From Prostheceraeus crozeri (taxonomy: Eukaryota; Platyhelminthes; Polycladida; Euryleptidae): a stretch of DNA of 64,000 nucleotides. The stretch spans positions 1 through 64,000 of the forward strand of contig CAJQUW010008956.1 in assembly GCA_907163375.1 (NCBI GenBank). Reading direction: 5' to 3'. The notes beneath the pieces are model-generated. The model ran no database searches. It saw only the letters and a program-made list of their open reading frames with translations, and was not told the origin of the DNA. Within the stretch, counting starts at the first letter, position 1; each line of letters starts with the position of its first letter. Both the position numbers and the translations under genes were made by a program. Positions 1 through 64,000 of the stretch are shown in pieces.

Positions 1-412
1 AATATATTCGATGAACATCACCACATCAAAGAAAATATGCGAATCTACAATTTAACATACCTCACTGAATGACAGAGAAATTCCTACCACAAGTAGTTCA
101 AATGTTCAATGAAGAAATGTATTGTTGGATAATCTCCCTTCTGAAAATACTACCCTGAACAGCTGTTATCGTCAAGCATTCCACACGTTTTCAATTGTTG
201 CTATTATCATTTGAAACATTTTCATTATCATTGCCCCTCTTCACAAAGGATTTTCAACAGTTTGCATAATTATGCAAGACATGCTGTGTGCTACAAGACT
301 TTCTGCGAAACAGAAAGAAAAAAAAAAAAAAAAAACAAAAAAACCTGTTTAACGTAATTTTCTTTAAAACATCGATAAACGACTGCTTTCCATTGGTCAA
401 AAGTTCTTTCCT
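1..412. other. AT-rich sequence, no gene seen
   Basis: No coding signal or recognisable repeat apart from an A-rich run near 318-340. It may be the 3' flank of the Harbinger relic that follows on the minus strand. Confidence 0.5.
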
Positions 413-1020
413 CTATAAAGTTTCTTGTTCGAGAACATGATCCAGCATTATTACCGTTTTTTTCGGCATTGCTGGTAAGGATTCAAATACAGGAGTCAGT
501 AGATACTTACAACATGGGTAAGCAGAATCTCCAAGTAAAATCCCATTCAATTCATTAGTTTCTTTTCTATGGCAACAGTCTGCTTTTTTCAAAAATAGTT
601 GCATCATGTGCTGCCCACCGCCAGCGGCAAACTACAATCAGTAAAGTAACCGTTCTGCATTAACATACACATTGGGTATTCAATGTAACATATTTTTTTG
701 GCGCCCATTTAAAAAGTTCTTGCGTTGGCTACCACCTGGAGAGATGATTGGTATATGGGTACCCATCGATAGCCTCGATGTCCGACGGCATGCGAGATCG
801 CTTCGTGAATTCACTCTTGATGGAAACTCAAATTTTCAGAAAAGCCAATAAATTTTTTATGTTGTTGTGCTATCACTGTTGAGAACGTTTGAAACGATTC
901 GTGATATTGTTTGATTGATGGCAACAAGTATAAATCGCCGTTTGTAGTTTGAAGGTTTCCTGTTGCATAGAACCGTAAAGCAGTACACAATTTTAACAGA
1001 CTATCGATGTCAATGTTTTT
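413..1020 (-). pseudogene. PIF/Harbinger transposase remnant
   Basis: Read on the minus strand, three pieces in the right order match a Harbinger (DDE_Tnp_4/HARBI1-type) transposase. At about 900-1015 is LKLCTALRFYATGNLQ, the N-terminal 'ALRFYATG' block. At about 690-790 are AIDG and then, one frame over, GTHIPIISPGG, the first catalytic-Asp region. At 500-545 is GILLGDSAYPC, followed by KYLLTPV, the second catalytic-Asp region. Stops and at least two frameshifts separate the blocks, and the C-terminal catalytic Glu region is not recognisable, so it is dead. In intact elements the protein cuts and pastes with a partner Myb-like protein; no partner gene is visible nearby. Assignment rests on recognised motifs only. 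Confidence 0.7.
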
Positions 1021-3130
1021 CGATCATATGGCTCCGCTAAAATCACCGAGTACAGAGTGTAGGATTACGAACATTGTCTTGTCGTAAATCTCTGCAGCGA
1101 AAATTCAAATCATGGTCGTCCAATTCCATTTGGATTTGAACACGGGCCATATCATAAGTCGAGGTAATAAATATATATTGGTCATATATATCATCCATGA
1201 GTTCCGAATATTCCGCAGTTAAAATTCACGGGAAGTCAACGAATTAACTTTTAACAAGAGATCACTACGTCAAATCGAATGTTAGCTAACAGTCAGCGTT
1301 GAATGCGCATTACAATGGAAACTTGCAGTTAGGAAGAGCACAATCAGATCATTAGTTAAAGAAGCAAAAGAATGCCGATAATCGTTGATTAGCTAATCTG
1401 TTGGTTAAAAATCATAATTTTGACATGTGCATAAGAACTTAATTTTAACTTTAGATTTATTTAGCAGTTGAATTAGCTCTTAATTGTGAGATGTGCATTC
1501 CACCCTAAAACCCTTTTGATCGAACACCTGAAAAATATTTTCCTAATAGCTCCCACTGGGTGACATTACCATAGCGAAAGTCTACGTCGTCATCGGAGCA
1601 CCCAAACATCCGTAGTTAAGGGCATGTTTATACTTCTCTGCGCCGTACATATTATGCGACTGTAAATTGTTTGAGTACGGAAATTGGCAATGTTGTCAAA
1701 TTGGACCTTGTCACAGAGTTCCACATAACGATCGGGTATCATACAACTGTATGATTTTGAATAGGACAATAAATTTTACAAAAACGTTTCTGAACTTTTT
1801 CTAATTTCTGTATGTGACATTCGGCGTTAGGTGACCAAACTGGAGAACGATAATTCCAGATTTGGATCGATTATAAGCATTATAATATAACTTTGAGGTT
1901 GCATTACATTGGCGAACTGTGATTTCATTGTTCTTCTCACAAAACTTAAACATGCGGAAAATTTTTTCTTGACAATTAAGAGGTGTGTGAGTGAAAAGAC
2001 AATTTACTGGTAAACATGACCCCTAGAATCCTTCACTTGTGAGGCTATGGTTTAAAGACGAAGAGTTCAAGGTATAGGTCAAAAGGTAAGTTTTACAAAC
2101 TCGTTATAAGGAAAAACTTCATTTCACAAAAACATTTGATCAAACGTTTCAGAACCACAACTTCCATTTTGAAAACCAGTCACAAAAAAACGGACAAATC
2201 CACGCTGCAGGTCTTTACATTCTTTCAAACTTAGATATTCTTTTAAAAATTTTTTTTTATTTTTTTTTTTCTTTTTTTTGATGTCATCCTGCAAACAATA
2301 GAACAATTCAAAAAGTTTCGAGGCAAGATGGGTATCTTGGGGGATAAATGTATATATAGTATACCATAGGAACTTAATATGGCTAACGTTCTCGTGTCCA
2401 AAACCACTGATCATATTTTAACGTTAATTGATTTTGAATGACTTCGACCTTTCTCGAACAGCCTTTGAAAAGAGTGCTAAGTTTTAAGCGTGCACCAACA
2501 TCATTTTTTTCTTTTAATGGCAAATATACTCTCTATACTCAGTTTGATGGTAATGGCTATGGGCTAGAAGCTGGGTCTACCCATGGCTGCTTTCGCCTAT
2601 GGACAGGTTAGGAGCGCAAATTCAAAAATTTCTCAGGCAACCAGGCTTTTGTTTTTACAAAAGATAGTGTCGACGACTGTTTTTTTTGCATTTTCTGTAA
2701 TAAAAAAGAAATTGAGAATTTTCCTTGAGTTTATCAAATCGTTGAGCAACAGCATCATCACATATACAGTTGATTAATCAGTCAGAACGATTCCTGGGAG
2801 TTTTTAGATACAAAAGTAACCATCTGGATCATAGTCGATTTTTTGTCTCTTTTACAATTTTAAAGACACAAATTACCGGAATATTTCCCTCGTCTGCAAT
2901 GGATACTTTATTCATTATAAGTTGCGGCTTTCCGCTTCTTTATTCTATCGAGCATTCCGGATTTGCTCTCACGAATTCATGAATGAATATACTTCATTGA
3001 TGAAATTTTGAATATTCAGTCGGTTGAATGGCTACATCTGATAATCTTACTGCCTGAAAATCAAAGATGAGGTTGAACGCAAGCCGAATAATAGACACAC
3101 CGAGCATGTAGAATGATCTCAAATTTATTC
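1021..3130. other. Anonymous AT-rich sequence
   Basis: No supported gene. A T-rich run lies at about 2249-2279. Short open frames here look like chance. Confidence 0.5.
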
Positions 3131-3140
3131 ACTGGAATGT

Positions 3141-3530
3141 CCCTTTTCTTAGCAAGCGGTGTCGAAGAGCTAAGAAACGCATTTATACTGTCATTAAATC
3201 GTTACCTGAAAACTTGAAAGTTAGATTGATTTTCAAAACTCTGAAAAACCATGATTTTTGTCAGAACGTTGATGCTATTTCGAGTGAGCTCAAATTTGGC
3301 ATTATGTACCTTTATACCTGTGATCGCTGCCAAATGCGATACGTTGGCGTTGCACCACGCCATTTAGCCACTCGGACAAACGAGCATATTTCTGGTAAAA
3401 CCGACCCCTACAGAGATATCTATGCACGCGCATAATCCGTCACGTGAGAATTTCAGCATCGTCGGTAGCACTTAAATTTCCTAAAATTCTAGAAACGATG
3501 TTGGTCAAAAGCAACTTTTGTTAACGAGAG
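3141..3530 (+). pseudogene. Penelope-like element, GIY-YIG endonuclease fragment
   Basis: The open part at 3214-3435 contains YLYTCDRCQMRYVGVAPRHL followed by ATRTNEH. This is the Cys-x2-Cys plus Y(I/V)G-x10-R-x3-H pattern of the GIY-YIG endonuclease at the C-terminus of Penelope-like retroelements. The sequence upstream (3141-3213) reads like the linker between reverse transcriptase and GIY-YIG, but no reverse transcriptase is present, so this is a 5'-truncated copy, as is usual for these elements. The frame stops shortly after the endonuclease core. A hammerhead-like core follows at 3633. Function in life: nicking of the target for retrotransposition. Confidence 0.7.
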
Positions 3531-3632
3531 GAGTGGATCTCACCCCATCAGACCTCCTTTGTAAATTTCACTATAGTTTTTCATTTTTGTATATAAGCCA
3601 TTTCGTACCTTCTTTTGCCATTTGATTGTGAC

Positions 3633-3667
3633 CTGATGATGGTATGACCTCCCTCAAATACCGAAAC
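3633..3667 (+). ncRNA. Hammerhead-ribozyme-like core (Penelope-associated)
   Basis: CTGATGA (3633-3639), then a 5-bp stem GGTAT/ATACC, then GAAAC. This is the CUGANGA-stem II-GAAA core of a hammerhead ribozyme, downstream of a Penelope fragment. Hammerhead motifs are known from Penelope-like elements. I could not pair stems I and III convincingly, so activity is not implied. Confidence 0.4.
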
Positions 3668-4319
3668 ATGTCCGGAAAAAATTTCACTGCTATATATATA
3701 TATATACAGTCAATATATAACGGCTTATCTCTCGACTGTGTATTCGAGTGTCTCTTTTATGAGTCGGATGTTATAAAGTGTAGATATACAATTTCTGTGA
3801 AACAATTCTATCAAATAACATACATGAGTCCTAGATAGGAGCATGCACAAATGAGAAGAAAACAATGCCGACAACATGATATTGTTCTTTGGCATATATA
3901 TCGTCATGAATTTCTGTATATGAATACTAGAACATGTTTCTTGTTTTGTGTGTTTCATTTTCAGACTGCATGCTCATTTTCAACCGTTCCAATCTTTGGA
4001 GACCTTGGGCTAGGAAGTACAAGATAGCTTTGATCAACAGCCGATTATTTGTACGGAACGTGTTTTTATGTATTCGAAGGATTAATATGAACGTAAGCTA
4101 AATCAACATTGCTCTGTTATTAAAAAAACCGCTTCATTGTATTAATAATGATGTGTGGTCTAGCGAATCTGCTGACTTTATAATACCCCAATGGCTTCAG
4201 CTTTCTTTTTTCAGAAAATTTTATTCTTCATTCAGTAATCGAATCATCTCGATAGGCTGTAATCGTATCGAGAAACGCACTCCCTTGAATTTCTGCAAAT
4301 CCGTTAGTTAAAATAGTAA
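3668..4319. other. Anonymous sequence with TA microsatellite
   Basis: A short (TA)n run lies at about 3692-3706. No gene is supported. Confidence 0.5.
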
Positions 4320-4641
4320 AGAAAAACTAGCTTTTACTCGACGTTTCGGGTCCAGACCCTTCTTCATAGAGTTTAAAACAGGCGCATATGACATGCTACT
4401 TGGACATATATGTGTAAAAGCTGAATAAAAATCTATATGGCGCGACCTGTGTCCTACAAGCCAGCGAGCTCATGACACGATTCATAGATGGACATCTGTC
4501 CTGAATCATGCGAGCTTCTATCAAAGCAGTGTCAACCGCACTTCGCGCTCTCTGAAGGATATTCACATCGAAATCATCAAGGTCAACAGCAGTACAATCA
4601 CGAAGATGCACACTCAATGCACTCTTACTGTCCTTATTCAT
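4320..4641 (-). pseudogene. Penelope-like element 3' end, GIY-YIG tail
   Basis: The minus-strand frame at 4396-4641 includes KSALSVHLRDCTAVDLDDFD, followed by RSAVDTALIEARMIQDRCPS and then MNR. This follows the pattern of the extreme C-terminus of Penelope GIY-YIG proteins (S-A-x3-H-L ... E-x2-x-I-x4-P-x2-N). Downstream on the same strand, at 4340-4366, is a hammerhead-like remnant: TGAAGA, stem GGGTC/GACCC, then GAAAC. The catalytic GIY-YIG half is missing. The sequence lies inside an inverted repeat with a second, shorter copy at 4696-4830. Confidence 0.6.
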
Positions 4642-4830
4642 AATACTCCCTTATGTTCTTGATACCTAATTTTGAAAGATTGATGAAGCCTTTAAACTGC
4701 TTTGATAGAAGCTCGCATGATTCAGGTCAGGTGTCCACCTATGAATCGTCGTCATGAGCTCGCTGGCTTGTAGGAGAACACAGGTCGCGCCATACAGATT
4801 TTTATTCAGCTTTTACATATATATATATAT
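4406..4830. repeat. Inverted repeat, arms about 130 bp, spacer about 165 bp
   Basis: The left arm 4406-4530 and the right arm 4696-4830 are near-identical reverse complements (for example GGCGCGACCTGTG on one arm and its complement on the other). The right arm ends in a (TA)n run. The left arm is the 3' end of a Penelope-like copy, so this looks like two Penelope ends joined head to head or tail to tail, an arrangement these elements often produce. Confidence 0.75.
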
Positions 4831-5560
4831 AAACCAAACTAACAGAAAGATATTAACCCATCGACGACATTGTCTCATTGCCCGGCCAAGTGTGAGTGAA
4901 GCCCCCGTTGAGATGGCAAGGTGGAACAATAGAATAATAGAGCATCATCTGTTTCGTGGGATCGCAGATTAACAAGTCATTAGTCTACCATTCCTTCACA
5001 GTGAAGAGGTGAACTTAAAACGCTAACCATCCGGTGTCAAAAGTGATTTAACTTGTGAATAAGCGGGCGTCCGCTTTTTCTTGCCCCCTCCCCCTCTCCC
5101 CGTCCGCAACTGTCCGCATTTGACTGACCCCCCTGCGGACGTCCTTTATGGATGGCCCCTTAACGGATCTGCAGGAATTCAAGGGAGTGCGTGTCTCGAT
5201 TACGAGTACAGCCTATTATCATGATCCTCCCGTTTGCTGCCATCACTTACGAATCATCTTGAATCTCAAAAATTATATTCATTCATGCTATTAAGTATTA
5301 TTCATGACAATGCCTGCCATTTGTCATACTTCAATGCAGGGATGCGTGAGTCCTATCATTTTGAATAGTGCGACAAAAAGCATTTCATAAGTAGTAGGCA
5401 TAATTAGTCAAGTCTTATTCAAGTTACCGATAAAGGATCCAAAAACTGAGTACTGCTGTGTTTAATGCTTTAAGAAAGTATAGGATTTTCTACAGGAATG
5501 AAGCTCTAACTACAAGTTAGAAATGCTATCAGTTTTCAGAAATTTTGGAATATAGGCCTA
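4831..5560. other. Anonymous sequence
   Basis: No gene is supported. A pyrimidine-rich tract lies at about 5082-5101. Confidence 0.5.
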
Positions 5561-5833
5561 CACTGTAATCTGCAGGCCCGAAATTTCGCCTGAATTAGCG
5601 CACTTCAGGGCACCAAATTTAGGCATCAATTCTAACCAACACAAGGCACGAGTAGGCACGAAGTTTATAGTGCCGAGTTCGTGCCCATTGATTTTTCCTT
5701 CGATTTCATTGGATAAACAAATATTTGGCTTGGTGCCTACTGGTGCCTACTGGTGCCTCGAGGCACTAAATAGGCGCTAGGTGCCACGACATTTCGGCTT
5801 CGTGCCAAAGTTAGTGCCATGCAGTTTACAGTG
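5561..5833. mobile_element. MITE with CACTGTAA terminal inverted repeats
   Basis: It starts CACTGTAATCTGCA and ends TGCAGTTTACAGTG, giving 14-bp termini with one mismatch around 273 bp with no coding capacity. The interior carries a 10-bp tandem (TGGTGCCTAC, about 5738-5757) and many copies of GGCAC or its complement. This is typical of a non-autonomous DNA transposon. No clear target duplication could be fixed. Confidence 0.65.
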
Positions 5834-8800
5834 AACATACTAATATCATAAATACGACATTACAACATCTATGAAAGTTTATAATACGAATATCTACAAA
5901 TCTAGCAAAATTTAGCTATCTAAATACATATGAACATTTAAATCCAGTTTCTATATTTGCATGATCATTTAACTAAATAAACTGTAATCGATTCAAACCA
6001 AACATCCAGATTTATGCCTTTGAGACTGACGTGAGCCTTAATATGACGTATTTTCACCAATTTATTGCATGTTAGTCTCCTATCCGAATCCAAGTCCACA
6101 ATTTTTGAAGAAGCTGTATTTTGTTGAATGACAACCTCAGTGAAGCTGCAAGTTTACGTGATTGTAGCACTTTGCGGCTACTACCAACGCAGTAAGTTTC
6201 TGCAAAGAAAGAAATAAGTGCTTAGAGCAAGAGCCAGCCACAATCGAGCTGCTACTATTTCTCAAAAGATTTGATAATTTACGGAATTTCCTGACAATTG
6301 GCACAAAGTGTGTCGACCACAAGTAAATGGCCACTTGTTTTCATGAAAGCGAAGAATTGTTTAGTTATCAAATCAGACATGTAATAAGGCTCAAGTCTTT
6401 CAAGTAGCAGATAACAGGCTCTGGTAATCCATTCTATTGACGAGTTTCATTTTTTACTATGTATGAAGCTGATTTAAAGAACTAAGCCATAGAGTAGGGA
6501 TATGTAGGTAGAGTGTCGACTCAAAGAAAGTACACAGTGAAAATTTTTATATCAAAAGATTCAGTTTTTTGCAGAGATCACGTTCTAGTGGTCCAAAAAA
6601 TTATTTGAGCATTTTTAAAAAGTCAAACTTTTGCAAATGTATATACTACCAAGATGACTCCCCATATCAGTAGTATAAATCAAGCTGATTATCAAGGGGA
6701 ATTCATGATCCGTATTATAATGAAAATCTTCATGAAAAAGTCACGATATTATTCTTGCTTTCTTGGCTGAAATTTCAAGTTTTCAATTCAATACTCAACG
6801 GCATGATTTTATGATTCACTAAATTCATGTTTCATTTCTTGAATCTTTGCAGCTATGTGAACCATTTACATCTTTCAAAGGTAATTGAAATCATTGTCTT
6901 TGATCACGTGATTTTGCTGTGCCAGTGGCAGGCTCCCTGTGATATGATCACGCTTAAGAAGATTCTCTTGAGGTTGAGCATGAAAGTAATAGGAACCCAT
7001 CGAATTGCTAATTTAGCAAATCTCCAAGGCTGTCATGAAAATCTGTGAAATACCATCATTCCTTCGGCATTACAATCATGATCAATCAATTCCGTTGGAA
7101 TTTCTTCAAAACTGCATAAATGTGTATATCTTACATTTGGAAACAATTCCGACTGTATCTCCCTTGAGTTCATTTAATAAAATCGGAAGTGTGTACACAT
7201 TGGGGATTTGATATATGCGGAGTTACCACTCTACCTAATATACTTACTCTATGAACTATCATGCAGCAAATTTCCCAATTTTATTTCAAAATAGAATAGC
7301 TGGACCTGTCCATCAAAGTTTTCAACCAGCACTGATCCAAGATGTAGACTACCAGATGATGGTATAGCAAGAAGTAGTGAGGAAGCTACATCGGCACTGG
7401 ATGATGGTCGTAAACAATATAAAACAGGATTAGTGTGCAATGGAGATGCCTAGGCCATCATATTATCATGATATTTAATGGAAATCATGATGATCACCGC
7501 GATACTTGTAAAACTTCGTATTAAGCATATACGCAAATAACATTGTATTTGTCCCAATGTTCATGTTGATATCCAAATCAAAAATGTGTTATTGAATTGG
7601 AAAAAATGTTCATGGGTCCACTGACCCATTCCCTCGTTCTTGGTATGACGATTATTCAATAGTTGTAGAGTTAATAATATTTTTGTATTATATTTCGGGT
7701 CGCAAAGCAAATACCTTCATCTTTTCCGGAGTTTCAGACCATCATTCGCGAAAGTGGTGCTTAGTGATGCCAAGTTATTGCAAAAAGAATGTCTGACTTT
7801 ATGTCAAAACGGCTTGCTGACGTCATCCGTAATAGTGGTTGAATGATAAAATACTAACTACGCACACTTATTTGCATGACTTGCACAAATGATGATGATA
7901 ACTATCATACATCTGTAGTAGTAGTAGAGGTGTTTATATTTCAAGAGAGTGGAAATCATAGTACATACGGTTGTGATGTTGTCATAGATACAAAATTATG
8001 ATACATATTCAAAATGTTCAAGACAAGATCTTAAGAGTGTTTCAGCTCGATTGATATGGTGAAACATGTAAGCGAGGAAATCAGATAAAAGAAAATTCTG
8101 CATAGTATATAGCAGTGATAAAATATTACTGTGAAGACATATTATTCATTAAGATAGCCGTAAAAGGTACGAAAGCATCTTGTCGCTTTCGGGTTCTGCA
8201 GTACGGAACACTGAAAAGTTCCACTCCGATTGAAATATTTTGGGATGATATGCTCAACACGTGATTCTCGTTACGGAAGGCGTTATCGAAAAGTTTCATG
8301 CTAGATTTTGTTCTCCTTTGAACTAAAGTGGAGTCCGTGCACTCACAACCTCTTTCGTCGTCGAAGAAAATAATTCGATTCATCTGTGATTTTATTGAGA
8401 ATAGATGCATTTTATTGGATGAATTGGTTTTTACATATTAGAGGCATCATCGCTTTCAAACTTTCCGAAGCCACTGTATATTTCGGGTCTAGTTATAGGG
8501 TGGAGTCCGGAGTCCTATCATTTGATAGGACGCCGACTCCAGCAAAATGATAGGACTCCGACTCCGACACCGCATCCCGTCTTCAAAGTTGCAGGCGCAT
8601 TTGATGGTGTCCGTGCACCGTAAATGAGAAGAAGGCCTTGTGCAGGTAGCATTCTAAAACAACACATATGTACGTGCATGTAATACTGTATAAATGCAAT
8701 ATTTGTATTCTTAATTTATTTAAACCTTAATATGCAACCCGCCCCCTACCATGCCGGACATTTGATTAGCATAATTTTCAATTTGAGTTAGAAAATAGAA

Positions 8801-8900
8801 TGTTGATGCAAAAACTTCTATTCCAACTCCTGAAATATGTGGTCAGGGTAATAGTGTAATTTTTACTAATTGCGCTTAGTACAAAGCTCGCAGTCAACCT
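5834..8900. other. Anonymous AT-rich sequence
   Basis: No gene is supported. A small palindromic patch at about 8508-8545 contains AGTCCTATCATTTGATAGGAC. Short open frames (for example 7249-7440 and 8126-8410, minus strand) gave no family I could defend. Confidence 0.4.
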
Positions 8901-8901
8901 G

Positions 8902-8970
8902 CACACGTGTAATACACGTGTATTTTTGGTGTAAATGAAAATATAAAAATTTACACTTTTACACGTGTAA
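8902..8970. repeat. Palindromic ACACGTGTA cluster, possible Tc1 end
   Basis: Repeated CACACGTGT, ACACGTGTA and TTACACTTTTACACGTGTAA lie directly beyond the 3' end of the Tc1 fragment that follows. They may be the terminal inverted repeat of that element. No partner end was identified. Confidence 0.4.
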
Positions 8971-9190
8971 AACAACTTTTATGCGTTGTGGCATGGATTC
9001 AATCAGCTTTTTGCAATACTCTTCGCTAAGTTTGGTGGTCCATGCTTCCGTTACCGTCTTCTTGAGATCACTGAGAGAAATGGGTTTCCGTTGAGCAACT
9101 CGCTTCTTCACCACAACGCAGCAGTTCTCGATGGGTTTCAAATCTGGAGAACTGACGGGCCATGGCTCCAGCACTTCGACTCCAGAACTG
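8959..9190 (-). pseudogene. Tc1/mariner transposase, C-terminal fragment
   Basis: The minus-strand frame has EPWPVSSPDLKPIEN, the Tc1 block that carries the third catalytic acidic residue (usual form SPDLNPIE). It is followed by the family's usual tail: KKRVAQRKP, then a W-x-x-L and C-x3-I-x-SMPQR. Everything N-terminal to it (HTH domains, first two Asp regions) is missing or unrecognisable, so it is a truncated copy of about 75 codons. Confidence 0.75.
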
Positions 9191-9259
9191 AGTTCGTATC
9201 GTTCTCAACGCTTTTTTTAGGAAAATACATTAATGAGCATTTATTTCTTGAAACATAAA

Positions 9260-11990
9260 TATTTGATCAACATTACAACACATCAGCATAATACCATGTT
9301 ATACGGTAATGTGCACTCTATTAGTCGACGAATATTATTGCAAAAAGATAAATTGTTGAACAACTATTAGTCCGTCTAAGGACCCGCAAAGTGCACTTAT
9401 CAAGGCTGGAAACAGGATATCAAGGATATTATTACGTATTATTACGCATATCCCATGTCAGTCTCAAAAAATGAAAAGAACAAAAAAGGCTTTAAAACAA
9501 GCTATGCATTTCGTTACTTAAGAATTGCTGGAAAGTTTAAATTTCAGATATTTTGATATTTTTGTATTTTCTTCTGGTATTGGTGTAATTCAAACAATCT
9601 TTTATTTTTCAGTCATATGTATACATCGACTTCTGCGCAGCGTTGCGTCTCATCTTATATAATGTGGTAGACCCAGCACTGAGTCACAGTAAGTACAATG
9701 CCAGTGATTGAAAACGATATAAATTTAATTAAAAACTTACCAAAGTAAAACACCATTGAAATCCGACAATCTGTAGTATTACATGCACGCTGAAATGCGT
9801 CGTGAAGATGCATAGTCATGATAACAGCACCTAAACCATAGCGGCCTCCACCGATGGCAGCCTATCAGTGTACCTTGCATTTATTCACGGTTGTCATCAT
9901 CTCACATTATAAACATGAGGTGAATATCCTCATTCAATTTCTTTGAAAACACTTCGTCTCAGCTGCTTTCTGTCTGATCTGTCATCTCAAAGTCATAGAT
10001 ATTTTTAAATCATCATTTCGCTGCTTGTTCCTAGCATGTATCAGATGTGTGGAAGAAGTATGAAAATCATGGATATCTGTATTTCAAATTTCAGAACTAT
10101 GACATCATTTAAGATCTTGATTATCTTGATAAACATTGAATAACTTCTGTGAAAGAACATGCTTGAAGGACTACAATAAGTAAAAGTCTCTTCCAGTAAG
10201 GAGTTAGGCCTATAGCGGATTGGCTCGTCCATGTAGTTATTTCAACTGGCAGTTAGCCCCATCGTGACACAAAAGCGTCTGTCATTTGTCTGTCCATTTA
10301 ACGAACAGATTTCTTCTCTTGAGCTGCTAACAGTCAATATAGCAAGTCATTTTCCAACGCGCGCAATGTCAGACACAGAGTGTCCGGAGCAGGTCACTTG
10401 ATATTCGAAGGAACGGAACCAGTGTTGAACAGTGTCTATTAAGGACAAGTTAATCAATGCATGCGTTGTATTAAAAACAGTGCTCGTGAGAGATCTGTTG
10501 CAAAAATATGCACCCAAGATAGAATTATTTTGTCGCACTCAAGCGCTTTTTGTCATAGCCAAAGGAAATATGACCCCATTTTTCGTGTAAGCATTGCATG
10601 TCCACATGGAAGTTGTCTCAAAGCGGAATAACGGGATGAATATATTAACTGACCATCAAGTGACCATCAAGTGACCATAACCTGACATTTATAAGACAAA
10701 GAGCCGACCATGAACGACTAGTGATGGAACTAGGACAGCAAACTGAAATAGTAACTTTTCTGTAATTGAAATCAACTGACATTAAAAATGCTATTGATAA
10801 ATAACTAAATTTTCAAAGGCTAGCAATAAATGAAGAAGACTGCATAATTTTGTCCATTTAAAGAATCATAATATCTTTGAATTGTGAAAAAATGTCGGAA
10901 AGTACACATTGTCAGCCTACTTTCATCAAAAACTCCAATCGCATCTATCTTGAAACTCTCCATCAAAGATCACGTGAGGACTACTGGCCAAAACTACCGC
11001 CACTTAGGAAAGTGACATATATGCCAATTTAGTCTATGAAATATCAGGTTTCTCATGGTACAATGTTCATAAAAATTGAATGACAACTCCAACGACAGCA
11101 TTCATCGTAAAACCGACTCTTAGTACAATAGAATATATGCTACATGTTGCTGAATTACAAAACCACCACATTTTCGCATGTGCTTACTGAGGAGGCTAAA
11201 AAACACTCAACGGATTAATTATATTGACTTGCTACACGCAAGCATCATTGTCTTACTTAAAATCAACTTTCCTAATGATTTGATATCGATTTAAGCAGGT
11301 AAACTGAGAATTTGTAAAAGGGGTCCACTGGACCCCCCTCAGGTCTCAGAGGGTGTGAAAAAGCTCAAGTCTCTGAGGGTCTAAAAGATTTCATAAATAA
11401 TCAGTAAGTTTACAACTTTGAACAGCTTCCATTATGTAGATTTCAAATTAAGTTATTAATAAATCCGAAATGATATTTTGACACGTTTTTGAGATGAATG
11501 TGAATTTGTTGAGTCTGCTTTTTCAGATCTGCATATACCTCAGATACTGCTATTGAAAGTCTTTTTCCGTCTGTGCTCCCAAGTGGACGTTTGTCTGTTC
11601 CTTATAGTCAAACAACCATTCGTCGAAAGTCTTTTATTCCGTTGACGTCTATTATTATTTCGTCTACCTTTTGCGATTGATTTCTGACATTTGACTTTAT
11701 GCTGGTATATACTATTTTCTAATTTGCTATGAAATGTAGACTTGTAATGCTTTTTGATTCCCATTCAGTGATACAATAAACGATTCTCTCTCTCTCATCA
11801 ACATGTCGACATGTCTTTTTCAGATATAGTGACTTCTTTGCTGAGAAAAACTCATTTCGCTGATGCTCTGATTCTTACTGGCTTTAAAGAATGGACATAC
11901 GGGATTTTTTCTCATGGAAATCAAGAAGTAAGCAAAAAATAGAGATCATCAAATGAAGCATTCGAATATTCACTTTACAGCCGATCGCGT
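9260..11990. other. Anonymous AT-rich sequence
   Basis: No gene is supported. It contains a short 13-bp direct repeat (GACCATCAAGT) near 10651-10675 and nothing else I can name. Confidence 0.45.
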
Positions 11991-11994
11991 CCTG

Positions 11995-12120
11995 CAGCAT
12001 CATAAAGTCAAAAAGTCAATAAAGTAAAGATGCGGTCAAAATAAGCAAATGAAGTCAATATAGTCAATAGAGTAAAAATAAGGTCAAATGTAGTCAAATA
12101 AGGTCAAAAAGTATAAATAA
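11995..12120. repeat. GTCAA-rich subterminal array, left of hAT
   Basis: About ten irregularly spaced copies of (A/G)GTCAA occur between 12005 and 12113. A similar but sparser set lies at 13850-13935. The two arrays flank the hAT transposase gene and may be transposase-binding subterminal repeats. Exact element ends and target duplication were not resolved. Confidence 0.4.
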
Positions 12121-12266
12121 GACAGTAAATTTTTCAGGAATCTGGTCTTCCCACGCGCTATTTTTAGATCTGTGTTTCCTAAACTCTTTTCAATCAAAAC
12201 AAAGAGCTAAGCTATTGGGACACCAAATTTTCTCGCAAGGATTTCAACGCACATAACTACATCTTT

Positions 12267-13689
12267 TTGTTAGCTGACACTGGCTATCTTCAATTGTTCG
12301 AAACGCCCAAGACAGCTGAAAGTGACGCATCCAAGTGCAAAAGAATTACTTGCCAATATCCTGAAGAATTCAAAGTAACACCAAGGAATGAACTTTTCTG
12401 TGTGCTTTGTGAATGCCCGGTGAAATACGCGAAACAGTTTATGATTGACAGTCATCGCAAAAGTGCGACGAAGTTACAAAGAATTACCTCTTCATCATCA
12501 GTAACCACCTCAACAAAATATGAAAGTCAGACCTTTTTGAACTTCAAACCTGATCTGGCTAAGCATGTAACAACAGCGTTTTTAGCCGCTGACATTCCTT
12601 TACATAAATTGGAGCATCAAGCGATACGAGATTTATTTGATTTTATGGGTCATCATTGCCCAACTGAGTCATCATGTCGGCAACATGTGCCAAAACTCTT
12701 TCAGTTAGAACAACAGAAATTGTTTCGATATGTGAATGGAGAAAAAATATTTATAGTGGTGGACGAAACGGAAATTTCTGGTCGGAAGTTTATGAACATT
12801 CTTGTAGGAATTCTAGAAAAGCCTGAAGATACTTATCTATATGACTGTATACAGCTAGAAGGAAACATCAATCATCAAACAGTGTGCCATGCTATTGATG
12901 ATGTTGTTAAAGATTTAAATGTTCATCGCAAAAATTTCCTTTTACTGCTATCTGATGCAGCTCGTTATATGACTCTTGCGGGCAAAACTTTGAAGTCTAT
13001 GTATCCATCATTATTTCATGTAACGTGTATGGCGCACCTGTTGCACAACTGCAATGCTTGTGAAGTCGAAGTATGAGGCTGTCGACAGTTTGATTTCCTC
13101 AATCAAGGCTGCCACTGTTAAAAATGGTGATCGCCGTCTTCTTTTTCCATCGATTGGAAGTCCACCAAAGCCGGTCGTAAGCAGGTGGGGAACATGGTTA
13201 AACGCGGCTTTTTGGTATGCAGACCACTTTTCCGACGTCAAACAAATTGTGTTGGGTTTCGAGGATGATGGATTACTTCTAAGTCGTGCAAAATCTGCAG
13301 TTTCCAGCACAGTAATTGTTGACCAACTCGTGGATGTGGCAACGTATAGACCTCTGCATCATCTAATGGAGCGATTCGAAGGAACCAACTACAACATTTG
13401 TCAGGTAATACAGGACGTAAACAGTCAGGATTTCGGAATTAATCTCTGTGAAATCAAATCATATATAAACTTGCGTTTATCTAAGAATGATATCATGGAG
13501 ATCGTTAACTTGACACGTGACGATATTTCAACAACTGAATACAATCTTCTGTTGTGTGCACAATCAACCACAGCTGCGATCGAACGAAGCTTTTCCCAGT
13601 TGAAAAATTTCCTGCGTTTTAACAGAAACTTTCCTCCCCAAAACATTAAATACTCTGCAATAATGAATTACAACGCCAGCAAAAATTAA
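12267..13689 (+). pseudogene. hAT-superfamily transposase, one frameshift
   Basis: Two overlapping open frames (12267-13076 and 13054-13689) form one protein. Near the N-terminus FCVLCECPVKYAKQF and a following His form a BED/CGGBP1-like zinc finger. VDETEISGRKF holds the likely first catalytic Asp. LLSDAARYM and HVTCMAHLLHN match the hAT second-Asp and C-x2-H blocks. TTAAIERSFSQLKNFL is the hAT C-terminal dimerisation/Glu block. A one-base shift near 13052-13062, right after the C-x2-H block, breaks the frame. The first piece has no ATG at its start and is preceded by a splice-acceptor-like TTTTTGTTAG (about 12264), so an upstream exon is possible. Total length, about 470 codons, is near normal for compact hATs. 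Confidence 0.75.
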
Positions 13690-14874
13690 CTCGTTGTTTA
13701 AGAGGCATTCCTTCTTTTCGTGAAGAACTTTGTATTTGTGGGATCAATAGTAAAATGTGTTTCTTTAATTAAAACAAGTAACGTTTTCATGTGAGTCTGA
13801 AATGATGTTTTCTTTGGTTAAACAAAACTGAATTAGGTAAAAAGATTGGGTAAAAATTTTACATTTAAGTCAAAATCTTAGGTTAAAATTTACTTCAAAT
13901 AAAGTCAAAATTCGTAATATTTTAGGTCAATAAAAAACCGCCCTACAGTAAAATCTCATATTGATAAGCAATAAATATTTTTCATTTTTTTCTTGTATGC
14001 CGATGGTACACACAGAAAGCTATAAACTGCAATTGGAATTTCAACATTAGTTTTTAATCACAGCAAACTTAATACTTCACAGTGCAATTATCTCTATGAG
14101 TAAATCTCTACATGTATAATCTCAATAAGGTATACCCACAGAATTAGATTCATCTGTGCGCGCTTCGGTTTCCTAGAAAAGAAGAATCATATCTAGCCTT
14201 AATATCGGAATGGCACATAACAGAATTAGACAACTTGCTCCTTCTCGAATGGATAATTCGTGTATCGCTTGCTATTGGAAATGGCAAACAATAAGCTGTC
14301 AGCAGAGGACACCAGAGCCAGTGAGAGATGCGTGCGTGCTGTGATATCACTTCGTATACACCAAAACACACATCGCTGTCTTAGCTTCGATTCAGTGTAT
14401 GCACTATACAGTGAGAAATTCCGAGGAGAGGATGTGAAATCATCAAGTAAACTAATTTTCGTACGCCTGCTACCTTCTTTAATAATGATCGGAAGGGTCA
14501 ACATTATGGAGAAAACTTGTGCGCAATGATCTGAATTCTTCGAATCTGAAGGAATTTTGGCAATCGAAACACTTTGCTGGAACTCACATTAATTCGCAAG
14601 CGACGCACGACTTTCTTCCTATCTCTTTAAGGTATAAGGAATTCCTTTTTGCCGACTTAATAGGTTCCTCAAAATATTTAATTGTGAGTATACCAGATTA
14701 TTACATAGTTGTAGAATCGCATTTCAGAATCACTTCTATATCTGATAAAATTTGTTCGCAGGGAAAATCTTGGTAGAGAGAGATTGTATCGCGGATGTCT
14801 ATGATCCTAATAATCTGGCACACTTTATAGCGGATAGAGGATAGCTATACAATTCTCTGACATAGCTTGTGAAA
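13690..14874. other. hAT 3' flank and anonymous sequence
   Basis: The right-hand GTCAAAA cluster of the hAT lies at 13850-13935. Beyond it no gene is supported. Confidence 0.45.
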
Positions 14875-15002
14875 TTATTTAGGATAGGATAGGAGGTGTA
14901 TATTTCAAATCAATAAAAATCAATCAATTTCATAAGATATACATAGAAATATGGAAATAGATTTAGAAGATACATTGAACAGACAGCAAATTTCTGAAAT
15001 GA

Positions 15003-17615
15003 TCATAGATTACAACTTTGATTATGTAGTTCTGTACAAAATGGTATGAACGATGACTGACGGCTTAAAGTGCGAGAATAGAGCACAACCAGCTTTTGAC
15101 GATGTCGAGATCTGGCAAATGTAGGAGGGACTAAATGAAACAAAAGATTATTTGAGTTCTGAATATCATGTAAGGTCTTTAAGGCAGCAACATTTCTTCT
15201 GATGTAAATTGGTGTAAACTTGTCACAGTTGCAATACATTCCACAGATAATACGGTGAGTCCGGCGCCGAACTTTTTCCATTTTTTCCGAGCACTTGTTG
15301 TTGATACCGATTAATAAAGGTGAATTATATTCAAGAGTTGACAAAACGGTGGCATTATAAATCATGATAAGCTCATGTTTTGTCAAATAATTTTTCATAC
15401 GCTTGATTACATAGAGACGCTGACTAGCTTTTTTACACAAATAATTCACAAAAGTGTCCCATGTGAGATCTGCGTTGTAAAAACACCAAGAATCTTTAAG
15501 TGATCGACAAAATTGACATTCAAAGGAGAAAACATTACTGTCTTTCGTTTTATAAATAAACATTTGGTTTTTTCACTATTCAAGGATAGCCCATGGGTCT
15601 GACACCAAATATTTACATTATCAATTTCATGTTTGACAAAACTCTCAACATTCTCCGACAATCACAACATCGTCTGCATATTTAGACATTAGGCTGTAGG
15701 AATGAAAAGGGACAAGTGAGTTCATGTGAATACCGAACATAAAAGGTGAAAGTTTGCCTCCTTGAGGCACACCAGATGTAACTGGTACGGTGAAACTTAC
15801 ACAATTCATAAGTGTGACACGTTGTGTCCTATGCTGCAAGAAGCTACAGCACCAATGAATGAAGTTTGATGGTAAATCAGCGTCAATGAGGGATTTTATC
15901 AGATCCAAGTAATTTGAGTTTGTCAAATGCTTTCGCCATGTCAAATGATATACCAACAACACCAATATTATCAAGATTGTCCATCGTAGATGTAATATAA
16001 TCATGTATTTTTATATTGGCATGAACAGTGGAGTACCCAGGACGAAACCCAAACTGATTGTCGCCATATGCAAGAATCATCAGAGGTTTCAAAGAGTCTA
16101 TCACATATTCCTCAAGAACCTTTGAGAACACGGGAAGAACTGAAATGGGTCTAATGTCGTTTACAGATGGGTTTTTAGCCTTCGGCAGCGGTGTTACATT
16201 GGCTAATTTCCATTGGGTCGGAAAGGTTTTGGTCTCTATGGACAGCGCAATAATATGAGTGAGGGACCCAGACAGCTCTTCGCAGGCAGCCTTAGCTAGG
16301 AATGATGGAAATTCATCACATCCGGAAACCTTTGATGATTTTAGTTGCACAAGAAAATGTTTCGTCTTTCCAACAGACACATCAATTTTCCAAGGTTCAT
16401 TAGATTCTTTGATCAAATTAAACACATTTGTCCAATCTGGCAAATCAGAGAAATTCTGCTGTAAGGCTTGATTAATGATCTGGACAGCTTCAGAGTTTGA
16501 GTTGAAAATAGTAGTGATATTATTAGCTGGAGTTAAGACTTTCCATATATCATTTGGTTTTTTCCGCAATCTTTGAATCCAAGCCTTTTTTGCGATTTCG
16601 AACTCTTCTCGGACTTTGTTTCGATAATGGCAGTATTGCGTGAAATTATGTTCCCGATAAGCAGCGTAGCGACGATTGACAAGTAACTTTAATTTTGGAG
16701 TGAACCATGGCTTTTCTATACCACTCATCTTAACATACTGATACGGAACAGTTTTAAGAGCTTCCTGGATGTACTCATAAAATATAGCACATTTTTCATC
16801 TAAAGAGACTTCAGATCTATAAAACAAAGTCCAGGGTAACATAGTAAGGGATCTTTTGAAACTTTCTACATGAGACCTTCTGAAATCATAGAGTTTACAA
16901 AAATATGATTTGTCACTCGTATTTTCAATATGTAAACAAGACTTTAAAAGAACAACACAATGATCTGAATTTCCGATTGGAGGTTCAATCGATAAGGGTG
17001 ACAGAGTATCTGTTGCGTCATTATTAGGACTACTATTATTACATGCATAATACGATGAAAATAGAAATTCACTTATTAAGATTTTATCAAGGATAGAAGT
17101 CACCAGCTGCACCAAATGCAAGGATTGCTCTAATTCTGCAGTGCTTAGATGATTTAAATCTCCAGCAATTATCACATTTGAAAAGGAAGAATCATTGCAA
17201 AAATTCAACAAAAATCTATCACATTTTGGCATTGAAGGGCATTTAAATCTGGAGGAACATACAAAATAATGATCAGGATACTTTCTTCTATGAGTGTGAA
17301 ACTCAAGCAATCAACAAAAGGTGGAAGATTGTCTATCTGATGGATGATGAAATATAGCGAATTGCGCAGATATAAGCACACACCTCCACCACGTCTGCCA
17401 TCTTGACGGTCATGACGGTACAAAGAATACCCTTGCAGTTGAAGTTCAGTGTCAGATATGTATTCTGTTAGCCAAGTTTCACAAATAGCAATAACATCAG
17501 GTTTGCGTGTAGCAGCTAAAAGAGCAAACTCATCAAATTTAGGGCGTATGGATTGAATATTAGTTAACAACAGGGACGGCACGATTATAGATGGTGACCG
17601 CGTAAAAGCCCTCAT
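15003..17615 (-). pseudogene. LINE ORF2: AP endonuclease and reverse transcriptase
   Basis: The protein is spread over several minus-strand frames (17205-17615, 15883-17310, 15645-16004, 15446-15661, 15003-15563). Endonuclease blocks in order: LLTNIQSIRPKFDEF, VIAICETWLT (catalytic Glu), RRGGGVCLYLR, VIIAGDLNHLS, SDHCVVLL. Reverse transcriptase blocks: TPLPKAKNPSVNDIRPIS, QFGFRPGYST, SFDMAKAFDKL (motif A Asp), GVPQGGKLSPFMFG, and SKYADDVVIVG (YADD motif C). The C-terminal piece carries a thumb-like region. At least three frameshifts separate the blocks. In life it nicks target DNA and primes cDNA synthesis there. The fold order and the ORF1 type fit the CR1/Jockey group. Confidence 0.85.
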
Positions 17616-18345
17616 TGAAAATTTTTAAGTTCTTGTCTTGTTCTGATTAAATTTCTGTATATAACCACGTCTTCCCCAGATTCCTTTCGCTGTTTGAGTT
17701 CTTGCCACAAGGCCATGTATTGTTTCCGCTGCAGTAGTGTTAAGTCGTTGTTGATAAAGACTTTTGAATATTTGTCGAATCGCTTTAAAGATTTTGACTT
17801 GCTCATTACAGAAGCTTTTGTTTCAGTGCTATCAAACCGTACACATAGTAACCTTGAGCTGCTGGGTTTCATCTTGCCAATACGACGAAACGATTCAACT
17901 GATTCCGGTTCGATTTCCAATTCTTTCAATGAATCGTGTAAATTGGATTCATCAGTTTCCTTTCTTTCAGCCAGGCTTCCCGTACTTCTTTCTCTCCCTC
18001 AAACCAGATATTATAACATTCCGTTTCTTGGTAAAACGTGATTCAGTCTCATTGATGATCATATCGGTGAAATCTCTATTGTCTATCTTCATCACATCAA
18101 TCTGAGTTTGAAGAGAGTCACAAGTAGTTCTTAACGCTTTTTGTTCTTCCACCAATAGAGATTGTTGAATCAATGTGTCTGAGAAATGCCAAGAATTTTG
18201 TGTCCATAATTCTCTCAATGTCGGCTTTCGAGACAGGTCTATTTTCTGATTGGTCCATGGATTCGTCATAACTAGTAACAGCGTCCTTAAGTGTTTCTGA
18301 CAATTGTTCTTTCGTCAACTTGCCAATCTGGGTTGCTGACATGCG
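17612..18345 (-). pseudogene. LINE ORF1 (RNA-binding chaperone type)
   Basis: Three overlapping frames give an ORF1-like protein. A start region (MSATQIGKLTKEQL) is followed by a heptad-rich stretch (about 18010-18190) ending in NVIISGL, the first strand of the RRM-like fold. The last part (17612-17929) has ESFRRIGKMKPSSSRLLCVR and the RNL end typical of CR1/Jockey ORF1 proteins. ORF1 binds the element's RNA. Two frameshifts break it. Its end overlaps the start of ORF2 by a few bases. Confidence 0.65.
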
Positions 18346-18890
18346 GGGGGTTTTTAATTCTCTCCTTTGAAGACATTTTGCCAGCTCCAAAATATAATGG
18401 TTGCGCGAACTCGAACCACAGACTTGAGGCTGATGAACGTTGACAAAGCTCACCAGACCACCGCAACAACTGTTTGCTCAAATTGCACCAAAATTCTTGT
18501 TGTTATAATGCAAGTGACGTCACAAAACCGATCGATAATCGTGAAAAATTGTGGTAGGCAGCGTTTCTGAAAAGCACGTTGATCAGCTGATTTACAAGCG
18601 ACTGTGGTCGCGCCAGAACAATACGCTGTATTGTTGGGCTTGAAAGTCTAAATATAGCACAGAATGGAATTTCACTGATGTGAATGCGAAGACGAAGCGC
18701 CGATAGATCACACCGATGAACAGATCTCAGACACAAAGAGATGACCACAAAAAAACAGTCCAAAATAGGAGAAAAGGTATCCAGCGAAGGTAGCAAACCA
18801 CTCGAGGTGAAAGAGAACTCCACAACGGTCAGAATGATATAAAATTCCCACCAACTTGACAGAAATGCACTGCAATATAGCACAAAAGAG

Positions 18891-19796
18891 AGAGAAGATT
18901 TGAAATATTTCTCTCGGGATTCATCAAATAATTTCCTTCTCTATATTTCCTGTCTCATATTTTCAACGAACGGTGGTATGGGTCCTGAATGCCTGCGCTT
19001 TCATAAAAACATGACAGACATGATATCAAGGAAAACTCGCGAAAAATATTGCCATGTATGTAGCGCATGGCCCATGTATTAATAGGATCCATCGACGAAT
19101 TCCATGGTAATTGAGCGCATACTGTAATCTGCCACTGTCCATTGCTGTTGATACCCCGCCTTGTGGTATGTTATGCTCCATAACCTGCAACAGCAAGATT
19201 TCACGACTTCAGTATTGTGTATTGATTAAGTGGTGCAGAATTTTCTTCAATCATTGAGCAACCTCGAAGGACATCTTTGATTCTTGATGCTGCTATAAGT
19301 TCACTCATTCCTAGAGGAAGTCATAAAATGCACAATATTAGCAGACAAACTTTCAATGCCATCAGATTTAAATGAAAATCATCATCCTCTAGGAATCTCA
19401 GTTACAACTACATAAAATAAACTAAGATTAAGCCTACTGTACAAAATATAACTGTAATGAATAAATTTATAATGAACTTTGAAGAAAAGAAAAAAGGAAA
19501 ATAAAATACATGTGAAACTACAACACGAGTATGGGTACTGAACTTGCTAGAATCGACCTACAACGTCTCACCTGGAACTACTCATGAAGAAAATGAAATA
19601 AGGAACTAGACTTGTTATAAATGGACCGATTGGTGTCTAACTATTCATGAAATTTAATCTATCTCTCAAGAGGACCGGTCTGTGTCCCATCATATCCAGC
19701 CTTAATCCGCAAACAATTATGACAAGGGTAATCTGCATACGACGGAAGATGCTATCAATCACCTATTTCACTACAGATGGGAAAGGAGATTTTCAA
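18891..19796. other. Anonymous sequence
   Basis: No gene or named repeat is supported. A-rich patches occur at about 19480-19510. Confidence 0.45.
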
Positions 19797-20080
19797 TGAC
19801 GCAAGTCGGATAATTTGACGCAGAAAACCATTTTTACCAACTGAATTCGTCACTTCAGATACGTGACGTGACGCAAGTCGGTCTTTATGACGCAAATGGT
19901 ATATTAGACGCAAGAAGTATATTTGACTCAAGCTGAAGTAAATGAAAATTGAAGTCAGACTTTTTGACGCAGTTCGGATATTTGACTCAAAATCATGAAA
20001 TAAATTCTGAAAACTTCCTGACGCGTCCGAACAATTTGACGCATTTGGTATATTTGACTCAAAAACGATCGATAATGCAA
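19797..20080. repeat. Left array of TGACGCAAGTC-type motifs
   Basis: About eleven variants of TGAC(G/T)CAA(G/A)TC(G)GA are spaced roughly 20-35 bp apart. The outermost is an exact TGACGCAAGTC at 19797. The reverse-complement motif array lies at 27290-27604, so the two form an inverted pair 7.8 kb apart. Confidence 0.7.
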
Positions 20081-21200
20081 TGCGGTATATTCATATGTAA
20101 ATGTACGGACAGAAGTTCTCTCAACAATTTTATGTATCGAATAAAGCGCTTATCTCAAAAGAATAAGCTAACATGGAATCAAATAGGCCTATATCAAATG
20201 ATGCCCAAGATTTACAATCTAAGTTCAGACAGCGGTTCATGGTAAATTTTGCATCACAGAAATAAGGCGATCATGCTTTCTTCCAATGCAATGTTATCCA
20301 CTGCTAGAATTATTTGTCAAGATAATTTGCTTTATTAAGTTTCAATGATCATCACACTATAAATGAGCTAATCGCAGGGGCAATTTTCTGTCATCTGGAA
20401 CATTCATCGTAATCGAAATATAATTTGCAGAATGTTCGAATCGATCAATTACAAAATTGCCATCTCATGTCAAGTAATGAGACCGAAAAGTTGACACTCT
20501 GTTTGTCAGGAGGGCAACGACATGGCCTGAATAGTAGGCCTTGCCTACATTCTTTGGTTTATTCACAGGATCGTCAAGTAGGCAAGTCATTCCTTGAAAA
20601 TGCATGAAACTGAAGGAAGGACTTGTGGAATTGAAACTGAGAAATTGTTTAGGTCTAATTTTTGGAAGGTGAATTTAGCAAGGAAGTGGAAGGGAGCACA
20701 GTATGGAAGTTACAATATCCGAAAGCAATGGACCTATTGTCAATAAGATCTTTGTAAAGCGATATAACAGCAGAGCATTTATAGGCCTCACACCAAGTGA
20801 GGAAAAACTTGACAACAATAATAAATATGAACAGGACAAAGAACAAGAATAGAAGGATATCAGCAGATGTCACTTCCCTTTCAGACTATGATTTTCAATG
20901 ATTTTTGTTATTTTCTTGATATTGTTATTTATGAATTGAAGCCAAAATAGGCTACCAAAATTCACTCTAAGCATTCGATAGGGCTCTGAGGTTCTTAAAG
21001 ATATTTTTATATGCTGGGATTAGAAAATGGGAGAATCTAAAAAAACAAGAAATCGCAGTGGGCAGCAATGGTATGAATGCACATGTAGACATACGATAAT
21101 TAGACTTCTAAAATATCTGTCACATGCATGTGCAGATATCATCATTACGAGAAAACATTACTGTCTACTTTCGTCTACATTGTACCATAGTTAAATTAGG
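20081..21200. other. Anonymous sequence between the inverted arrays
   Basis: No gene is supported and no transposase signature was found. Confidence 0.45.
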
Positions 21201-21249
21201 CACAATGATGATGCTGAAGCACTGCATGTCGCCTTCTTTAAATCGCACC

Positions 21250-21540
21250 CCTCCGAGCAAACGGATACCCGATCAGAATCTTATAGTTTCTCCGGATATC
21301 CACGGATCTTCACGGCTGAACGGATGCACACCATTATTTCTACGCCAGGAGCCGCTTGGATATCCAGTCTATCACCGCGGACAACAAATTTTTATCCCAA
21401 GGAGATCAGTATCTTATAAGCGGATATGTTTGATATCCAACCGATATCTGGTTCGTTGTTTTTGACGGATATCCGTGCTATCGGCTGTGCTTTCTGGTTA
21501 TCCGCCTGGCATCCCTTTGTTAACAATGGATATGTAGCAA
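21250..21540. repeat. GGATATCC-rich repeat, MITE-like
   Basis: Repeated CGGATATC, GGATATCC and GATATCCA occur at irregular spacing over about 290 bp that is GC-richer than its surroundings. It has no coding capacity. It is probably a non-autonomous repeat whose ends I cannot fix. Confidence 0.35.
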
Positions 21541-21569
21541 TCGCGATGTCAGTTTGCTATTAAAACAGA

Positions 21570-22524
21570 AAAGTTATCAGTTAGCCAAACTGCTGTATTA
21601 TTATCCAATCTTACAAATTTTCACCGATATGACGGCCTGTTCACGTAAAAAGGATTTTCAAATTACATCTTACATAAAAATCAAAATATCAATGTCTGAT
21701 AAGTTGAACATTCATCTTTGTTATTGAGGCTTGGTTTCATAGATTTTATTAATATGGACTCTCTGAAACGTAGGTTAATGTTGTTTGTATCAAACGCTAT
21801 GATTTTGACTGTAAACGGGAAAGCTATGTTAGGAGAGCAACTTAGGTGATGTTTGAGTACACTTGAGTCTTTGTTTGTGGCATGTTCTTTAATGCGTGTA
21901 TGGAGTGAACGGACTGTACTCCCGATATGATTGCTTTTACACGTTTTGCTACCATAGCTCTCAAACAGATATTGTTGTCAGCAATAACGCACTGATTCAA
22001 TTTACACTTATGTTTGGAATGTGATTTTCTCAAAGCCATTCGTAAATAGAAAATCACATTACAAACATAAGTGTAAATTGAATCAGTGCGTTATTGCTGA
22101 CAACAATATCTGTTTGAGAGCTATGGTATTGTATGAAATAACATGCAAAACGTGTAAAAGCAATCATATCGGGAGTACAGTCCGTTCACTCCATACACGC
22201 ATTAAAGAACATGCCACAAACAAAGACTCAAGTGTACTCAAACATCACCTAAGTTGCTCTCCTAACATAGCTTTCCCGTTTACAGTCAAAATCATAGCGT
22301 TTGATACAAACAACATTAACCTACGTTTCAGAGAGGCCATATTAATAAAATCTATGAAACCAAGCCTCAATAACAAGGATGAATGTTCAACTTATCAGAC
22401 ATTGATATTTTGATTTTTATGTAAGATGTAATTTGAAAATCCTTTTTACGTGAACAGGCCGTCATATCGGTGAAAATTTGTAAGATTGGATAATAATACA
22501 GCAGTTTGGCTAACTGATGACTTT
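21570..22524. repeat. Near-perfect long palindrome of Penelope DNA
   Basis: The left arm 21570-22030 and the right arm 22048-22524 are reverse complements with very few differences, around a 17-bp spacer (22031-22047). The left arm lacks 16 bp present in the right arm near 22125-22150. Both arms are the 3' part of a Penelope-like element meeting at their truncated 5' sides. The near identity of the arms suggests a recent event or gene conversion. Such a foldback would form a hairpin in single-stranded DNA. Confidence 0.85.
22048..22413 (+). pseudogene. Penelope-like element, GIY-YIG endonuclease (right arm)
   Basis: The frame carries LYEITCKTCKSNHIGSTVRS, then LHTRIKEH and REAILIKSMKPSLNNKDECS. 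This gives Cys-x2-Cys-x3-(Y/H)IG-x-T-x-R, the Arg/His of the active site, the catalytic Glu in REAILIK and the usual PSLN tail. The GIY-YIG domain is complete, but the reverse transcriptase is missing upstream, where the palindrome centre cuts it off. The mirror copy in the left arm is frameshifted by its 16-bp deletion. In active elements this domain nicks the target DNA. Confidence 0.75.
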
Positions 22525-23646
22525 TTTGATTTAATTTAAAAATGCTGCTTAAAGAAAATTATATCTCATTATTGAATATCAGTTTGCTCTCCCTACGCTG
22601 TCATCTAGTATTTGATTTCGATATTCGTTGGTTATACATTCGATGCGTGAAGCTATCCGCAAATGATGAACAATCCAAAAACCAACTAATCCTCAGATCG
22701 GACAGATAATTGTAATCTATACAATCCGGGGATCCACTGGCTTCTGGCACAGTTTTTGACTGAAAGCCGAATGACGATTCTCATCTTACCTACTTGCACG
22801 TACACACAACTAAAAACATTCATTCAAGCAATTCATGCAGTAACAGAAAAAACAGACAAAAATAACAGAGATGCCGACAAGCCTCAAGCAACGTAATTTT
22901 TAATCCAGTGGATACAGCAGCGCATCCATGAGGATTCAAAACTACCGACTTTGAGGTATACATGAAAAATTACTGAAAATACTTGTATTTTTCAACATTA
23001 GGAGGCTTGCCAAATCTGAATGTGAATAGCCTCACAGACAGATTTGCGTGCATAGAAAATGATCTGAAGAAACTGCATATAAAAAATCTTCGTCCTATTG
23101 CATCGAAATGTGTTTTTCTTTGATCGTATCTGACAAGATAAGGAACCGGATAGAACTCGACAGATGCGCAGCTTCGTGGTAGGCTTATTTCATTCTGTAA
23201 AAGTCTCATTTTCGGCATTGTTCCTAGCAGAATCTCGTTGTGGCTGTTTGACTATTTCTGTGGAACTAGTGATCTTTGAACTCGTGCGATCAGACCATAG
23301 CAATAGATTAGGCCTATTCATGTATTCGACCGCTCTGTGTCACTCGAAAGGAAGTAACACTGAAGACGCGTAGCGCCAGACGATTTAGGCAGATCATTTG
23401 AAAGGTATATGCAGTGTTACTGAACTAAAAATCTATGACATCAAAAATCCAAGATTTTGATCTGTAAATGACTGAAATCAATGATAATTTTCTACAGAGC
23501 CCATGCAGCTCAGAACATTAAAGCATGTCAAGCTTGAGATATCTACTAATCATAATTGTGAAACATAGGAATCTCCTTAATGCCATTTTCAATGGGAACG
23601 AGAAGATGGATGGTGAAATGCTCCTACCTCAATGGTATCACACAGC
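22525..23646. other. Anonymous sequence
   Basis: No gene is supported. Confidence 0.45.
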
Positions 23647-23688
23647 AAATTAGACGGTCTTAATCATGCAATAAAGGCCGTCTAATTT
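23647..23688. repeat. Perfect 11-bp hairpin
   Basis: AAATTAGACGG and CCGTCTAATTT flank a 20-bp loop. It is isolated, with no gene on either side, so no role is proposed. Confidence 0.5.
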
Positions 23689-23825
23689 GGAATTGGAGCT
23701 ATATAAACGACTTTCATAGAAAAATGACATGTGAAATATTGGCGGACAACCCTATACTAACAATGAAATCGATGACATACCACCCGGCCGTAATGGAATG
23801 GCAAAAAGAATGTTTAGGCTCACAT

Positions 23826-23895
23826 AATAGGGTCCAGTAGTTGAAATGATTCCGAGTTTTATTTAAGTAAACCTTCTTCAGAGAATTGTCGTGTG
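23826..23895 (-). repeat. Penelope terminal-repeat remnant with CTGAAGA
   Basis: On the minus strand CTGAAGA (23875-23881) is followed by GGTTTAC and an AAAACTCGGAATC stretch, a degenerate form of the CTGANGA-stem-GAAAC arrangement seen elsewhere in the window next to Penelope pieces. Confidence 0.35.
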
Positions 23896-24099
23896 GCATG
23901 CACTTCTACTCCTCTATAGTAAAATTGTCAATTCGAAGATGAAGCAAGACAAAAAATCCTTATAACGTTATGTTTCTGGCAACTTCTGCAAAAGATTTTG
24001 ACCAATTATTGTAAGGGTAGAATTATTTAACCCACTGCGTAAATAACTATGCTTGTCCCTCCTGACGCTCTACTGACTTTCTGTTGATTGTTTTTAGCT

Positions 24100-24150
24100 T
24101 TTTTGCCCCTTAAAAAGCGTGAATACACGAAACGTCGGTCCTGTAGGCCT
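24100..24150 (+). repeat. Penelope terminal-repeat remnant with GAAACGTCGG
   Basis: A CGTG/CACG mini-stem is followed by GAAACGTCGGTC, resembling stem II and the GAAA side of a hammerhead core. The CUGANGA side is lost (CTTAAAA). No coding remnant is attached. Confidence 0.35.
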
Positions 24151-27100
24151 ACACAGTTTTATTACAATTTTATAGCCAATAAATTCTTTAAGAAGATACC
24201 TCAACGTACTTTTGGTTCATCGTCTGTTTGCGACAATCGTATTCATCAAATACAGTGTGAATTCCAAAAACAATAATTAGTATTATAGGTAGTTATTTAT
24301 AGTATTTTATTATAGTAGTTCTATATTAGTATTACAGTATCATAGAACAATGATAGTAGTATTATTAGTTCTCCAACGTTATCAAAATGTTGCCATTAAT
24401 TCAGGCCTCCCCAGCCAAAATACAAATTTTTCTAGGCTTTTAGGTTTTCAAAAATCTCTCGAAATCTGCACGAGCGAGATCAAACAAAAATGGGAGACGT
24501 TAATTTGGGACGGCAGAAAATGGGAAGCATCATCAGCAAAGCTATAGCGAAGGATGTAAGCCTAATACAATCCATGAAGACTGGAAACAAATGGAATAAG
24601 ATGAAAAGCAAGTAGGCCTATACATGTAGTCTACCAACTACGTTCAACTAGAATACTGCAGGTACTATGGTACTGTCACAAATCGGAATTCCCAGCTAAC
24701 ACACGTAAGTACAAATCTACTTGATGCACCACACTATCCCGCAGAAGGATTCTTCAGATGCCCTCACCGAAATGCCCTCAAGCACAGTCTATTAATCAGG
24801 ACTTTCGACTTTGATGCTCAGAGAAATTGATGAGCCAGTCGCTGCAGTGTCGATTTTATCCCTCTAGATGAATTTTGATAACTATGAAGCAATGGGAAAA
24901 ATTCTCCTAACAAATTATACTTTGGTGTAAATAACGAATCCTTTTTAAGAGATGAAAGAAGAAATAGAGACGGCTGATGATACCGTAGTACATGAAAAAG
25001 TACATGCATAGGCTATACCCTCATTCAGGCTAAAATTCAAACCGCAAGCCACATCCATTATTATTACAATGACATGAGACAAGTCATTGCTCAAAATGAT
25101 GTATCTTTCAATACGACCGAATTTTAATTTCGACCGAAAGTCTGAGTGCTTTATTGTCTTAGAGTATGATAATAAAGCACTCTATTTGATTTAAAGCATA
25201 TTTACCATTTGAAAGCAGTGCTATTTTTTCTCTTAGAAAATATAACACCGGTGAGGAAAATAAAGTTCAGTTATCCTAGATCCACATTTGTCTCAAGTTA
25301 AATGATGTACATCTGTGATTTACGGCAACTCTAATTTCACAGTCCCAGATATATTTCAAGCATTGCACCATTTGTATTCAATATTATTCTCCTGGTGTCT
25401 GCTTTTTGATTTGTAATCAAATTATGTGCTACTCTGAGAGGTAGGCAAAACACTTCTATGCTTTCGACAGCAAAATGCAGCTTCAAAATCTGTTTCACGG
25501 CAGGCCTATGTGAAATGGAGAAGATCCTTTTCAAGAACTCATACCTAAAATGCTGCTTCGTTTCTATGCCGCTATCTAGTTAGCTGCTTCTTGACAAGCA
25601 TCCTTCCTTTCGGTCCATATTTCTCTACAACCAAGTTTGTGTACATACGCATCAGGCTAATTGTATTACATAAATCGATGAATTAATTTATAGATTATTT
25701 GCTGGTGTTAACGATGACTTTACTGTGTTTTATAAGCTCACTGCTATATAGCCGTTTTTCATTTGAAGCAAAATATAAATTTATAGTGGAAATGTATTAT
25801 AGTATGAAATTATTTTCTTGTCCGTTCCTGCAAATGCGAATATACATGTACCTATTTGACACTATGCATATAAGGCTTATATTCGTAGCAGTAGGATGTT
25901 GACAATTTTATGTTGCACTTAAATTCCAATGAACAGACAGGCGAAATATGCCCATACACGCTTTCCAAAAGTTATATGTAATTGAAGCAACTGCAAAAAC
26001 GTGAATTGTGGTAAACGCCATTATAGAAATGACACTATTTTATAGCATGCAGCTACTTTGCTTTGGGGCTGGAAATGGACTTTCAATTGACATATTGTTG
26101 AAATTTTGTTTCATAAGCATTAGAATGATAAGGTGGACCGGGGCAAGCTGTTAACAAAGTGACCTTGTAGAGAAGAATGTCGAATAAAAGCACCTTAATT
26201 GACAGAGATGTCCCCTAGCTTTGTTAAAGTATAGGCCTTAATATTCAATTCATAGCACTATTTGTAAATTGCAGATAGAATCTATGTTTTTCGTAGTGAG
26301 TAAAAAGTAAATCACTTTTTTACTTTTTTGCCCACAGTATTACTGTATGCGTATCAATTCATCATCTCAAACTAAAGGGTCATTTTCACAGTTTTCTGCT
26401 TGAGGCTCATGTGTGCTCTTAAGATTGCAGTTTTGTCATTTTTTCATGATTTGTATTGATTTTAGCTGTAGAGGATTTTGCTATGGGAATGCAAATATTG
26501 TGAAAAATTCACAAGTGTGACGTGGCAAAATTCTTTCCCTGAAGAAGCGTTTTTTCAAGGTGACAAATAAGTGGAGATTGGATTCGCGCACGAGTCGACA
26601 CTGAGAATTAGGCCTAGCTTAAAATGTCACACTTGTGACTACAGAACATTTAAGAAATCGTATGAGACTTACAGGGCAGTTTTACTACCCGTTTGTTTAT
26701 TTTCTGCACCCAGAAACTATAAAAATATTTTTATATTTTGTAGACCATTGAATATTGATACTTTGAGAACTTCTGCCAAATTATGGTTACATTATTGTGT
26801 AAGGTGACCATTTGATCAAGATGAATAATTCTAGGATTTGTACGGCAACTTGCCCTGAGCATGTTGACGCAGTTTTCATTTTCTGTTTTTGCTGCATTTG
26901 TGCAAAATTTCTGCATGTCGCTAAGTGACGACTAAAAATTGCTAAGAGTTATTTGCCAAATCTGTCTAGTGCTCTATCATCAGTGTCTAACATATATTGG
27001 AAAAAATTAGTTTCTCGATTTAATATGATGCATTTATGCAAGACAGGCGGTCACCCTACTATATAGTCATGGAATTCGGCACCTTGAAATTTACCCACTT

Positions 27101-27289
27101 CAATTAGATTATGGTAGCCTATTTATTGACTATCTTGAATAATAAATTCTAAGGGGACCTCGTCAACCAGTCCTTCTGATTCTACCAGGCCATATTTGCA
27201 TGCAAGCCTAAACTATATGAAGAGGTAGAGACGTTCTGTAACTTACTCTGTGATGGTTGATCGCGATTATGAATGCATGATTCTCCCCT
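24151..27289. other. Anonymous AT-rich sequence
   Basis: It includes TAGTATTA-rich low-complexity sequence (24283-24370) and a 12-bp hairpin at 25144-25182 (GAGTGCTTTATT and its complement). No gene is supported. Confidence 0.45.
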
Positions 27290-27604
27290 CCAACTTAGTA
27301 TGCAATCGTGAGTCAAATATTCAATATGCGTCAAAACGTCTGACTTGCGTCTAATAGTCCAACGTGTCAGAATACCGTCGTGAGTCAAAAAGTATGACTT
27401 GCGTCAGTAAGAACGAAAATCTGGAGTCTCCGAAACCGAAACCGGCGGAAAGTATTGAAAGCATGTATTGAGTACATCTCAGCTAAATTCACCTGTACAC
27501 CAAATTTGGTGAGATGCGAGCGTGCGGAACAAAGTCCATTTGCGTCAAAAAGTCTGACTGCGTCAAAATGTCCAACTTGGCGTCATTTTGTCTGACTTGC
27601 GTCA
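27290..27604. repeat. Right array of GACTTGCGTCA-type motifs
   Basis: Variants of (T)GCGTCAAAA and GACTTGCGTCA occur in two clusters (27300-27407 and 27539-27604). The outermost is an exact GACTTGCGTCA ending at 27604. They are in reverse orientation to the array at 19797-20080. Confidence 0.7.
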
Positions 27605-28682
27605 TCTACTGACTATAAGGAGATAATTATTCACGTTGTTACCTAACTTAATATAGAAAATAAGCTAACCAAAAAATTATCAAAGTGTAGATCGTGCTAA
27701 CAATTAAAATACAGAAAAAAGGAAAGTGATGGGTAATAAATTCTGAAAGATTAACTGCTGAAATTGATTAGTGAAGTACGAACTGTAATGGAATATTGAA
27801 ATTGTAACAAAAGAAAAAAAATAATAATAGTAATGAAAAAAGAAATGAATGAATGAATAAATGAATTAATTGAGAAAAAGGAAGGAAATAAGCCGCACAA
27901 ATGAAAATTACTAGGTAAAATAATCAAAATCTGAATAAATAAATAAAATTGATAGTCACAAGAAACTAGTGTAAAATAAATGAGTAGACTGCAAAAAAAT
28001 TAGTTCAAACGAATAATGTAATACATACTGAAAATAAAATGAAATTAAATTGAAGTTAGTCCTTAAAAGGACTGGTTTTGCGTTCCCTGTACCAGCTAGG
28101 AAGTCATCAGCAGGAACTCAGGTAGGATTCGTGTTTCGGCCCCAATTCCTGAACACTCAAACCCACCTGAGCGGGGCCCTGCACAGTAAAACTGTACAGC
28201 TTCCACAAAGTCAAAAGTCGGGTTAGTCACAATCGGTGTAAGTCAAAATCGACAGAAAAGAAAATCTGATTATTCGGTTAGCAGTTCGATCAGAGTTAGA
28301 CTGACCAGTGAACCATATGCATTTTATCAAGCTTGAGTCATGCTATATTTCAAGAATGTCGAGATTCAAAATTTTCTTGCTTTCCATGCCCGTCATTGGC
28401 ATCTGAGTAATAAGTTAAAAAAACAACAAATTTGACACCATTGATGTACATGTAGTGGTAGGCTATAAACAGCATTGATAGAAATTCACGCCGTCTTCAT
28501 GCGGTAACTGACTCGAATGGAAATGAATGGATTTGGATATTTCGATGGACGTCTGCATGGATTTCCATAGCATCTAGAAATCTATGGTTATGCCTGATAT
28601 ATTCCGTGTATTATGTACATAACAAACGAAAACCATCAGATATCACACTCCGAATTACAAGTAAAACTATGTGTTATGATAG
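27605..28682. other. Low-complexity A-rich block and anonymous sequence
   Basis: 27690-28060 is A-rich with an imperfect GAAT/AATA tetranucleotide run (about 27845-27875). 28060-28260 is GC-richer with no recognised motif. No gene is supported. Confidence 0.45.
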
Positions 28683-28780
28683 ATATCATACGATATTTTC
28701 AAGCATTATCCTATAACAAACTCCGACCTGCGGCCGCCGTTTGTTATGCTGATAATGCTTTTCAAATATCGTTTGATATC
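28683..28780. repeat. Long imperfect hairpin with a GC-rich loop
   Basis: 28683-28721 pairs with 28739-28780 (GATATCA...AACAAAC against GTTTGTT...TGATATC). About 39-42 nt per arm hold several mismatches and a short indel around a 17-nt loop that includes GCGGCCGC. It could be a foldback transposon remnant or a miRNA-like hairpin. Sequence alone does not decide. Confidence 0.5.
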
Positions 28781-31700
28781 CTATACTTATCATTGCGGGA
28801 ATTGGTCAAATATACCTTTTTGCATTCTATTTTTGAAAAAGTGAATTCAATTTCTGTTGACTTGTTCCTTATCCATATACCTATGCCTAAGCAATGGCAA
28901 CTTTCATAGATTTTAGTGCATTCATTTTCGTCATGCCTATTTCCTATTTCTGATTAATATAAGATGACTATGTTGTGCAAAGAAATTTTATTCGGGACTG
29001 AGAACATTCATCCCTATAAGTAGGATAAAAATCTGAAAGAAAAGTTCACTGGAAAATGATTTTCTGGAATTTCCTAGTGTTTTTTGATATTTCATGATCG
29101 CTTAACTGTCCTTGGATACTAGGATTTGCATGGTCCCTCTCGACATAGCGTCATAGCGTGGATCAGCTTCAGCCTGCGTTCAAGCCTTGTCAGTTAGAGC
29201 AGTAAATTCTTCTTCAAAGAGAAATTTACTGATTTCAGATAAAAAGTCATAAATTGTAGGTTATCATTCCGCCTTCAATTATGCTGAATGAACAATTCCA
29301 TGCATTGGTGTTGTTGCTAAAGAAACAGGCTTCTACCGCGTTGTCTTTCTACTATCCTGACAGTTAAATGTTCACGTGTTGTCCCAGTCATTTTCGGGGA
29401 CTAATGTCTGCATGTCACTGTATACAAGCCTTGCTTTCTCGTTTGATGTTCGCCTCTTTCCATTGATTAGGTGCCGATCTTAACTGCTTCTTGATAACAA
29501 GCTTTCCCTCCAAACTCCAACTTGTGGTTTGGAAGCAGATAGATGGACTTGGTGGAAGCTCCGTGCTGCACTTACTCTTTGATCTCCAACAAGGTGATGA
29601 TAGATTTCTCTCCCACTCATCTCACCAATGCGGCTAACATCGATTCATTCACCTTTGTAATGTGCTCATCAGTTGGTCGCTTTCAGTCTTTGACTATCAT
29701 GTTTCTTGCAGTTTGCCTACGGATGCCTAACAGATCTGTTTGTTGCAAGTAGTCTGACTTCGATTGTCAAGCTGCCATCAGACGATCGCTAGCAGTTTGC
29801 CACTATACTCATGCATTTTCTAATTTAGGTGTCAGAACCAGTGGCGTCGCGTGCTCCCAGACAATAGGCCTTCGCTCCATAGTGGATTCCTATATTTCTG
29901 CAGCAGACAGCATGAGCTGCATAATATAATTGATATGACTATCTAAATTTCAGTGAATTTTCGAACACTTGTACAAGTACATGAACATTCAAGTCATGCT
30001 GGCATCCATTACTACTGAATAAAATGAAATGGGAAATACATGTAGATACTGATATTTAAATGAAAGGTACACTGAAGTCCATAGACTACCCAATGTAGAC
30101 TATTCTCCATATGAATTGTGATTCACTATGAGTCCTATGTGACAGCCTCTTTTTCTGAGCAGCCTCATAAGCATGCAATCCTAAGCTCATGTTCGTCAAC
30201 ACGACTCTTGTCTTCCCAAGATTTTAAAAGTTAAATGGCAATGAAAATGTGATGTTGATTTCTCACATGACACTTGATCGCCTTGGTGAGATTACTATAG
30301 AGAAAATTCACTCTCGAGGAAGCTCTCGCCAAAGCAAGACTCTGTTGTGTTCATAATAGCCTGTCAATCACTTACATGTTTCAAATTTAGGGCTGCTAAA
30401 TTGTTTTTTTGTGCTCCTCCTCATATTCTATCTCTTGATAGTGGTCTAGTTTTATTTCAATGCCATGAACTTCGTGTACGATGTTTTGAGTTTTCTGCAC
30501 AATCCATCGGACGACTGGCCGGTGTAGAAAATGACCACTGTTTAAATCGCCGCCACAAACATAGTATCACCAATATGCCCTGAATCATTATCTCTGATTG
30601 AATCACACATCAATTATGGAAACTTCATCGCTGTATCTTTCAGCGGCTTCTCACCTTCCGATCTGACATTCAGCCATTGGTGAACGCAGACACGACGATT
30701 CAACGCGTCATCATCTTCTCCAAAATTTGGCGAAGCCACGAATAGGGAAAATTTGCGCCTCCCTCCATCTGAATCTAAGAATTTATAAATAGATCTTTTC
30801 TTGCATTGTTGCAATGTATTTGCTTCTTCGTTTCTATCGGGAGAAGACGAATCTAACTATCGAGCTAAGCGCACACGCCTCACATATCACACAAACACAC
30901 AAATCTCTGTGATTTGCTGTGCACACCCCAGCGCATTGTGTGATCGCTTGAAGATCCCTACAGTTAATAGCCGAGCGCTGACGCTCGGAGCGGATTTGAG
31001 AGTAGTGACTTGAAACTGTAAACTTAAAGTGTATGTAAAGTTGTAAATGTAAGGATACTCTCAAAAACAAAAAAATAAAACTATTTGAACCTTTGTTTTA
31101 TGAACGCAAATTATTATTTTTGGGTATGCGGCGAAGGCCTCGCAGGCACGGAGACGACGCCACTCGGCGAGTTGACAAAGACATACGAGTGTCAGACACG
31201 CTCCCGGTTAGACGAAAAAATGAGATCTAAGGTCAATATCCAGAAGCTCCACACGTAATCTTCTAGAATTCGAATCTCAGAATAACGATATTGAATGTAC
31301 TATGAATATCTGATTAAGAAGGAGTATCTAGAAATCGGACATGATAAATGAATGGTTATCTTGCCTAGCAGAAATTGAATTCACTTATCTAGAAATAGAA
31401 TGCAAAAAGGATATTGATTGATTCCATAGATAACCTTCAATACTATGGCATTCACTGCAGCATGGTGCTTCTATTTATGGTATTGTCCACTTTCTCCATC
31501 GATTATCAAAATTGACATCACTAACTCAAACGGTTGATGTTGCTTGATATGAACTGATCGAAACAGTGATATCAAATTATGCAATATCAGCTCGCCTATA
31601 TAGAGGTGCATTTTTTGACAGCTGCGAAATTCTAATGTTCATATATTCTGCAGATTTCTCTATGTCATGATAGCTCTGCAAAAGATGCTTTTACTTTTTC

Positions 31701-31990
31701 TATTATAAGTAGATATGACACTGTAATTAGATGTCGAATATCAGAAGCTACGGGCTATTCGCCAGTTGTGCCCTTCTCTAAATGGTCGTGAGGAAGGGCC
31801 TCTTTTGTTTTTTAATCTTGTACATAACATGGCTATCTCTTTCTAACTTGTACATTCCTCCGAACCTGTGCACTGGTGAACATTGACTTCAGTGTGTGAA
31901 TAATTATCACATTCTGCACTATCCCAGTGTAATATTTAACTTACATAGCTACATGTACATCAATGTTTGCCATATGACTTGTAACTCTTG
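28781..31990. other. Anonymous sequence
   Basis: No gene is supported in this stretch. A short GC-rich patch lies at about 31125-31185. Confidence 0.4.
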
Positions 31991-31991
31991 C

Positions 31992-32017
31992 CTGACGACG
32001 CAGCAGGACCTGCGAAA
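31992..32017 (+). ncRNA. Hammerhead-ribozyme-like core
   Basis: CTGACGA, a short stem GCAG/CTGC with a 6-nt loop, then GAAA. This is an exact CUGANGA-stem II-GAAA core. There is no Penelope coding sequence next to it, and stems I and III were not convincingly found, so chance is possible. Confidence 0.3.
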
Positions 32018-33025
32018 CCTCATGAAATGCAATAGACGATTTATGGCAGATAAGCCTTTTTTCTTAATAAAATGTTTGAAACATGCGTCCGCCTCGACAG
32101 CATGAAACTTTTGTCACCATCTCCATTCACATGAAGAAAGAACCGCCAGTTACGGCTCACTACCTAACTGTGCACCCATTCATGCAGCCGCTATATATAG
32201 GAAAAACCCATGGAAGTCCGACTGTAGCCATTGACAACAGCTGTTTGCTGATGGCAACGTCTGCTGCTCGGATAGGCGCCGTTTGCTAAATCCTTGGAAG
32301 AATCAAATCACTGAAACATACCACAGTTGTAGATTCTTGTCGCAAGGCGATTTATTGTAAGATATTCTATCAAAATACCTTAACATGCAGTGCTGCCCAT
32401 TGGATTAGCACATTTTCACAGAAAATGACTTTTTCTCAGGTATGTTGTATACACTGTAAACCGTAGACCGACAATTATCCTACAAAATTACTAACAAAAT
32501 CAACCGACGATTGTCACCTCCAATATCATCGATATCCGACGAATTTGTAGGTTCTCCACTGACATCGAATCAGATGCGTTGTTGAATATTGATTGATTTT
32601 TTCGATTAGTGATTGCTTGATTTTTGGGCAATCTGTATTATTGTGTGGCAAAACCATGATTTATTTTGACATAATTTCATTAATTACCTATATTTTTGAA
32701 AAACTTAAAGCTATAATTCATTGCTATTCATTTTGTCGCTTTTTGTCAAATATTGTAGGTGTTCAGTGGCAATCATCCTACAAGAACTAACAATGATCGA
32801 CAAAATAGATTTTGTTGGAAAAATGTCTGTCAATTGTCAGTCAACGGTTTACCATTTACTTTCTCAGGAATTCATTATATCAAACGAAAAGCATCCTCTG
32901 TTGTGGTAATCAATCACAATGCAATATGATGAGTCATTCATGTTCATATCTACGCATTTCTAGTCTAACTAAATCATTCCAGTGTCTGACTTCGATTGTC
33001 TGTGTAGGAGACTGCATACAACAAT
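32018..33025. other. Anonymous sequence with dispersed-repeat fragments
   Basis: A stretch starting TACACTGTAAAC (about 32448) resembles the outer motif of the MITE at 5561. 32735-32830 repeats parts of 32470-32550 in diverged form (CAATNATCCTACAA, CTAACAA). It is probably remnants of a non-autonomous repeat. Confidence 0.35.
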
Positions 33026-33830
33026 ATGATAAGACATCGTAATATTACGGATTGTACCGCTGCTCAAGTCGTTGCCCTGCGGACCGAGGGACTAACTGAA
33101 GCTCAAATTGCAAATAGACTCCGCATTAACCAATCAATTGTTTGTCGAGCACTCAAGCGGTATGCTGAGACGTGATGTTTTTCTGCTCGTAAGCGACCAC
33201 CTCGAACAGTTGTACAACCAAAGGAACTGACAACATGATAAAACGATTAGCGACGTTCTCCGAGTACGACATCGAGTTATATTCACTCCCAACTACCCCA
33301 GAAGTACAAATAAGTGGAGCTACTATTCGACACGATTGCTTAGTGCAAAGAACATCAGAGACTAAAAATCTCTCTGTGAGCGACACAAAGACTGGGCTGT
33401 TGAAAGATGGCGTCAAGTACTTTTTTGTGATGAAAGTACAATTCATGTCATACATTCAGCACGTTAGACATCCACGTGGAAAAAGGAATTCGTTTCGGTA
33501 TGTGCTACCAACGGTAAAGCATGGACCCTCTGTTATTGTCTGGGGGTGCTTGTCAGGGGGAAGGTCGAGGAGGTTTATGGTTCCTTCTACCAAACAAATC
33601 ATACCAGCTAATACATACCTTATTTAAGAATGAAGCTACTAATTTGCATGGAACAGTTACAATGCACAACATTTCGGCATGATGGAGCACCTGCTCACAA
33701 TTCGAAGTTAGTACAAAGTTGGTTGAATCAATGGCTGCCGCAGAATGGTTATGAGTTGTTAGTCCGCTAGTCAAAAGCGTTGTTGAGAAGACTTGTTCCA
33801 TTATTGTAGGGAAAGTGATGTCCAGCGACT
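33026..33830 (+). pseudogene. Tc1/mariner transposase, decayed
   Basis: It starts at an ATG (33026) with a helix-turn-helix, including AAQVVALRTEGLTEAQIANR and then SIVCRALKRY, before a stop near 33173. Further on, in other frames, are RWRQVLFCDEST (first catalytic Asp, about 33429) and HDGAPAHNSKLVQSWL (second Asp, about 33681). The third acidic block is degraded. Many stops and shifts interrupt it. The order and spacing fit one collapsed copy of roughly 270 codons. Terminal repeats were not found. Confidence 0.7.
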
Positions 33831-34129
33831 CTCACCCTCTTCGTGAATGTTTCACAAGCAAGAACCGTCTGGTGAGAAGCAACTGTGAATTCCACCCACC
33901 GCGTGCCAAGACTTCAAGATTTCAGAAGTCATTCATTAGATTTTGCAAATAGCTTCATGACCACTTTTTATACATAGTTGTGACTGACGCTCAATTGCGC
34001 CTTCCAATTGTCTACCATTGGAAGTCTCCATTGTTTCGGCACCGTTGTCATGATAACGCGCATGTTCACGACGTCTATTGTTCTCAATGTTCATAGCCGT
34101 TCTACTCTTTTATTGTTATAGAGTGATGG

Positions 34130-34460
34130 ATTTCTGTGCCACTCGAGATAAAGAGAAAGTGTTCTCCTCGATGATGGGGCCAGCAATCCTGTATGGTTCT
34201 GAGTGTTAGCCCCCTCATAAGATGGATGCAAGGCTACACACGCTTCGACCGGAAGTCCACCGAGGAAATGCGATGAAATGTGGAGATGGCCTCTATCCAA
34301 GAAGTGGCAAGATGAAGAAGGCTGGCATGGCTCGGTCACGGGCAGCGTCGTGGAGAGAGTCATTCCCTTAAGGAAGGCATCCTGTCTACAGGGGAGAGAA
34401 GAAGAGTTAGAGTCCGTCCGAGGAAGACATGAATCGCGACTGTGGCCGCCGACATGTCTT
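34130..34460 (+). pseudogene. Reverse transcriptase C-terminal remnant
   Basis: The reading PAILYGSEC, then KMDARLH and later RCRRRV/RRRWMD-like Arg-rich pieces in shifting frames, matches the region after the polymerase domain of RTE-like non-LTR elements (usual form 'MLYGSECW'). Catalytic motifs are absent, so this is only a 3' fragment. Confidence 0.45.
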
Positions 34461-37400
34461 AAAACTATAATAATATATAAAATAATAATATATGTATTAA
34501 GAAGGCTAACTTTATGCATTGAAAACAGACAAACATCAATGGTCTTAGTATCTGTCAGCCATACATCTTTTTTGTTACTTTTCAAATAGAATTAGAACGA
34601 AGGATTAATATGATTTATGAATGAATGATTTCAGAAAACGTGAGTTGATTTTTGGAATAACATAACTTTTACTTTACAATGATGTACAAGCTATCATAAT
34701 TTTGAATAAGTACTATTAGATGCTTTGATGTGTAGATGTACATTTACATGTATGTTGCACATTATAATTTATGCGTAAGTATACTGGCATTTCATGACGC
34801 GTATACTATCGGAGAAAGTTGACAATAACACAATCGAGTATACATGCATGTGCATACTGTAATCGGCATACATCTGAATTTATCCTACATACTTGCACCG
34901 GTCGCGTAATCTTATGGTTTTACATAATGTCTACATACAGTGCCTATTAAAGTGCATCATCAAATTTTCTCATTGATCAATGTGTGTTTTATACACTGTG
35001 CAATACCAAAGCTACTTACGAAAATGATGTACAAAACTAGATATTATTCCTATTCGATTATCTTTATCATCTAATAGGAAGGTCAATGGTATTCGTACCT
35101 TTTGTTATTCTCGTTTTTTACATCGGTTTCGTAGTCAAAATTAGTAAGTTTTCGTAGTCTCAGTTAACAGTGTACTTACTCGTATTATCTTGGTGCATCA
35201 CATTATTGTTATATTTCTATACAGTTTTCTAAATTTTCATCAAATCTTGCGTAATGGACCCTTTGAATAGACAATTTTGTAGCCTCTGAAACTATGAGTG
35301 TAAAAGCTAGTATCATTCGTGCAGTCATGCATTGTTGGACTTGTGATCATGAGTAGACTTATGATTAGATATTACCATAATGTCATGTATCACATAACAA
35401 GGTAGCCAAAAGTTAACCTGCAAAAAGCGACCACCTGTCTATAACGACATTATTTGCCTGACTGAGAGGTGGTCGCTATAGACAGGAACTACTATATCAT
35501 CGAGTGCTGCATTCCTACGGATTTTCCTTCTATCTATCTTCCAGACTTACAACATAACTGACTTGCTTGACATCAAACATGTCGCATATGCTGGAAGCAC
35601 GGATGGAGAATACCGTCCATCGTCTATATTAATAACGAGTCGCTGTTTTCAAGTCATCATGCCATCGAATTGGACAAACAAGATAGACGGTCGTATTCCA
35701 ATCATTCTTCAACAAGGAGGGTGTTATCAAAATCGGGCCATCTGTCACGGTGAGATGGTGAAAAATAAATAATTGCCTTCTTCTTAGTAGCAAAAAATGG
35801 TTCCAATGATGTTCTGAATGCATGGCATAGATATGGATTATTAGAAATAGATATTTCCAAGTTCATATCACCTCATGCTTAGATAAACACCAAGCATTAG
35901 CAACCGCTTCCAGGCGACCTCGGACAATCGATCTTGTGATTCAAATTCTCCGGCTTTCACGAGGTTGAAGTGACATTTCAATGCGCCTTGCTCTCTGGGA
36001 ACCGAAACCAGTCTTTGAACTGCTAACGCGGCATGAAGATCTCCAAGACCAGCGAAGCACACATACCGGCAAGCCATTTTTCATGGTGGTGCCAAGAGCA
36101 ATGCGCATTGAAATATTATATTGACCTCGTGGAAGTTGAAGGCATTGAATCATTAGAACACTAAGCATATCCATGCGGACCAGCTATGCTTCTTTATGTA
36201 CTGAAAATCTGGAAGCTCACACAATTATTCTTTATTCCCTGCGCACGCTGTCTCTTTGAGGGTAAACGACAGAATGAAAGCTACAATGATCACAACGGAC
36301 GGATTACACTTACGAACACAAATCAAAATGGCATGATCAGTCTATCTGACGCGAACAGGGATACATGAAGATCACAATAAATAAAGATACAGCAAACTCT
36401 CTACTGAAAACACAGGTCAGAAGTAATGATAAAATAAAGTAAAAAGAAAAATAGAGGTTGAGTCAAGGTATCAGGTCACGGCAATAAACAAATTCTTTGT
36501 GTACACAAAGAGAAAGATTCTCGAATCTTATGCACACTGCATCAGAGATGCGGAGGTCCTCCTGGCTACGGCATTGCTCAGCACCTTTAATGAGGCTCTT
36601 GATGGCATTTGGCTACAGATCAGGTGTGACATTCACTTTAAACTGGAAAAGCATACAACAAAGGCTCTCTTTAATTATCCACTAGTTAAGAAAGAATATG
36701 TGGCGTTGGTATATTTTTGATGCAATTGAATAAAATTTGTTCGTCTTGTTCGTCTTGCAATGAAAAGTGTAACGCATATTTTATATATCTTGCGGTAAAT
36801 TTGCAGATTATAAATTAGACAAAATTGACAATAAAATGATTTTTACTTATCTATTTTTTATTTACCCACTTATACATGCCAGAAATAATTGTTGTCCGAT
36901 GAACATGGAGTAGTCATCAATTCTAAGTTAACAAGGCTTTGAACTACGCATTTCGGTGAGTGAAACGTTGCGCAACAGATTAATTAAAGCTTACACCACC
37001 AGCGATTATACAAACCCGAATCGCAAGTGTAATCGAGAATGATGTAACCGAGCTGTCGCCGCAGTTTTCCACAGTTGCTTCCTCAATGTATGAGCTTTAT
37101 GAGCTGTATGAATCACAGATATCGAACCGCGTGGCCACTGATTTCTGAAGCCATTCTCAACTATCGAAAGGCAGAATGTCGCTGTCTCATAGGTTTGTCG
37201 GTTTGTGATGGACTCATAACGCTCAATTTCTACCCAAGATTGCTGCATTTAGACTGAAATCCATGACCCAGGAAGCATTCTGTCAACTAACCCGAATGTT
37301 CTCTATTTTTTCTGTTGTGTTTTCTATTGTTTTTGTAGCTAGCTTCATGTTTGACCTTCAGCTGCCTTCACTATGGCGGAGACATAAAATGGTGATTCTA

Positions 37401-39497
37401 TGACATAAAATGATCAACTAGAGCACGCTCTTAATGTTTTCTCTTTAGACAACCCAAGAATCTTTCTGCTTGGATATCAGCAGTGCAGACGAATCTTCGA
37501 ATCTTTGACGTGTTCATCTTATCGCTATTTATCAGGGGGAAATGCTAAAAGACCTCTTTTTTGAAACTCATTCATTTTTGGATCTAGTTGTTAAATTGTT
37601 AAGGTAGAGTTTCTGCAATTACGTAGAAATCGGCTGAATGAGATGCGTTACACTTGCAGAGGTATCCAACTGTGGTTGTAACTGAATTAGAACGCGCTGG
37701 GCTGTTATTTCTTACACCGCTACTGCGTGGCAAGAAGACGCTTTTTCTCATTCTTTGCAGTATCAACCGGGTGCGTGGAGAACGGGGCACAATGCCACGT
37801 TCCGATATTGCTTTGACTTTTAAAGTCAATAAAAATGTCGTGAGAGCCATTTTTATTGATGAAGATAAAGAAAGCATTGTTCTGCTTGCCAAATAATAGT
37901 ATTAACAGACTCTATTTCCGGTACAACATGTTTTGAAGATTACACACTTCATAAATCCTCGGAAGCGATATTTGAATGCACAAAAATTCAAAATGGAAAT
38001 TTTTCTCACAGCTGCTAGAAAATTTGCTTTCCCAAGTGCTTTGCGCGGATGCTTGGCTACAAGTTGAAGAATTCTATTTTTCAAGGACGTTTTAGCAAAA
38101 TTAAGCATATAAGGGAAGTCTGGAATCAATAACTGATTTGTGGCGACGGCTGTGATATTACATTTTACCCAGCGCTTATAAGCAGTTTTATTTGATATCA
38201 CAATTGACAATAGCATATTATTGAAACATGGAATGGAAGGAGCTGAATAGCTATGTCAAAACTATGAATCAGCGGAAAATTCCATAGTTTTCGCATAGCA
38301 AACGTTTGGAAGACAAATACCCAGATGAAGGTCCATTTCTATGGTTAGTACAATGCTGACGCAAGGTTGAAAGTTGATTTGACATAGAAATTAATTGATC
38401 TTGGCTAAAAAGGATGGTGGAATTGTCGCCACTGAAAATACATGGCGTCTCAATAGTTCCGCACCATAGAAAAAATATGGTAAGCAGTATGGGGTATGAC
38501 ATCCGTCGCATTGCTTCGCTCGCACAAGATGTCACCCCTTGCGACATTTTCAAAATATCACGTGGTCGAAAATTTAGAAAAACTCCAAATTTCGAAAATT
38601 TAGGCAGACGAAAAATATCACGTGGTCGAAAATTTAAGTTGTCTAAGAATTTCACGCAGTCTAAGAATTTCAGAAGATTGTATTCAAAATATTTATTAAA
38701 AAATGGATGAAACAAAAGTGGAAGAAACCTGAAAAATGAAAGGAACCTCGACGGGGGCGAAAATGGAAGGAACCACGAGAATATATTCTTCGTTATCACA
38801 ATTAAAAACAAGTGAAATAGACATTGAAAAAATGAATAAAGAAAAGCACAAAGATAGGGTTAGGTATATGAAAGATAAGGAATCTAAATTATCATTTAGA
38901 TTAGAGCATTATGATAAATCAAGAAAACGCAATTATTACTTAGACATTCTTCGTCATTGTACTCTCACCATTGTTTAAAGTACTAATTGTGTGAACTAGA
39001 AGATTATTGTAACTCATAAACTCAAAGTTATTCAATGAACCCGTACCTTCACTGATGTTTGAAGAGAGAGAGAGAGAGAGATTTATTGTTCTAGCAACGG
39101 AAAACATCTACCAGCATTCCCCTAACATTATATTGCAATCTCTTGTAATTTCAATTTGTGCATCGGCAAAATTTGACAGTTCAATTTACGCGTCGGTAAA
39201 ATTTTGACAGTTCAATTTACCCCTACGTAAATTATTTTCAGAATCAGTTTTCAAAGTCAGTTTTGCAAATATATTTATAAAACTCACATGCATTCACAAA
39301 ATTTATTTGATGTTTCCTCTCTACGCATGTATTGATTAAAAGTACCTCCTATTGTGAATTCATGTGTTCCGAACACATAAGGGTGCGGTCACAATAAAAG
39401 CAATTCATCTTGTGAACTCAGAACACATAAGTTCATTTAAGAGTATTTCCTGTCAGTGACGGTTGTACCAAAACGCTCTCGTCATATATTTCTCATA
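34461..39497. other. Anonymous sequence before the virus-like elements
   Basis: It holds small features only. There is an inverted repeat GCGACCACCT/AGGTGGTCGC at 35427-35476. A direct repeat at about 38558-38582 and 38610-38634 contains ATATCACGTGGTCGAAAATT. An (AG)n run lies at about 39064-39081. A short frame at 38832-38976 is rich in Lys/Arg/Tyr and unplaced. The hairpin-like TGACATC...GATGTCA near 38499-38536 contains GCTTCGC and resembles the palindromes found further right. Confidence 0.45.
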
Positions 39498-39700
39498 ATG
39501 AGTGAAGAGTTTTCCGCTACTCAATCAAATATTATCAGAGAAAATTTGCCAAATTTCTTCTGTGAGATCGCAAATTTGCTTATATCTTCAGAAAAACACG
39601 GTGAATATTTCGAATTTGTTAGAAAGGAGATCCTAGACTTTTAAAACGCATACTGGAAGATTGTCTACAAAGGGATGGAGAATTTTGGTGCGGCAACTAG
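39498..39700 (+). pseudogene. Copy A lead protein, internally deleted
   Basis: It opens with ATG (39498) and a 48-codon stretch (...NLPNFFCEIANLLISSEKHG) clearly related to the N-terminus of the copy B protein at 52213. It stops at 39642 and is followed directly by a piece matching the copy B C-terminus (LEDCLQRDGEFW). The central part, roughly 150 codons in copy B, is missing. Confidence 0.7.
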
Positions 39701-39744
39701 AGATTTATTGTGCAAAGCAATTGTGTGACATTCAAAATGATTCC

Positions 39745-40300
39745 ATCCTTCTCCCAAACAAAGGTGCGTCATTTAGCTACAATACCGCGCTGACATGTGC
39801 AATGGAATTTTGGATGTGAAACTCTGCTATTGTTGCTGCGATACGCCCGCACGACACTTCATTTTCAATGTTAAGACCTATGCTATTTCATTATAATTTT
39901 CCTAAACAATGGTGTGTCATTCAGCTACAATACCGCTCTTCAACTAATCAAATCACGTCCACGCGGGGACATATGCAATGGAATTTTGGATGTGAAACTC
40001 CGCTATTGTTGCTGCGATACGCCCGCACGACACTTCATTTTGATTGTTAAGACCCATGCTATTTCATACAATTTTCATAAGCAATGGTGCGCCATTCAGC
40101 TGCAATACCGCGCTTCAGCTAATCAAATCGCGTCCACACGGTGACATGAGTCGCGTTGTGAAGCAAACTTATCATTTTTGAATCTCTCTGTTTTATATGC
40201 AATGCTATTTCCTGTTTTACATGTACATACAATTACTATGCCATTCAGTTACAATACCGTGCTTCAACCAATTTGATCGCGTCCACGCGTGGACAAAATG
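39745..40300. repeat. Tandem repeats of about 174 bp, copy A
   Basis: The phrase TTTGGATGTGAAACTC recurs 174 bp apart (39810 and 39984), and the block CATTCAGCTACAATACCG recurs around it, giving about 2.5 units plus a partial unit at 40230. Each unit contains GTCCACGCG(G/T)GGACA, a short motif shared with the otherwise different repeats in the same position of copy B. Confidence 0.65.
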
Positions 40301-40476
40301 TTATATGAATGCGTAAGTTTGTATCGGTTATTTGATCAAAAGGGAGATGTAGATTCCTCTTCTGTCAAAGTTTATGAACAGTATATGTTAAAATATTATT
40401 TTATTTTCTGTTATAAAATTGGTTGTTTTTAAATTTAAAGAACAAGATATGTTAAATATATTATTTTTGTAAAAAA

Positions 40477-40959
40477 ATGAGTAGCAAAAAAGAAACAATG
40501 AAAAACTTAAACTTTGAAGACTCCGAGCTTAGCTCGCCGACCTTCGGTTGCTTCTTAAAACAATACGGTAAATAAACCACGACAAATTTCGACTTAAAGA
40601 AAATGGCTAATCAATTGGGAATAAAGAATTTTCACATATTGATGAGGGATGAATTACGTTTGCTAAAAGATAAGCCAACTGTAAATTTCGTAGCAAATCT
40701 CTACATGTCAGATCAAAAAGAAGTACATTGGTCTGCGGGTATGTCTAATAAAAATGGTGACAATTACTATTTCGACTCATATGGATTGCCTCCAACAAAT
40801 GAAGTCAAAGAATTACTTGGAAATGGAACATACAATACGTTTCAGATTCAAAAACCAGGAACTACTTATTGTGGTCAATTATGTCTTTATGTCTTATTTA
40901 AATTACAGGAAGGAGTACCATTTCTAGATATTATGTTGGAATTGAATAAGGGAATTTAA
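40477..40959 (+). pseudogene. Copy A adenain-like protease, premature stop
   Basis: It starts at an ATG (40477). A TAA lies in frame at 40573, where copy B has a Gln codon. From 40603 the frame is open to 40959 and keeps the catalytic blocks: EVHWSAG (His), YFDSYGLPP (Asp), and GTTYCGQLCLY (Gln/Cys). A palindromic insert at 40520-40551 (GAGCTTAGCTC, CCGACCTTCGG) lengthens the N-terminal part in frame relative to copy B. See the copy B protease for function. Confidence 0.75.
40520..40551. repeat. Palindromic insert in protease N-terminus (copy A)
   Basis: GAGCTTAGCTC followed by CCGACCTTCGG: two mini-hairpins, the second with a TTCG loop. It is absent from the copy B protease, whose N-terminus is correspondingly shorter. 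It reads through in frame as DSELSSPTFGC. Confidence 0.6.
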
Positions 40960-40999
40960 TAAGGGAATTGAATTCTCGAAACGTTAGTTCCAAAAATTG

Positions 41000-41455
41000 A
41001 AAATCAGTTATTTAAAATTCGTTTTGTTAAAATCTGCCAGTGATTTTATCATCATCTAAATCTCTACTTTCATTAGTAATCGGATAAGTTTGATTTATTT
41101 TATAAACTTCAAATATCTCTTTAGTCCAACAAATATCTTTTAGCCAACAAAGCCTTTTTCAAATTTTTTCTTATACTAAAATATTCGTACCCTATCTCCA
41201 ATTTTAAATTTCGGCTTACGTTTCAGTAAATTCGGATTACTCTTATGTTATTTATATAAATGACCAGGAAGATGCTTTTCTTTTGAATATTTGCTCCAAA
41301 TAAATTCAGGAAAGTTTTCTAATGTTTTTGTATGTCACCTCCCGTGTGCAGCCGACCGCTGTGCGACCGATGGCCAGAATGTACGTTTAATAGATAATTC
41401 AATAAATCTAAATTAGCAATTTTTAATTTAATTGAATTTTCGGAATTTGTAGAAT
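41000..41455 (-). pseudogene. Copy A PLA2-integrase, core deleted
   Basis: This is the two ends of the copy B gene joined. 41000-41245 matches the C-terminal SH3/chromo-like part and 41250-41350 matches the segment just before the PLA2 motif. A single deletion (about 830 bp in copy B terms) removes the PLA2 active site and the whole integrase core. Stops occur in the rest. No function is possible. Confidence 0.7.
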
Positions 41456-41539
41456 ACATTTCAAAGATAAAAAAAATTTATAACATTATAGCAATAAATT
41501 TATAACATTATAGCAATATATCTATTACAAAACATATTT

Positions 41540-42054
41540 ACCTAATGATACTGGGACTTAGATATATTCCAGAACCATCTTTAGTTTCTTTTATTTGTAT
41601 CAAGTCATCAACATTGTGGAGAATAATTTTGAGAACTCGTTTTCCTTCATCAACTAAATTTAATTTACTAATGAAATCATCTACTACTCCTTGCCCTTTA
41701 CCAACTTTCTCTAACTCTCTATTATGACGTTTTTGTTCTTCTAATGCCGCCTTCTCTGATTTAGTTTTATTTACTGCCTGGACAATTCCAGCTGTCCCAC
41801 CTACAACACTTACTTCTTGCTGCTGCTATGCCACCTATTATTAGAGGAATTGATGGGAGAATTCCACCATTCCTTTCTTCTTGTAATTTAATTTTCTCTA
41901 TCATTGGCTTACTTACGTAATATTTCTTTTTATCAATAGTAATAGCTTTAAGTGTATTTTTGTCAACATTGTTGCGTAGTTTTAATTCAACAGTTTTATT
42001 ATTATTTTTCGCTTGCGACTTTTTTAATAAAAAAATATAAGTTAAGAACAAATT
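41540..42054 (-). pseudogene. Copy A hydrophobic virion-type protein, frameshifted
   Basis: It is colinear with 56157-56684. The N-terminal part (KTVELKLRNNVDKNT...) and GGILPSIPLIIGGIAAA are readable. A shift within the Gly/Ala stretch near 41810 breaks the frame. The start codon has become AAG. It lacks the 42-nt palindromic insert that copy B carries, so it serves as the empty site. Confidence 0.7.
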
Positions 42055-42102
42055 TTAAGTTAATAAAAATTTTTAGTTACCAAAAATTTTAATTAACCAA
42101 TA

Positions 42103-42157
42103 GAACTTTGTTCAAAGGCTTTAGCCGATCGGACCAAAGGTCATCAGGTTACTAACC
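42103..42157. repeat. Composite palindromic element at capsid gene end (copy A)
   Basis: Three hairpins in a row: GAACTTTGTTC, GGCTTTAGCC, and GGACCAAAGGTC with CAGGTTACTAACC. The last two modules recur together, in the other orientation, at 58896-58960 in copy B, a different place relative to the genes. In copy A the capsid stop codon (TAG) falls inside GGTTAGTAACC. Confidence 0.65.
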
Positions 42158-42508
42158 AATTTTAACCATCTTTCCATTAAGAATTTCAATATAATATTTT
42201 ACATCTTCTAGCAATAAACCATAAGCCATTAATGAAGTTGTGGAATCTTTCTTTTCAATATTAATTGTTACATCACAACCAGTCTTGATAATATCTTCAG
42301 ATTGTGCACTTAAATCGAAACAGAAAACAGGATATAAATGTCAACAATCTCCAGGAGTTAATTGTGGTTCAACCCTTAAATTCCATACAAAGATTTCTAT
42401 AAGCATCATATCCTTCCATAAATTGATTATTGGTATCATCGAATCTTAATGGATCAATAGGATAACGTGTTTGATTTAACGCAACTTGTGAACTTCGAAT
42501 TGTATTAA

Positions 42509-45415
42509 CCGTTTTCCAGCGGCAAAAAACAAACTTTTATGCTTATGATACTGGCATCACAAATATTTGAACAAATAACATTATAACTGAATAAACATTT
42601 GCCGTTTGAAGTATCATGAGAATCATGAAAGTCTTTGTTGTGGCGGGGGTCCACCAGCTAGGGTTTGAGCGTACAAAATGTTAGAGGACCCGAAACGCGA
42701 CCTAGCTCGTCATTTTGCTGATGAACCCCTTCTATGTTTATTCTTTTCTGGTATGTCTTGTATAAAGATTATAAATATGTTTTATTGTTCGGTGCGCCAT
42801 CTAAGTATTATTTCTTTCTTTTATATTACCGGATGACCGGCGTGAACGCTTTCAACAGCCCTTTTCAGGGCTACACTTATTAAGTATTTATTGTTTCTAT
42901 TGTATATTATTATTCATTCGAAGTGCACTAACCTGACTTTTTCATAATTTAACAAATACTTTGTCATTTTTACCTAGAAATAGACATGTTCCCAATCGGG
43001 AACATGCGGCATTTCTCACTATAAAAACAGAAAATTTCAGTGATATGGTTCATTTGGTTTGGTCGCACAAATTGCCACACGACAGAAAATTAGAGTAGAT
43101 ATCTATGATTGTAGATGTCTATGTTTGATGTTGACGACAATTTTCGATGTCCAGTAACTGTTCCTACTGACATGATATCGAGTGTTGAAATTTTGAATTT
43201 CTACTTCCTAGTTAATATAATGATCAGAGAGAGAGAGCAAAATAGTCGCTGTCTGAACGCTGTCTGACTGCATGTGTGAACAAGATGACATCAAGACAAG
43301 GTAGACATTGTTCTACTTATCAATAAGCTGCGGATTTGATTGCTGCGATGAGTGACGACGACGAAGAGACAAATGACATTATTGTTATTCCTTTCAATGA
43401 AAGAGGTGACCAGGAATCTGAGGCTGATGATCTTGATGAAGAGAACTTATTTTTTGATACATTAGGTGATGTCGCTGGACTTTTAGAAATTCAAGAAGAT
43501 GATTGCGAAACTGAAGTGGAAAAACCAACCACCTGCGAAAAGAAGGAGAACTTCTCCAACGTCATGGAGGAAATCTGAAGTGACCGATTCATTTTCTAAT
43601 TTACGCCAATTTGACTATTTTCGTGTAGCAAGTGAACTTACTGCATTTGAAACTTTTCGTTTATTCGTGGATGATTCATTCATACATCACATAGTGACCG
43701 AAACAAATCAGTATGCTCATGAACAGAAAAATAATCCTTTATTTTCTGTTAGCTTCGATGAAATAGAACAATTTCTTGGTGTTCTTCTGTACTCTGGGTA
43801 TGTATGCTTGCCAGAAGAGAGAAACTATTGGAGTCGATCGGAAGATATTAATTTTGATTTCCTGTGGTCGTCCATTACTCGTGATTGGTATTTGAATATA
43901 AAAAGACATCTTCATCTTGCCGATAATCGAAATTTATGCAACAACAAATGTGCAAAAATTCAGCCAATCTACCATATCACCAAAAAAAACTTGGTTCGAT
44001 TCGGTATATTTGCTCAGAATCTTTCAATTGATGAATCGATGGTTCCATATTTTGGACGTCATTCAGCTAAAATGTTCATCAAGGCTAAGCCAATCCGTTT
44101 TGGCTACAAAATCTGGACTTTGTGTTCTTCAGACGGATATCCATTTCATCTTGAAATATACACTGGCCGTGATCCCGACAGAACTCGAGGTCCTGGAGAA
44201 ACAGTAATCATGAAGAAGTTGGAAATTTTGGAGACACACAGTGATCATGTCATATATTTTGATGATTTTTTCTCATCGTACGACCTTTTCAGAGAATTAT
44301 CTGAGAAAGGAGATCGAGCAACTGGTACCGCTAGAATTAACAGAACCAATAAATGTACATTGTCCAAAGATGTGATCAAAAAGTCACATAGAGATACAAG
44401 TCTGATGGCAACGTCTTGTTTTGTACATGGAAAGATAGCAGTGTAGTATCAATCGGCACGAATTTTGACTCTGTTTTTCCATTGCATTCATGTTCCCGAT
44501 ATTCTGTGTCACAAAGAAAGAAAGTCAGTATCCAGCAGCCAAATTTGATTTGAAATTACAATATGAATATGGGAGGCGTCGACGTTTATGATAAATTGCT
44601 GTCTTCTTACGAGGAACAATACTTTCAACAATACGAGGAAAGAAATGGTGGTGGAATCTCTTCATCAATGCATTGAACACTCTGACTGTTGCCTCTTGGA
44701 AAGCGTTTAACAAGCTACATCCGAATGAAACTTTAAGCCATATACAATTCCTTCGGATCATTACGCAATGTCTAGTAAAGAACGGTAAGCTCTTACTCCT
44801 GAGGCCCATGCATGGACGTGGAGTGCCAAAAGTTTCAGATATTCGAAAGATGGAGTTGGTCATCATCTGAAACCCTGTAAGCAAGGTCGATGTGTTTACT
44901 GCATGAAAAACACTCGCTTGATGTGCTCTAAATGTCAGAAGCGCTTGCATTTAAACTGCTCAGCTGATTTCCACAATTAGTACTTTCATGTATTTCTGAT
45001 GCCGTATGTTCCCATTTGGGAACAATGAATGTTATTCATGTTTTGTCGATGATATATCGTTTATTCATAATTGAACTATGACTACGTTTTGAAGGTATAT
45101 CTCAATTAATTTGCTAACGACAAGATCAGTTCTTGCTAGCTTTTCCCTTGTTTGATATATTTTCACAAATATTTTGATCAATTTTTAGCAAAATACACAT
45201 ACTCAAAAGTAGTCCTACAGATAATGCAATAAAGAAGGCCTACGAGTTATAGCATATTATTACATAAAGCATCATGACATTATAGCCGATTGTCATATTT
45301 CAATGCTAAACTAAAAAATATACAGTGTAAATCAGGTTTAAAAATATGTTCCCCATTGCGAACATACGGTGGAAAGATAATATGTTCCATATTGGGAACT
45401 CACGCCGGATAACGG
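42509..45415. mobile_element. piggyBac-type DNA transposon, 2.9 kb
   Basis: The left end is TTAA followed by CCGTTTTCCAGCGG. The right end is CTCACGCCGGATAACGG followed by TTTA. The termini are inverted repeats of about 13 bp with two mismatches, at a TTAA target that is slightly damaged on the right. Copy B shows the unoccupied site (TTAA at 57234-57237). Four palindromes of the form ATGTTCCC-n-GGGAACAT lie at 42985-43006, 45006-45026, 45346-45365 and 45382-45400. A second terminus-like motif (CCGGATGACCGGCGTGAACG, about 42833) suggests a more complex left end or nesting. Confidence 0.75.
43348..44980 (+). pseudogene. piggyBac transposase, broken
   Basis: It starts at ATG 43348 with the acidic N-terminus usual for the family (SDDDEETND). 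A shift near 43500-43560 moves to a second frame that is open to 44446. The DDE_Tnp_1_7 blocks are: LSIDESMVPYFG (first Asp), VIYFDDFFSSYDLF (second Asp), and, after the 44446 stop in other frames, NMGGVDVYDKLL (third Asp). The C-terminal Cys-rich finger is readable at about 44880-44975 (GRCVYCMKN, CSKCQKRLHLNC). About 540 codons were present originally, a normal length. It is inactive because of the shift and later stops. Confidence 0.8.
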
Positions 45416-46153
45416 TTTATGAAAAAGATTATTGTTCTTATCATAACTTGGAGAATCATTTCTTTGAAAAGTTAGCAATAAATATCTTGGAGTATTCGAA
45501 GTTCTAGTAAAATGCCAGTTAAATCTTCGTTCAGTAGGAGTTACTGAACTAGCAGTACGCTTTAGAAAATTTACTGGAATTGGTTTGTTAGTATTTAATC
45601 TTTTTGCAATAGTTAATTCAACCTCTAAACTAGGAGTAATATGTTTTATCCACCATTCAAGTCTATCAATTTTTAAATATGCTTTTTTCCAGTCTTACCA
45701 TAAAAGATTAATTCATTATTTGCTGTGCGATGAGTTATTAATTTAAATTTTAATTGACATGATATTTTGTCATAATCTAAATATCCGAATAATGGAGACA
45801 GTGACCAATTTACTGTCTGTTTAGTTTTCTTGTTAAAAACACGCCGATAATATTATCGGTATCTGGTAATGGTGTTGTAAAATTGGCATCACTATATAAA
45901 GAATATTCACAGTGTAAAAAGGAATCAGGTAAATATAACTAACTTCGTTGATTATCAACTTCAAAGATCAAATCTCCTCCAGTATTTCAAAGCAATTCTT
46001 ATATAGTCATTCCTTTTTTGATTATAGCTGACGAACGGAGGATCGTCTAATTTAAATTTACTTTCAATTAGGGAAGATATTTTTCTAAAAAATAATTTGA
46101 CGTTTTGTTTTTTATAAAAGTACTTTTTTTAGGATTCCTTTTTAGAATTTATT

Positions 46154-46581
46154 TTAGAATTTTGCTAAGCCATTGCCTCTTATTTCTTCAATTGATTTCT
46201 CATGTTTACTATCAGCTGCTATGTTAGCAATTTTGTTTTTTGTTTCCTCTGAGAGTTTTTTAAATTTTTTTAGTTCTTCAGAATCATTCTTAAGTTTACG
46301 AATAGTTTCTAGTTGTTTTAATTCGTTTTGAGACTTAACAGCATTTGATATTGCACTAGCTGCACTACCTATATGCTCCTTTTTCAGCAGATGTAATTAA
46401 ATCTTTATTATTTTTGATAACATTAACGTTCCTATATTATCACTGATGCAAGAAAATATACCATCTCCTTCTTTTTGAATTCTACATTGTTATAATGGTA
46501 AACAGATTTCATAGAGGATTCATGGGCAATTTTTTTATTTGAAGCAAAATTTTTAAGATTGTGTTTATAAATTATAGGCAT
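46154..46581 (-). pseudogene. Copy A small Ala/Gly-rich virion-type protein
   Basis: It is colinear with 58332-58854 in copy B, from the start (MPIIYKHNLK...) to the last codons. Small indels disrupt the middle. The C-terminal end is open and lacks two palindromic inserts present in copy B, so it records the pre-insertion state. Confidence 0.65.
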
Positions 46582-46621
46582 GTTTTAGGATTAAACTTGA
46601 CTTTTGGGAAAAATATTTACG

Positions 46622-47494
46622 TTAAGATTTACGTGTGTGAATGGACAACAACTTCGAGGTAACTTTATTAATTCTCTGTTGCACTTTATCTATTGCGTCA
46701 AGCAGCGTGTGATGTATTTTAATTTCTTTTCTATTAACTTGCATTTTCTGCTGATTCATCTCCAACTCCGTTTTAAGAGCATTCAATTGAACTTTAAGAA
46801 CATCTAACTGATTTTTAACAGCATCTAACTGTTCTTTATTTCCTTTATAGTTTTTCTTTAATTCTTTTTCTAAATTGATTTTAAGATTTTTCATTTTATC
46901 AACTTTTTGATTTAGTGAGTTTGCTTCATTTATTATTCTATTCATCTTTTTCATTTATTCAGTAATTTTAGAACTTAATTCACCAACACTTTTTTGGAAT
47001 GTAGCTTGTAACTTTTTTAAATTTTTAAATTTGTTTAGGAAGTTTTTCTAATTCATTTTCTAATTGTTCTTTCAATAGTTGTATCTGATGTCTATTTTAA
47101 TGACTGCAGATTTTAACTTCATAGAAAGTAATATTAAAATTTTTGATTGTTCTGAAATTTTATTTTAAAAAGTTTTGCTATATTTGCTTCTAGCTCACCA
47201 TCCCTTTTATGAAGTTTTAATAACTTTTCGCTTAACGATTTGTCATTAAGTTTTAGCAACTTTAATTCATTCATCAGTGGAACCAAAAAATCATTTATAT
47301 ATTTTTCCTTTAAGTCATTGATTTGTGCATCAACATATTGTTTATTCGTTAACTCCTTATTTTGTTGTGGAAGAATAGAAAGATGTAATGTGCCAGATAA
47401 AACGTCTCCAGTTTTCATAATATAATTTTCTATTTCTGTTTCTGATTCACGATTATTCGGCATATATGCACCTCCACCAACATTTGGTAACATC
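46622..47494 (-). pseudogene. Copy A fibre-like coiled-coil protein, frameshifted
   Basis: The N-terminal half (47134-47494) holds MKTGDVLSGTLHLS and ELTNKQYVDAQIN. The C-terminal half (46622-46954) is a long coiled coil. The segment between (46955-47133) has lost the frame through small deletions. It is close in sequence to the intact copy B gene. Confidence 0.75.
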
Positions 47495-47538
47495 ATTTTT
47501 CAACAATTTTTTTTCTCACATAAAAATAAAAAATTGAA

Positions 47539-49190
47539 ATGAGTCAAATGTACCATATTATGAATCCTAAATCAGAGTTCTATGATAGTAAATATCAGTC
47601 TACGGATTGTTTAAAATCAAAAGTAATGTGTTTAGGTTGTCAGAAAATTACATTGAAGAAAGAAATGGAAGAAGGAAATTTAGAAAAATTATATTCTCCC
47701 CCATCAATCTGTTCTTCTTATTCGACGAGATCATCGGGATTTGAAAATAATTGTTTTGATAATAATAACAATAATCCATGTACAGATGTTAATCTTTTGT
47801 TTGAATTACAAGCTTAAACATTTAAAGAACAGACTAAAGGTTTACCTAACATTGAAACAAATTACTGTATATTTCCAGGTGATCCATTTATTAAATTTAT
47901 GGATATTGTAAGTAAATATAATGATGTTGCATATGTAGAACTGAATAAAAAAATATGGTTATCATAGGGTATAATAGTGTATATGGGTTTATTAGAGCGG
48001 TTTTGCCTATTTGTACTACTGATTGGATTGAAACTAAAATTATCAATTATATCAACATTAGAGAATTAGTAAAAAAATTAAAATCTTTCTCAAAATCTTA
48101 AATTTGATCATTTGTAGACGAATTAAATCAATATAATATTCATATTGAAAGTAAAAAACATAATGAAGAATTATTATGTCAAGTATATTATAGAGATACT
48201 GTTTATAAAAGATAAATGGTAGAAATGCCCCAAAGATATGATAATGACACATATGTGGGATTCTATTCTAATTCAAAAATCAATTTATTAAAATCATATA
48301 TAAATGGTTTAGCACAACAAGAAAAAATTTATATGTAGACAACACCTTATACTATTAACAATGTCCATAATCATAATCATAGTAATTTTAAAGAGTCTGA
48401 CAACAATGAATGATTCTAATGATAATAATGATAATGATGATGATGATCATTCTGAAACATCTGAAAAGGTGTAAATGGTAAAAAAGATTATGAAACCTTA
48501 AGTGAAGGATTATATCTCAACATGATATTGATACCACACATATTCAAAATTTATCTAAATTTCATTTTCTTAGAATTGAAAATAATAATATTGGAATAGT
48601 TGAAGATACTATTAGACAACTATGTGTTGGGTCTACAAAATTTAATTTTTTGGATTTACATCTAATCAATTTGAAATTTTATCACCTTTAATAAAAATTA
48701 AAAATGATTCGGATTATGGTGGTGTTATTAAATTTTCCAATAGGGAGCAAAGACCAATATTTTTCTCTATTATATTATTATCAGATAATAAATATAATTT
48801 GGAATTAGATATTCCTATCAGGGAATGGCATCCTATACCAAAAAGTGTAATTCATGATGTTGATGAAGAATCAATAGTAAGTGAAAATAGATTTAAATTA
48901 TATTTTAATAAGACTTTATATGATAAAGAAAATGAAATAACTAAAGAACGTGATATTATACGTGAAATATTTCATTATCTTCCTAATTATTATTCTAGTC
49001 ATGAAACTAATGCTACAAAAGAAATTTATAATGATTCAAATAAAGAAGTCTATTATTGTATTTCACATTTCAAAAAAATGTCATTCATTTTACATACTTA
49101 AATTTCGGAGAATATGAAAATATTATCCCTTATTTGAAAGAAATTAATAATATTAAAAAATTTGATGTTGAACTTTTAGAAATTGCAAAA
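47539..49190 (+). pseudogene. Copy A clamp-like protein, several stops
   Basis: It retains an ATG (47539) and about 47 N-terminal codons that copy B has lost, including a CxxC (MCLGCQK). Downstream, in-frame stops replace Glu or Trp codons of copy B (for example about 47815 and 48336), and further shifts follow. At the C-terminus (48799-49100, then one frame over to about 49190) it is longer than copy B. Confidence 0.7.
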
Positions 49191-49263
49191 AACGATTAGA
49201 AACTAAATATAAGGTTCATAAATTTTTAGATGTAATAAGTTTTTAGATGTAATGAAAAATATA

Positions 49264-51087
49264 TTATTCCCATGTGTCATCATGACTTAAATTACTCTCA
49301 GCGAAGATTGTTCGAAATATTTCAGCTTGAATATCTTCTTCGTTATAAGGTAATATAATTCCTCTTTCAACAGGTCCTTGGTTGACGATTAAGAATATTT
49401 TTTGACAAGAAAATCTTTTTTCTTCAGTATTATTATTTTTATCAGGATTACTAATGCAAGTTTCTAAAGATTTTTTTCATGGTTTATTAACTGTAGTCGA
49501 TAATGTTTCACCCGAATATAATTTTAGAAAGTCTTCTACTTTTACTTTGTTTTGTGAAAATCCTTTGAATGTTTTCTTTTCACTAAGTCTTCCTTGTTCA
49601 TCTACAGTAATACAATATTTTATTTTAGGGACAATAAACATTTCAAATATAATTCCACCATTTCCATAATCATTTTTTCCTTGACACAATTCTCCCCCAA
49701 CATATCCAGCAGCATCTAATTTATTGAAGAGTACATTAGAAATGTATATTGAATCAGTATCTGTATAATGAATGTATTTTTCGTTGAAACCATTGATTTC
49801 TAAATTATAGTTATTCATGATTTTTCTAGAGTGAGAAAGAATAAAAGAACCTAAGTGTGATGGCATGAATGACGTCTTCCCATCTTTTACAATATTAGCT
49901 TTAAGGAATTCATCATCTTCCATTTCTACTTTCGCTAAATATTGTTCATCATTTACGTTTTCATAATCTTTTACTTCTTGAGTGAAATTTTTTCTCAATG
50001 TACTTTCATTCCATAAATGATATTTAGTGGTTATATCTTTTTGTACAGTTTTGCCATATAGCGAATTCATTAATAATTTAATTAACTCATCACCTGCAGT
50101 GTTTCCTTCTGTTTTATATATTTTTCTCAAATTAAAAAGTTTTTCAATGTATTTTCGAAATGGTAAAACGTGATAATTTTCTTCATAGATTATACCATCG
50201 GTAATAGATAATATTTTTCCACCACATCTAACAATTTCTTTTATGTCTACAGAAGTTAATACATCATAACATATACCATTTCTAAACATGATTACTTTTA
50301 CATGAGAATTATTACTTTGATTTTTAACTTTATCTTTTGTAGGAACTGGTTGGAAAAACATATCATTCGGATAATGAAACACAACTGTAAATATTCCAGT
50401 TTTAGGTCTAAATGTTTGAGTATTAAATTTATATACTATTTCCCGTTCTTCTTCTTGACGAAATTTTCTAGCGGATTCAGTTCTAGGGTATTCTGAATTT
50501 TCATCATACATAGCTGATGGATATAAAGGTGTTGCATCAAAAGCCATTAGAAATTCATTTTTTTGTTCAAGTAGTTGATTTGAAATTATTTTAAAAAGAT
50601 CATTCTTGTCTTTTAACTGATTATACTCCTTCATTAAATCTATTAAATTATTTCCAGGAAAATATTGTTGTAATATTGGTATCACGATGTTACAAAATGG
50701 AGATATGTATTTTCTTATATTTGCTGAAACTCTTCCACCTTTAACAGATTTTCTAATATAATTTCTAGCCCATAAATCTGTATGAGAATGAATATTTATA
50801 TTGTCATTTTGTACGCTTTTCATCAAACCGTTAAATGTTAAAGCGGAGGATGTTAAATTAGTAATTATATCTTCTCCAACTAAATCTTTCATAACATTAT
50901 TATATTTGTAGATACAAAAAGCTAAAGAAAGAATATCGTTAACTAAATATGGTCTCCATTCATTATCTTTTTCTTTATAATTTTCGTGTGTTATGTCTCC
51001 TATTTCATAATTTAATTTACACACATCGGTAGGAATTTTAAAATTCTCACACCATTTAGAAAGACTTGTTTTTACATGTTGATAACC
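49264..51087 (-). pseudogene. Copy A family B DNA polymerase, C-terminal part
   Basis: It is open from 51087 to 49477 on the minus strand, then a TGA, then open again in the same frame to a TAA at 49264. Blocks: YLVNDILSLAF (Exo III, Tyr-x3-Asp), NYIRKSVKGGRV, FDATPLYPSAM (motif A), LLMNSLYGK (motif B), and YIHYTDTDSIYIS (motif C). This is the polymerase half of a protein-primed family B enzyme (DPOL_B_2). The N-terminal half is absent: a stop and the 110-bp repeat block adjoin its left protein end at 51090. The orientation is opposite to that of the polymerase in copy B, so this part of copy A has been inverted. Confidence 0.85.
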
Positions 51088-51429
51088 ACATTAGTAATGG
51101 GCAAAAGACCGTTCCAGGCCACCACAAAATTCAAAAAAATAGTATCTTTAAAAACGACATAAATTCATGAATTTAGACCCTTTTTCAGGTTTTTAAGACC
51201 TAAATACATGAATTTAGACCGTTCCAGGACACCATAAAATCAGAAAAAATAGTATCTTTAAAAACGACATAAATTCATGAATTTGAACCCTTTTTCAGGT
51301 TTTTAAGACCTAAATACATGAATTTAGTCCATTCAAAAAGTACCATTTTTCAAAAATGGTACTTTTTAAAAACGACATAAATTCATGAATTTGAACCCTT
51401 TTTCAGGTTATGAAGACCTAAATTCATAA

Positions 51430-51462
51430 ATCGGCTAAAGCCAGAGGAGCTTCGCTCCGATT
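51430..51462. repeat. Palindromic element, TCGGCTAAAGCC type
   Basis: ATCGGCTAAAGCC followed by GAGGAGCTTCGCTCCGAT: a GGCTAAAGCC stem-loop, then a GAGCTTCGCTC hairpin, with ATCGG/CCGAT closing the whole. The same sequence lies inside the polymerase coding region at 62788-62822. Confidence 0.7.
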
Positions 51463-51524
51463 TGGGCGTTTTTAAAAATACCCAATTTTTCAAATTTTTC
51501 AAAATCTCAAAATTTGAGAATTAC

Positions 51525-51557
51525 AATCGGGCGAAGCCCTAGAACCTTCGGTTCGAT
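51525..51557. repeat. Palindromic element, GGGCGAAGCCC type
   Basis: AATCGGGCGAAGCCCTAGA followed by ACCTTCGGTTCGATT: hairpins GGGCGAAGCCC and ACCTTCGGT with closing AATCG/CGATT. Relatives lie in coding sequence at 60613, 63297 and 63352. Confidence 0.7.
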
Positions 51558-52212
51558 TTTCACCCTCGCTTAAATCATGACCGTTCCAGGACACCGAAAA
51601 TCATAAAAGTTAGGAATCTCAAAATTTGTGATTATGACATTTTTCATTGCTCAAATCATGACCGTTCCAGGACACCGAAAATCATAAAAGTTGAGAATTT
51701 CAAATTCATGAATTTTATCCATCTTTCAGGTTTTTAAAATATATCATGTGACTAAAAATATTTGAAGGAATTGACATATTCTTAACAATAAGTTTAGGTA
51801 CTTTTACAATTGTCATTCAATTGTAGAGAAGATCTGCTTCCCGCATTTAAGAATAAAATGCATTTCAGTGTAAGGAGCTGTGTCCTCCAACTCAAACATT
51901 TGAAAGGAAACAATGTATGAAAGAACAAACAGCTGCTACTACTCTGTGAAACAATGACATTTTAATTGTACGTTAGGCGAGTTGTTTTAAATTCTTGTTA
52001 GTGCGTCAGCACATCCGTATGACGTTAAGATATCTGCCAGCTGTACTGTTTTCATTTATCTCTCTCGTCTGTCATTGTATCGTGTGCTCAGATTGTTGTG
52101 TTATTATTTCAATCAACACTTATCATCTGCTTGCTCTCATCGTTCCGCTATCTTTAATTACGTTATTCTTATATTTTGAACATAGTGATTTGTACTAATT
52201 TATCCGTCAATC

Positions 52213-52881
52213 ATGAGTCAAGCAGTCGTTGAACAACAAGCCAACATAGCAACGGTACTTCCAGAGTTCTTCAAAAATATTGCGGATTTTTTCATTCCAT
52301 CGGAGAAACATTCTGAATACTTTTCGTATATAGACCAGCAAGTGAAGAAAGCGCCTCTACTCTTCAATCCTGACGCTATACGTTCTGCTCGAAAAGCATA
52401 CAAAGAGCAACATAAAATCGCAGCCAGAGCAAAGAAGGAAGCAGCACTTCCCTTCAGAATCGAAACATTTACAAAACAGTTGAAGGAAAGTGTTGTTGAA
52501 CGTCATACATTCATCGAATCAGTGGAATATTTTACAGAACCGGCGGGGGACATTTCAACGACAGTGAATTCTTTGAAACAACACTTGAAATACGAAAAAC
52601 AAAGCCATCTTTTGAGTGTCACATGTAAAATTTTTATTGGAAAACACGCAAATCATATATTATCCTTGTGTGAGAATAATAAAGCAGATTTCACATATCT
52701 CTTAAAACATCACAATATTAACTTTTCACGAACTGAATTGAGTTTCGCAATGAAGTTGGCAAAACTGGCAGATAAATATCAGACTCTTTGTAGAGTCTCG
52801 CTTCCTATACGACTGTTAAAAACTAATCTTTCAATCTTGGAGCAGTGTCTTTCACAAGATGAGGGTTTTTGGAATAATTGA
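52213..52881 (+). CDS. Lead protein of copy B, unknown function
   Basis: 222 codons from an ATG at 52213, complete and open. It is predicted mostly helical, with Lys-rich and Leu-rich stretches (ARKAYKEQHKIAARAKKEAA, TELSFAMKLAKLADKYQTL) and no membrane segment or catalytic motif that I recognise. It occupies the first position of the element, as its deleted relative does in copy A (39498), so it is a genuine element gene. The C-terminal half (FTYLLKHH...LSFAMKLAKLA...LPIRLL) looks like a helical DNA- or protein-binding module, but that is a guess. It is followed by 1.4 kb of tandem repeats, so it is transcriptionally apart from the protease. Confidence 0.7.
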   Translation: MSQAVVEQQANIATVLPEFFKNIADFFIPSEKHSEYFSYIDQQVKKAPLLFNPDAIRSARKAYKEQHKIAARAKKEAALPFRIETFTKQLKESVVERHTFIESVEYFTEPAGDISTTVNSLKQHLKYEKQSHLLSVTCKIFIGKHANHILSLCENNKADFTYLLKHHNINFSRTELSFAMKLAKLADKYQTLCRVSLPIRLLKTNLSILEQCLSQDEGFWNN

Positions 52882-52897
52882 TTATTCAACCCTTCTG

Positions 52898-53435
52898 TTT
52901 TAAATGCAATGTTATTTCCTCTTGCACATGTAAATACAATAGAGTGTTTCATCCAATGAAACCTTGTCCTCGCGTGGACAGAAAACCCATTGTTTAGAAA
53001 ATTTGTATCTGTCGGTTTTAAATGCAATGTTATTTCCTGTTTTAAATGCAATGTTATTTCCTCTTGCACATGTAAATACAATAGAGTGTTTCATCCAATG
53101 AAACCTTGTCCTCGCGTGGACAGAAAACCCATTGTTTAGAAAATTTGTATCTGTCGGTTTTAAATGCAATGTTATTTCCTGTTTTAAATGCAATGTTATT
53201 TCCTCTTGCACATGTAAATACAATAGAGTGTTTCATCCAATGAAACCTTGTCCTCGCGTGGACAGAAAACCCATTGTTTAGAAAATTTGTATCTGTCGGT
53301 TTTAAATGCAATGTTATTTCCTGTTTTAAATGCAATGTTATTTCCTCTTGCACATGTAAATACAATAGAGTGTTTCATCCAATGAAACCTTGTCCTCGCG
53401 TGGACAGAAAACCCATTGTTTAGAAAAATTGTATC
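52898..53435. repeat. 142-bp tandem repeats, about 3.7 units
   Basis: Near-identical units repeat exactly every 142 bp (for example CTCGCGTGGACAG at 52971, 53113, 53255 and 53397). Each unit contains TGCAATGTTATTTCCT twice and ATCCAATGAAACCTTGTCC once. They sit between the lead gene and the protease, where copy A has different repeats. Open frames across them on the minus strand are by-products of the periodicity. Confidence 0.9.
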
Positions 53436-53700
53436 TTATATGCAATGTTATTTCCTGTTTTAAATGCAATGTTATTTCCTGTTTTCAATCATTTTCATTA
53501 TGTTGTTGTATGCAATGTTATTTCCTGTTTTAAATGCAATGTTATTTCCTATTTTAAATGCAATGTTATTTCCTGTTTTAAATGCAATGTTATTTCCTGT
53601 TTTAAATGCAATGTTATTTCTTGTTTTCAATCATTTTCATTATGTTGTTATATGACGTCATTTTTCTCTCATCCAATGAAACCTTGTCCTCGCGTGGACA
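53436..53700. repeat. 24-bp tandem repeats (TGCAATGTTATTTCCTGTTT)
   Basis: About nine copies of TGCAATGTTATTTCCTGTTT plus TAAA, with two interruptions by a TCATTTTCATTATGTTGTT segment, end in one more copy of the CCTTGTCCTCGCGTGGACA motif. They are a derivative of the 142-bp unit. Confidence 0.85.
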
Positions 53701-53831
53701 AATTTACATGTATTTCAATGTATCCAAATTGAATGTATGCAAAGTGGTTGTAACCAAATTGAAATATCCATGTGTTGTTTTTAATTTCTCATTTACGGGA
53801 ATATAATAGAAATATTGTATCTTCTATAAAA

Positions 53832-53982
53832 ATGAGAAACATTAGAGACATTCTAAAAATATACAGCAAACAAAACCACATTAAATTTCGATTTAAATGA
53901 GATTGTTAAGCAATTGGGAGAAAAGAATTTTCACATATTGATGAGTAATGAATTACTATTGTTAAAAGATGAGCGAAACACC
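53832..53982 (+). pseudogene. Truncated extra protease N-terminus
   Basis: Readable as MRNIRDILKIY and, one frame over, DLNEIVKQLGEKNFHILMSN. It is related to the first 45 codons of the protease at 54272 and to the copy A protease. It ends before any catalytic residue. A partial duplication of the gene start. Confidence 0.65.
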
Positions 53983-54064
53983 TACTCTATGTAGTTAAAC
54001 ACTAACACAATGCAACAATGTAACGTTTAAATATAGATTCAATTAAATCATTTCAAAATTGAAT

Positions 54065-54231
54065 AAGTAGTAAGGAAAGACATCATTAGAGACCAGTTTT
54101 AAATCAATACCCCCCCCCAAGTAGTAAGGAAAGTCATCATTATAAAAATGTTTTAAATCAATACCCCCTTCTTACTAAGTAGTAAGGAAAGACATCATTA
54201 GAGACCAGTTTTAAATCAATACCCCCCCTTC
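54065..54231. repeat. Tandem repeat of about 60 bp with C-tracts
   Basis: Three units of AGTAGTAAGGAAAG(A/T)CATCATTA, then TTTTAAATCAATACCCCC, each ending in a run of 5-9 C, lie immediately upstream of the protease start. Possible promoter-region repeats, but no defined element is visible. Confidence 0.75.
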
Positions 54232-54271
54232 TGACTTCTAGGGGTCTCTTAAGAAATTTTTTTATTATAAA

Positions 54272-54700
54272 ATGAGCAACATAAATGAGTTTTTGAAATT
54301 ATATGGAACGCAAACTACGACAAATTTCGACCTAAAGAAAATCGCAAATGAATTGAGAATAAAGAATTTTCATGTTCTAATGAGAAACGAATTACAATTC
54401 CTAAAAAATAGGCCAACAATAACTGTAAATTTCATAACGAATCTTCACACTTCAGACCAAAACGGCGTACATTGGTCAGCAGGTATCTTTAGTAAAAACG
54501 GAGATAATTATTATTTTGACTCATACGGGCTTCCACCTACAAATGAAGTAAAAGAATTACTTGGAACGGGAACATACAATACGTTTCAAATTCAAACACC
54601 AGGCACTACTTATTGTGGACAATTATGTCTTTATGTTTTATTTAAATTACAGGAAGGAGTACCATTTCTAGATATAATGTTAGAATTGAACGAACCGTAG
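54272..54700 (+). CDS. Adenain-like (C5/Ulp1-fold) cysteine protease
   Basis: 142 codons from ATG 54272. The order and context of His67 (GVHWSAG), Asp83 (YFDSYGLPP), a Gln at 106 or 108, and Cys115 (GTTYCGQLCLY) match the adenovirus maturation protease and Ulp1 family, with the catalytic Cys followed by the G-x-(L/F)-C helix. Proteases of this type in Polintons and adintoviruses are thought to cut capsid precursor proteins during particle maturation. At 142 aa it is shorter than adenovirus proteases (about 200) but keeps the full catalytic set. It is convergent with the integrase gene, with a hairpin-rich gap of about 70 bp between them. The frame is intact, unlike that of copy A. Confidence 0.85.
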   Translation: MSNINEFLKLYGTQTTTNFDLKKIANELRIKNFHVLMRNELQFLKNRPTITVNFITNLHTSDQNGVHWSAGIFSKNGDNYYFDSYGLPPTNEVKELLGTGTYNTFQIQTPGTTYCGQLCLYVLFKLQEGVPFLDIMLELNEP

Positions 54701-54752
54701 GTTCTATGACTACGCCTAACAAGGGAATTTCATTCCCGAAACGTTAGTTCCA
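54690..54752. terminator. Hairpin cluster between convergent genes
   Basis: GAACCGTAGGTTC overlaps the protease stop. CCTAAC then pairs with GTTAG around an inner GGGAAT/ATTCCC hairpin. It sits in the short gap between the protease (+) and the integrase gene (-). A diverged version follows the copy A protease (about 40955-40995). It is probably a member of the palindromic family; a role in 3'-end formation is only an inference from position. Confidence 0.45.
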
Positions 54753-54771
54753 ATAATAATAATAATGATAA

Positions 54772-56082
54772 TTAAAAATCAGTTCGTTGTAATTCATTTT
54801 GATAAAAACGGCCTCTGATATCCTCATTATCTAAATCTTTAATTTCATAAGTAATCGGATAACTTTGATTTATTTTAGAAACTTCAAATATTTCTTTAGT
54901 CCAATAACCAACAAAACCTTTTTCAAATTTATTCTTATATTTAAATATTCTAACTCTATCTCCAATTTTAAATTTCGGCTTAAGTTTCTGCAAATTCGGA
55001 TTACTCTCATTCGAATTATTATTCTCGAATATTTTCTTTCGTATCAAATCAGGGTCGTCAGAAGCATTCTTTGGAGTTTCTTCAATACCAGAATGAACTT
55101 TATTATTGTACTCTTCCACAATTCCTGGTAATATTTTTAACCATTTCTGATTTCCTTGCTGAGTAAATTTCTTGAAAATTTTATTTTTTAACGTCCGATT
55201 GAATCTTTCTATCACTACAGCTTTTCCAGCGTTTTCAGTTGAATAAACAATTTCAAATAGTGGCTGAACGTTTCTGTTATAAAATTCCGACCCTTTATCA
55301 ACAAACAATTTCCTTGGCTTTCTATTACTTTCTTTAAAGATTTCTTCAAACGCATATTTAACTGATAGACCACTTTTATTTTTTAAAGGCTTTACCCAAG
55401 CATATCGTGTATATAAATCTATAACGGTCAATGCGTATTTGTAGTCCCTTTCATTCGGCATATGAATAAGATCAGCACTCCAAATATCATCTTTATTAAA
55501 TACTTTTACTTTTAATAAATATTTAGGCTTTCTATATTCTTTATGAATTTCAGATGCATAAACGTCTGAATTATGATTTTCATTTAAACCTTGACCGAAT
55601 AATATTTTAGCTTGTAAAGCTTTCTTAACAAACATTCTTTCAATTTTTTCTCTAAATGTAGGATTCTGAATACTATCTAATTCTTGAATCATCTTCTTAT
55701 CAGCTGCATGACGGGAACTTAGATCATGATTTCGATAAGCTAAATCATGCCTGTAAGCGGCGGCATCTACTCTATTTATTGGTTCTTCACCTGGTTTCGG
55801 ATTATTATTCTCATCTAGTCTTATATCTAATCGAGTTCCTGGACCGGTATATGAATGACCAGGAAGATGTTTTTCTTTCGAATATTTACTCCAAATAAAT
55901 CCAGGAAAGTTTTCTAATGTTTTTTGTATATCACCACCGTAGGTAGTAGCCAAACTTTGTTTGTCGTCGTTACCTTCATAAATTTTACAATTTGAGTTTT
56001 TATTTTTGTTTAATGGATAATTCAATAAATCTAAATTAGAAATTTTTAATTTAATTAAATTTTCGGAATTTTTAGAATTCAT
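54772..56082 (-). CDS. PLA2 domain fused to retroviral-type integrase
   Basis: 436 codons from ATG 56082 (an alternative start 20 codons upstream lacks family support). In numbering from the upstream start, residues 95-140 hold YTGPGTRLD (calcium loop) and AAAYRHDLAY (His-Asp active site) of a parvovirus-VP1-type phospholipase A2. Residues 215-345 hold an rve integrase core with Asp224 (WSADLIHM), Asp282 (LFVDKGSEFYN) and Glu312 (VVIERFNRTLKNK). Residues 388-452 form an SH3/chromo-like end (KFKIGDRVRIF...IFEVSKI). The integrase inserts the element; PLA2 domains in virions breach endosomal membranes. No N-terminal zinc-binding (HHCC) domain is seen. The second Asp to Glu gap is 29 residues rather than the usual 35, so catalysis is doubtful. 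The palindrome at 56135 lies upstream of the gene. Confidence 0.85.
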   Translation of the reverse strand: MNSKNSENLIKLKISNLDLLNYPLNKNKNSNCKIYEGNDDKQSLATTYGGDIQKTLENFPGFIWSKYSKEKHLPGHSYTGPGTRLDIRLDENNNPKPGEEPINRVDAAAYRHDLAYRNHDLSSRHAADKKMIQELDSIQNPTFREKIERMFVKKALQAKILFGQGLNENHNSDVYASEIHKEYRKPKYLLKVKVFNKDDIWSADLIHMPNERDYKYALTVIDLYTRYAWVKPLKNKSGLSVKYAFEEIFKESNRKPRKLFVDKGSEFYNRNVQPLFEIVYSTENAGKAVVIERFNRTLKNKIFKKFTQQGNQKWLKILPGIVEEYNNKVHSGIEETPKNASDDPDLIRKKIFENNNSNESNPNLQKLKPKFKIGDRVRIFKYKNKFEKGFVGYWTKEIFEVSKINQSYPITYEIKDLDNEDIRGRFYQNELQRTDF

Positions 56083-56134
56083 TTTAAAAGATAAAAAATT
56101 TAAAAGATAAAATAAAATATTTGTTTTACCGAAA

Positions 56135-56160
56135 AGAACCAAAGGTTCTGAGGTTATTAC
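56135..56160. repeat. Palindromic element abutting a stop codon
   Basis: GAACCAAAGGTTC with GAGGTTATTACC, a variant of the GGACCAAAGGTCC/GGTTACTAACC type. It overlaps the stop codon of the hydrophobic protein gene (56157-56159, minus strand). The corresponding place in copy A has no palindrome. Confidence 0.6.
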
Positions 56161-56684
56161 CGAATCATACTAGGACTTAGATATATTCCAGAACCATCCT
56201 TAGTTTCTTTAATTTCAATTAAATCATCAACATTGTGGAGAATATTTTTAAGAACTCGTTTTCCTTCATCAACTAATTTTAATTTACTAATAAAATTATC
56301 TACTACTCCTTTTCCTTCGGGCGAAGCCCTGGAAGACATCTCCGATGTCCCTTCACCCCTAGCAACTTTCTCTAACTCTCTGTTATGACGTTTTTGTTCT
56401 TCTAATGCTGCCTTCTCTGATTTATTTTTATTTACTGCTTGGACAATACCAGCTGTCCCACCTGCAACACTTCCTGCTGCAGCTATGCCTCCTATTATTA
56501 GTGGAATTAATGGGAGAATACCGCCATTCTTTTCTTCTTGTAATTGAATATTCTCTATCATTGGTTTACTTATGTAATACTTTTTTTAATTAATAGTAAT
56601 AGTTTTAGGGGTATTTTTGTCAACAATATTACGTAATTTTAATTCAACAGTTTTATTATTAATATTACTTTTCGCTTGCGACAT
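56157..56684 (-). pseudogene. Small hydrophobic virion-type protein, one in-frame stop
   Basis: The likely original start is ATG 56684. A TAA at 56586-56588 replaces a Lys codon of copy A. A downstream ATG at 56561 would still give 134 aa. The feature of note is GGILPLIPLIIGGIAAAGS followed by VAGGTAGIV, a Gly/Ala/Ile-rich membrane-active-looking helix, then a Lys-rich region and a C-terminal domain. Adeno- and adintoviruses carry small virion proteins (pX-like) with such segments; this assignment is by analogy and position only. A 42-nt palindromic insert lies at 56313-56357. Confidence 0.5.
56313..56357. repeat. In-frame palindromic insert in hydrophobic protein gene
   Basis: On the coding strand: GACATCGGAGATGTC, then TTCCAGGGCTTCGCCC. 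Two hairpins, the second with a TTCG loop. It encodes TSEMSSRASP. Comparison with copy A (41680-41710) gives a net gain of 42 nt, 14 codons. Confidence 0.8.
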
Positions 56685-56890
56685 TTTTAATAAAAAAATT
56701 TTAAGTTATCAAAAATTTAAATCTATTCTAGTTATGAAAAAATTTTAAGTTAAGAATTTTTTTAATCTATTCTAGTTATGAAAAAAATTTTAAGTTACTA
56801 AAAAAATTTTAATCTATTCTAGTTATCAAAATTTTAAGTTATCAAAAAAATTAAATTAATTAAACGACGAAGTCTTGGGCTTTAGCCGAT
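56589..56890. promoter_or_regulatory. AT-rich gap with repeated TTTTAAGTTA/TCTATTCTAGTTAT
   Basis: Upstream of the hydrophobic protein gene (56690-56860) the phrase TCTATTCTAGTTAT occurs three times with AAAATTTTAAGTTA between copies. It may hold the promoter of the minus-strand gene. No TATA box or other signal can be singled out in this AT-rich sequence. Confidence 0.3.
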
Positions 56891-56893
56891 CCT
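56866..56893. repeat. Palindromic element supplying the capsid stop codon
   Basis: GACGAAGTC and GGGCTTTAGCCGATCC. On the minus strand the capsid frame runs into ATCGGCTAAAGCC, the first module of the 51430-type palindrome, and its TAA is the stop codon. In copy A a different palindrome (GGTTAGTAACC) provides the stop at the same point. Confidence 0.6.
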
Positions 56894-58216
56894 AACCATC
56901 TTCCCATTAAGAATTTCAATAGAATATTTTGTATCTTCTAGCAATAAACCATAAGCCATCAATGAAGTTGTGGAATCTTTTTTTTCAATATTAATTGTTA
57001 CATCACAACCATTTTTAATAATATCTTCTGATTGTGCACTTAAATCGAAGCAGAAAATTGGATATAAATGTCTCCAATCTCCAGGAGTTAATTGTGGTTC
57101 AACTCCAAATTCTATACAAAGATTTCGATAAGAATCATATCCTTCCATAAATTGATTATTGGTATCATCGAATCTTAATGGATCAATTGGATATCGAGTT
57201 TGATTTAATGAAACTTGTAAACTTCGAATTGTATTAATATGAAAAATATTATTGTTCTTATCAAAACTTGGAGAATTATTTCTTTGAAATGTTAGTAATA
57301 AATATCTTGGGGTATTCGCAGTTCTAGTAAAATGCCAGTTAAATCTTTGTTCGGAAAAAGTTACTGAACTAGCAGTACGCTTTAGAAAATTTACTGGAAT
57401 TGGTTTGTTAGTATTTAATCTTTTTGCAATAGCTGTTTCAACCTCTAAACTAGGAGTAATATGCGTAATCCACCATTCAAGTCTATCAATTTTTAAATAT
57501 GCTTTTTTTCCAGTTTTGCCAAAAAAGATTAATTCATTATTTGCCGTACGATGAATTATTAATTTAAATTTAAATTGATATGATATTTTGTCATAATCTA
57601 AATATCCGAATAATGGAGACAATGACCAATTTACTGTCTGTTTACTTTTCTTGTTAAATTCACGTCTTTCTTTATATGCATCATTATTTGTTTTATTTAA
57701 ATGTTTTGCAATATTTTCTACATCTTTCGCAATTCCTGCTGCATCTGTTCCGGCGTGAGTTAAATCATCAATAATTATACCATCATTAGTATCAGGAAAC
57801 CAACCTTCGACTTTATACTTTTTATTATTTTCACCAATTGTTATAAATCTAAGCATTGTATCAATTACACCTGGGGAATCACTTATTGTTTCTATATTTT
57901 GAGTTGCAACATCTAAACGCATTTGTGTAAATAATCTTGGAAAAAAATTATTCTCTAGTGTAATATTATCGGTATCTGTTAATGGTGTTGTAAAATTAGC
58001 ATCACTATATAAAGAATATTCACAGTGTAAAAATGAATCAGGTAAATATAAATAGCTCTGCTGATTATCAACTTCAAAAATTAAATCACCTCCAGTGTTT
58101 ACTCTACTGGAAGATCCGGGATTCATAGCAATTCTTATATAGTCATTCTTTTTTTGATTGTAACTGGTGAACGGAGGATCATCTAATCTAAATTTATTTT
58201 CGATAAGCGAAGGCAT
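56882..58216 (-). CDS. Major capsid (hexon-like) protein, double-jelly-roll candidate
   Basis: 444 codons from ATG 58216 (MPSLIENKF). A start 12 codons upstream adds only a Lys-rich stretch. The sequence resembles the widespread invertebrate 'F54H12.2-like' proteins, which belong to Polinton/adintovirus capsid genes. Recognisable features are the N-terminal DDPPFTSYNQKKNDYIRI block, many short beta-strand-like segments, the DPLRFDDTNNQFMEGYDSY block and the C-terminal PGDWRHLYPIFCFDLSAQSE region. The protein would form the capsid shell. The frame is complete. It is colinear with the piggyBac-interrupted gene of copy A. The stop codon lies in a palindromic element. Capsid-versus-penton assignment rests on size and family memory; a structure prediction would settle it. 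Confidence 0.7.
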   Translation of the reverse strand: MPSLIENKFRLDDPPFTSYNQKKNDYIRIAMNPGSSSRVNTGGDLIFEVDNQQSYLYLPDSFLHCEYSLYSDANFTTPLTDTDNITLENNFFPRLFTQMRLDVATQNIETISDSPGVIDTMLRFITIGENNKKYKVEGWFPDTNDGIIIDDLTHAGTDAAGIAKDVENIAKHLNKTNNDAYKERREFNKKSKQTVNWSLSPLFGYLDYDKISYQFKFKLIIHRTANNELIFFGKTGKKAYLKIDRLEWWITHITPSLEVETAIAKRLNTNKPIPVNFLKRTASSVTFSEQRFNWHFTRTANTPRYLLLTFQRNNSPSFDKNNNIFHINTIRSLQVSLNQTRYPIDPLRFDDTNNQFMEGYDSYRNLCIEFGVEPQLTPGDWRHLYPIFCFDLSAQSEDIIKNGCDVTINIEKKDSTTSLMAYGLLLEDTKYSIEILNGKMVRIG

Positions 58217-58346
58217 TTTTATAAGAAATAATTTGACTTTTTTTTTTCTCACAGACAGAAAAAAAATTTTTACTAAAATATAATTTTAGAATTTTACTAA
58301 ATATAATTTTAGGATTTTACTAAATATAATTTTAGAATTTTGCTAG

Positions 58347-58394
58347 ACCAGCTCCGCTACAGCTTTGCTGGTTAGACCGAAGGTTGCTGCTCAC
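58347..58394. repeat. 48-nt palindromic insert near the C-terminus
   Basis: CAGCTCCGCTACAGCTTTGCTG and TTAGACCGAAGGTTG-type hairpins. Copy A (about 46160-46180) lacks it. The net difference is exactly 48 nt, 16 codons, between the conserved GNG and LAKF residues of the gene's former frame. Confidence 0.75.
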
Positions 58395-58710
58395 GCCATT
58401 ACCTCTTATTTCTTCAATTGTTTTTTCATTATGTTTACTATCACCATCCACAGCTATGTTAGCAATTTTAATTTTTGGTTTCATCTGAAAGTTTTTTTAA
58501 TTTTTTTAGTTCTTCAGAATCATTCTTGAGTTTACGAATAGCTTCTAGTTGTTTTAATTCGTTTTGTGATTTAACAGCATTTGATATTGCACTAGCTGTA
58601 CTACCTATAGCAGCTGCTCCTTTTGCAGCAGATGTAATCAAATCTTTATTATTTTTAATTAAGTTAACGATACTACCAATACCAGAAAAGATTCCATCCC
58701 CTTCTTTTTG

Positions 58711-58755
58711 GACGGCACCTGCGGTGCCTAGGAACTTTTGTGTTCCGACAGTTTC
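58711..58755. repeat. Palindromic insert in the small virion-type protein gene
   Basis: GGCACCTGCGGTGCC and GGAACTTTTGTGTTCC hairpins, read through in frame as VGTQKFLGTAGAV. It is absent from copy A at about 46477. The net difference there is 40 nt, but copy A has other small indels in this region. Confidence 0.65.
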
Positions 58756-58895
58756 TACACTATCATAATGGTACACAGGTTTCTGAGATGGTTCATGAGC
58801 AATTTTATTATTTGATGCAAAATGTTTAAGATTGTGTTTATAAATTATAGGCATTTTTTAGGATTAAATTTGACTTTTGGGAAAAAATATTTGCG

Positions 58896-58960
58896 ATCGG
58901 CTAAAGCCTCGAGGAGCTTCGCTCCGATTGGTTAGTAACCTGAGGACCTTTGGTCCGTTC
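58896..58960. repeat. Composite palindromic element in an intergenic gap
   Basis: ATCGGCTAAAGCC, GAGGAGCTTCGCTCCGAT, GGTTAGTAACC, and GGACCTTTGGTCC in succession. Copy A (about 46612) has 2 nt here, a net gain of 63 nt. The end of the element abuts the fibre-gene stop codon (58959-58961). The same modules occur at 42103-42157 at the end of the capsid gene in copy A. Confidence 0.75.
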
Positions 58961-59846
58961 AAGATTTACGTTTGTGAATGGACAACAACTTCGAGATAAC
59001 TTTATTAATTGCCTGTTGCACTTTATCTATTGCGTCAAGCAGCGTGTGATGTACTTTAATTTCTTTTCTATTAACTTGCATTTTCTGCTGATTAATCTTC
59101 AATGCCGTTTTAAGAGCATTTAACTTAATTTTAAGAACATCTAATTGTCTTTTAACAGCATCTAACTGTTCTTTATTTTCTTTAGAGTTTTCTTGTAAAT
59201 TTTTCTTTAATTCATTTTCTAAATTGATTTTAAGATTTTTCATTTTATCAACTTTTTCATTAAGTGAGTTTACTTCATTTATTATTCTATTCATCTTTTT
59301 CATTTGTTGAGTAATTTTAGAACTTAATTCATCAACACTTTTTTGGAATGTAGTTTGTAACTGCTTTAAATTTTTTTTAATTCTTTCAGGAAGTTTTTCT
59401 ATTTCATCTTCTAATTGTTCTTCTAACATTTTGATCTGATGTTTATTTTTAATTACAGCAGATTTTAACTTTATAGAAAGTAATATTAAAATTTTTGATT
59501 GTTCTGAAATCTTTTTAAAAAGTTTTGCTATATCTGCTTCTAGCTCTCTATCCTTTTTATCAAGTTTTAATAATTTTTCGTTTAATGATTTGTCATTAAG
59601 TTTTAGCAACTTTAATTCATTCATCAGTGGAACCAAAACATCGTTTATATATTTTTCCTTTAAATCATTGATTTGTGTATCAACATATTGTTTATTTGTT
59701 AACTCTGTATTTTGTTGTGGAAGAATAGAAAGATGCAATGGACCAGATAAAACGTCTCCAGTTTTCATGATATAATTTTCTATCTCTATTTCTAATTCAC
59801 GATTATTCGGGATATATGCACCTCCACCAACATTTGGTAACATCAT
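58959..59846 (-). CDS. Fibre-like protein: tail-fibre motif plus long coiled coil
   Basis: 295 codons, intact. Residues 26-58 read YIMKTGDVLSGPLHL ... ELTNKQYVD, the GD-x-(L/M)-SG-x-L ... (T/N)-K-(K/Q)-YVD arrangement well known from phage tail and receptor-binding fibres, where it forms a small trimer-joining unit. Residues 58-290 are an almost uninterrupted coiled coil rich in Lys, Glu, Leu and Ile, as expected of a trimeric shaft. There is no globular head at the C-terminus, which ends KLLSIHKRKS. It lies in the virion gene block, head to head with the clamp-like gene across a gap of about 45 bp. It is probably a spike or fibre; it could also be an internal scaffold. Confidence 0.65.
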   Translation of the reverse strand: MMLPNVGGGAYIPNNRELEIEIENYIMKTGDVLSGPLHLSILPQQNTELTNKQYVDTQINDLKEKYINDVLVPLMNELKLLKLNDKSLNEKLLKLDKKDRELEADIAKLFKKISEQSKILILLSIKLKSAVIKNKHQIKMLEEQLEDEIEKLPERIKKNLKQLQTTFQKSVDELSSKITQQMKKMNRIINEVNSLNEKVDKMKNLKINLENELKKNLQENSKENKEQLDAVKRQLDVLKIKLNALKTALKINQQKMQVNRKEIKVHHTLLDAIDKVQQAINKVISKLLSIHKRKS

Positions 59847-59892
59847 TTTTTAACAATAAAAAAATAAAATTTTTTCTAATAAAAATAAAAAA
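59847..59892. promoter_or_regulatory. Divergent promoter gap, A/T homopolymer-rich
   Basis: The gap between the fibre-like gene (-) and the clamp-like gene (+) holds AATAAAAAAATAAAA and TTTTTTCT runs. It must drive both directions if the genes are expressed. It lies close to a deletion that removed the first part of the clamp-like gene. Confidence 0.35.
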
Positions 59893-61182
59893 TTGGAAAA
59901 TCCAAATTTAAAAAAATTATATTCGCCCGCATCATCCTGTTCTTCTTATTCGACGAGATCAACGGGATTTGAAAATAAATGTTTTGATAATAATAATAAT
60001 CCATGTATAGATGTTAATATTTTATTTCTATTACAAGCCGAAATATTTAGAGAACAGAATAAAGGTTTACCTTCTATAGAAACTAATTATTGTTTATTTC
60101 CGGGGGATCCATTTATTAAATTTATGGAGATTGTAAGTAAATATAATGATGTAGCTTATGTTGAATTAAATAAAGAAAATATGGTTATAATAGGTCATAA
60201 TAATGTTTATGGATTTATTAGAGCAGTTTTACCAATTAGTAATACTGAGTGGATAGAAAATAAAATTATTAATTATATCAATATCAAAGAATTAGTTACA
60301 AAATTAAAATCGTTTTCCAAGGAAAAAATTAGATTATTTGTTGATGAACAAAACCAATATAATATTCATATCGAGAGTAAAAAACATAATGAAGAATTAT
60401 TATGTCAAGTTTATTATAGAGACACAATTTACAAACAAGAAACATTAGAAATGCCGCAAAGATATGATGATGATACTTATATAGGATTATATTCAAACTT
60501 AAATATTAATTTGTTAAAATCTTATATAAATGGTTTAGCTCAACAAGAGAAAATTTATATGTGGACTACACCTTATACTATTAACAATGACCATAATCAT
60601 ATTCATAATAAACGAACTGAAGGTTCTAGGGCTTTGCCCGATCTTAAAGAATCTTATGATAATAATGATGATTCTGTAACATCTGAAAAAGGTGTAAATG
60701 GTAAAAAAGATTATAAAAATATTAGTAATTATAAAAATTTATCTAAATTTCATTTTCTTACAATTGAAAATAATAATGATGGTATAGTTGAAGATACTGT
60801 TAGACAACTATGTGTCGGGTCTACAAAATTTAAATTAGGATTTACATCTAATCAATTTAAAATTTTATCATCTTTAATAAAAACTAAAAGTGATTCAGAT
60901 TATGGTGGTGTTATTAAATTTTCCAAAAGAGATCAAAGACCAATATTTTTCTCTATTATATTATTATCAGATAAAAGATGTAATTTAGAGTTAGATATTC
61001 CAATAAGAGAATGGTATCCTATCATGGAAGGGCATCCTATACCAAAAAGTGTAATTTATGATGATGAAGAAACAATTTATGATGATGATGAAGAAACAAT
61101 TTATGATGATGATGATGAATCAATAGTTAGTGAAAAAAAATTTAAATTATCTTTTGATAAAACATTATATGATGAAACTTAA
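59893..61182 (+). pseudogene. Clamp-like protein (possible processivity factor), start codon lost
   Basis: It is open for 429 codons from 59893, but no ATG is in frame before 60124. Copy A retains an ATG and about 47 extra codons that a deletion has removed here. The sequence is unrecognised at family level. Its pattern (helix, two strands, then NIKELVTKLKSF, followed by KIRLFVDEQNQYNIHIES, and later QFKILSSLIKT with GGVIKFSKRDQRPIFFSI) recalls the repeated lobes of sliding clamps. The position just upstream of the polymerase on the same strand fits a processivity factor. Acidic repeats (YDDDEETI) lie near the end. A 30-nt palindromic insert is at 60613-60642. Low confidence for function. Confidence 0.5.
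60613..60642. repeat. In-frame palindromic insert in clamp-like gene
   Basis: CGAACTGAAGGTTC, then TAGGGCTTTGCCCGAT. It encodes RTEGSRALPD. Copy A (about 48384) reads straight from Asn to Phe-Lys-Glu-Ser, so the net gain is 30 nt, 10 codons. A close relative encodes RTESSRASPD in the polymerase at 63297. Confidence 0.8.
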
Positions 61183-61240
61183 TAAGATAAAACTTAATAT
61201 GATAAAACTTAATATGATAAAACTTAATGTGATAAAGAAA
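61178..61240. repeat. 15-bp tandem repeat with a stop codon in each unit
   Basis: ATGATAAAACTTAAT is repeated about four times directly after the clamp-like gene's stop. Each unit carries an in-frame TAA. After the last unit the original reading resumes (KKITKERE, as in copy A), then stops at about 61281. Repeat expansion has separated the gene from its former tail. Confidence 0.75.
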
Positions 61241-61367
61241 AAAATAACTAAAGAACGTGAAATATATAATAATATAAAATAACACTCAAGTCCTTGATAT
61301 TAGAATGTTTATATCTAAAATTAAAACACAAATTTTTTCTTAAATTTTCTCTAAAAAAATAAAAAAA

Positions 61368-64000
61368 ATGGAAAATACCAAGTTTTATTGTGTCTTATGT
61401 AAAAAAAAGTTGCAAACAAAAAGAAGTTATCAATCTCATTTAAATAGTAAATTGCATTTACAAAATGTAGAACGAGTTGATGAAGGAAATATATTAAAAT
61501 TAAATAGTTATAAAAACTATCTAGAAACATTGCCTACTGATATAAAAGTTAAAAAAATGTTTGATGATTATTCACATTCGGAATATAAAAAAGTTTTTAA
61601 TAGTGAAGATGAGACCATACATGTGACATCGGAGATGTCTTCCAGGGCTTCGCCCGTACCAGATGGAAGATATTTATTTAGCGATACTGATGAATTTAAC
61701 GAAATAGATGAATTTGATGAAGCCTTAGCAAATATAAAATATTTATTTAATCAGTCTTTTGAATATAATGAAACCGATAAAACTTTTTCTGATATTCTAA
61801 CCAACTTTTATAATATATTTAAGAAATCTTTCAAATGTTATATGAATGTAGAAGTACTTTATACAAAAAATGGACCTGATGGAATTCCTGAAGAAATAAT
61901 ACAAGGACATTTTACAAATTCACAAGAAATACATAATGTAAATGATATACAACCCATATTTGAATCGATGATACTTAAATTAGAAAATTGTATAATTGAA
62001 GCCCAGTTACGTGAATCTGGTTGGAGATTTGTTAAAATAATATCTAAGAAAATAGTAATTGATAAATATAAAAATAATACTTGTGGTAGTTATGTTCCTT
62101 TACCTTTCAGTTCACCACAAATAATCAACATAAAAAATGAAGATGATTATTGTTTTCTGTGGAGTATTATAGCACATTTACATCCTGCAGAATATCATAA
62201 AGAAAGACTAAGTCATTATAATAAAGAAGAATACATAAATGAATTTGATCTCTCTGATGGCTTAGATGAATTTCCATATGATTATAATAGGTTAATAAAG
62301 TTTCATAAAAAGAATAAAAATTTAATAGAAGTAAATGTTTTTGAATTAAATGTGAATTATGTTTCTATTGGTAAAATTACTCCACTTTACTCAGATTCAA
62401 AAAAATTTTATTTGAATAATAAAAATTTATGTCAATCAGAAATAGTATATAATGATAGAGGAAATTACATGCATCATAATATTTTTTACCAAGGAAATAT
62501 AATATGTACTGAAAAATTTGAACTTGTTAAAACATTATCACCAATAATGATTAATCATAATAATTATAAAGGACGTACTGATGATTATAATTACAAATAT
62601 TCATCTTTATCCTCAGAATATCAACAAAAATTAGAAAATTTAAATAAAAGTTTACAAAAATGTAAAACAGATTATCAACAAACAAAAATATTAGTACAAG
62701 AATATGGCCATAAATATGAAAATAAGATAGAAACGATTCAAAAATTAAATGAAGAAAATAATGAATTAAATAATGAAGAAAATAAAGAATCGGCTAAAGC
62801 CAGAGGAGCTTCGCTCCGATTAAATGAATGTTTAAAAAAATGTCTACAACAATATAAAGAACAATATGATAAAGAATATATTTATCAGCTACAAATATTA
62901 AATCAAAATTATCATCAAAATACATTTAATATTACAAAAGAAATTAATGAAAAACATGAAATATATCAAGATAAATTTGTAAAATTAGAACAGTCAAAAC
63001 AACCAGCACAAGCGAATATATTATATTATCAGGGACATTTTATATTGTGTAAAGATGTTTCTATATTCACAAAAACTTCAGATAATACAAATTTTCCTTG
63101 TCTTCAATGTATGACAAGTTTTAGAACTAAAGAAGAAATGAATAGACATTTGGAGAATTGTCAACAAAACGAAGCAGTTCAAAATACTTTTCCTAAAGAT
63201 GATTATTTAGAATATAATAAATGGTATTTTAAAAATAAAGTACCCTTTACTATTTATTGTGATTTTGAAGCTTATAATGTTAATATGACACAAAATCGAA
63301 CGGAAAGTTCCAGGGCTTCACCCGATTCTGAAAATTATAATTCTGAAAATGGTACGGGCCAAGCCCTAGAACCTTCGGTTTTTAATTCTGAAAAAAGTGC
63401 ACCTGGAAAAAGTTCAGCTGAACAAAGTAAAGAAAAATATTTATTTGAACAAAAACCATTATGTTGGGGAATGTACATTCATTCAAATTATCCTGAATTA
63501 TTTAAATCAGAATATTTTCAATACTATGGTGAAGATAGTTCAGAAATGTTTACAAAGAAAGTAGAAGAATTACAAGGACGTTTTTCACAATTGCTTGAAA
63601 CAAATATACCGATGATGCCATTAACAGAAAAAGAAAAATTAAATTTTATTAATGAAACAAAATGTTATTACTGTGGAAGAGAATTTACAAAAAATTATAA
63701 AAATGGCAAAGGTAGATATCTTGATAGGCGAAGCGACGGCTCTGCCGTCAAGGTAAAAGATCATGATCATCTAAATGGATTATATAGAGGTGCAGCACAT
63801 AATTCTTGTAATCTTAATGCTAATAAATTTAAATATAACTTTGTTCCTTTATATTTCTATAATGGTTCTAAATATGATTTCCATCTAGTAATGAAAGATT
63901 TATTTTCATCTGAAAAATTACAACAACAACAAATAAATGTACTATGTAAAACAGAAGAAGAATATTTTTCAATGCAATTAGGTTGTATTAGAATTTTTGA
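61368..64000 (+). CDS. Protein-primed family B DNA polymerase, N-terminal part
   Basis: It is open from ATG 61368 to the window edge (877 codons so far). In order: a C2H2-type finger at residues 5-30 (FYCVLCKKKLQTKRSYQSHL); a conserved CFLWSIIAHLHP block near 262, seen in many Polinton polymerases; a long coiled-coil region at 410-560; a second Cys/His pair (CLQCMTSF...H) near 575; the exonuclease I motif YCDFEAY (Asp632); an endonuclease-VII-like zinc/HNH site from Cys766 (CYYCGREF ... VKDHDHLNG ... HNSCNLN); and the Exo II-type block FYNGSKYDFHLV. Polymerase motifs lie beyond the window. The type copies the element from a protein primer. Five palindromic inserts (61625, 62788, 63297, 63352, 63720) read through in frame. 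Confidence 0.9.
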   Translation, partial: MENTKFYCVLCKKKLQTKRSYQSHLNSKLHLQNVERVDEGNILKLNSYKNYLETLPTDIKVKKMFDDYSHSEYKKVFNSEDETIHVTSEMSSRASPVPDGRYLFSDTDEFNEIDEFDEALANIKYLFNQSFEYNETDKTFSDILTNFYNIFKKSFKCYMNVEVLYTKNGPDGIPEEIIQGHFTNSQEIHNVNDIQPIFESMILKLENCIIEAQLRESGWRFVKIISKKIVIDKYKNNTCGSYVPLPFSSPQIINIKNEDDYCFLWSIIAHLHPAEYHKERLSHYNKEEYINEFDLSDGLDEFPYDYNRLIKFHKKNKNLIEVNVFELNVNYVSIGKITPLYSDSKKFYLNNKNLCQSEIVYNDRGNYMHHNIFYQGNIICTEKFELVKTLSPIMINHNNYKGRTDDYNYKYSSLSSEYQQKLENLNKSLQKCKTDYQQTKILVQEYGHKYENKIETIQKLNEENNELNNEENKESAKARGASLRLNECLKKCLQQYKEQYDKEYIYQLQILNQNYHQNTFNITKEINEKHEIYQDKFVKLEQSKQPAQANILYYQGHFILCKDVSIFTKTSDNTNFPCLQCMTSFRTKEEMNRHLENCQQNEAVQNTFPKDDYLEYNKWYFKNKVPFTIYCDFEAYNVNMTQNRTESSRASPDSENYNSENGTGQALEPSVFNSEKSAPGKSSAEQSKEKYLFEQKPLCWGMYIHSNYPELFKSEYFQYYGEDSSEMFTKKVEELQGRFSQLLETNIPMMPLTEKEKLNFINETKCYYCGREFTKNYKNGKGRYLDRRSDGSAVKVKDHDHLNGLYRGAAHNSCNLNANKFKYNFVPLYFYNGSKYDFHLVMKDLFSSEKLQQQQINVLCKTEEEYFSMQLGCIRIF
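61625..61657. repeat. In-frame palindromic insert 1 in polymerase
   Basis: GACATCGGAGATGTC, then TTCCAGGGCTTCGCCCG. It encodes TSEMSSRASP, the same peptide and frame as the insert in the hydrophobic protein gene at 56313-56357. Confidence 0.8.
62788..62822. repeat. In-frame palindromic insert 2 in polymerase
   Basis: ATCGGCTAAAGCC, then AGAGGAGCTTCGCTCCGAT. It encodes ESAKARGASLRL inside the coiled-coil region. The sequence is identical to the non-coding copy at 51430-51462. Confidence 0.8.
63297..63328. repeat. In-frame palindromic insert 3 in polymerase
   Basis: TCGAACGGAAAGTTCC, then AGGGCTTCACCCGATT. It encodes RTESSRASPD shortly after the DFEAY exonuclease motif. The hairpin has one mismatch compared with the 60613 copy. 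Confidence 0.75.
63352..63381. repeat. In-frame palindromic insert 4 in polymerase, opposite orientation
   Basis: ACGGGCCAAGCCCTAGA, then ACCTTCGGTTT. The same family as insert 3 but reversed, and it still reads through without a stop as TGQALEPSV. Only about 25 nt separate the two, forming a larger inverted pair. Confidence 0.75.
63720..63752. repeat. In-frame palindromic insert 5 in polymerase
   Basis: CTTGA, AGGCGAAGCGACGGCTCTG, then CCGTCAAG: the outer CTTGA/TCAAG and inner GACGG/CCGTC pair. It encodes DRRSDGSAVK between the Cys pair and the DHDH of the endonuclease-VII-like site. Confidence 0.65.

Follow-up and report, generated by a model that had tools for sequence, protein, structure and literature searches.

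Bacterial REP and BIME sequences are short hairpins, often in opposite-sense pairs, which lie between genes and are moved by RAYT enzymes, and the elements of Allomyces take a two-hairpin form. To our knowledge, mobile palindromes that code for protein are known mainly from Rickettsia, and events are few there. Rickettsia palindromic elements (RPE) are described as falling into several families, inserted in frame in unrelated genes and encoding a conserved peptide (PMC10969869). Yeast mitochondrial GC clusters, for example GC42, are reported as short GC-rich palindromes in AT-rich DNA with a putative AG target duplication, showing presence or absence between close genomes and units that are merged and shuffled (PMC4478555). 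Double hairpin elements and repetitive hairpin-forming elements of fungal and sponge mitochondria are portrayed as repeated invaders of genomes; in that account the Allomyces elements are without flanking duplications and the sponge elements are intergenic (PMC2800124). Palindromic amphipathic repeat coding elements (PARCEL) are presented as coding sequences of dyad symmetry able to spread from genome to genome (PMC2996958).

The window analysed here is a 64,000-nt stretch of an animal genome of 2.05 Gb. The animal is probably a flatworm, since the best named matches of its COX1 are to polyclads, at 69%. Its palindromes are, with a probability that we put at roughly 0.8, very short non-autonomous mobile elements living in one Polinton lineage. 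They have a high copy number, are nearly confined to Polinton DNA in the sample, and are retained in genes in a single frame with the gene's own frame preserved. The window itself carries a Polinton, in which an integrase, PolB and a double-jelly-roll capsid were identified by Pfam. The hallmarks present are an rve integrase (PF00665), a double-jelly-roll capsid protein (PF21738) and a type B DNA polymerase of the viral/organellar kind (PF03175), whose match sits in a degraded stretch, the intact PolB frame being assigned by homology. Copy A, which lies in the same window, is split by a transposase gene at ~42.5-45.4 kb and has few hairpins (40523-40547 and 42117-42142).

54772..56169, minus strand: Polinton integrase (rve) with a phospholipase A2-like domain (Pfam)
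56882..58285, minus strand: double-jelly-roll major capsid protein (Pfam)
40523..51090, strand not given: copy A, degraded Polinton sequence used as a comparison copy poor in hairpins

A Pfam search of nine window ORFs gave no transposase other than rve. For ORF 59860-61182 there were no homologues at E <= 0.001 and only a weak PHROG match, and no relatives of the capsid were found in IMG/VR.

The palindromes share a single design, in which two short hairpins are joined by a linker of 2-5 nt, and folding gave two-hairpin structures for the elements. Two young types dominate (type 1 of 28 nt, type 2 of 33-37 nt, the latter with tandem enlargements of 15 nt), alongside older types with different stems. 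The 5' hairpin varies by type and the 3' hairpin marks the wave, being GGGC-TTC-GCCC now and CAGTC-GAA-GACTG, among others, earlier. The outermost letters, where a MITE would carry the terminal inverted repeats of an autonomous DNA transposon, are only C...G or CG...CG and are variable. Introns were ruled out on sight, as the inserts do not have GT...AG ends. We count 14 hairpin blocks in the window, plus a small one at 54692-54704; most are double hairpins and not independent palindromes, and their modules are common to many Polinton copies.

51430..51461, plus strand: older-type double hairpin (GGCTAAAGCC + GGAGCTTCGCTCC), outside genes among the repeats that adjoin the Polinton end; identical 32-mer at 62789; folding
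51526..51557, minus strand: type 1 with outer ATCG/CGAT at terminal-repeat site S9; its exact 28-mer occurs 3186 times in the genome
54692..54704, plus strand: single hairpin GAACCGTAGGTTC, including the stop codon of ORF 54242-54700
56318..56351, minus strand: type 2 at site S6, in frame in ORF 56157-56585; no insert at this site in copy A
56866..56890, minus strand: two paired hairpins that overlap the end of capsid ORF 56882-58285
58346..58385, minus strand: hairpins outside genes; by eye, copy A has GCTAAGCC here
58714..58746, minus strand: degenerate double hairpin in frame in ORF 58468-58857
58896..58956, plus strand: double hairpin (58896-58928) and hairpin (58942-58956), outside genes; the whole block is absent from copy A
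60613..60640, plus strand: degenerate type 1 in frame in ORF 59860-61182, read RTEGSRALPD
61620..61656, plus strand: type 2 in frame in PolB, site S1; other copies are empty or have type 1, type 2 or a tandem
61751..61752, plus strand: site S2 in PolB, empty in the window copy; other copies have +30, +39 or +54
62789..62820, plus strand: older double hairpin in frame in PolB; a 30-nt gap AT-CGGCT...CTCCG-AT between copies
63297..63324, plus strand: degenerate type 1 at site S5, in frame in PolB; other copies have type 2 there
63355..63378, minus strand: type 1-like, opposite orientation, in PolB; an exception to the one-frame rule
63727..63749, plus strand: short hairpin insert in PolB; 24 nt in copy comparisons

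An earlier note on this DNA had proposed a family of palindromic elements from the window alone, and the family proves real and larger than was claimed. Genome-wide, we count 13,298 occurrences of the core GGGCTTCGCCC, compared to 36 for the reversed control. The exact type 1 28-mer has 3,186 occurrences against 0 for its control. Hairpins with a stem of 4 bp or more and a loop of 3-5 nt number 332 in 215 kb (20 loci plus the window at 40-64 kb), compared to 43-74 in five randomised sets. A scan of 51.4-64 kb for long perfect stems gave 2 matches, where 40 Markov-randomised sequences averaged 0.475 and reached at most 2, an unconvincing excess that is explained by the shortness of the element stems (4-6 bp). 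In 20 further loci, which were the first contigs listed and not a random draw, 26 of 28 core matches lie in Polinton DNA. Host-wide spread was not seen in this sample, and the two core matches outside Polintons (L021, L025) are, by eye, pieces of longer unrelated palindromes. The elements sit in Polinton copies on many contigs and are not mitochondrial; this one animal genome carries hundreds to thousands of copies of one Polinton. Among the places listed, type 1 copies often occur as reverse/forward pairs ~16-22 kb apart. In IMG/VR there were 0 matches to the exact 20-mer and 24-mer, and in bacterial and archaeal genomes 0 exact matches to a type 1 22-mer, a weak test of kinship with the RPE families.

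The loops follow a rule. With either strand counted, the pattern C(NNA)G accounts for 301 of 355 triloop hairpins, and the narrower C(GNA)G for 210 of 355; the commonest loop, C(GAA)G, is the other strand of C(TTC)G. Most loops are not the stable RNA tetraloop TTCG, and the argument from it is weak; as a common theme it is rejected, because triloops closed by C-G dominate. GNA loops are described as a class of very stable DNA mini-hairpins (PMC4686876), and a C(GNA)G rule of this kind points to single-stranded DNA as the working form.

At orthologous sites we see no element, type 1, type 2 or both, with short flanking direct repeats that are mostly 2 nt long. Filled and empty alleles are both found at eight sites (S1, S2, S3, S4, S6, S7, S10 and S12), and hairpins are therefore not at identical positions in all relatives. 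Alleles without and with an element number 21 and 15 at S1 (one mis-anchored row set aside), 11 and 3 at S4, and 14 and 2 at S7, while at S2 eight alleles are +30, six +39 and two +54; these are not independent events, as recombination shifts alleles between copies. The S2 background CAGTCTTTT^GAA is found empty, with type 1 (L048) or with type 2 (L044), and TT flanks both sides each time. Over ~6.3 kb compared, copies L005 and L008 differ by 30 mismatches (~99.5% identity), and the only gaps above 5 nt in that stretch are +30 at S2 and +39 at S4, with S1 switched in type. Among 67 copy pairs of at least 93% identity there are 108 distinct indels of at least 20 nt, 80 of them hairpin-type by a loose criterion, and of these 36 are exactly 30 nt and 13 exactly 39 nt. 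The direct repeats are WW at most sites, with 3-4 nt readable at some and unequal pairs in several copies (TG/TT and TA/TT at S2).

These swaps could arise from homologous recombination and precise loss only, with old insertions being shuffled and deleted by slippage between the short flanking repeats, a reading that we consider unlikely but a serious contender. At S1, S3 and S10 the junction letters follow the site and not, apart from some exceptions, the type, and both types share these junctions, which points to hairpin exchange and not to many separate insertions. The variant particular to S4 is confined to that site and recurs at three positions in the tree, a pattern compatible both with spread by recombination and with fresh insertion, and mixed repeats occur in 2 of 14 readable S4 copies. 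Independent S4 insertions in AT and TT backgrounds had been convincing in three copies, and were then weakened by the mixed copies. Against this, the current types turn up at numerous unrelated sites, inside genes as well as in terminal repeats, and an exact 28-mer recurs on the scale given above. In addition, P0001, which at 71% identity is the best-matching PolB from outside this genome, and P0002 are without inserts at the sites covered, indicating that the insertions are derived. We note that this reading overlaps with the explanation we prefer, in which recombination also acts.

The bias in insert length that the earlier note had asked about is clear. Net length is a multiple of three in 52 of 54 filled coding alleles compared to 4 of 23 outside genes, an excess that is partly built in because two duplicated letters bring a type 1 unit to 30. 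The two coding exceptions are L035 (+29) and L011 (+32). The coding count omits S2 rows anchored on a neighbouring repeat (L006, L053, L058, L062), S2 rows of +3, +9 or +18 with an incomplete element (L011, L019, L054, L059, L060, L061), the mis-anchored S1 row L039 and six S12 rows of +18 without a hairpin. S5 is omitted entirely, as the right anchor there falls within a repeat and the measured stretch takes in a second element, although all 13 lengths there (36 to 90) are multiples of three; S8 has no empty allele and is uncounted. In the window, eight blocks lie inside long open frames, compared to about nine in the earlier note, and none adds a stop, as it had said. The hairpins, usually +30 or +39, vary from copy to copy and seem to be retained in genes because they add a short harmless peptide and leave the gene unbroken.

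Of the six possible frames, the young types use a single one at all eight of their coding sites (…SRASP…), giving a hydrophilic peptide, RTEGSRASP or GTSEMSSRASP, and the codons of the 3' hairpin are in every case AGG GCT TCG CCC or close to it. Such constancy, together with the similarity of the peptides from both types, is what would be seen if the peptide and not the DNA were selected, as useful linkers or modification sites in viral proteins that spread by recombination. We regard this as improbable: the elements also abound in DNA without a long open frame (43 of 102 3' hairpins), alleles without an element are common, and the type 1-like element at 63355-63378 is read in the opposite orientation. 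Open frames number 4 of 6 for type 1 and 6 of 6 for type 2. Among its open frames type 1 uses the most hydrophilic, for which purifying selection is explanation enough, and the frame used in type 2 ranks third of six.

It is very doubtful that the palindromes are cis-acting functional hairpins of the Polinton, serving replication, packaging, transcription end or RNA structure and gained or lost for regulation. The two-hairpin folds, the C(NNA)G loop rule and the location of elements at gene ends and in terminal repeats would suit such a role, but presence differs between the 99.5%-identical copies, type and number vary freely at a single site, six of the eight coding sites of young types lie inside PolB, and the related PolB frame is open without them at the covered sites. 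Nothing found asks for the RNA-hairpin regulation that the earlier note had offered as its alternative, to which we give little credence. That the hairpins form afresh one by one, through fold-back or slippage in the copying of single-stranded DNA and with no mobile family, is hardly credible, since identical exact sequences occur thousands of times and both hairpins recur with their linker as a set, even if many stem sequences obey one loop rule and type 2 shows 15-nt tandem enlargements.

If the palindromes are indeed short mobile elements, they would insert into Polinton DNA during replication, with hairpins folded on single-stranded DNA being copied or joined at AT-rich dinucleotides and typically 2 nt duplicated. 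Occupied sites may then trade 5' hairpins with other elements, through template switching or through recombination via the 3' hairpin they have in common. Any insertion that breaks a gene or encodes a harmful peptide would be lost, and those giving a hydrophilic peptide would stay. Some empty alleles may be precise losses, as short repeats around a hairpin favour deletion. We see it as an even wager that these are double-hairpin parasites of 28-37 nt found only on one animal Polinton lineage and moving on single-stranded replication intermediates, in several waves each with a new 3' hairpin, which have inserted the same hydrophilic peptide at site after site and so shaped viral proteins. If true, no mobile element smaller than these would be known to edit the genes of a eukaryotic virus-like element. 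The data suggest that Polintons carry parasites of their own. With empty, filled, swapped and tandem alleles lying beside one another in copies more than 99% identical, insertion, loss, frame selection and hairpin exchange become directly countable, and the old question of how some 30 letters of DNA can be mobile is made testable.

In short, the window elements are probably a mobile element of a Polinton that resembles RPE and GC clusters, and the parallel with RPE drawn in the earlier note is supported by the frame and site counts. As with RPE, a short palindrome lies in frame in unrelated genes (PolB, ORF 59860-61182 and ORF 56157-56585), but RPE are ~150 bp long and bacterial, whereas here double hairpins of 28-37 nt sit in a virus-like transposon of an animal, are flanked by short direct repeats and can differ in type at a single site. 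PARCEL differ in being described as 25-residue amphipathic tandem repeats of microbes, where we see single inserts of 10-13 residues. REP/BIME are likewise short paired hairpins, but intergenic and moved by bacterial RAYT. The fungal and sponge elements are also invading hairpins, and those of Allomyces share the two-hairpin form, although theirs are organelle genomes. The yeast GC clusters have in common with our elements the GC-rich palindromes in AT-rich DNA, here with mostly two-letter WW repeats (some 3-4 nt or unequal) and 5' hairpins swapped at one site; they are, however, mitochondrial with AG as target, whereas here many elements lie in genes with the frame kept.

Polinton DNA occupies the right third of the window, where Pfam assignments define the following features:

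49477-51090, degraded stretch of type B DNA polymerase (PolB)
54772-56169, Polinton integrase, in which a phospholipase A2-like domain (PF08398) precedes the rve domain
56882-58285, double-jelly-roll capsid protein

The intact PolB frame starts near 61368 and continues past the window end. Copy A, a degraded Polinton stretch (40523-51090), is interrupted at 42500-45420 by a DDE_Tnp_1_7 transposase gene (PF13843, the domain of piggyBac-type elements), and tandem repeats with ATGCAATGTTATTTCCTGTTTTAA units lie between the two Polinton stretches at 52900-53650. Other elements have left remains too: at 15883-17310 a reverse transcriptase (PF00078) and, at 12183-13076, a frame that resembles DUF659 but scores below cut-off. 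The host is probably a flatworm, since for the single COX1 match reported in its genome (2.05 Gb, 14,165 contigs) the closest named sequences belong to the polyclads Stylochus and Pseudostylochus, at 69% identity. Searching this genome with 441 bp of PolB produced 493 first-look candidates; the 40 that were scored, window included, were all at least 99% identical. A 171-bp query around S4, an insertion site in PolB, gave 1,675 candidates, with 40 scored at 98-100%. Judged from these matches, the Polinton family in this genome is large and young.

The GC-rich palindromes within this DNA are built as double hairpins. The 28-nt type 1 reads CGAACCGAAGGTTCTAGGGCTTCGCCCG, while type 2 (33-37 nt) comprises a 5' hairpin GACATC-GGA-GATGTC and the 3' hairpin GGGC-TTC-GCCC, the latter common to both types. 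Type 2 also exists in a form larger by 15 nt; tandem units of 15 nt (GACATCGGTTCATGG-like) have been added to its 5' hairpin at three sites, S2 (loci L047, L050), S6 (L007, L033, L034, L040) and S8 (L007, L033). Types 1 and 2 are each predicted to fold into two adjacent hairpins, whichever strand is taken and whether as DNA or RNA; three older elements with other stems, folded on the given strand, do likewise. The fold-energy z-scores are just -1.4 to -2.7, so fold energy alone is weak evidence. Triloop hairpins number 355 in 269 kb (window 51400-64000 plus fetched loci above 2.9 kb, minus L021, L025, L041, L042 and L083), compared to 17-33 in ten Markov-randomised sets. The motif C(NNA)G is seen on one of the strands in 301 of the 355 (randomised sets, 1-10) and C(GNA)G in 210 (0-2); with distinct hairpins counted once, these numbers become 64 triloop, 41 C(NNA)G and 18 C(GNA)G. 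An excerpt of PMC4686876 presents GNA loops closed by at least two G-C pairs as an extraordinarily stable class of DNA mini-hairpin. In types 1 and 2 the GNA loop appears on the top strand for the 5' hairpin and on the bottom strand for the 3' hairpin, giving one such loop per strand. The stop codon of ORF 54242-54700 sits within a GAACC-GTA-GGTTC hairpin (54692-54704), which copy A lacks by eye. In L083, a COX1 frame with 91% identity to one record is extended far at its N-terminus and C-terminus under table 5.

Genome-wide, the core GGGCTTCGCCC has 13,298 matches against 36 for its reversed control, and the exact type 1 28-mer has 3,186 against 0. Twenty loci around matches among the first 100 listed places (62 core matches) served as a reference set, and 20 further loci, mostly around isolated matches of the same list (28 core matches), as a test set; the sampling was non-random, and some loci adjoin each other. 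In the test set, 26 of the 28 core matches lie in DNA resembling the reference loci (for L023, near the match only), and the remaining two (L021, L025) belong to longer unrelated palindromes. No family elements were seen in other chromosomal DNA of the sampled loci. At L021:1516 and L025:1580, host loci outside Polintons, the longer palindromes surround CTCGGGCTTCGCCCTCG and are perhaps another host inverted-repeat family. Exact words of types 1 and 2 had no match in IMG/VR, nor did the exact type 1 word in a bacterial and archaeal genome set.

Presence of the elements is variable, and different types occupy one and the same site, as ten sites compared across loci indicate, with 20 short stretches spanning S1-S2 fetched for the comparison.

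Alleles at orthologous insertion sites: net length (n copies); filled alleles that are multiples of three; flanking pairs.
S1 (PolB): empty 21, +30 type 1 (6), +39 type 2 (5), +69 both in tandem (2), +29 (1), +32 (1); 13/15; TA/TA
S2 (PolB): +30 (8), +39 (6), +54 (2), rest without complete element; 16/16; TT/TT
S4 (PolB): empty 11, +39 (3); 3/3
S5 (PolB): AT/AT
S7 (PolB): empty 14, filled 2; 2/2; TT/TT
S12 (PolB): empty 25, filled 11; 11/11
S6 (ORF 56157-56585): empty 2, filled 7; 7/7
S9 (terminal repeats): AT/AT
S3 (outside genes as far as seen; open frame through it in one copy): empty 2, +31 (5), +38 (9), +68 (2), +75 (2); 2/18
S10 (outside genes as far as seen; open frame through it in one copy): empty 9, filled 5; 2/5

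Within the single background CAGTCTTTT^GAA, S2 is empty in the window and others, filled by type 1 in L048 and by type 2 in L044, and TT lies on each side. Between the loci L005 and L008 there are 30 mismatches across ~6.3 kb, where gaps above 5 nt occur only at S2 (+30) and S4 (+39), a 147-nt gap at the extreme end being the cut edge of the L005 slice; at S1, one holds type 2 and the other type 1. The two loci are sisters (97/92) in a tree built from sequence lying between S4 and S7. Filled S4 alleles appear in three parts of this tree, and support is poor for 7 of its 13 inner branches. Alignment within the window places copy A without the block 58896-58956 and the S6 insert, and, by eye in poor alignments, without inserts at 58346, 58714 and 60613.

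Among 67 PolB-stretch pairs at least 93% identical (16 loci), we find 108 distinct indels of at least 20 nt, which are not 108 events, since a single insertion can show under several gap placements. Under a loose rule, which asks for one or more hairpins in some rotation and G+C of at least 40%, 80 of them pass; 36 of these have a length of exactly 30 nt and 13 of exactly 39 nt, and a few are, by eye, repeats without an element. The other 28 are, by eye, either AT-rich repeats or shifted-gap versions of the same elements. The stricter 97% cut leaves 3 pairs and 10 such indels, 3 matching young-type modules and 4 further ones being older double hairpins by eye. Older families appear in the gaps as 30-nt units with direct repeats: AGCCTGCGGCTCACAGTCGAAGACTG (ATAT), AAAACCTGTGGTTCACAGTCGAAGACT (GAT), CAAGCCGATGGCTCTAGGACAAAGTCC (GTT) and CGGCTAAAGCCAGAGGAGCTTCGCTCCG (AT). 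Outside this genome, the best PolB relatives, P0001 (71%) and P0002 (59%), carry no insert of this kind at S5 or S7 and lack the CGSQSKT insert; P0001 also continues across the S4 and 63727 positions without insert, and begins downstream of S1 and S2, so that the comparison covers neither. The insert-encoded words SRASP, TEGSR, SEMSS and SRALP occur in none of the PolB relatives listed (120 of 268).

Reading frame acts as a filter. The earlier note had proposed that lengths be compared inside and outside genes, and the expected bias is seen: net length is a multiple of three in 52/54 filled coding alleles and in 4/23 outside genes, counts that describe rather than test, because copies share descent. 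Preservation is partly built in, since two duplicated letters bring the type 1 unit to 30 nt in the terminal repeats as well (S9). Across the window and 40 loci above 1 kb there are 102 3' hairpins (exact or one-letter variants): 57 lie within sense frames of at least 120 codons, always read AGG GCT TCG CCC or its variant, 43 in no such frame and 2 in antisense frames only. Four of the 57 overlap a second open frame too, and in three (S3 in L003, S10 in L006, one in L023) the coding status is doubtful. Eight distinct coding sites share one frame (ORF 59860-61182; S1, S2, S4, S5, S7 and S12 in PolB; S6), although 4/6 frames are open in type 1 and 6/6 in type 2; assuming equal frames and independent sites, the chance of seven agreeing with the first is ~(1/4)^7 or less. 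The exception is a reversed type 1-like element (63355-63378), which lacks the exact 3' core and falls outside the 102. Hydrophilicity of the used frame is the highest among open ones for type 1 and third of six for type 2.

Short duplications flank the elements, and their simplest reading is two AT letters either side of CG...CG; direct repeats match over 3-4 nt at some sites, and in several copies the two sides differ. The S4 pair tracks the background (AT/AT in L005, TT/TT in L001 and L035), and among 20 further copies fetched, 6 without anchor and 14 readable, we see 11 AT/AT, 1 TT/TT and 2 mixed; the mixed pairs imply that recombination takes part. The Polinton integrase is an unlikely mover, as its known target duplication is longer than that of the elements. 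The elements may move on replicating Polinton DNA: polymerases of the Polinton type probably displace long single strands, single-stranded DNA with GNA hairpins is very stable, and our sample contained no family element in other chromosomal DNA. Among the papers listed from the open-licence literature (Polinton/Maverick with hairpins, in-frame palindromes with viruses, Rickettsia elements), none deals with elements of this kind in Polintons, judged by titles and abstract openings, which leaves novelty unproven, and an excerpt of PMC5799277, on stem-loops in giant viruses, describes none of this kind. With exceptions, the letters beside the duplication tend to track the site and not the type: both types have TA-CA at S1, while S3 shows TA-AC and S10 TTGCG. 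This suggests that the 5' hairpin is swapped at already occupied sites. Such exchange would resemble the merger and shuffling of units described for yeast GC clusters in an excerpt of PMC4478555.
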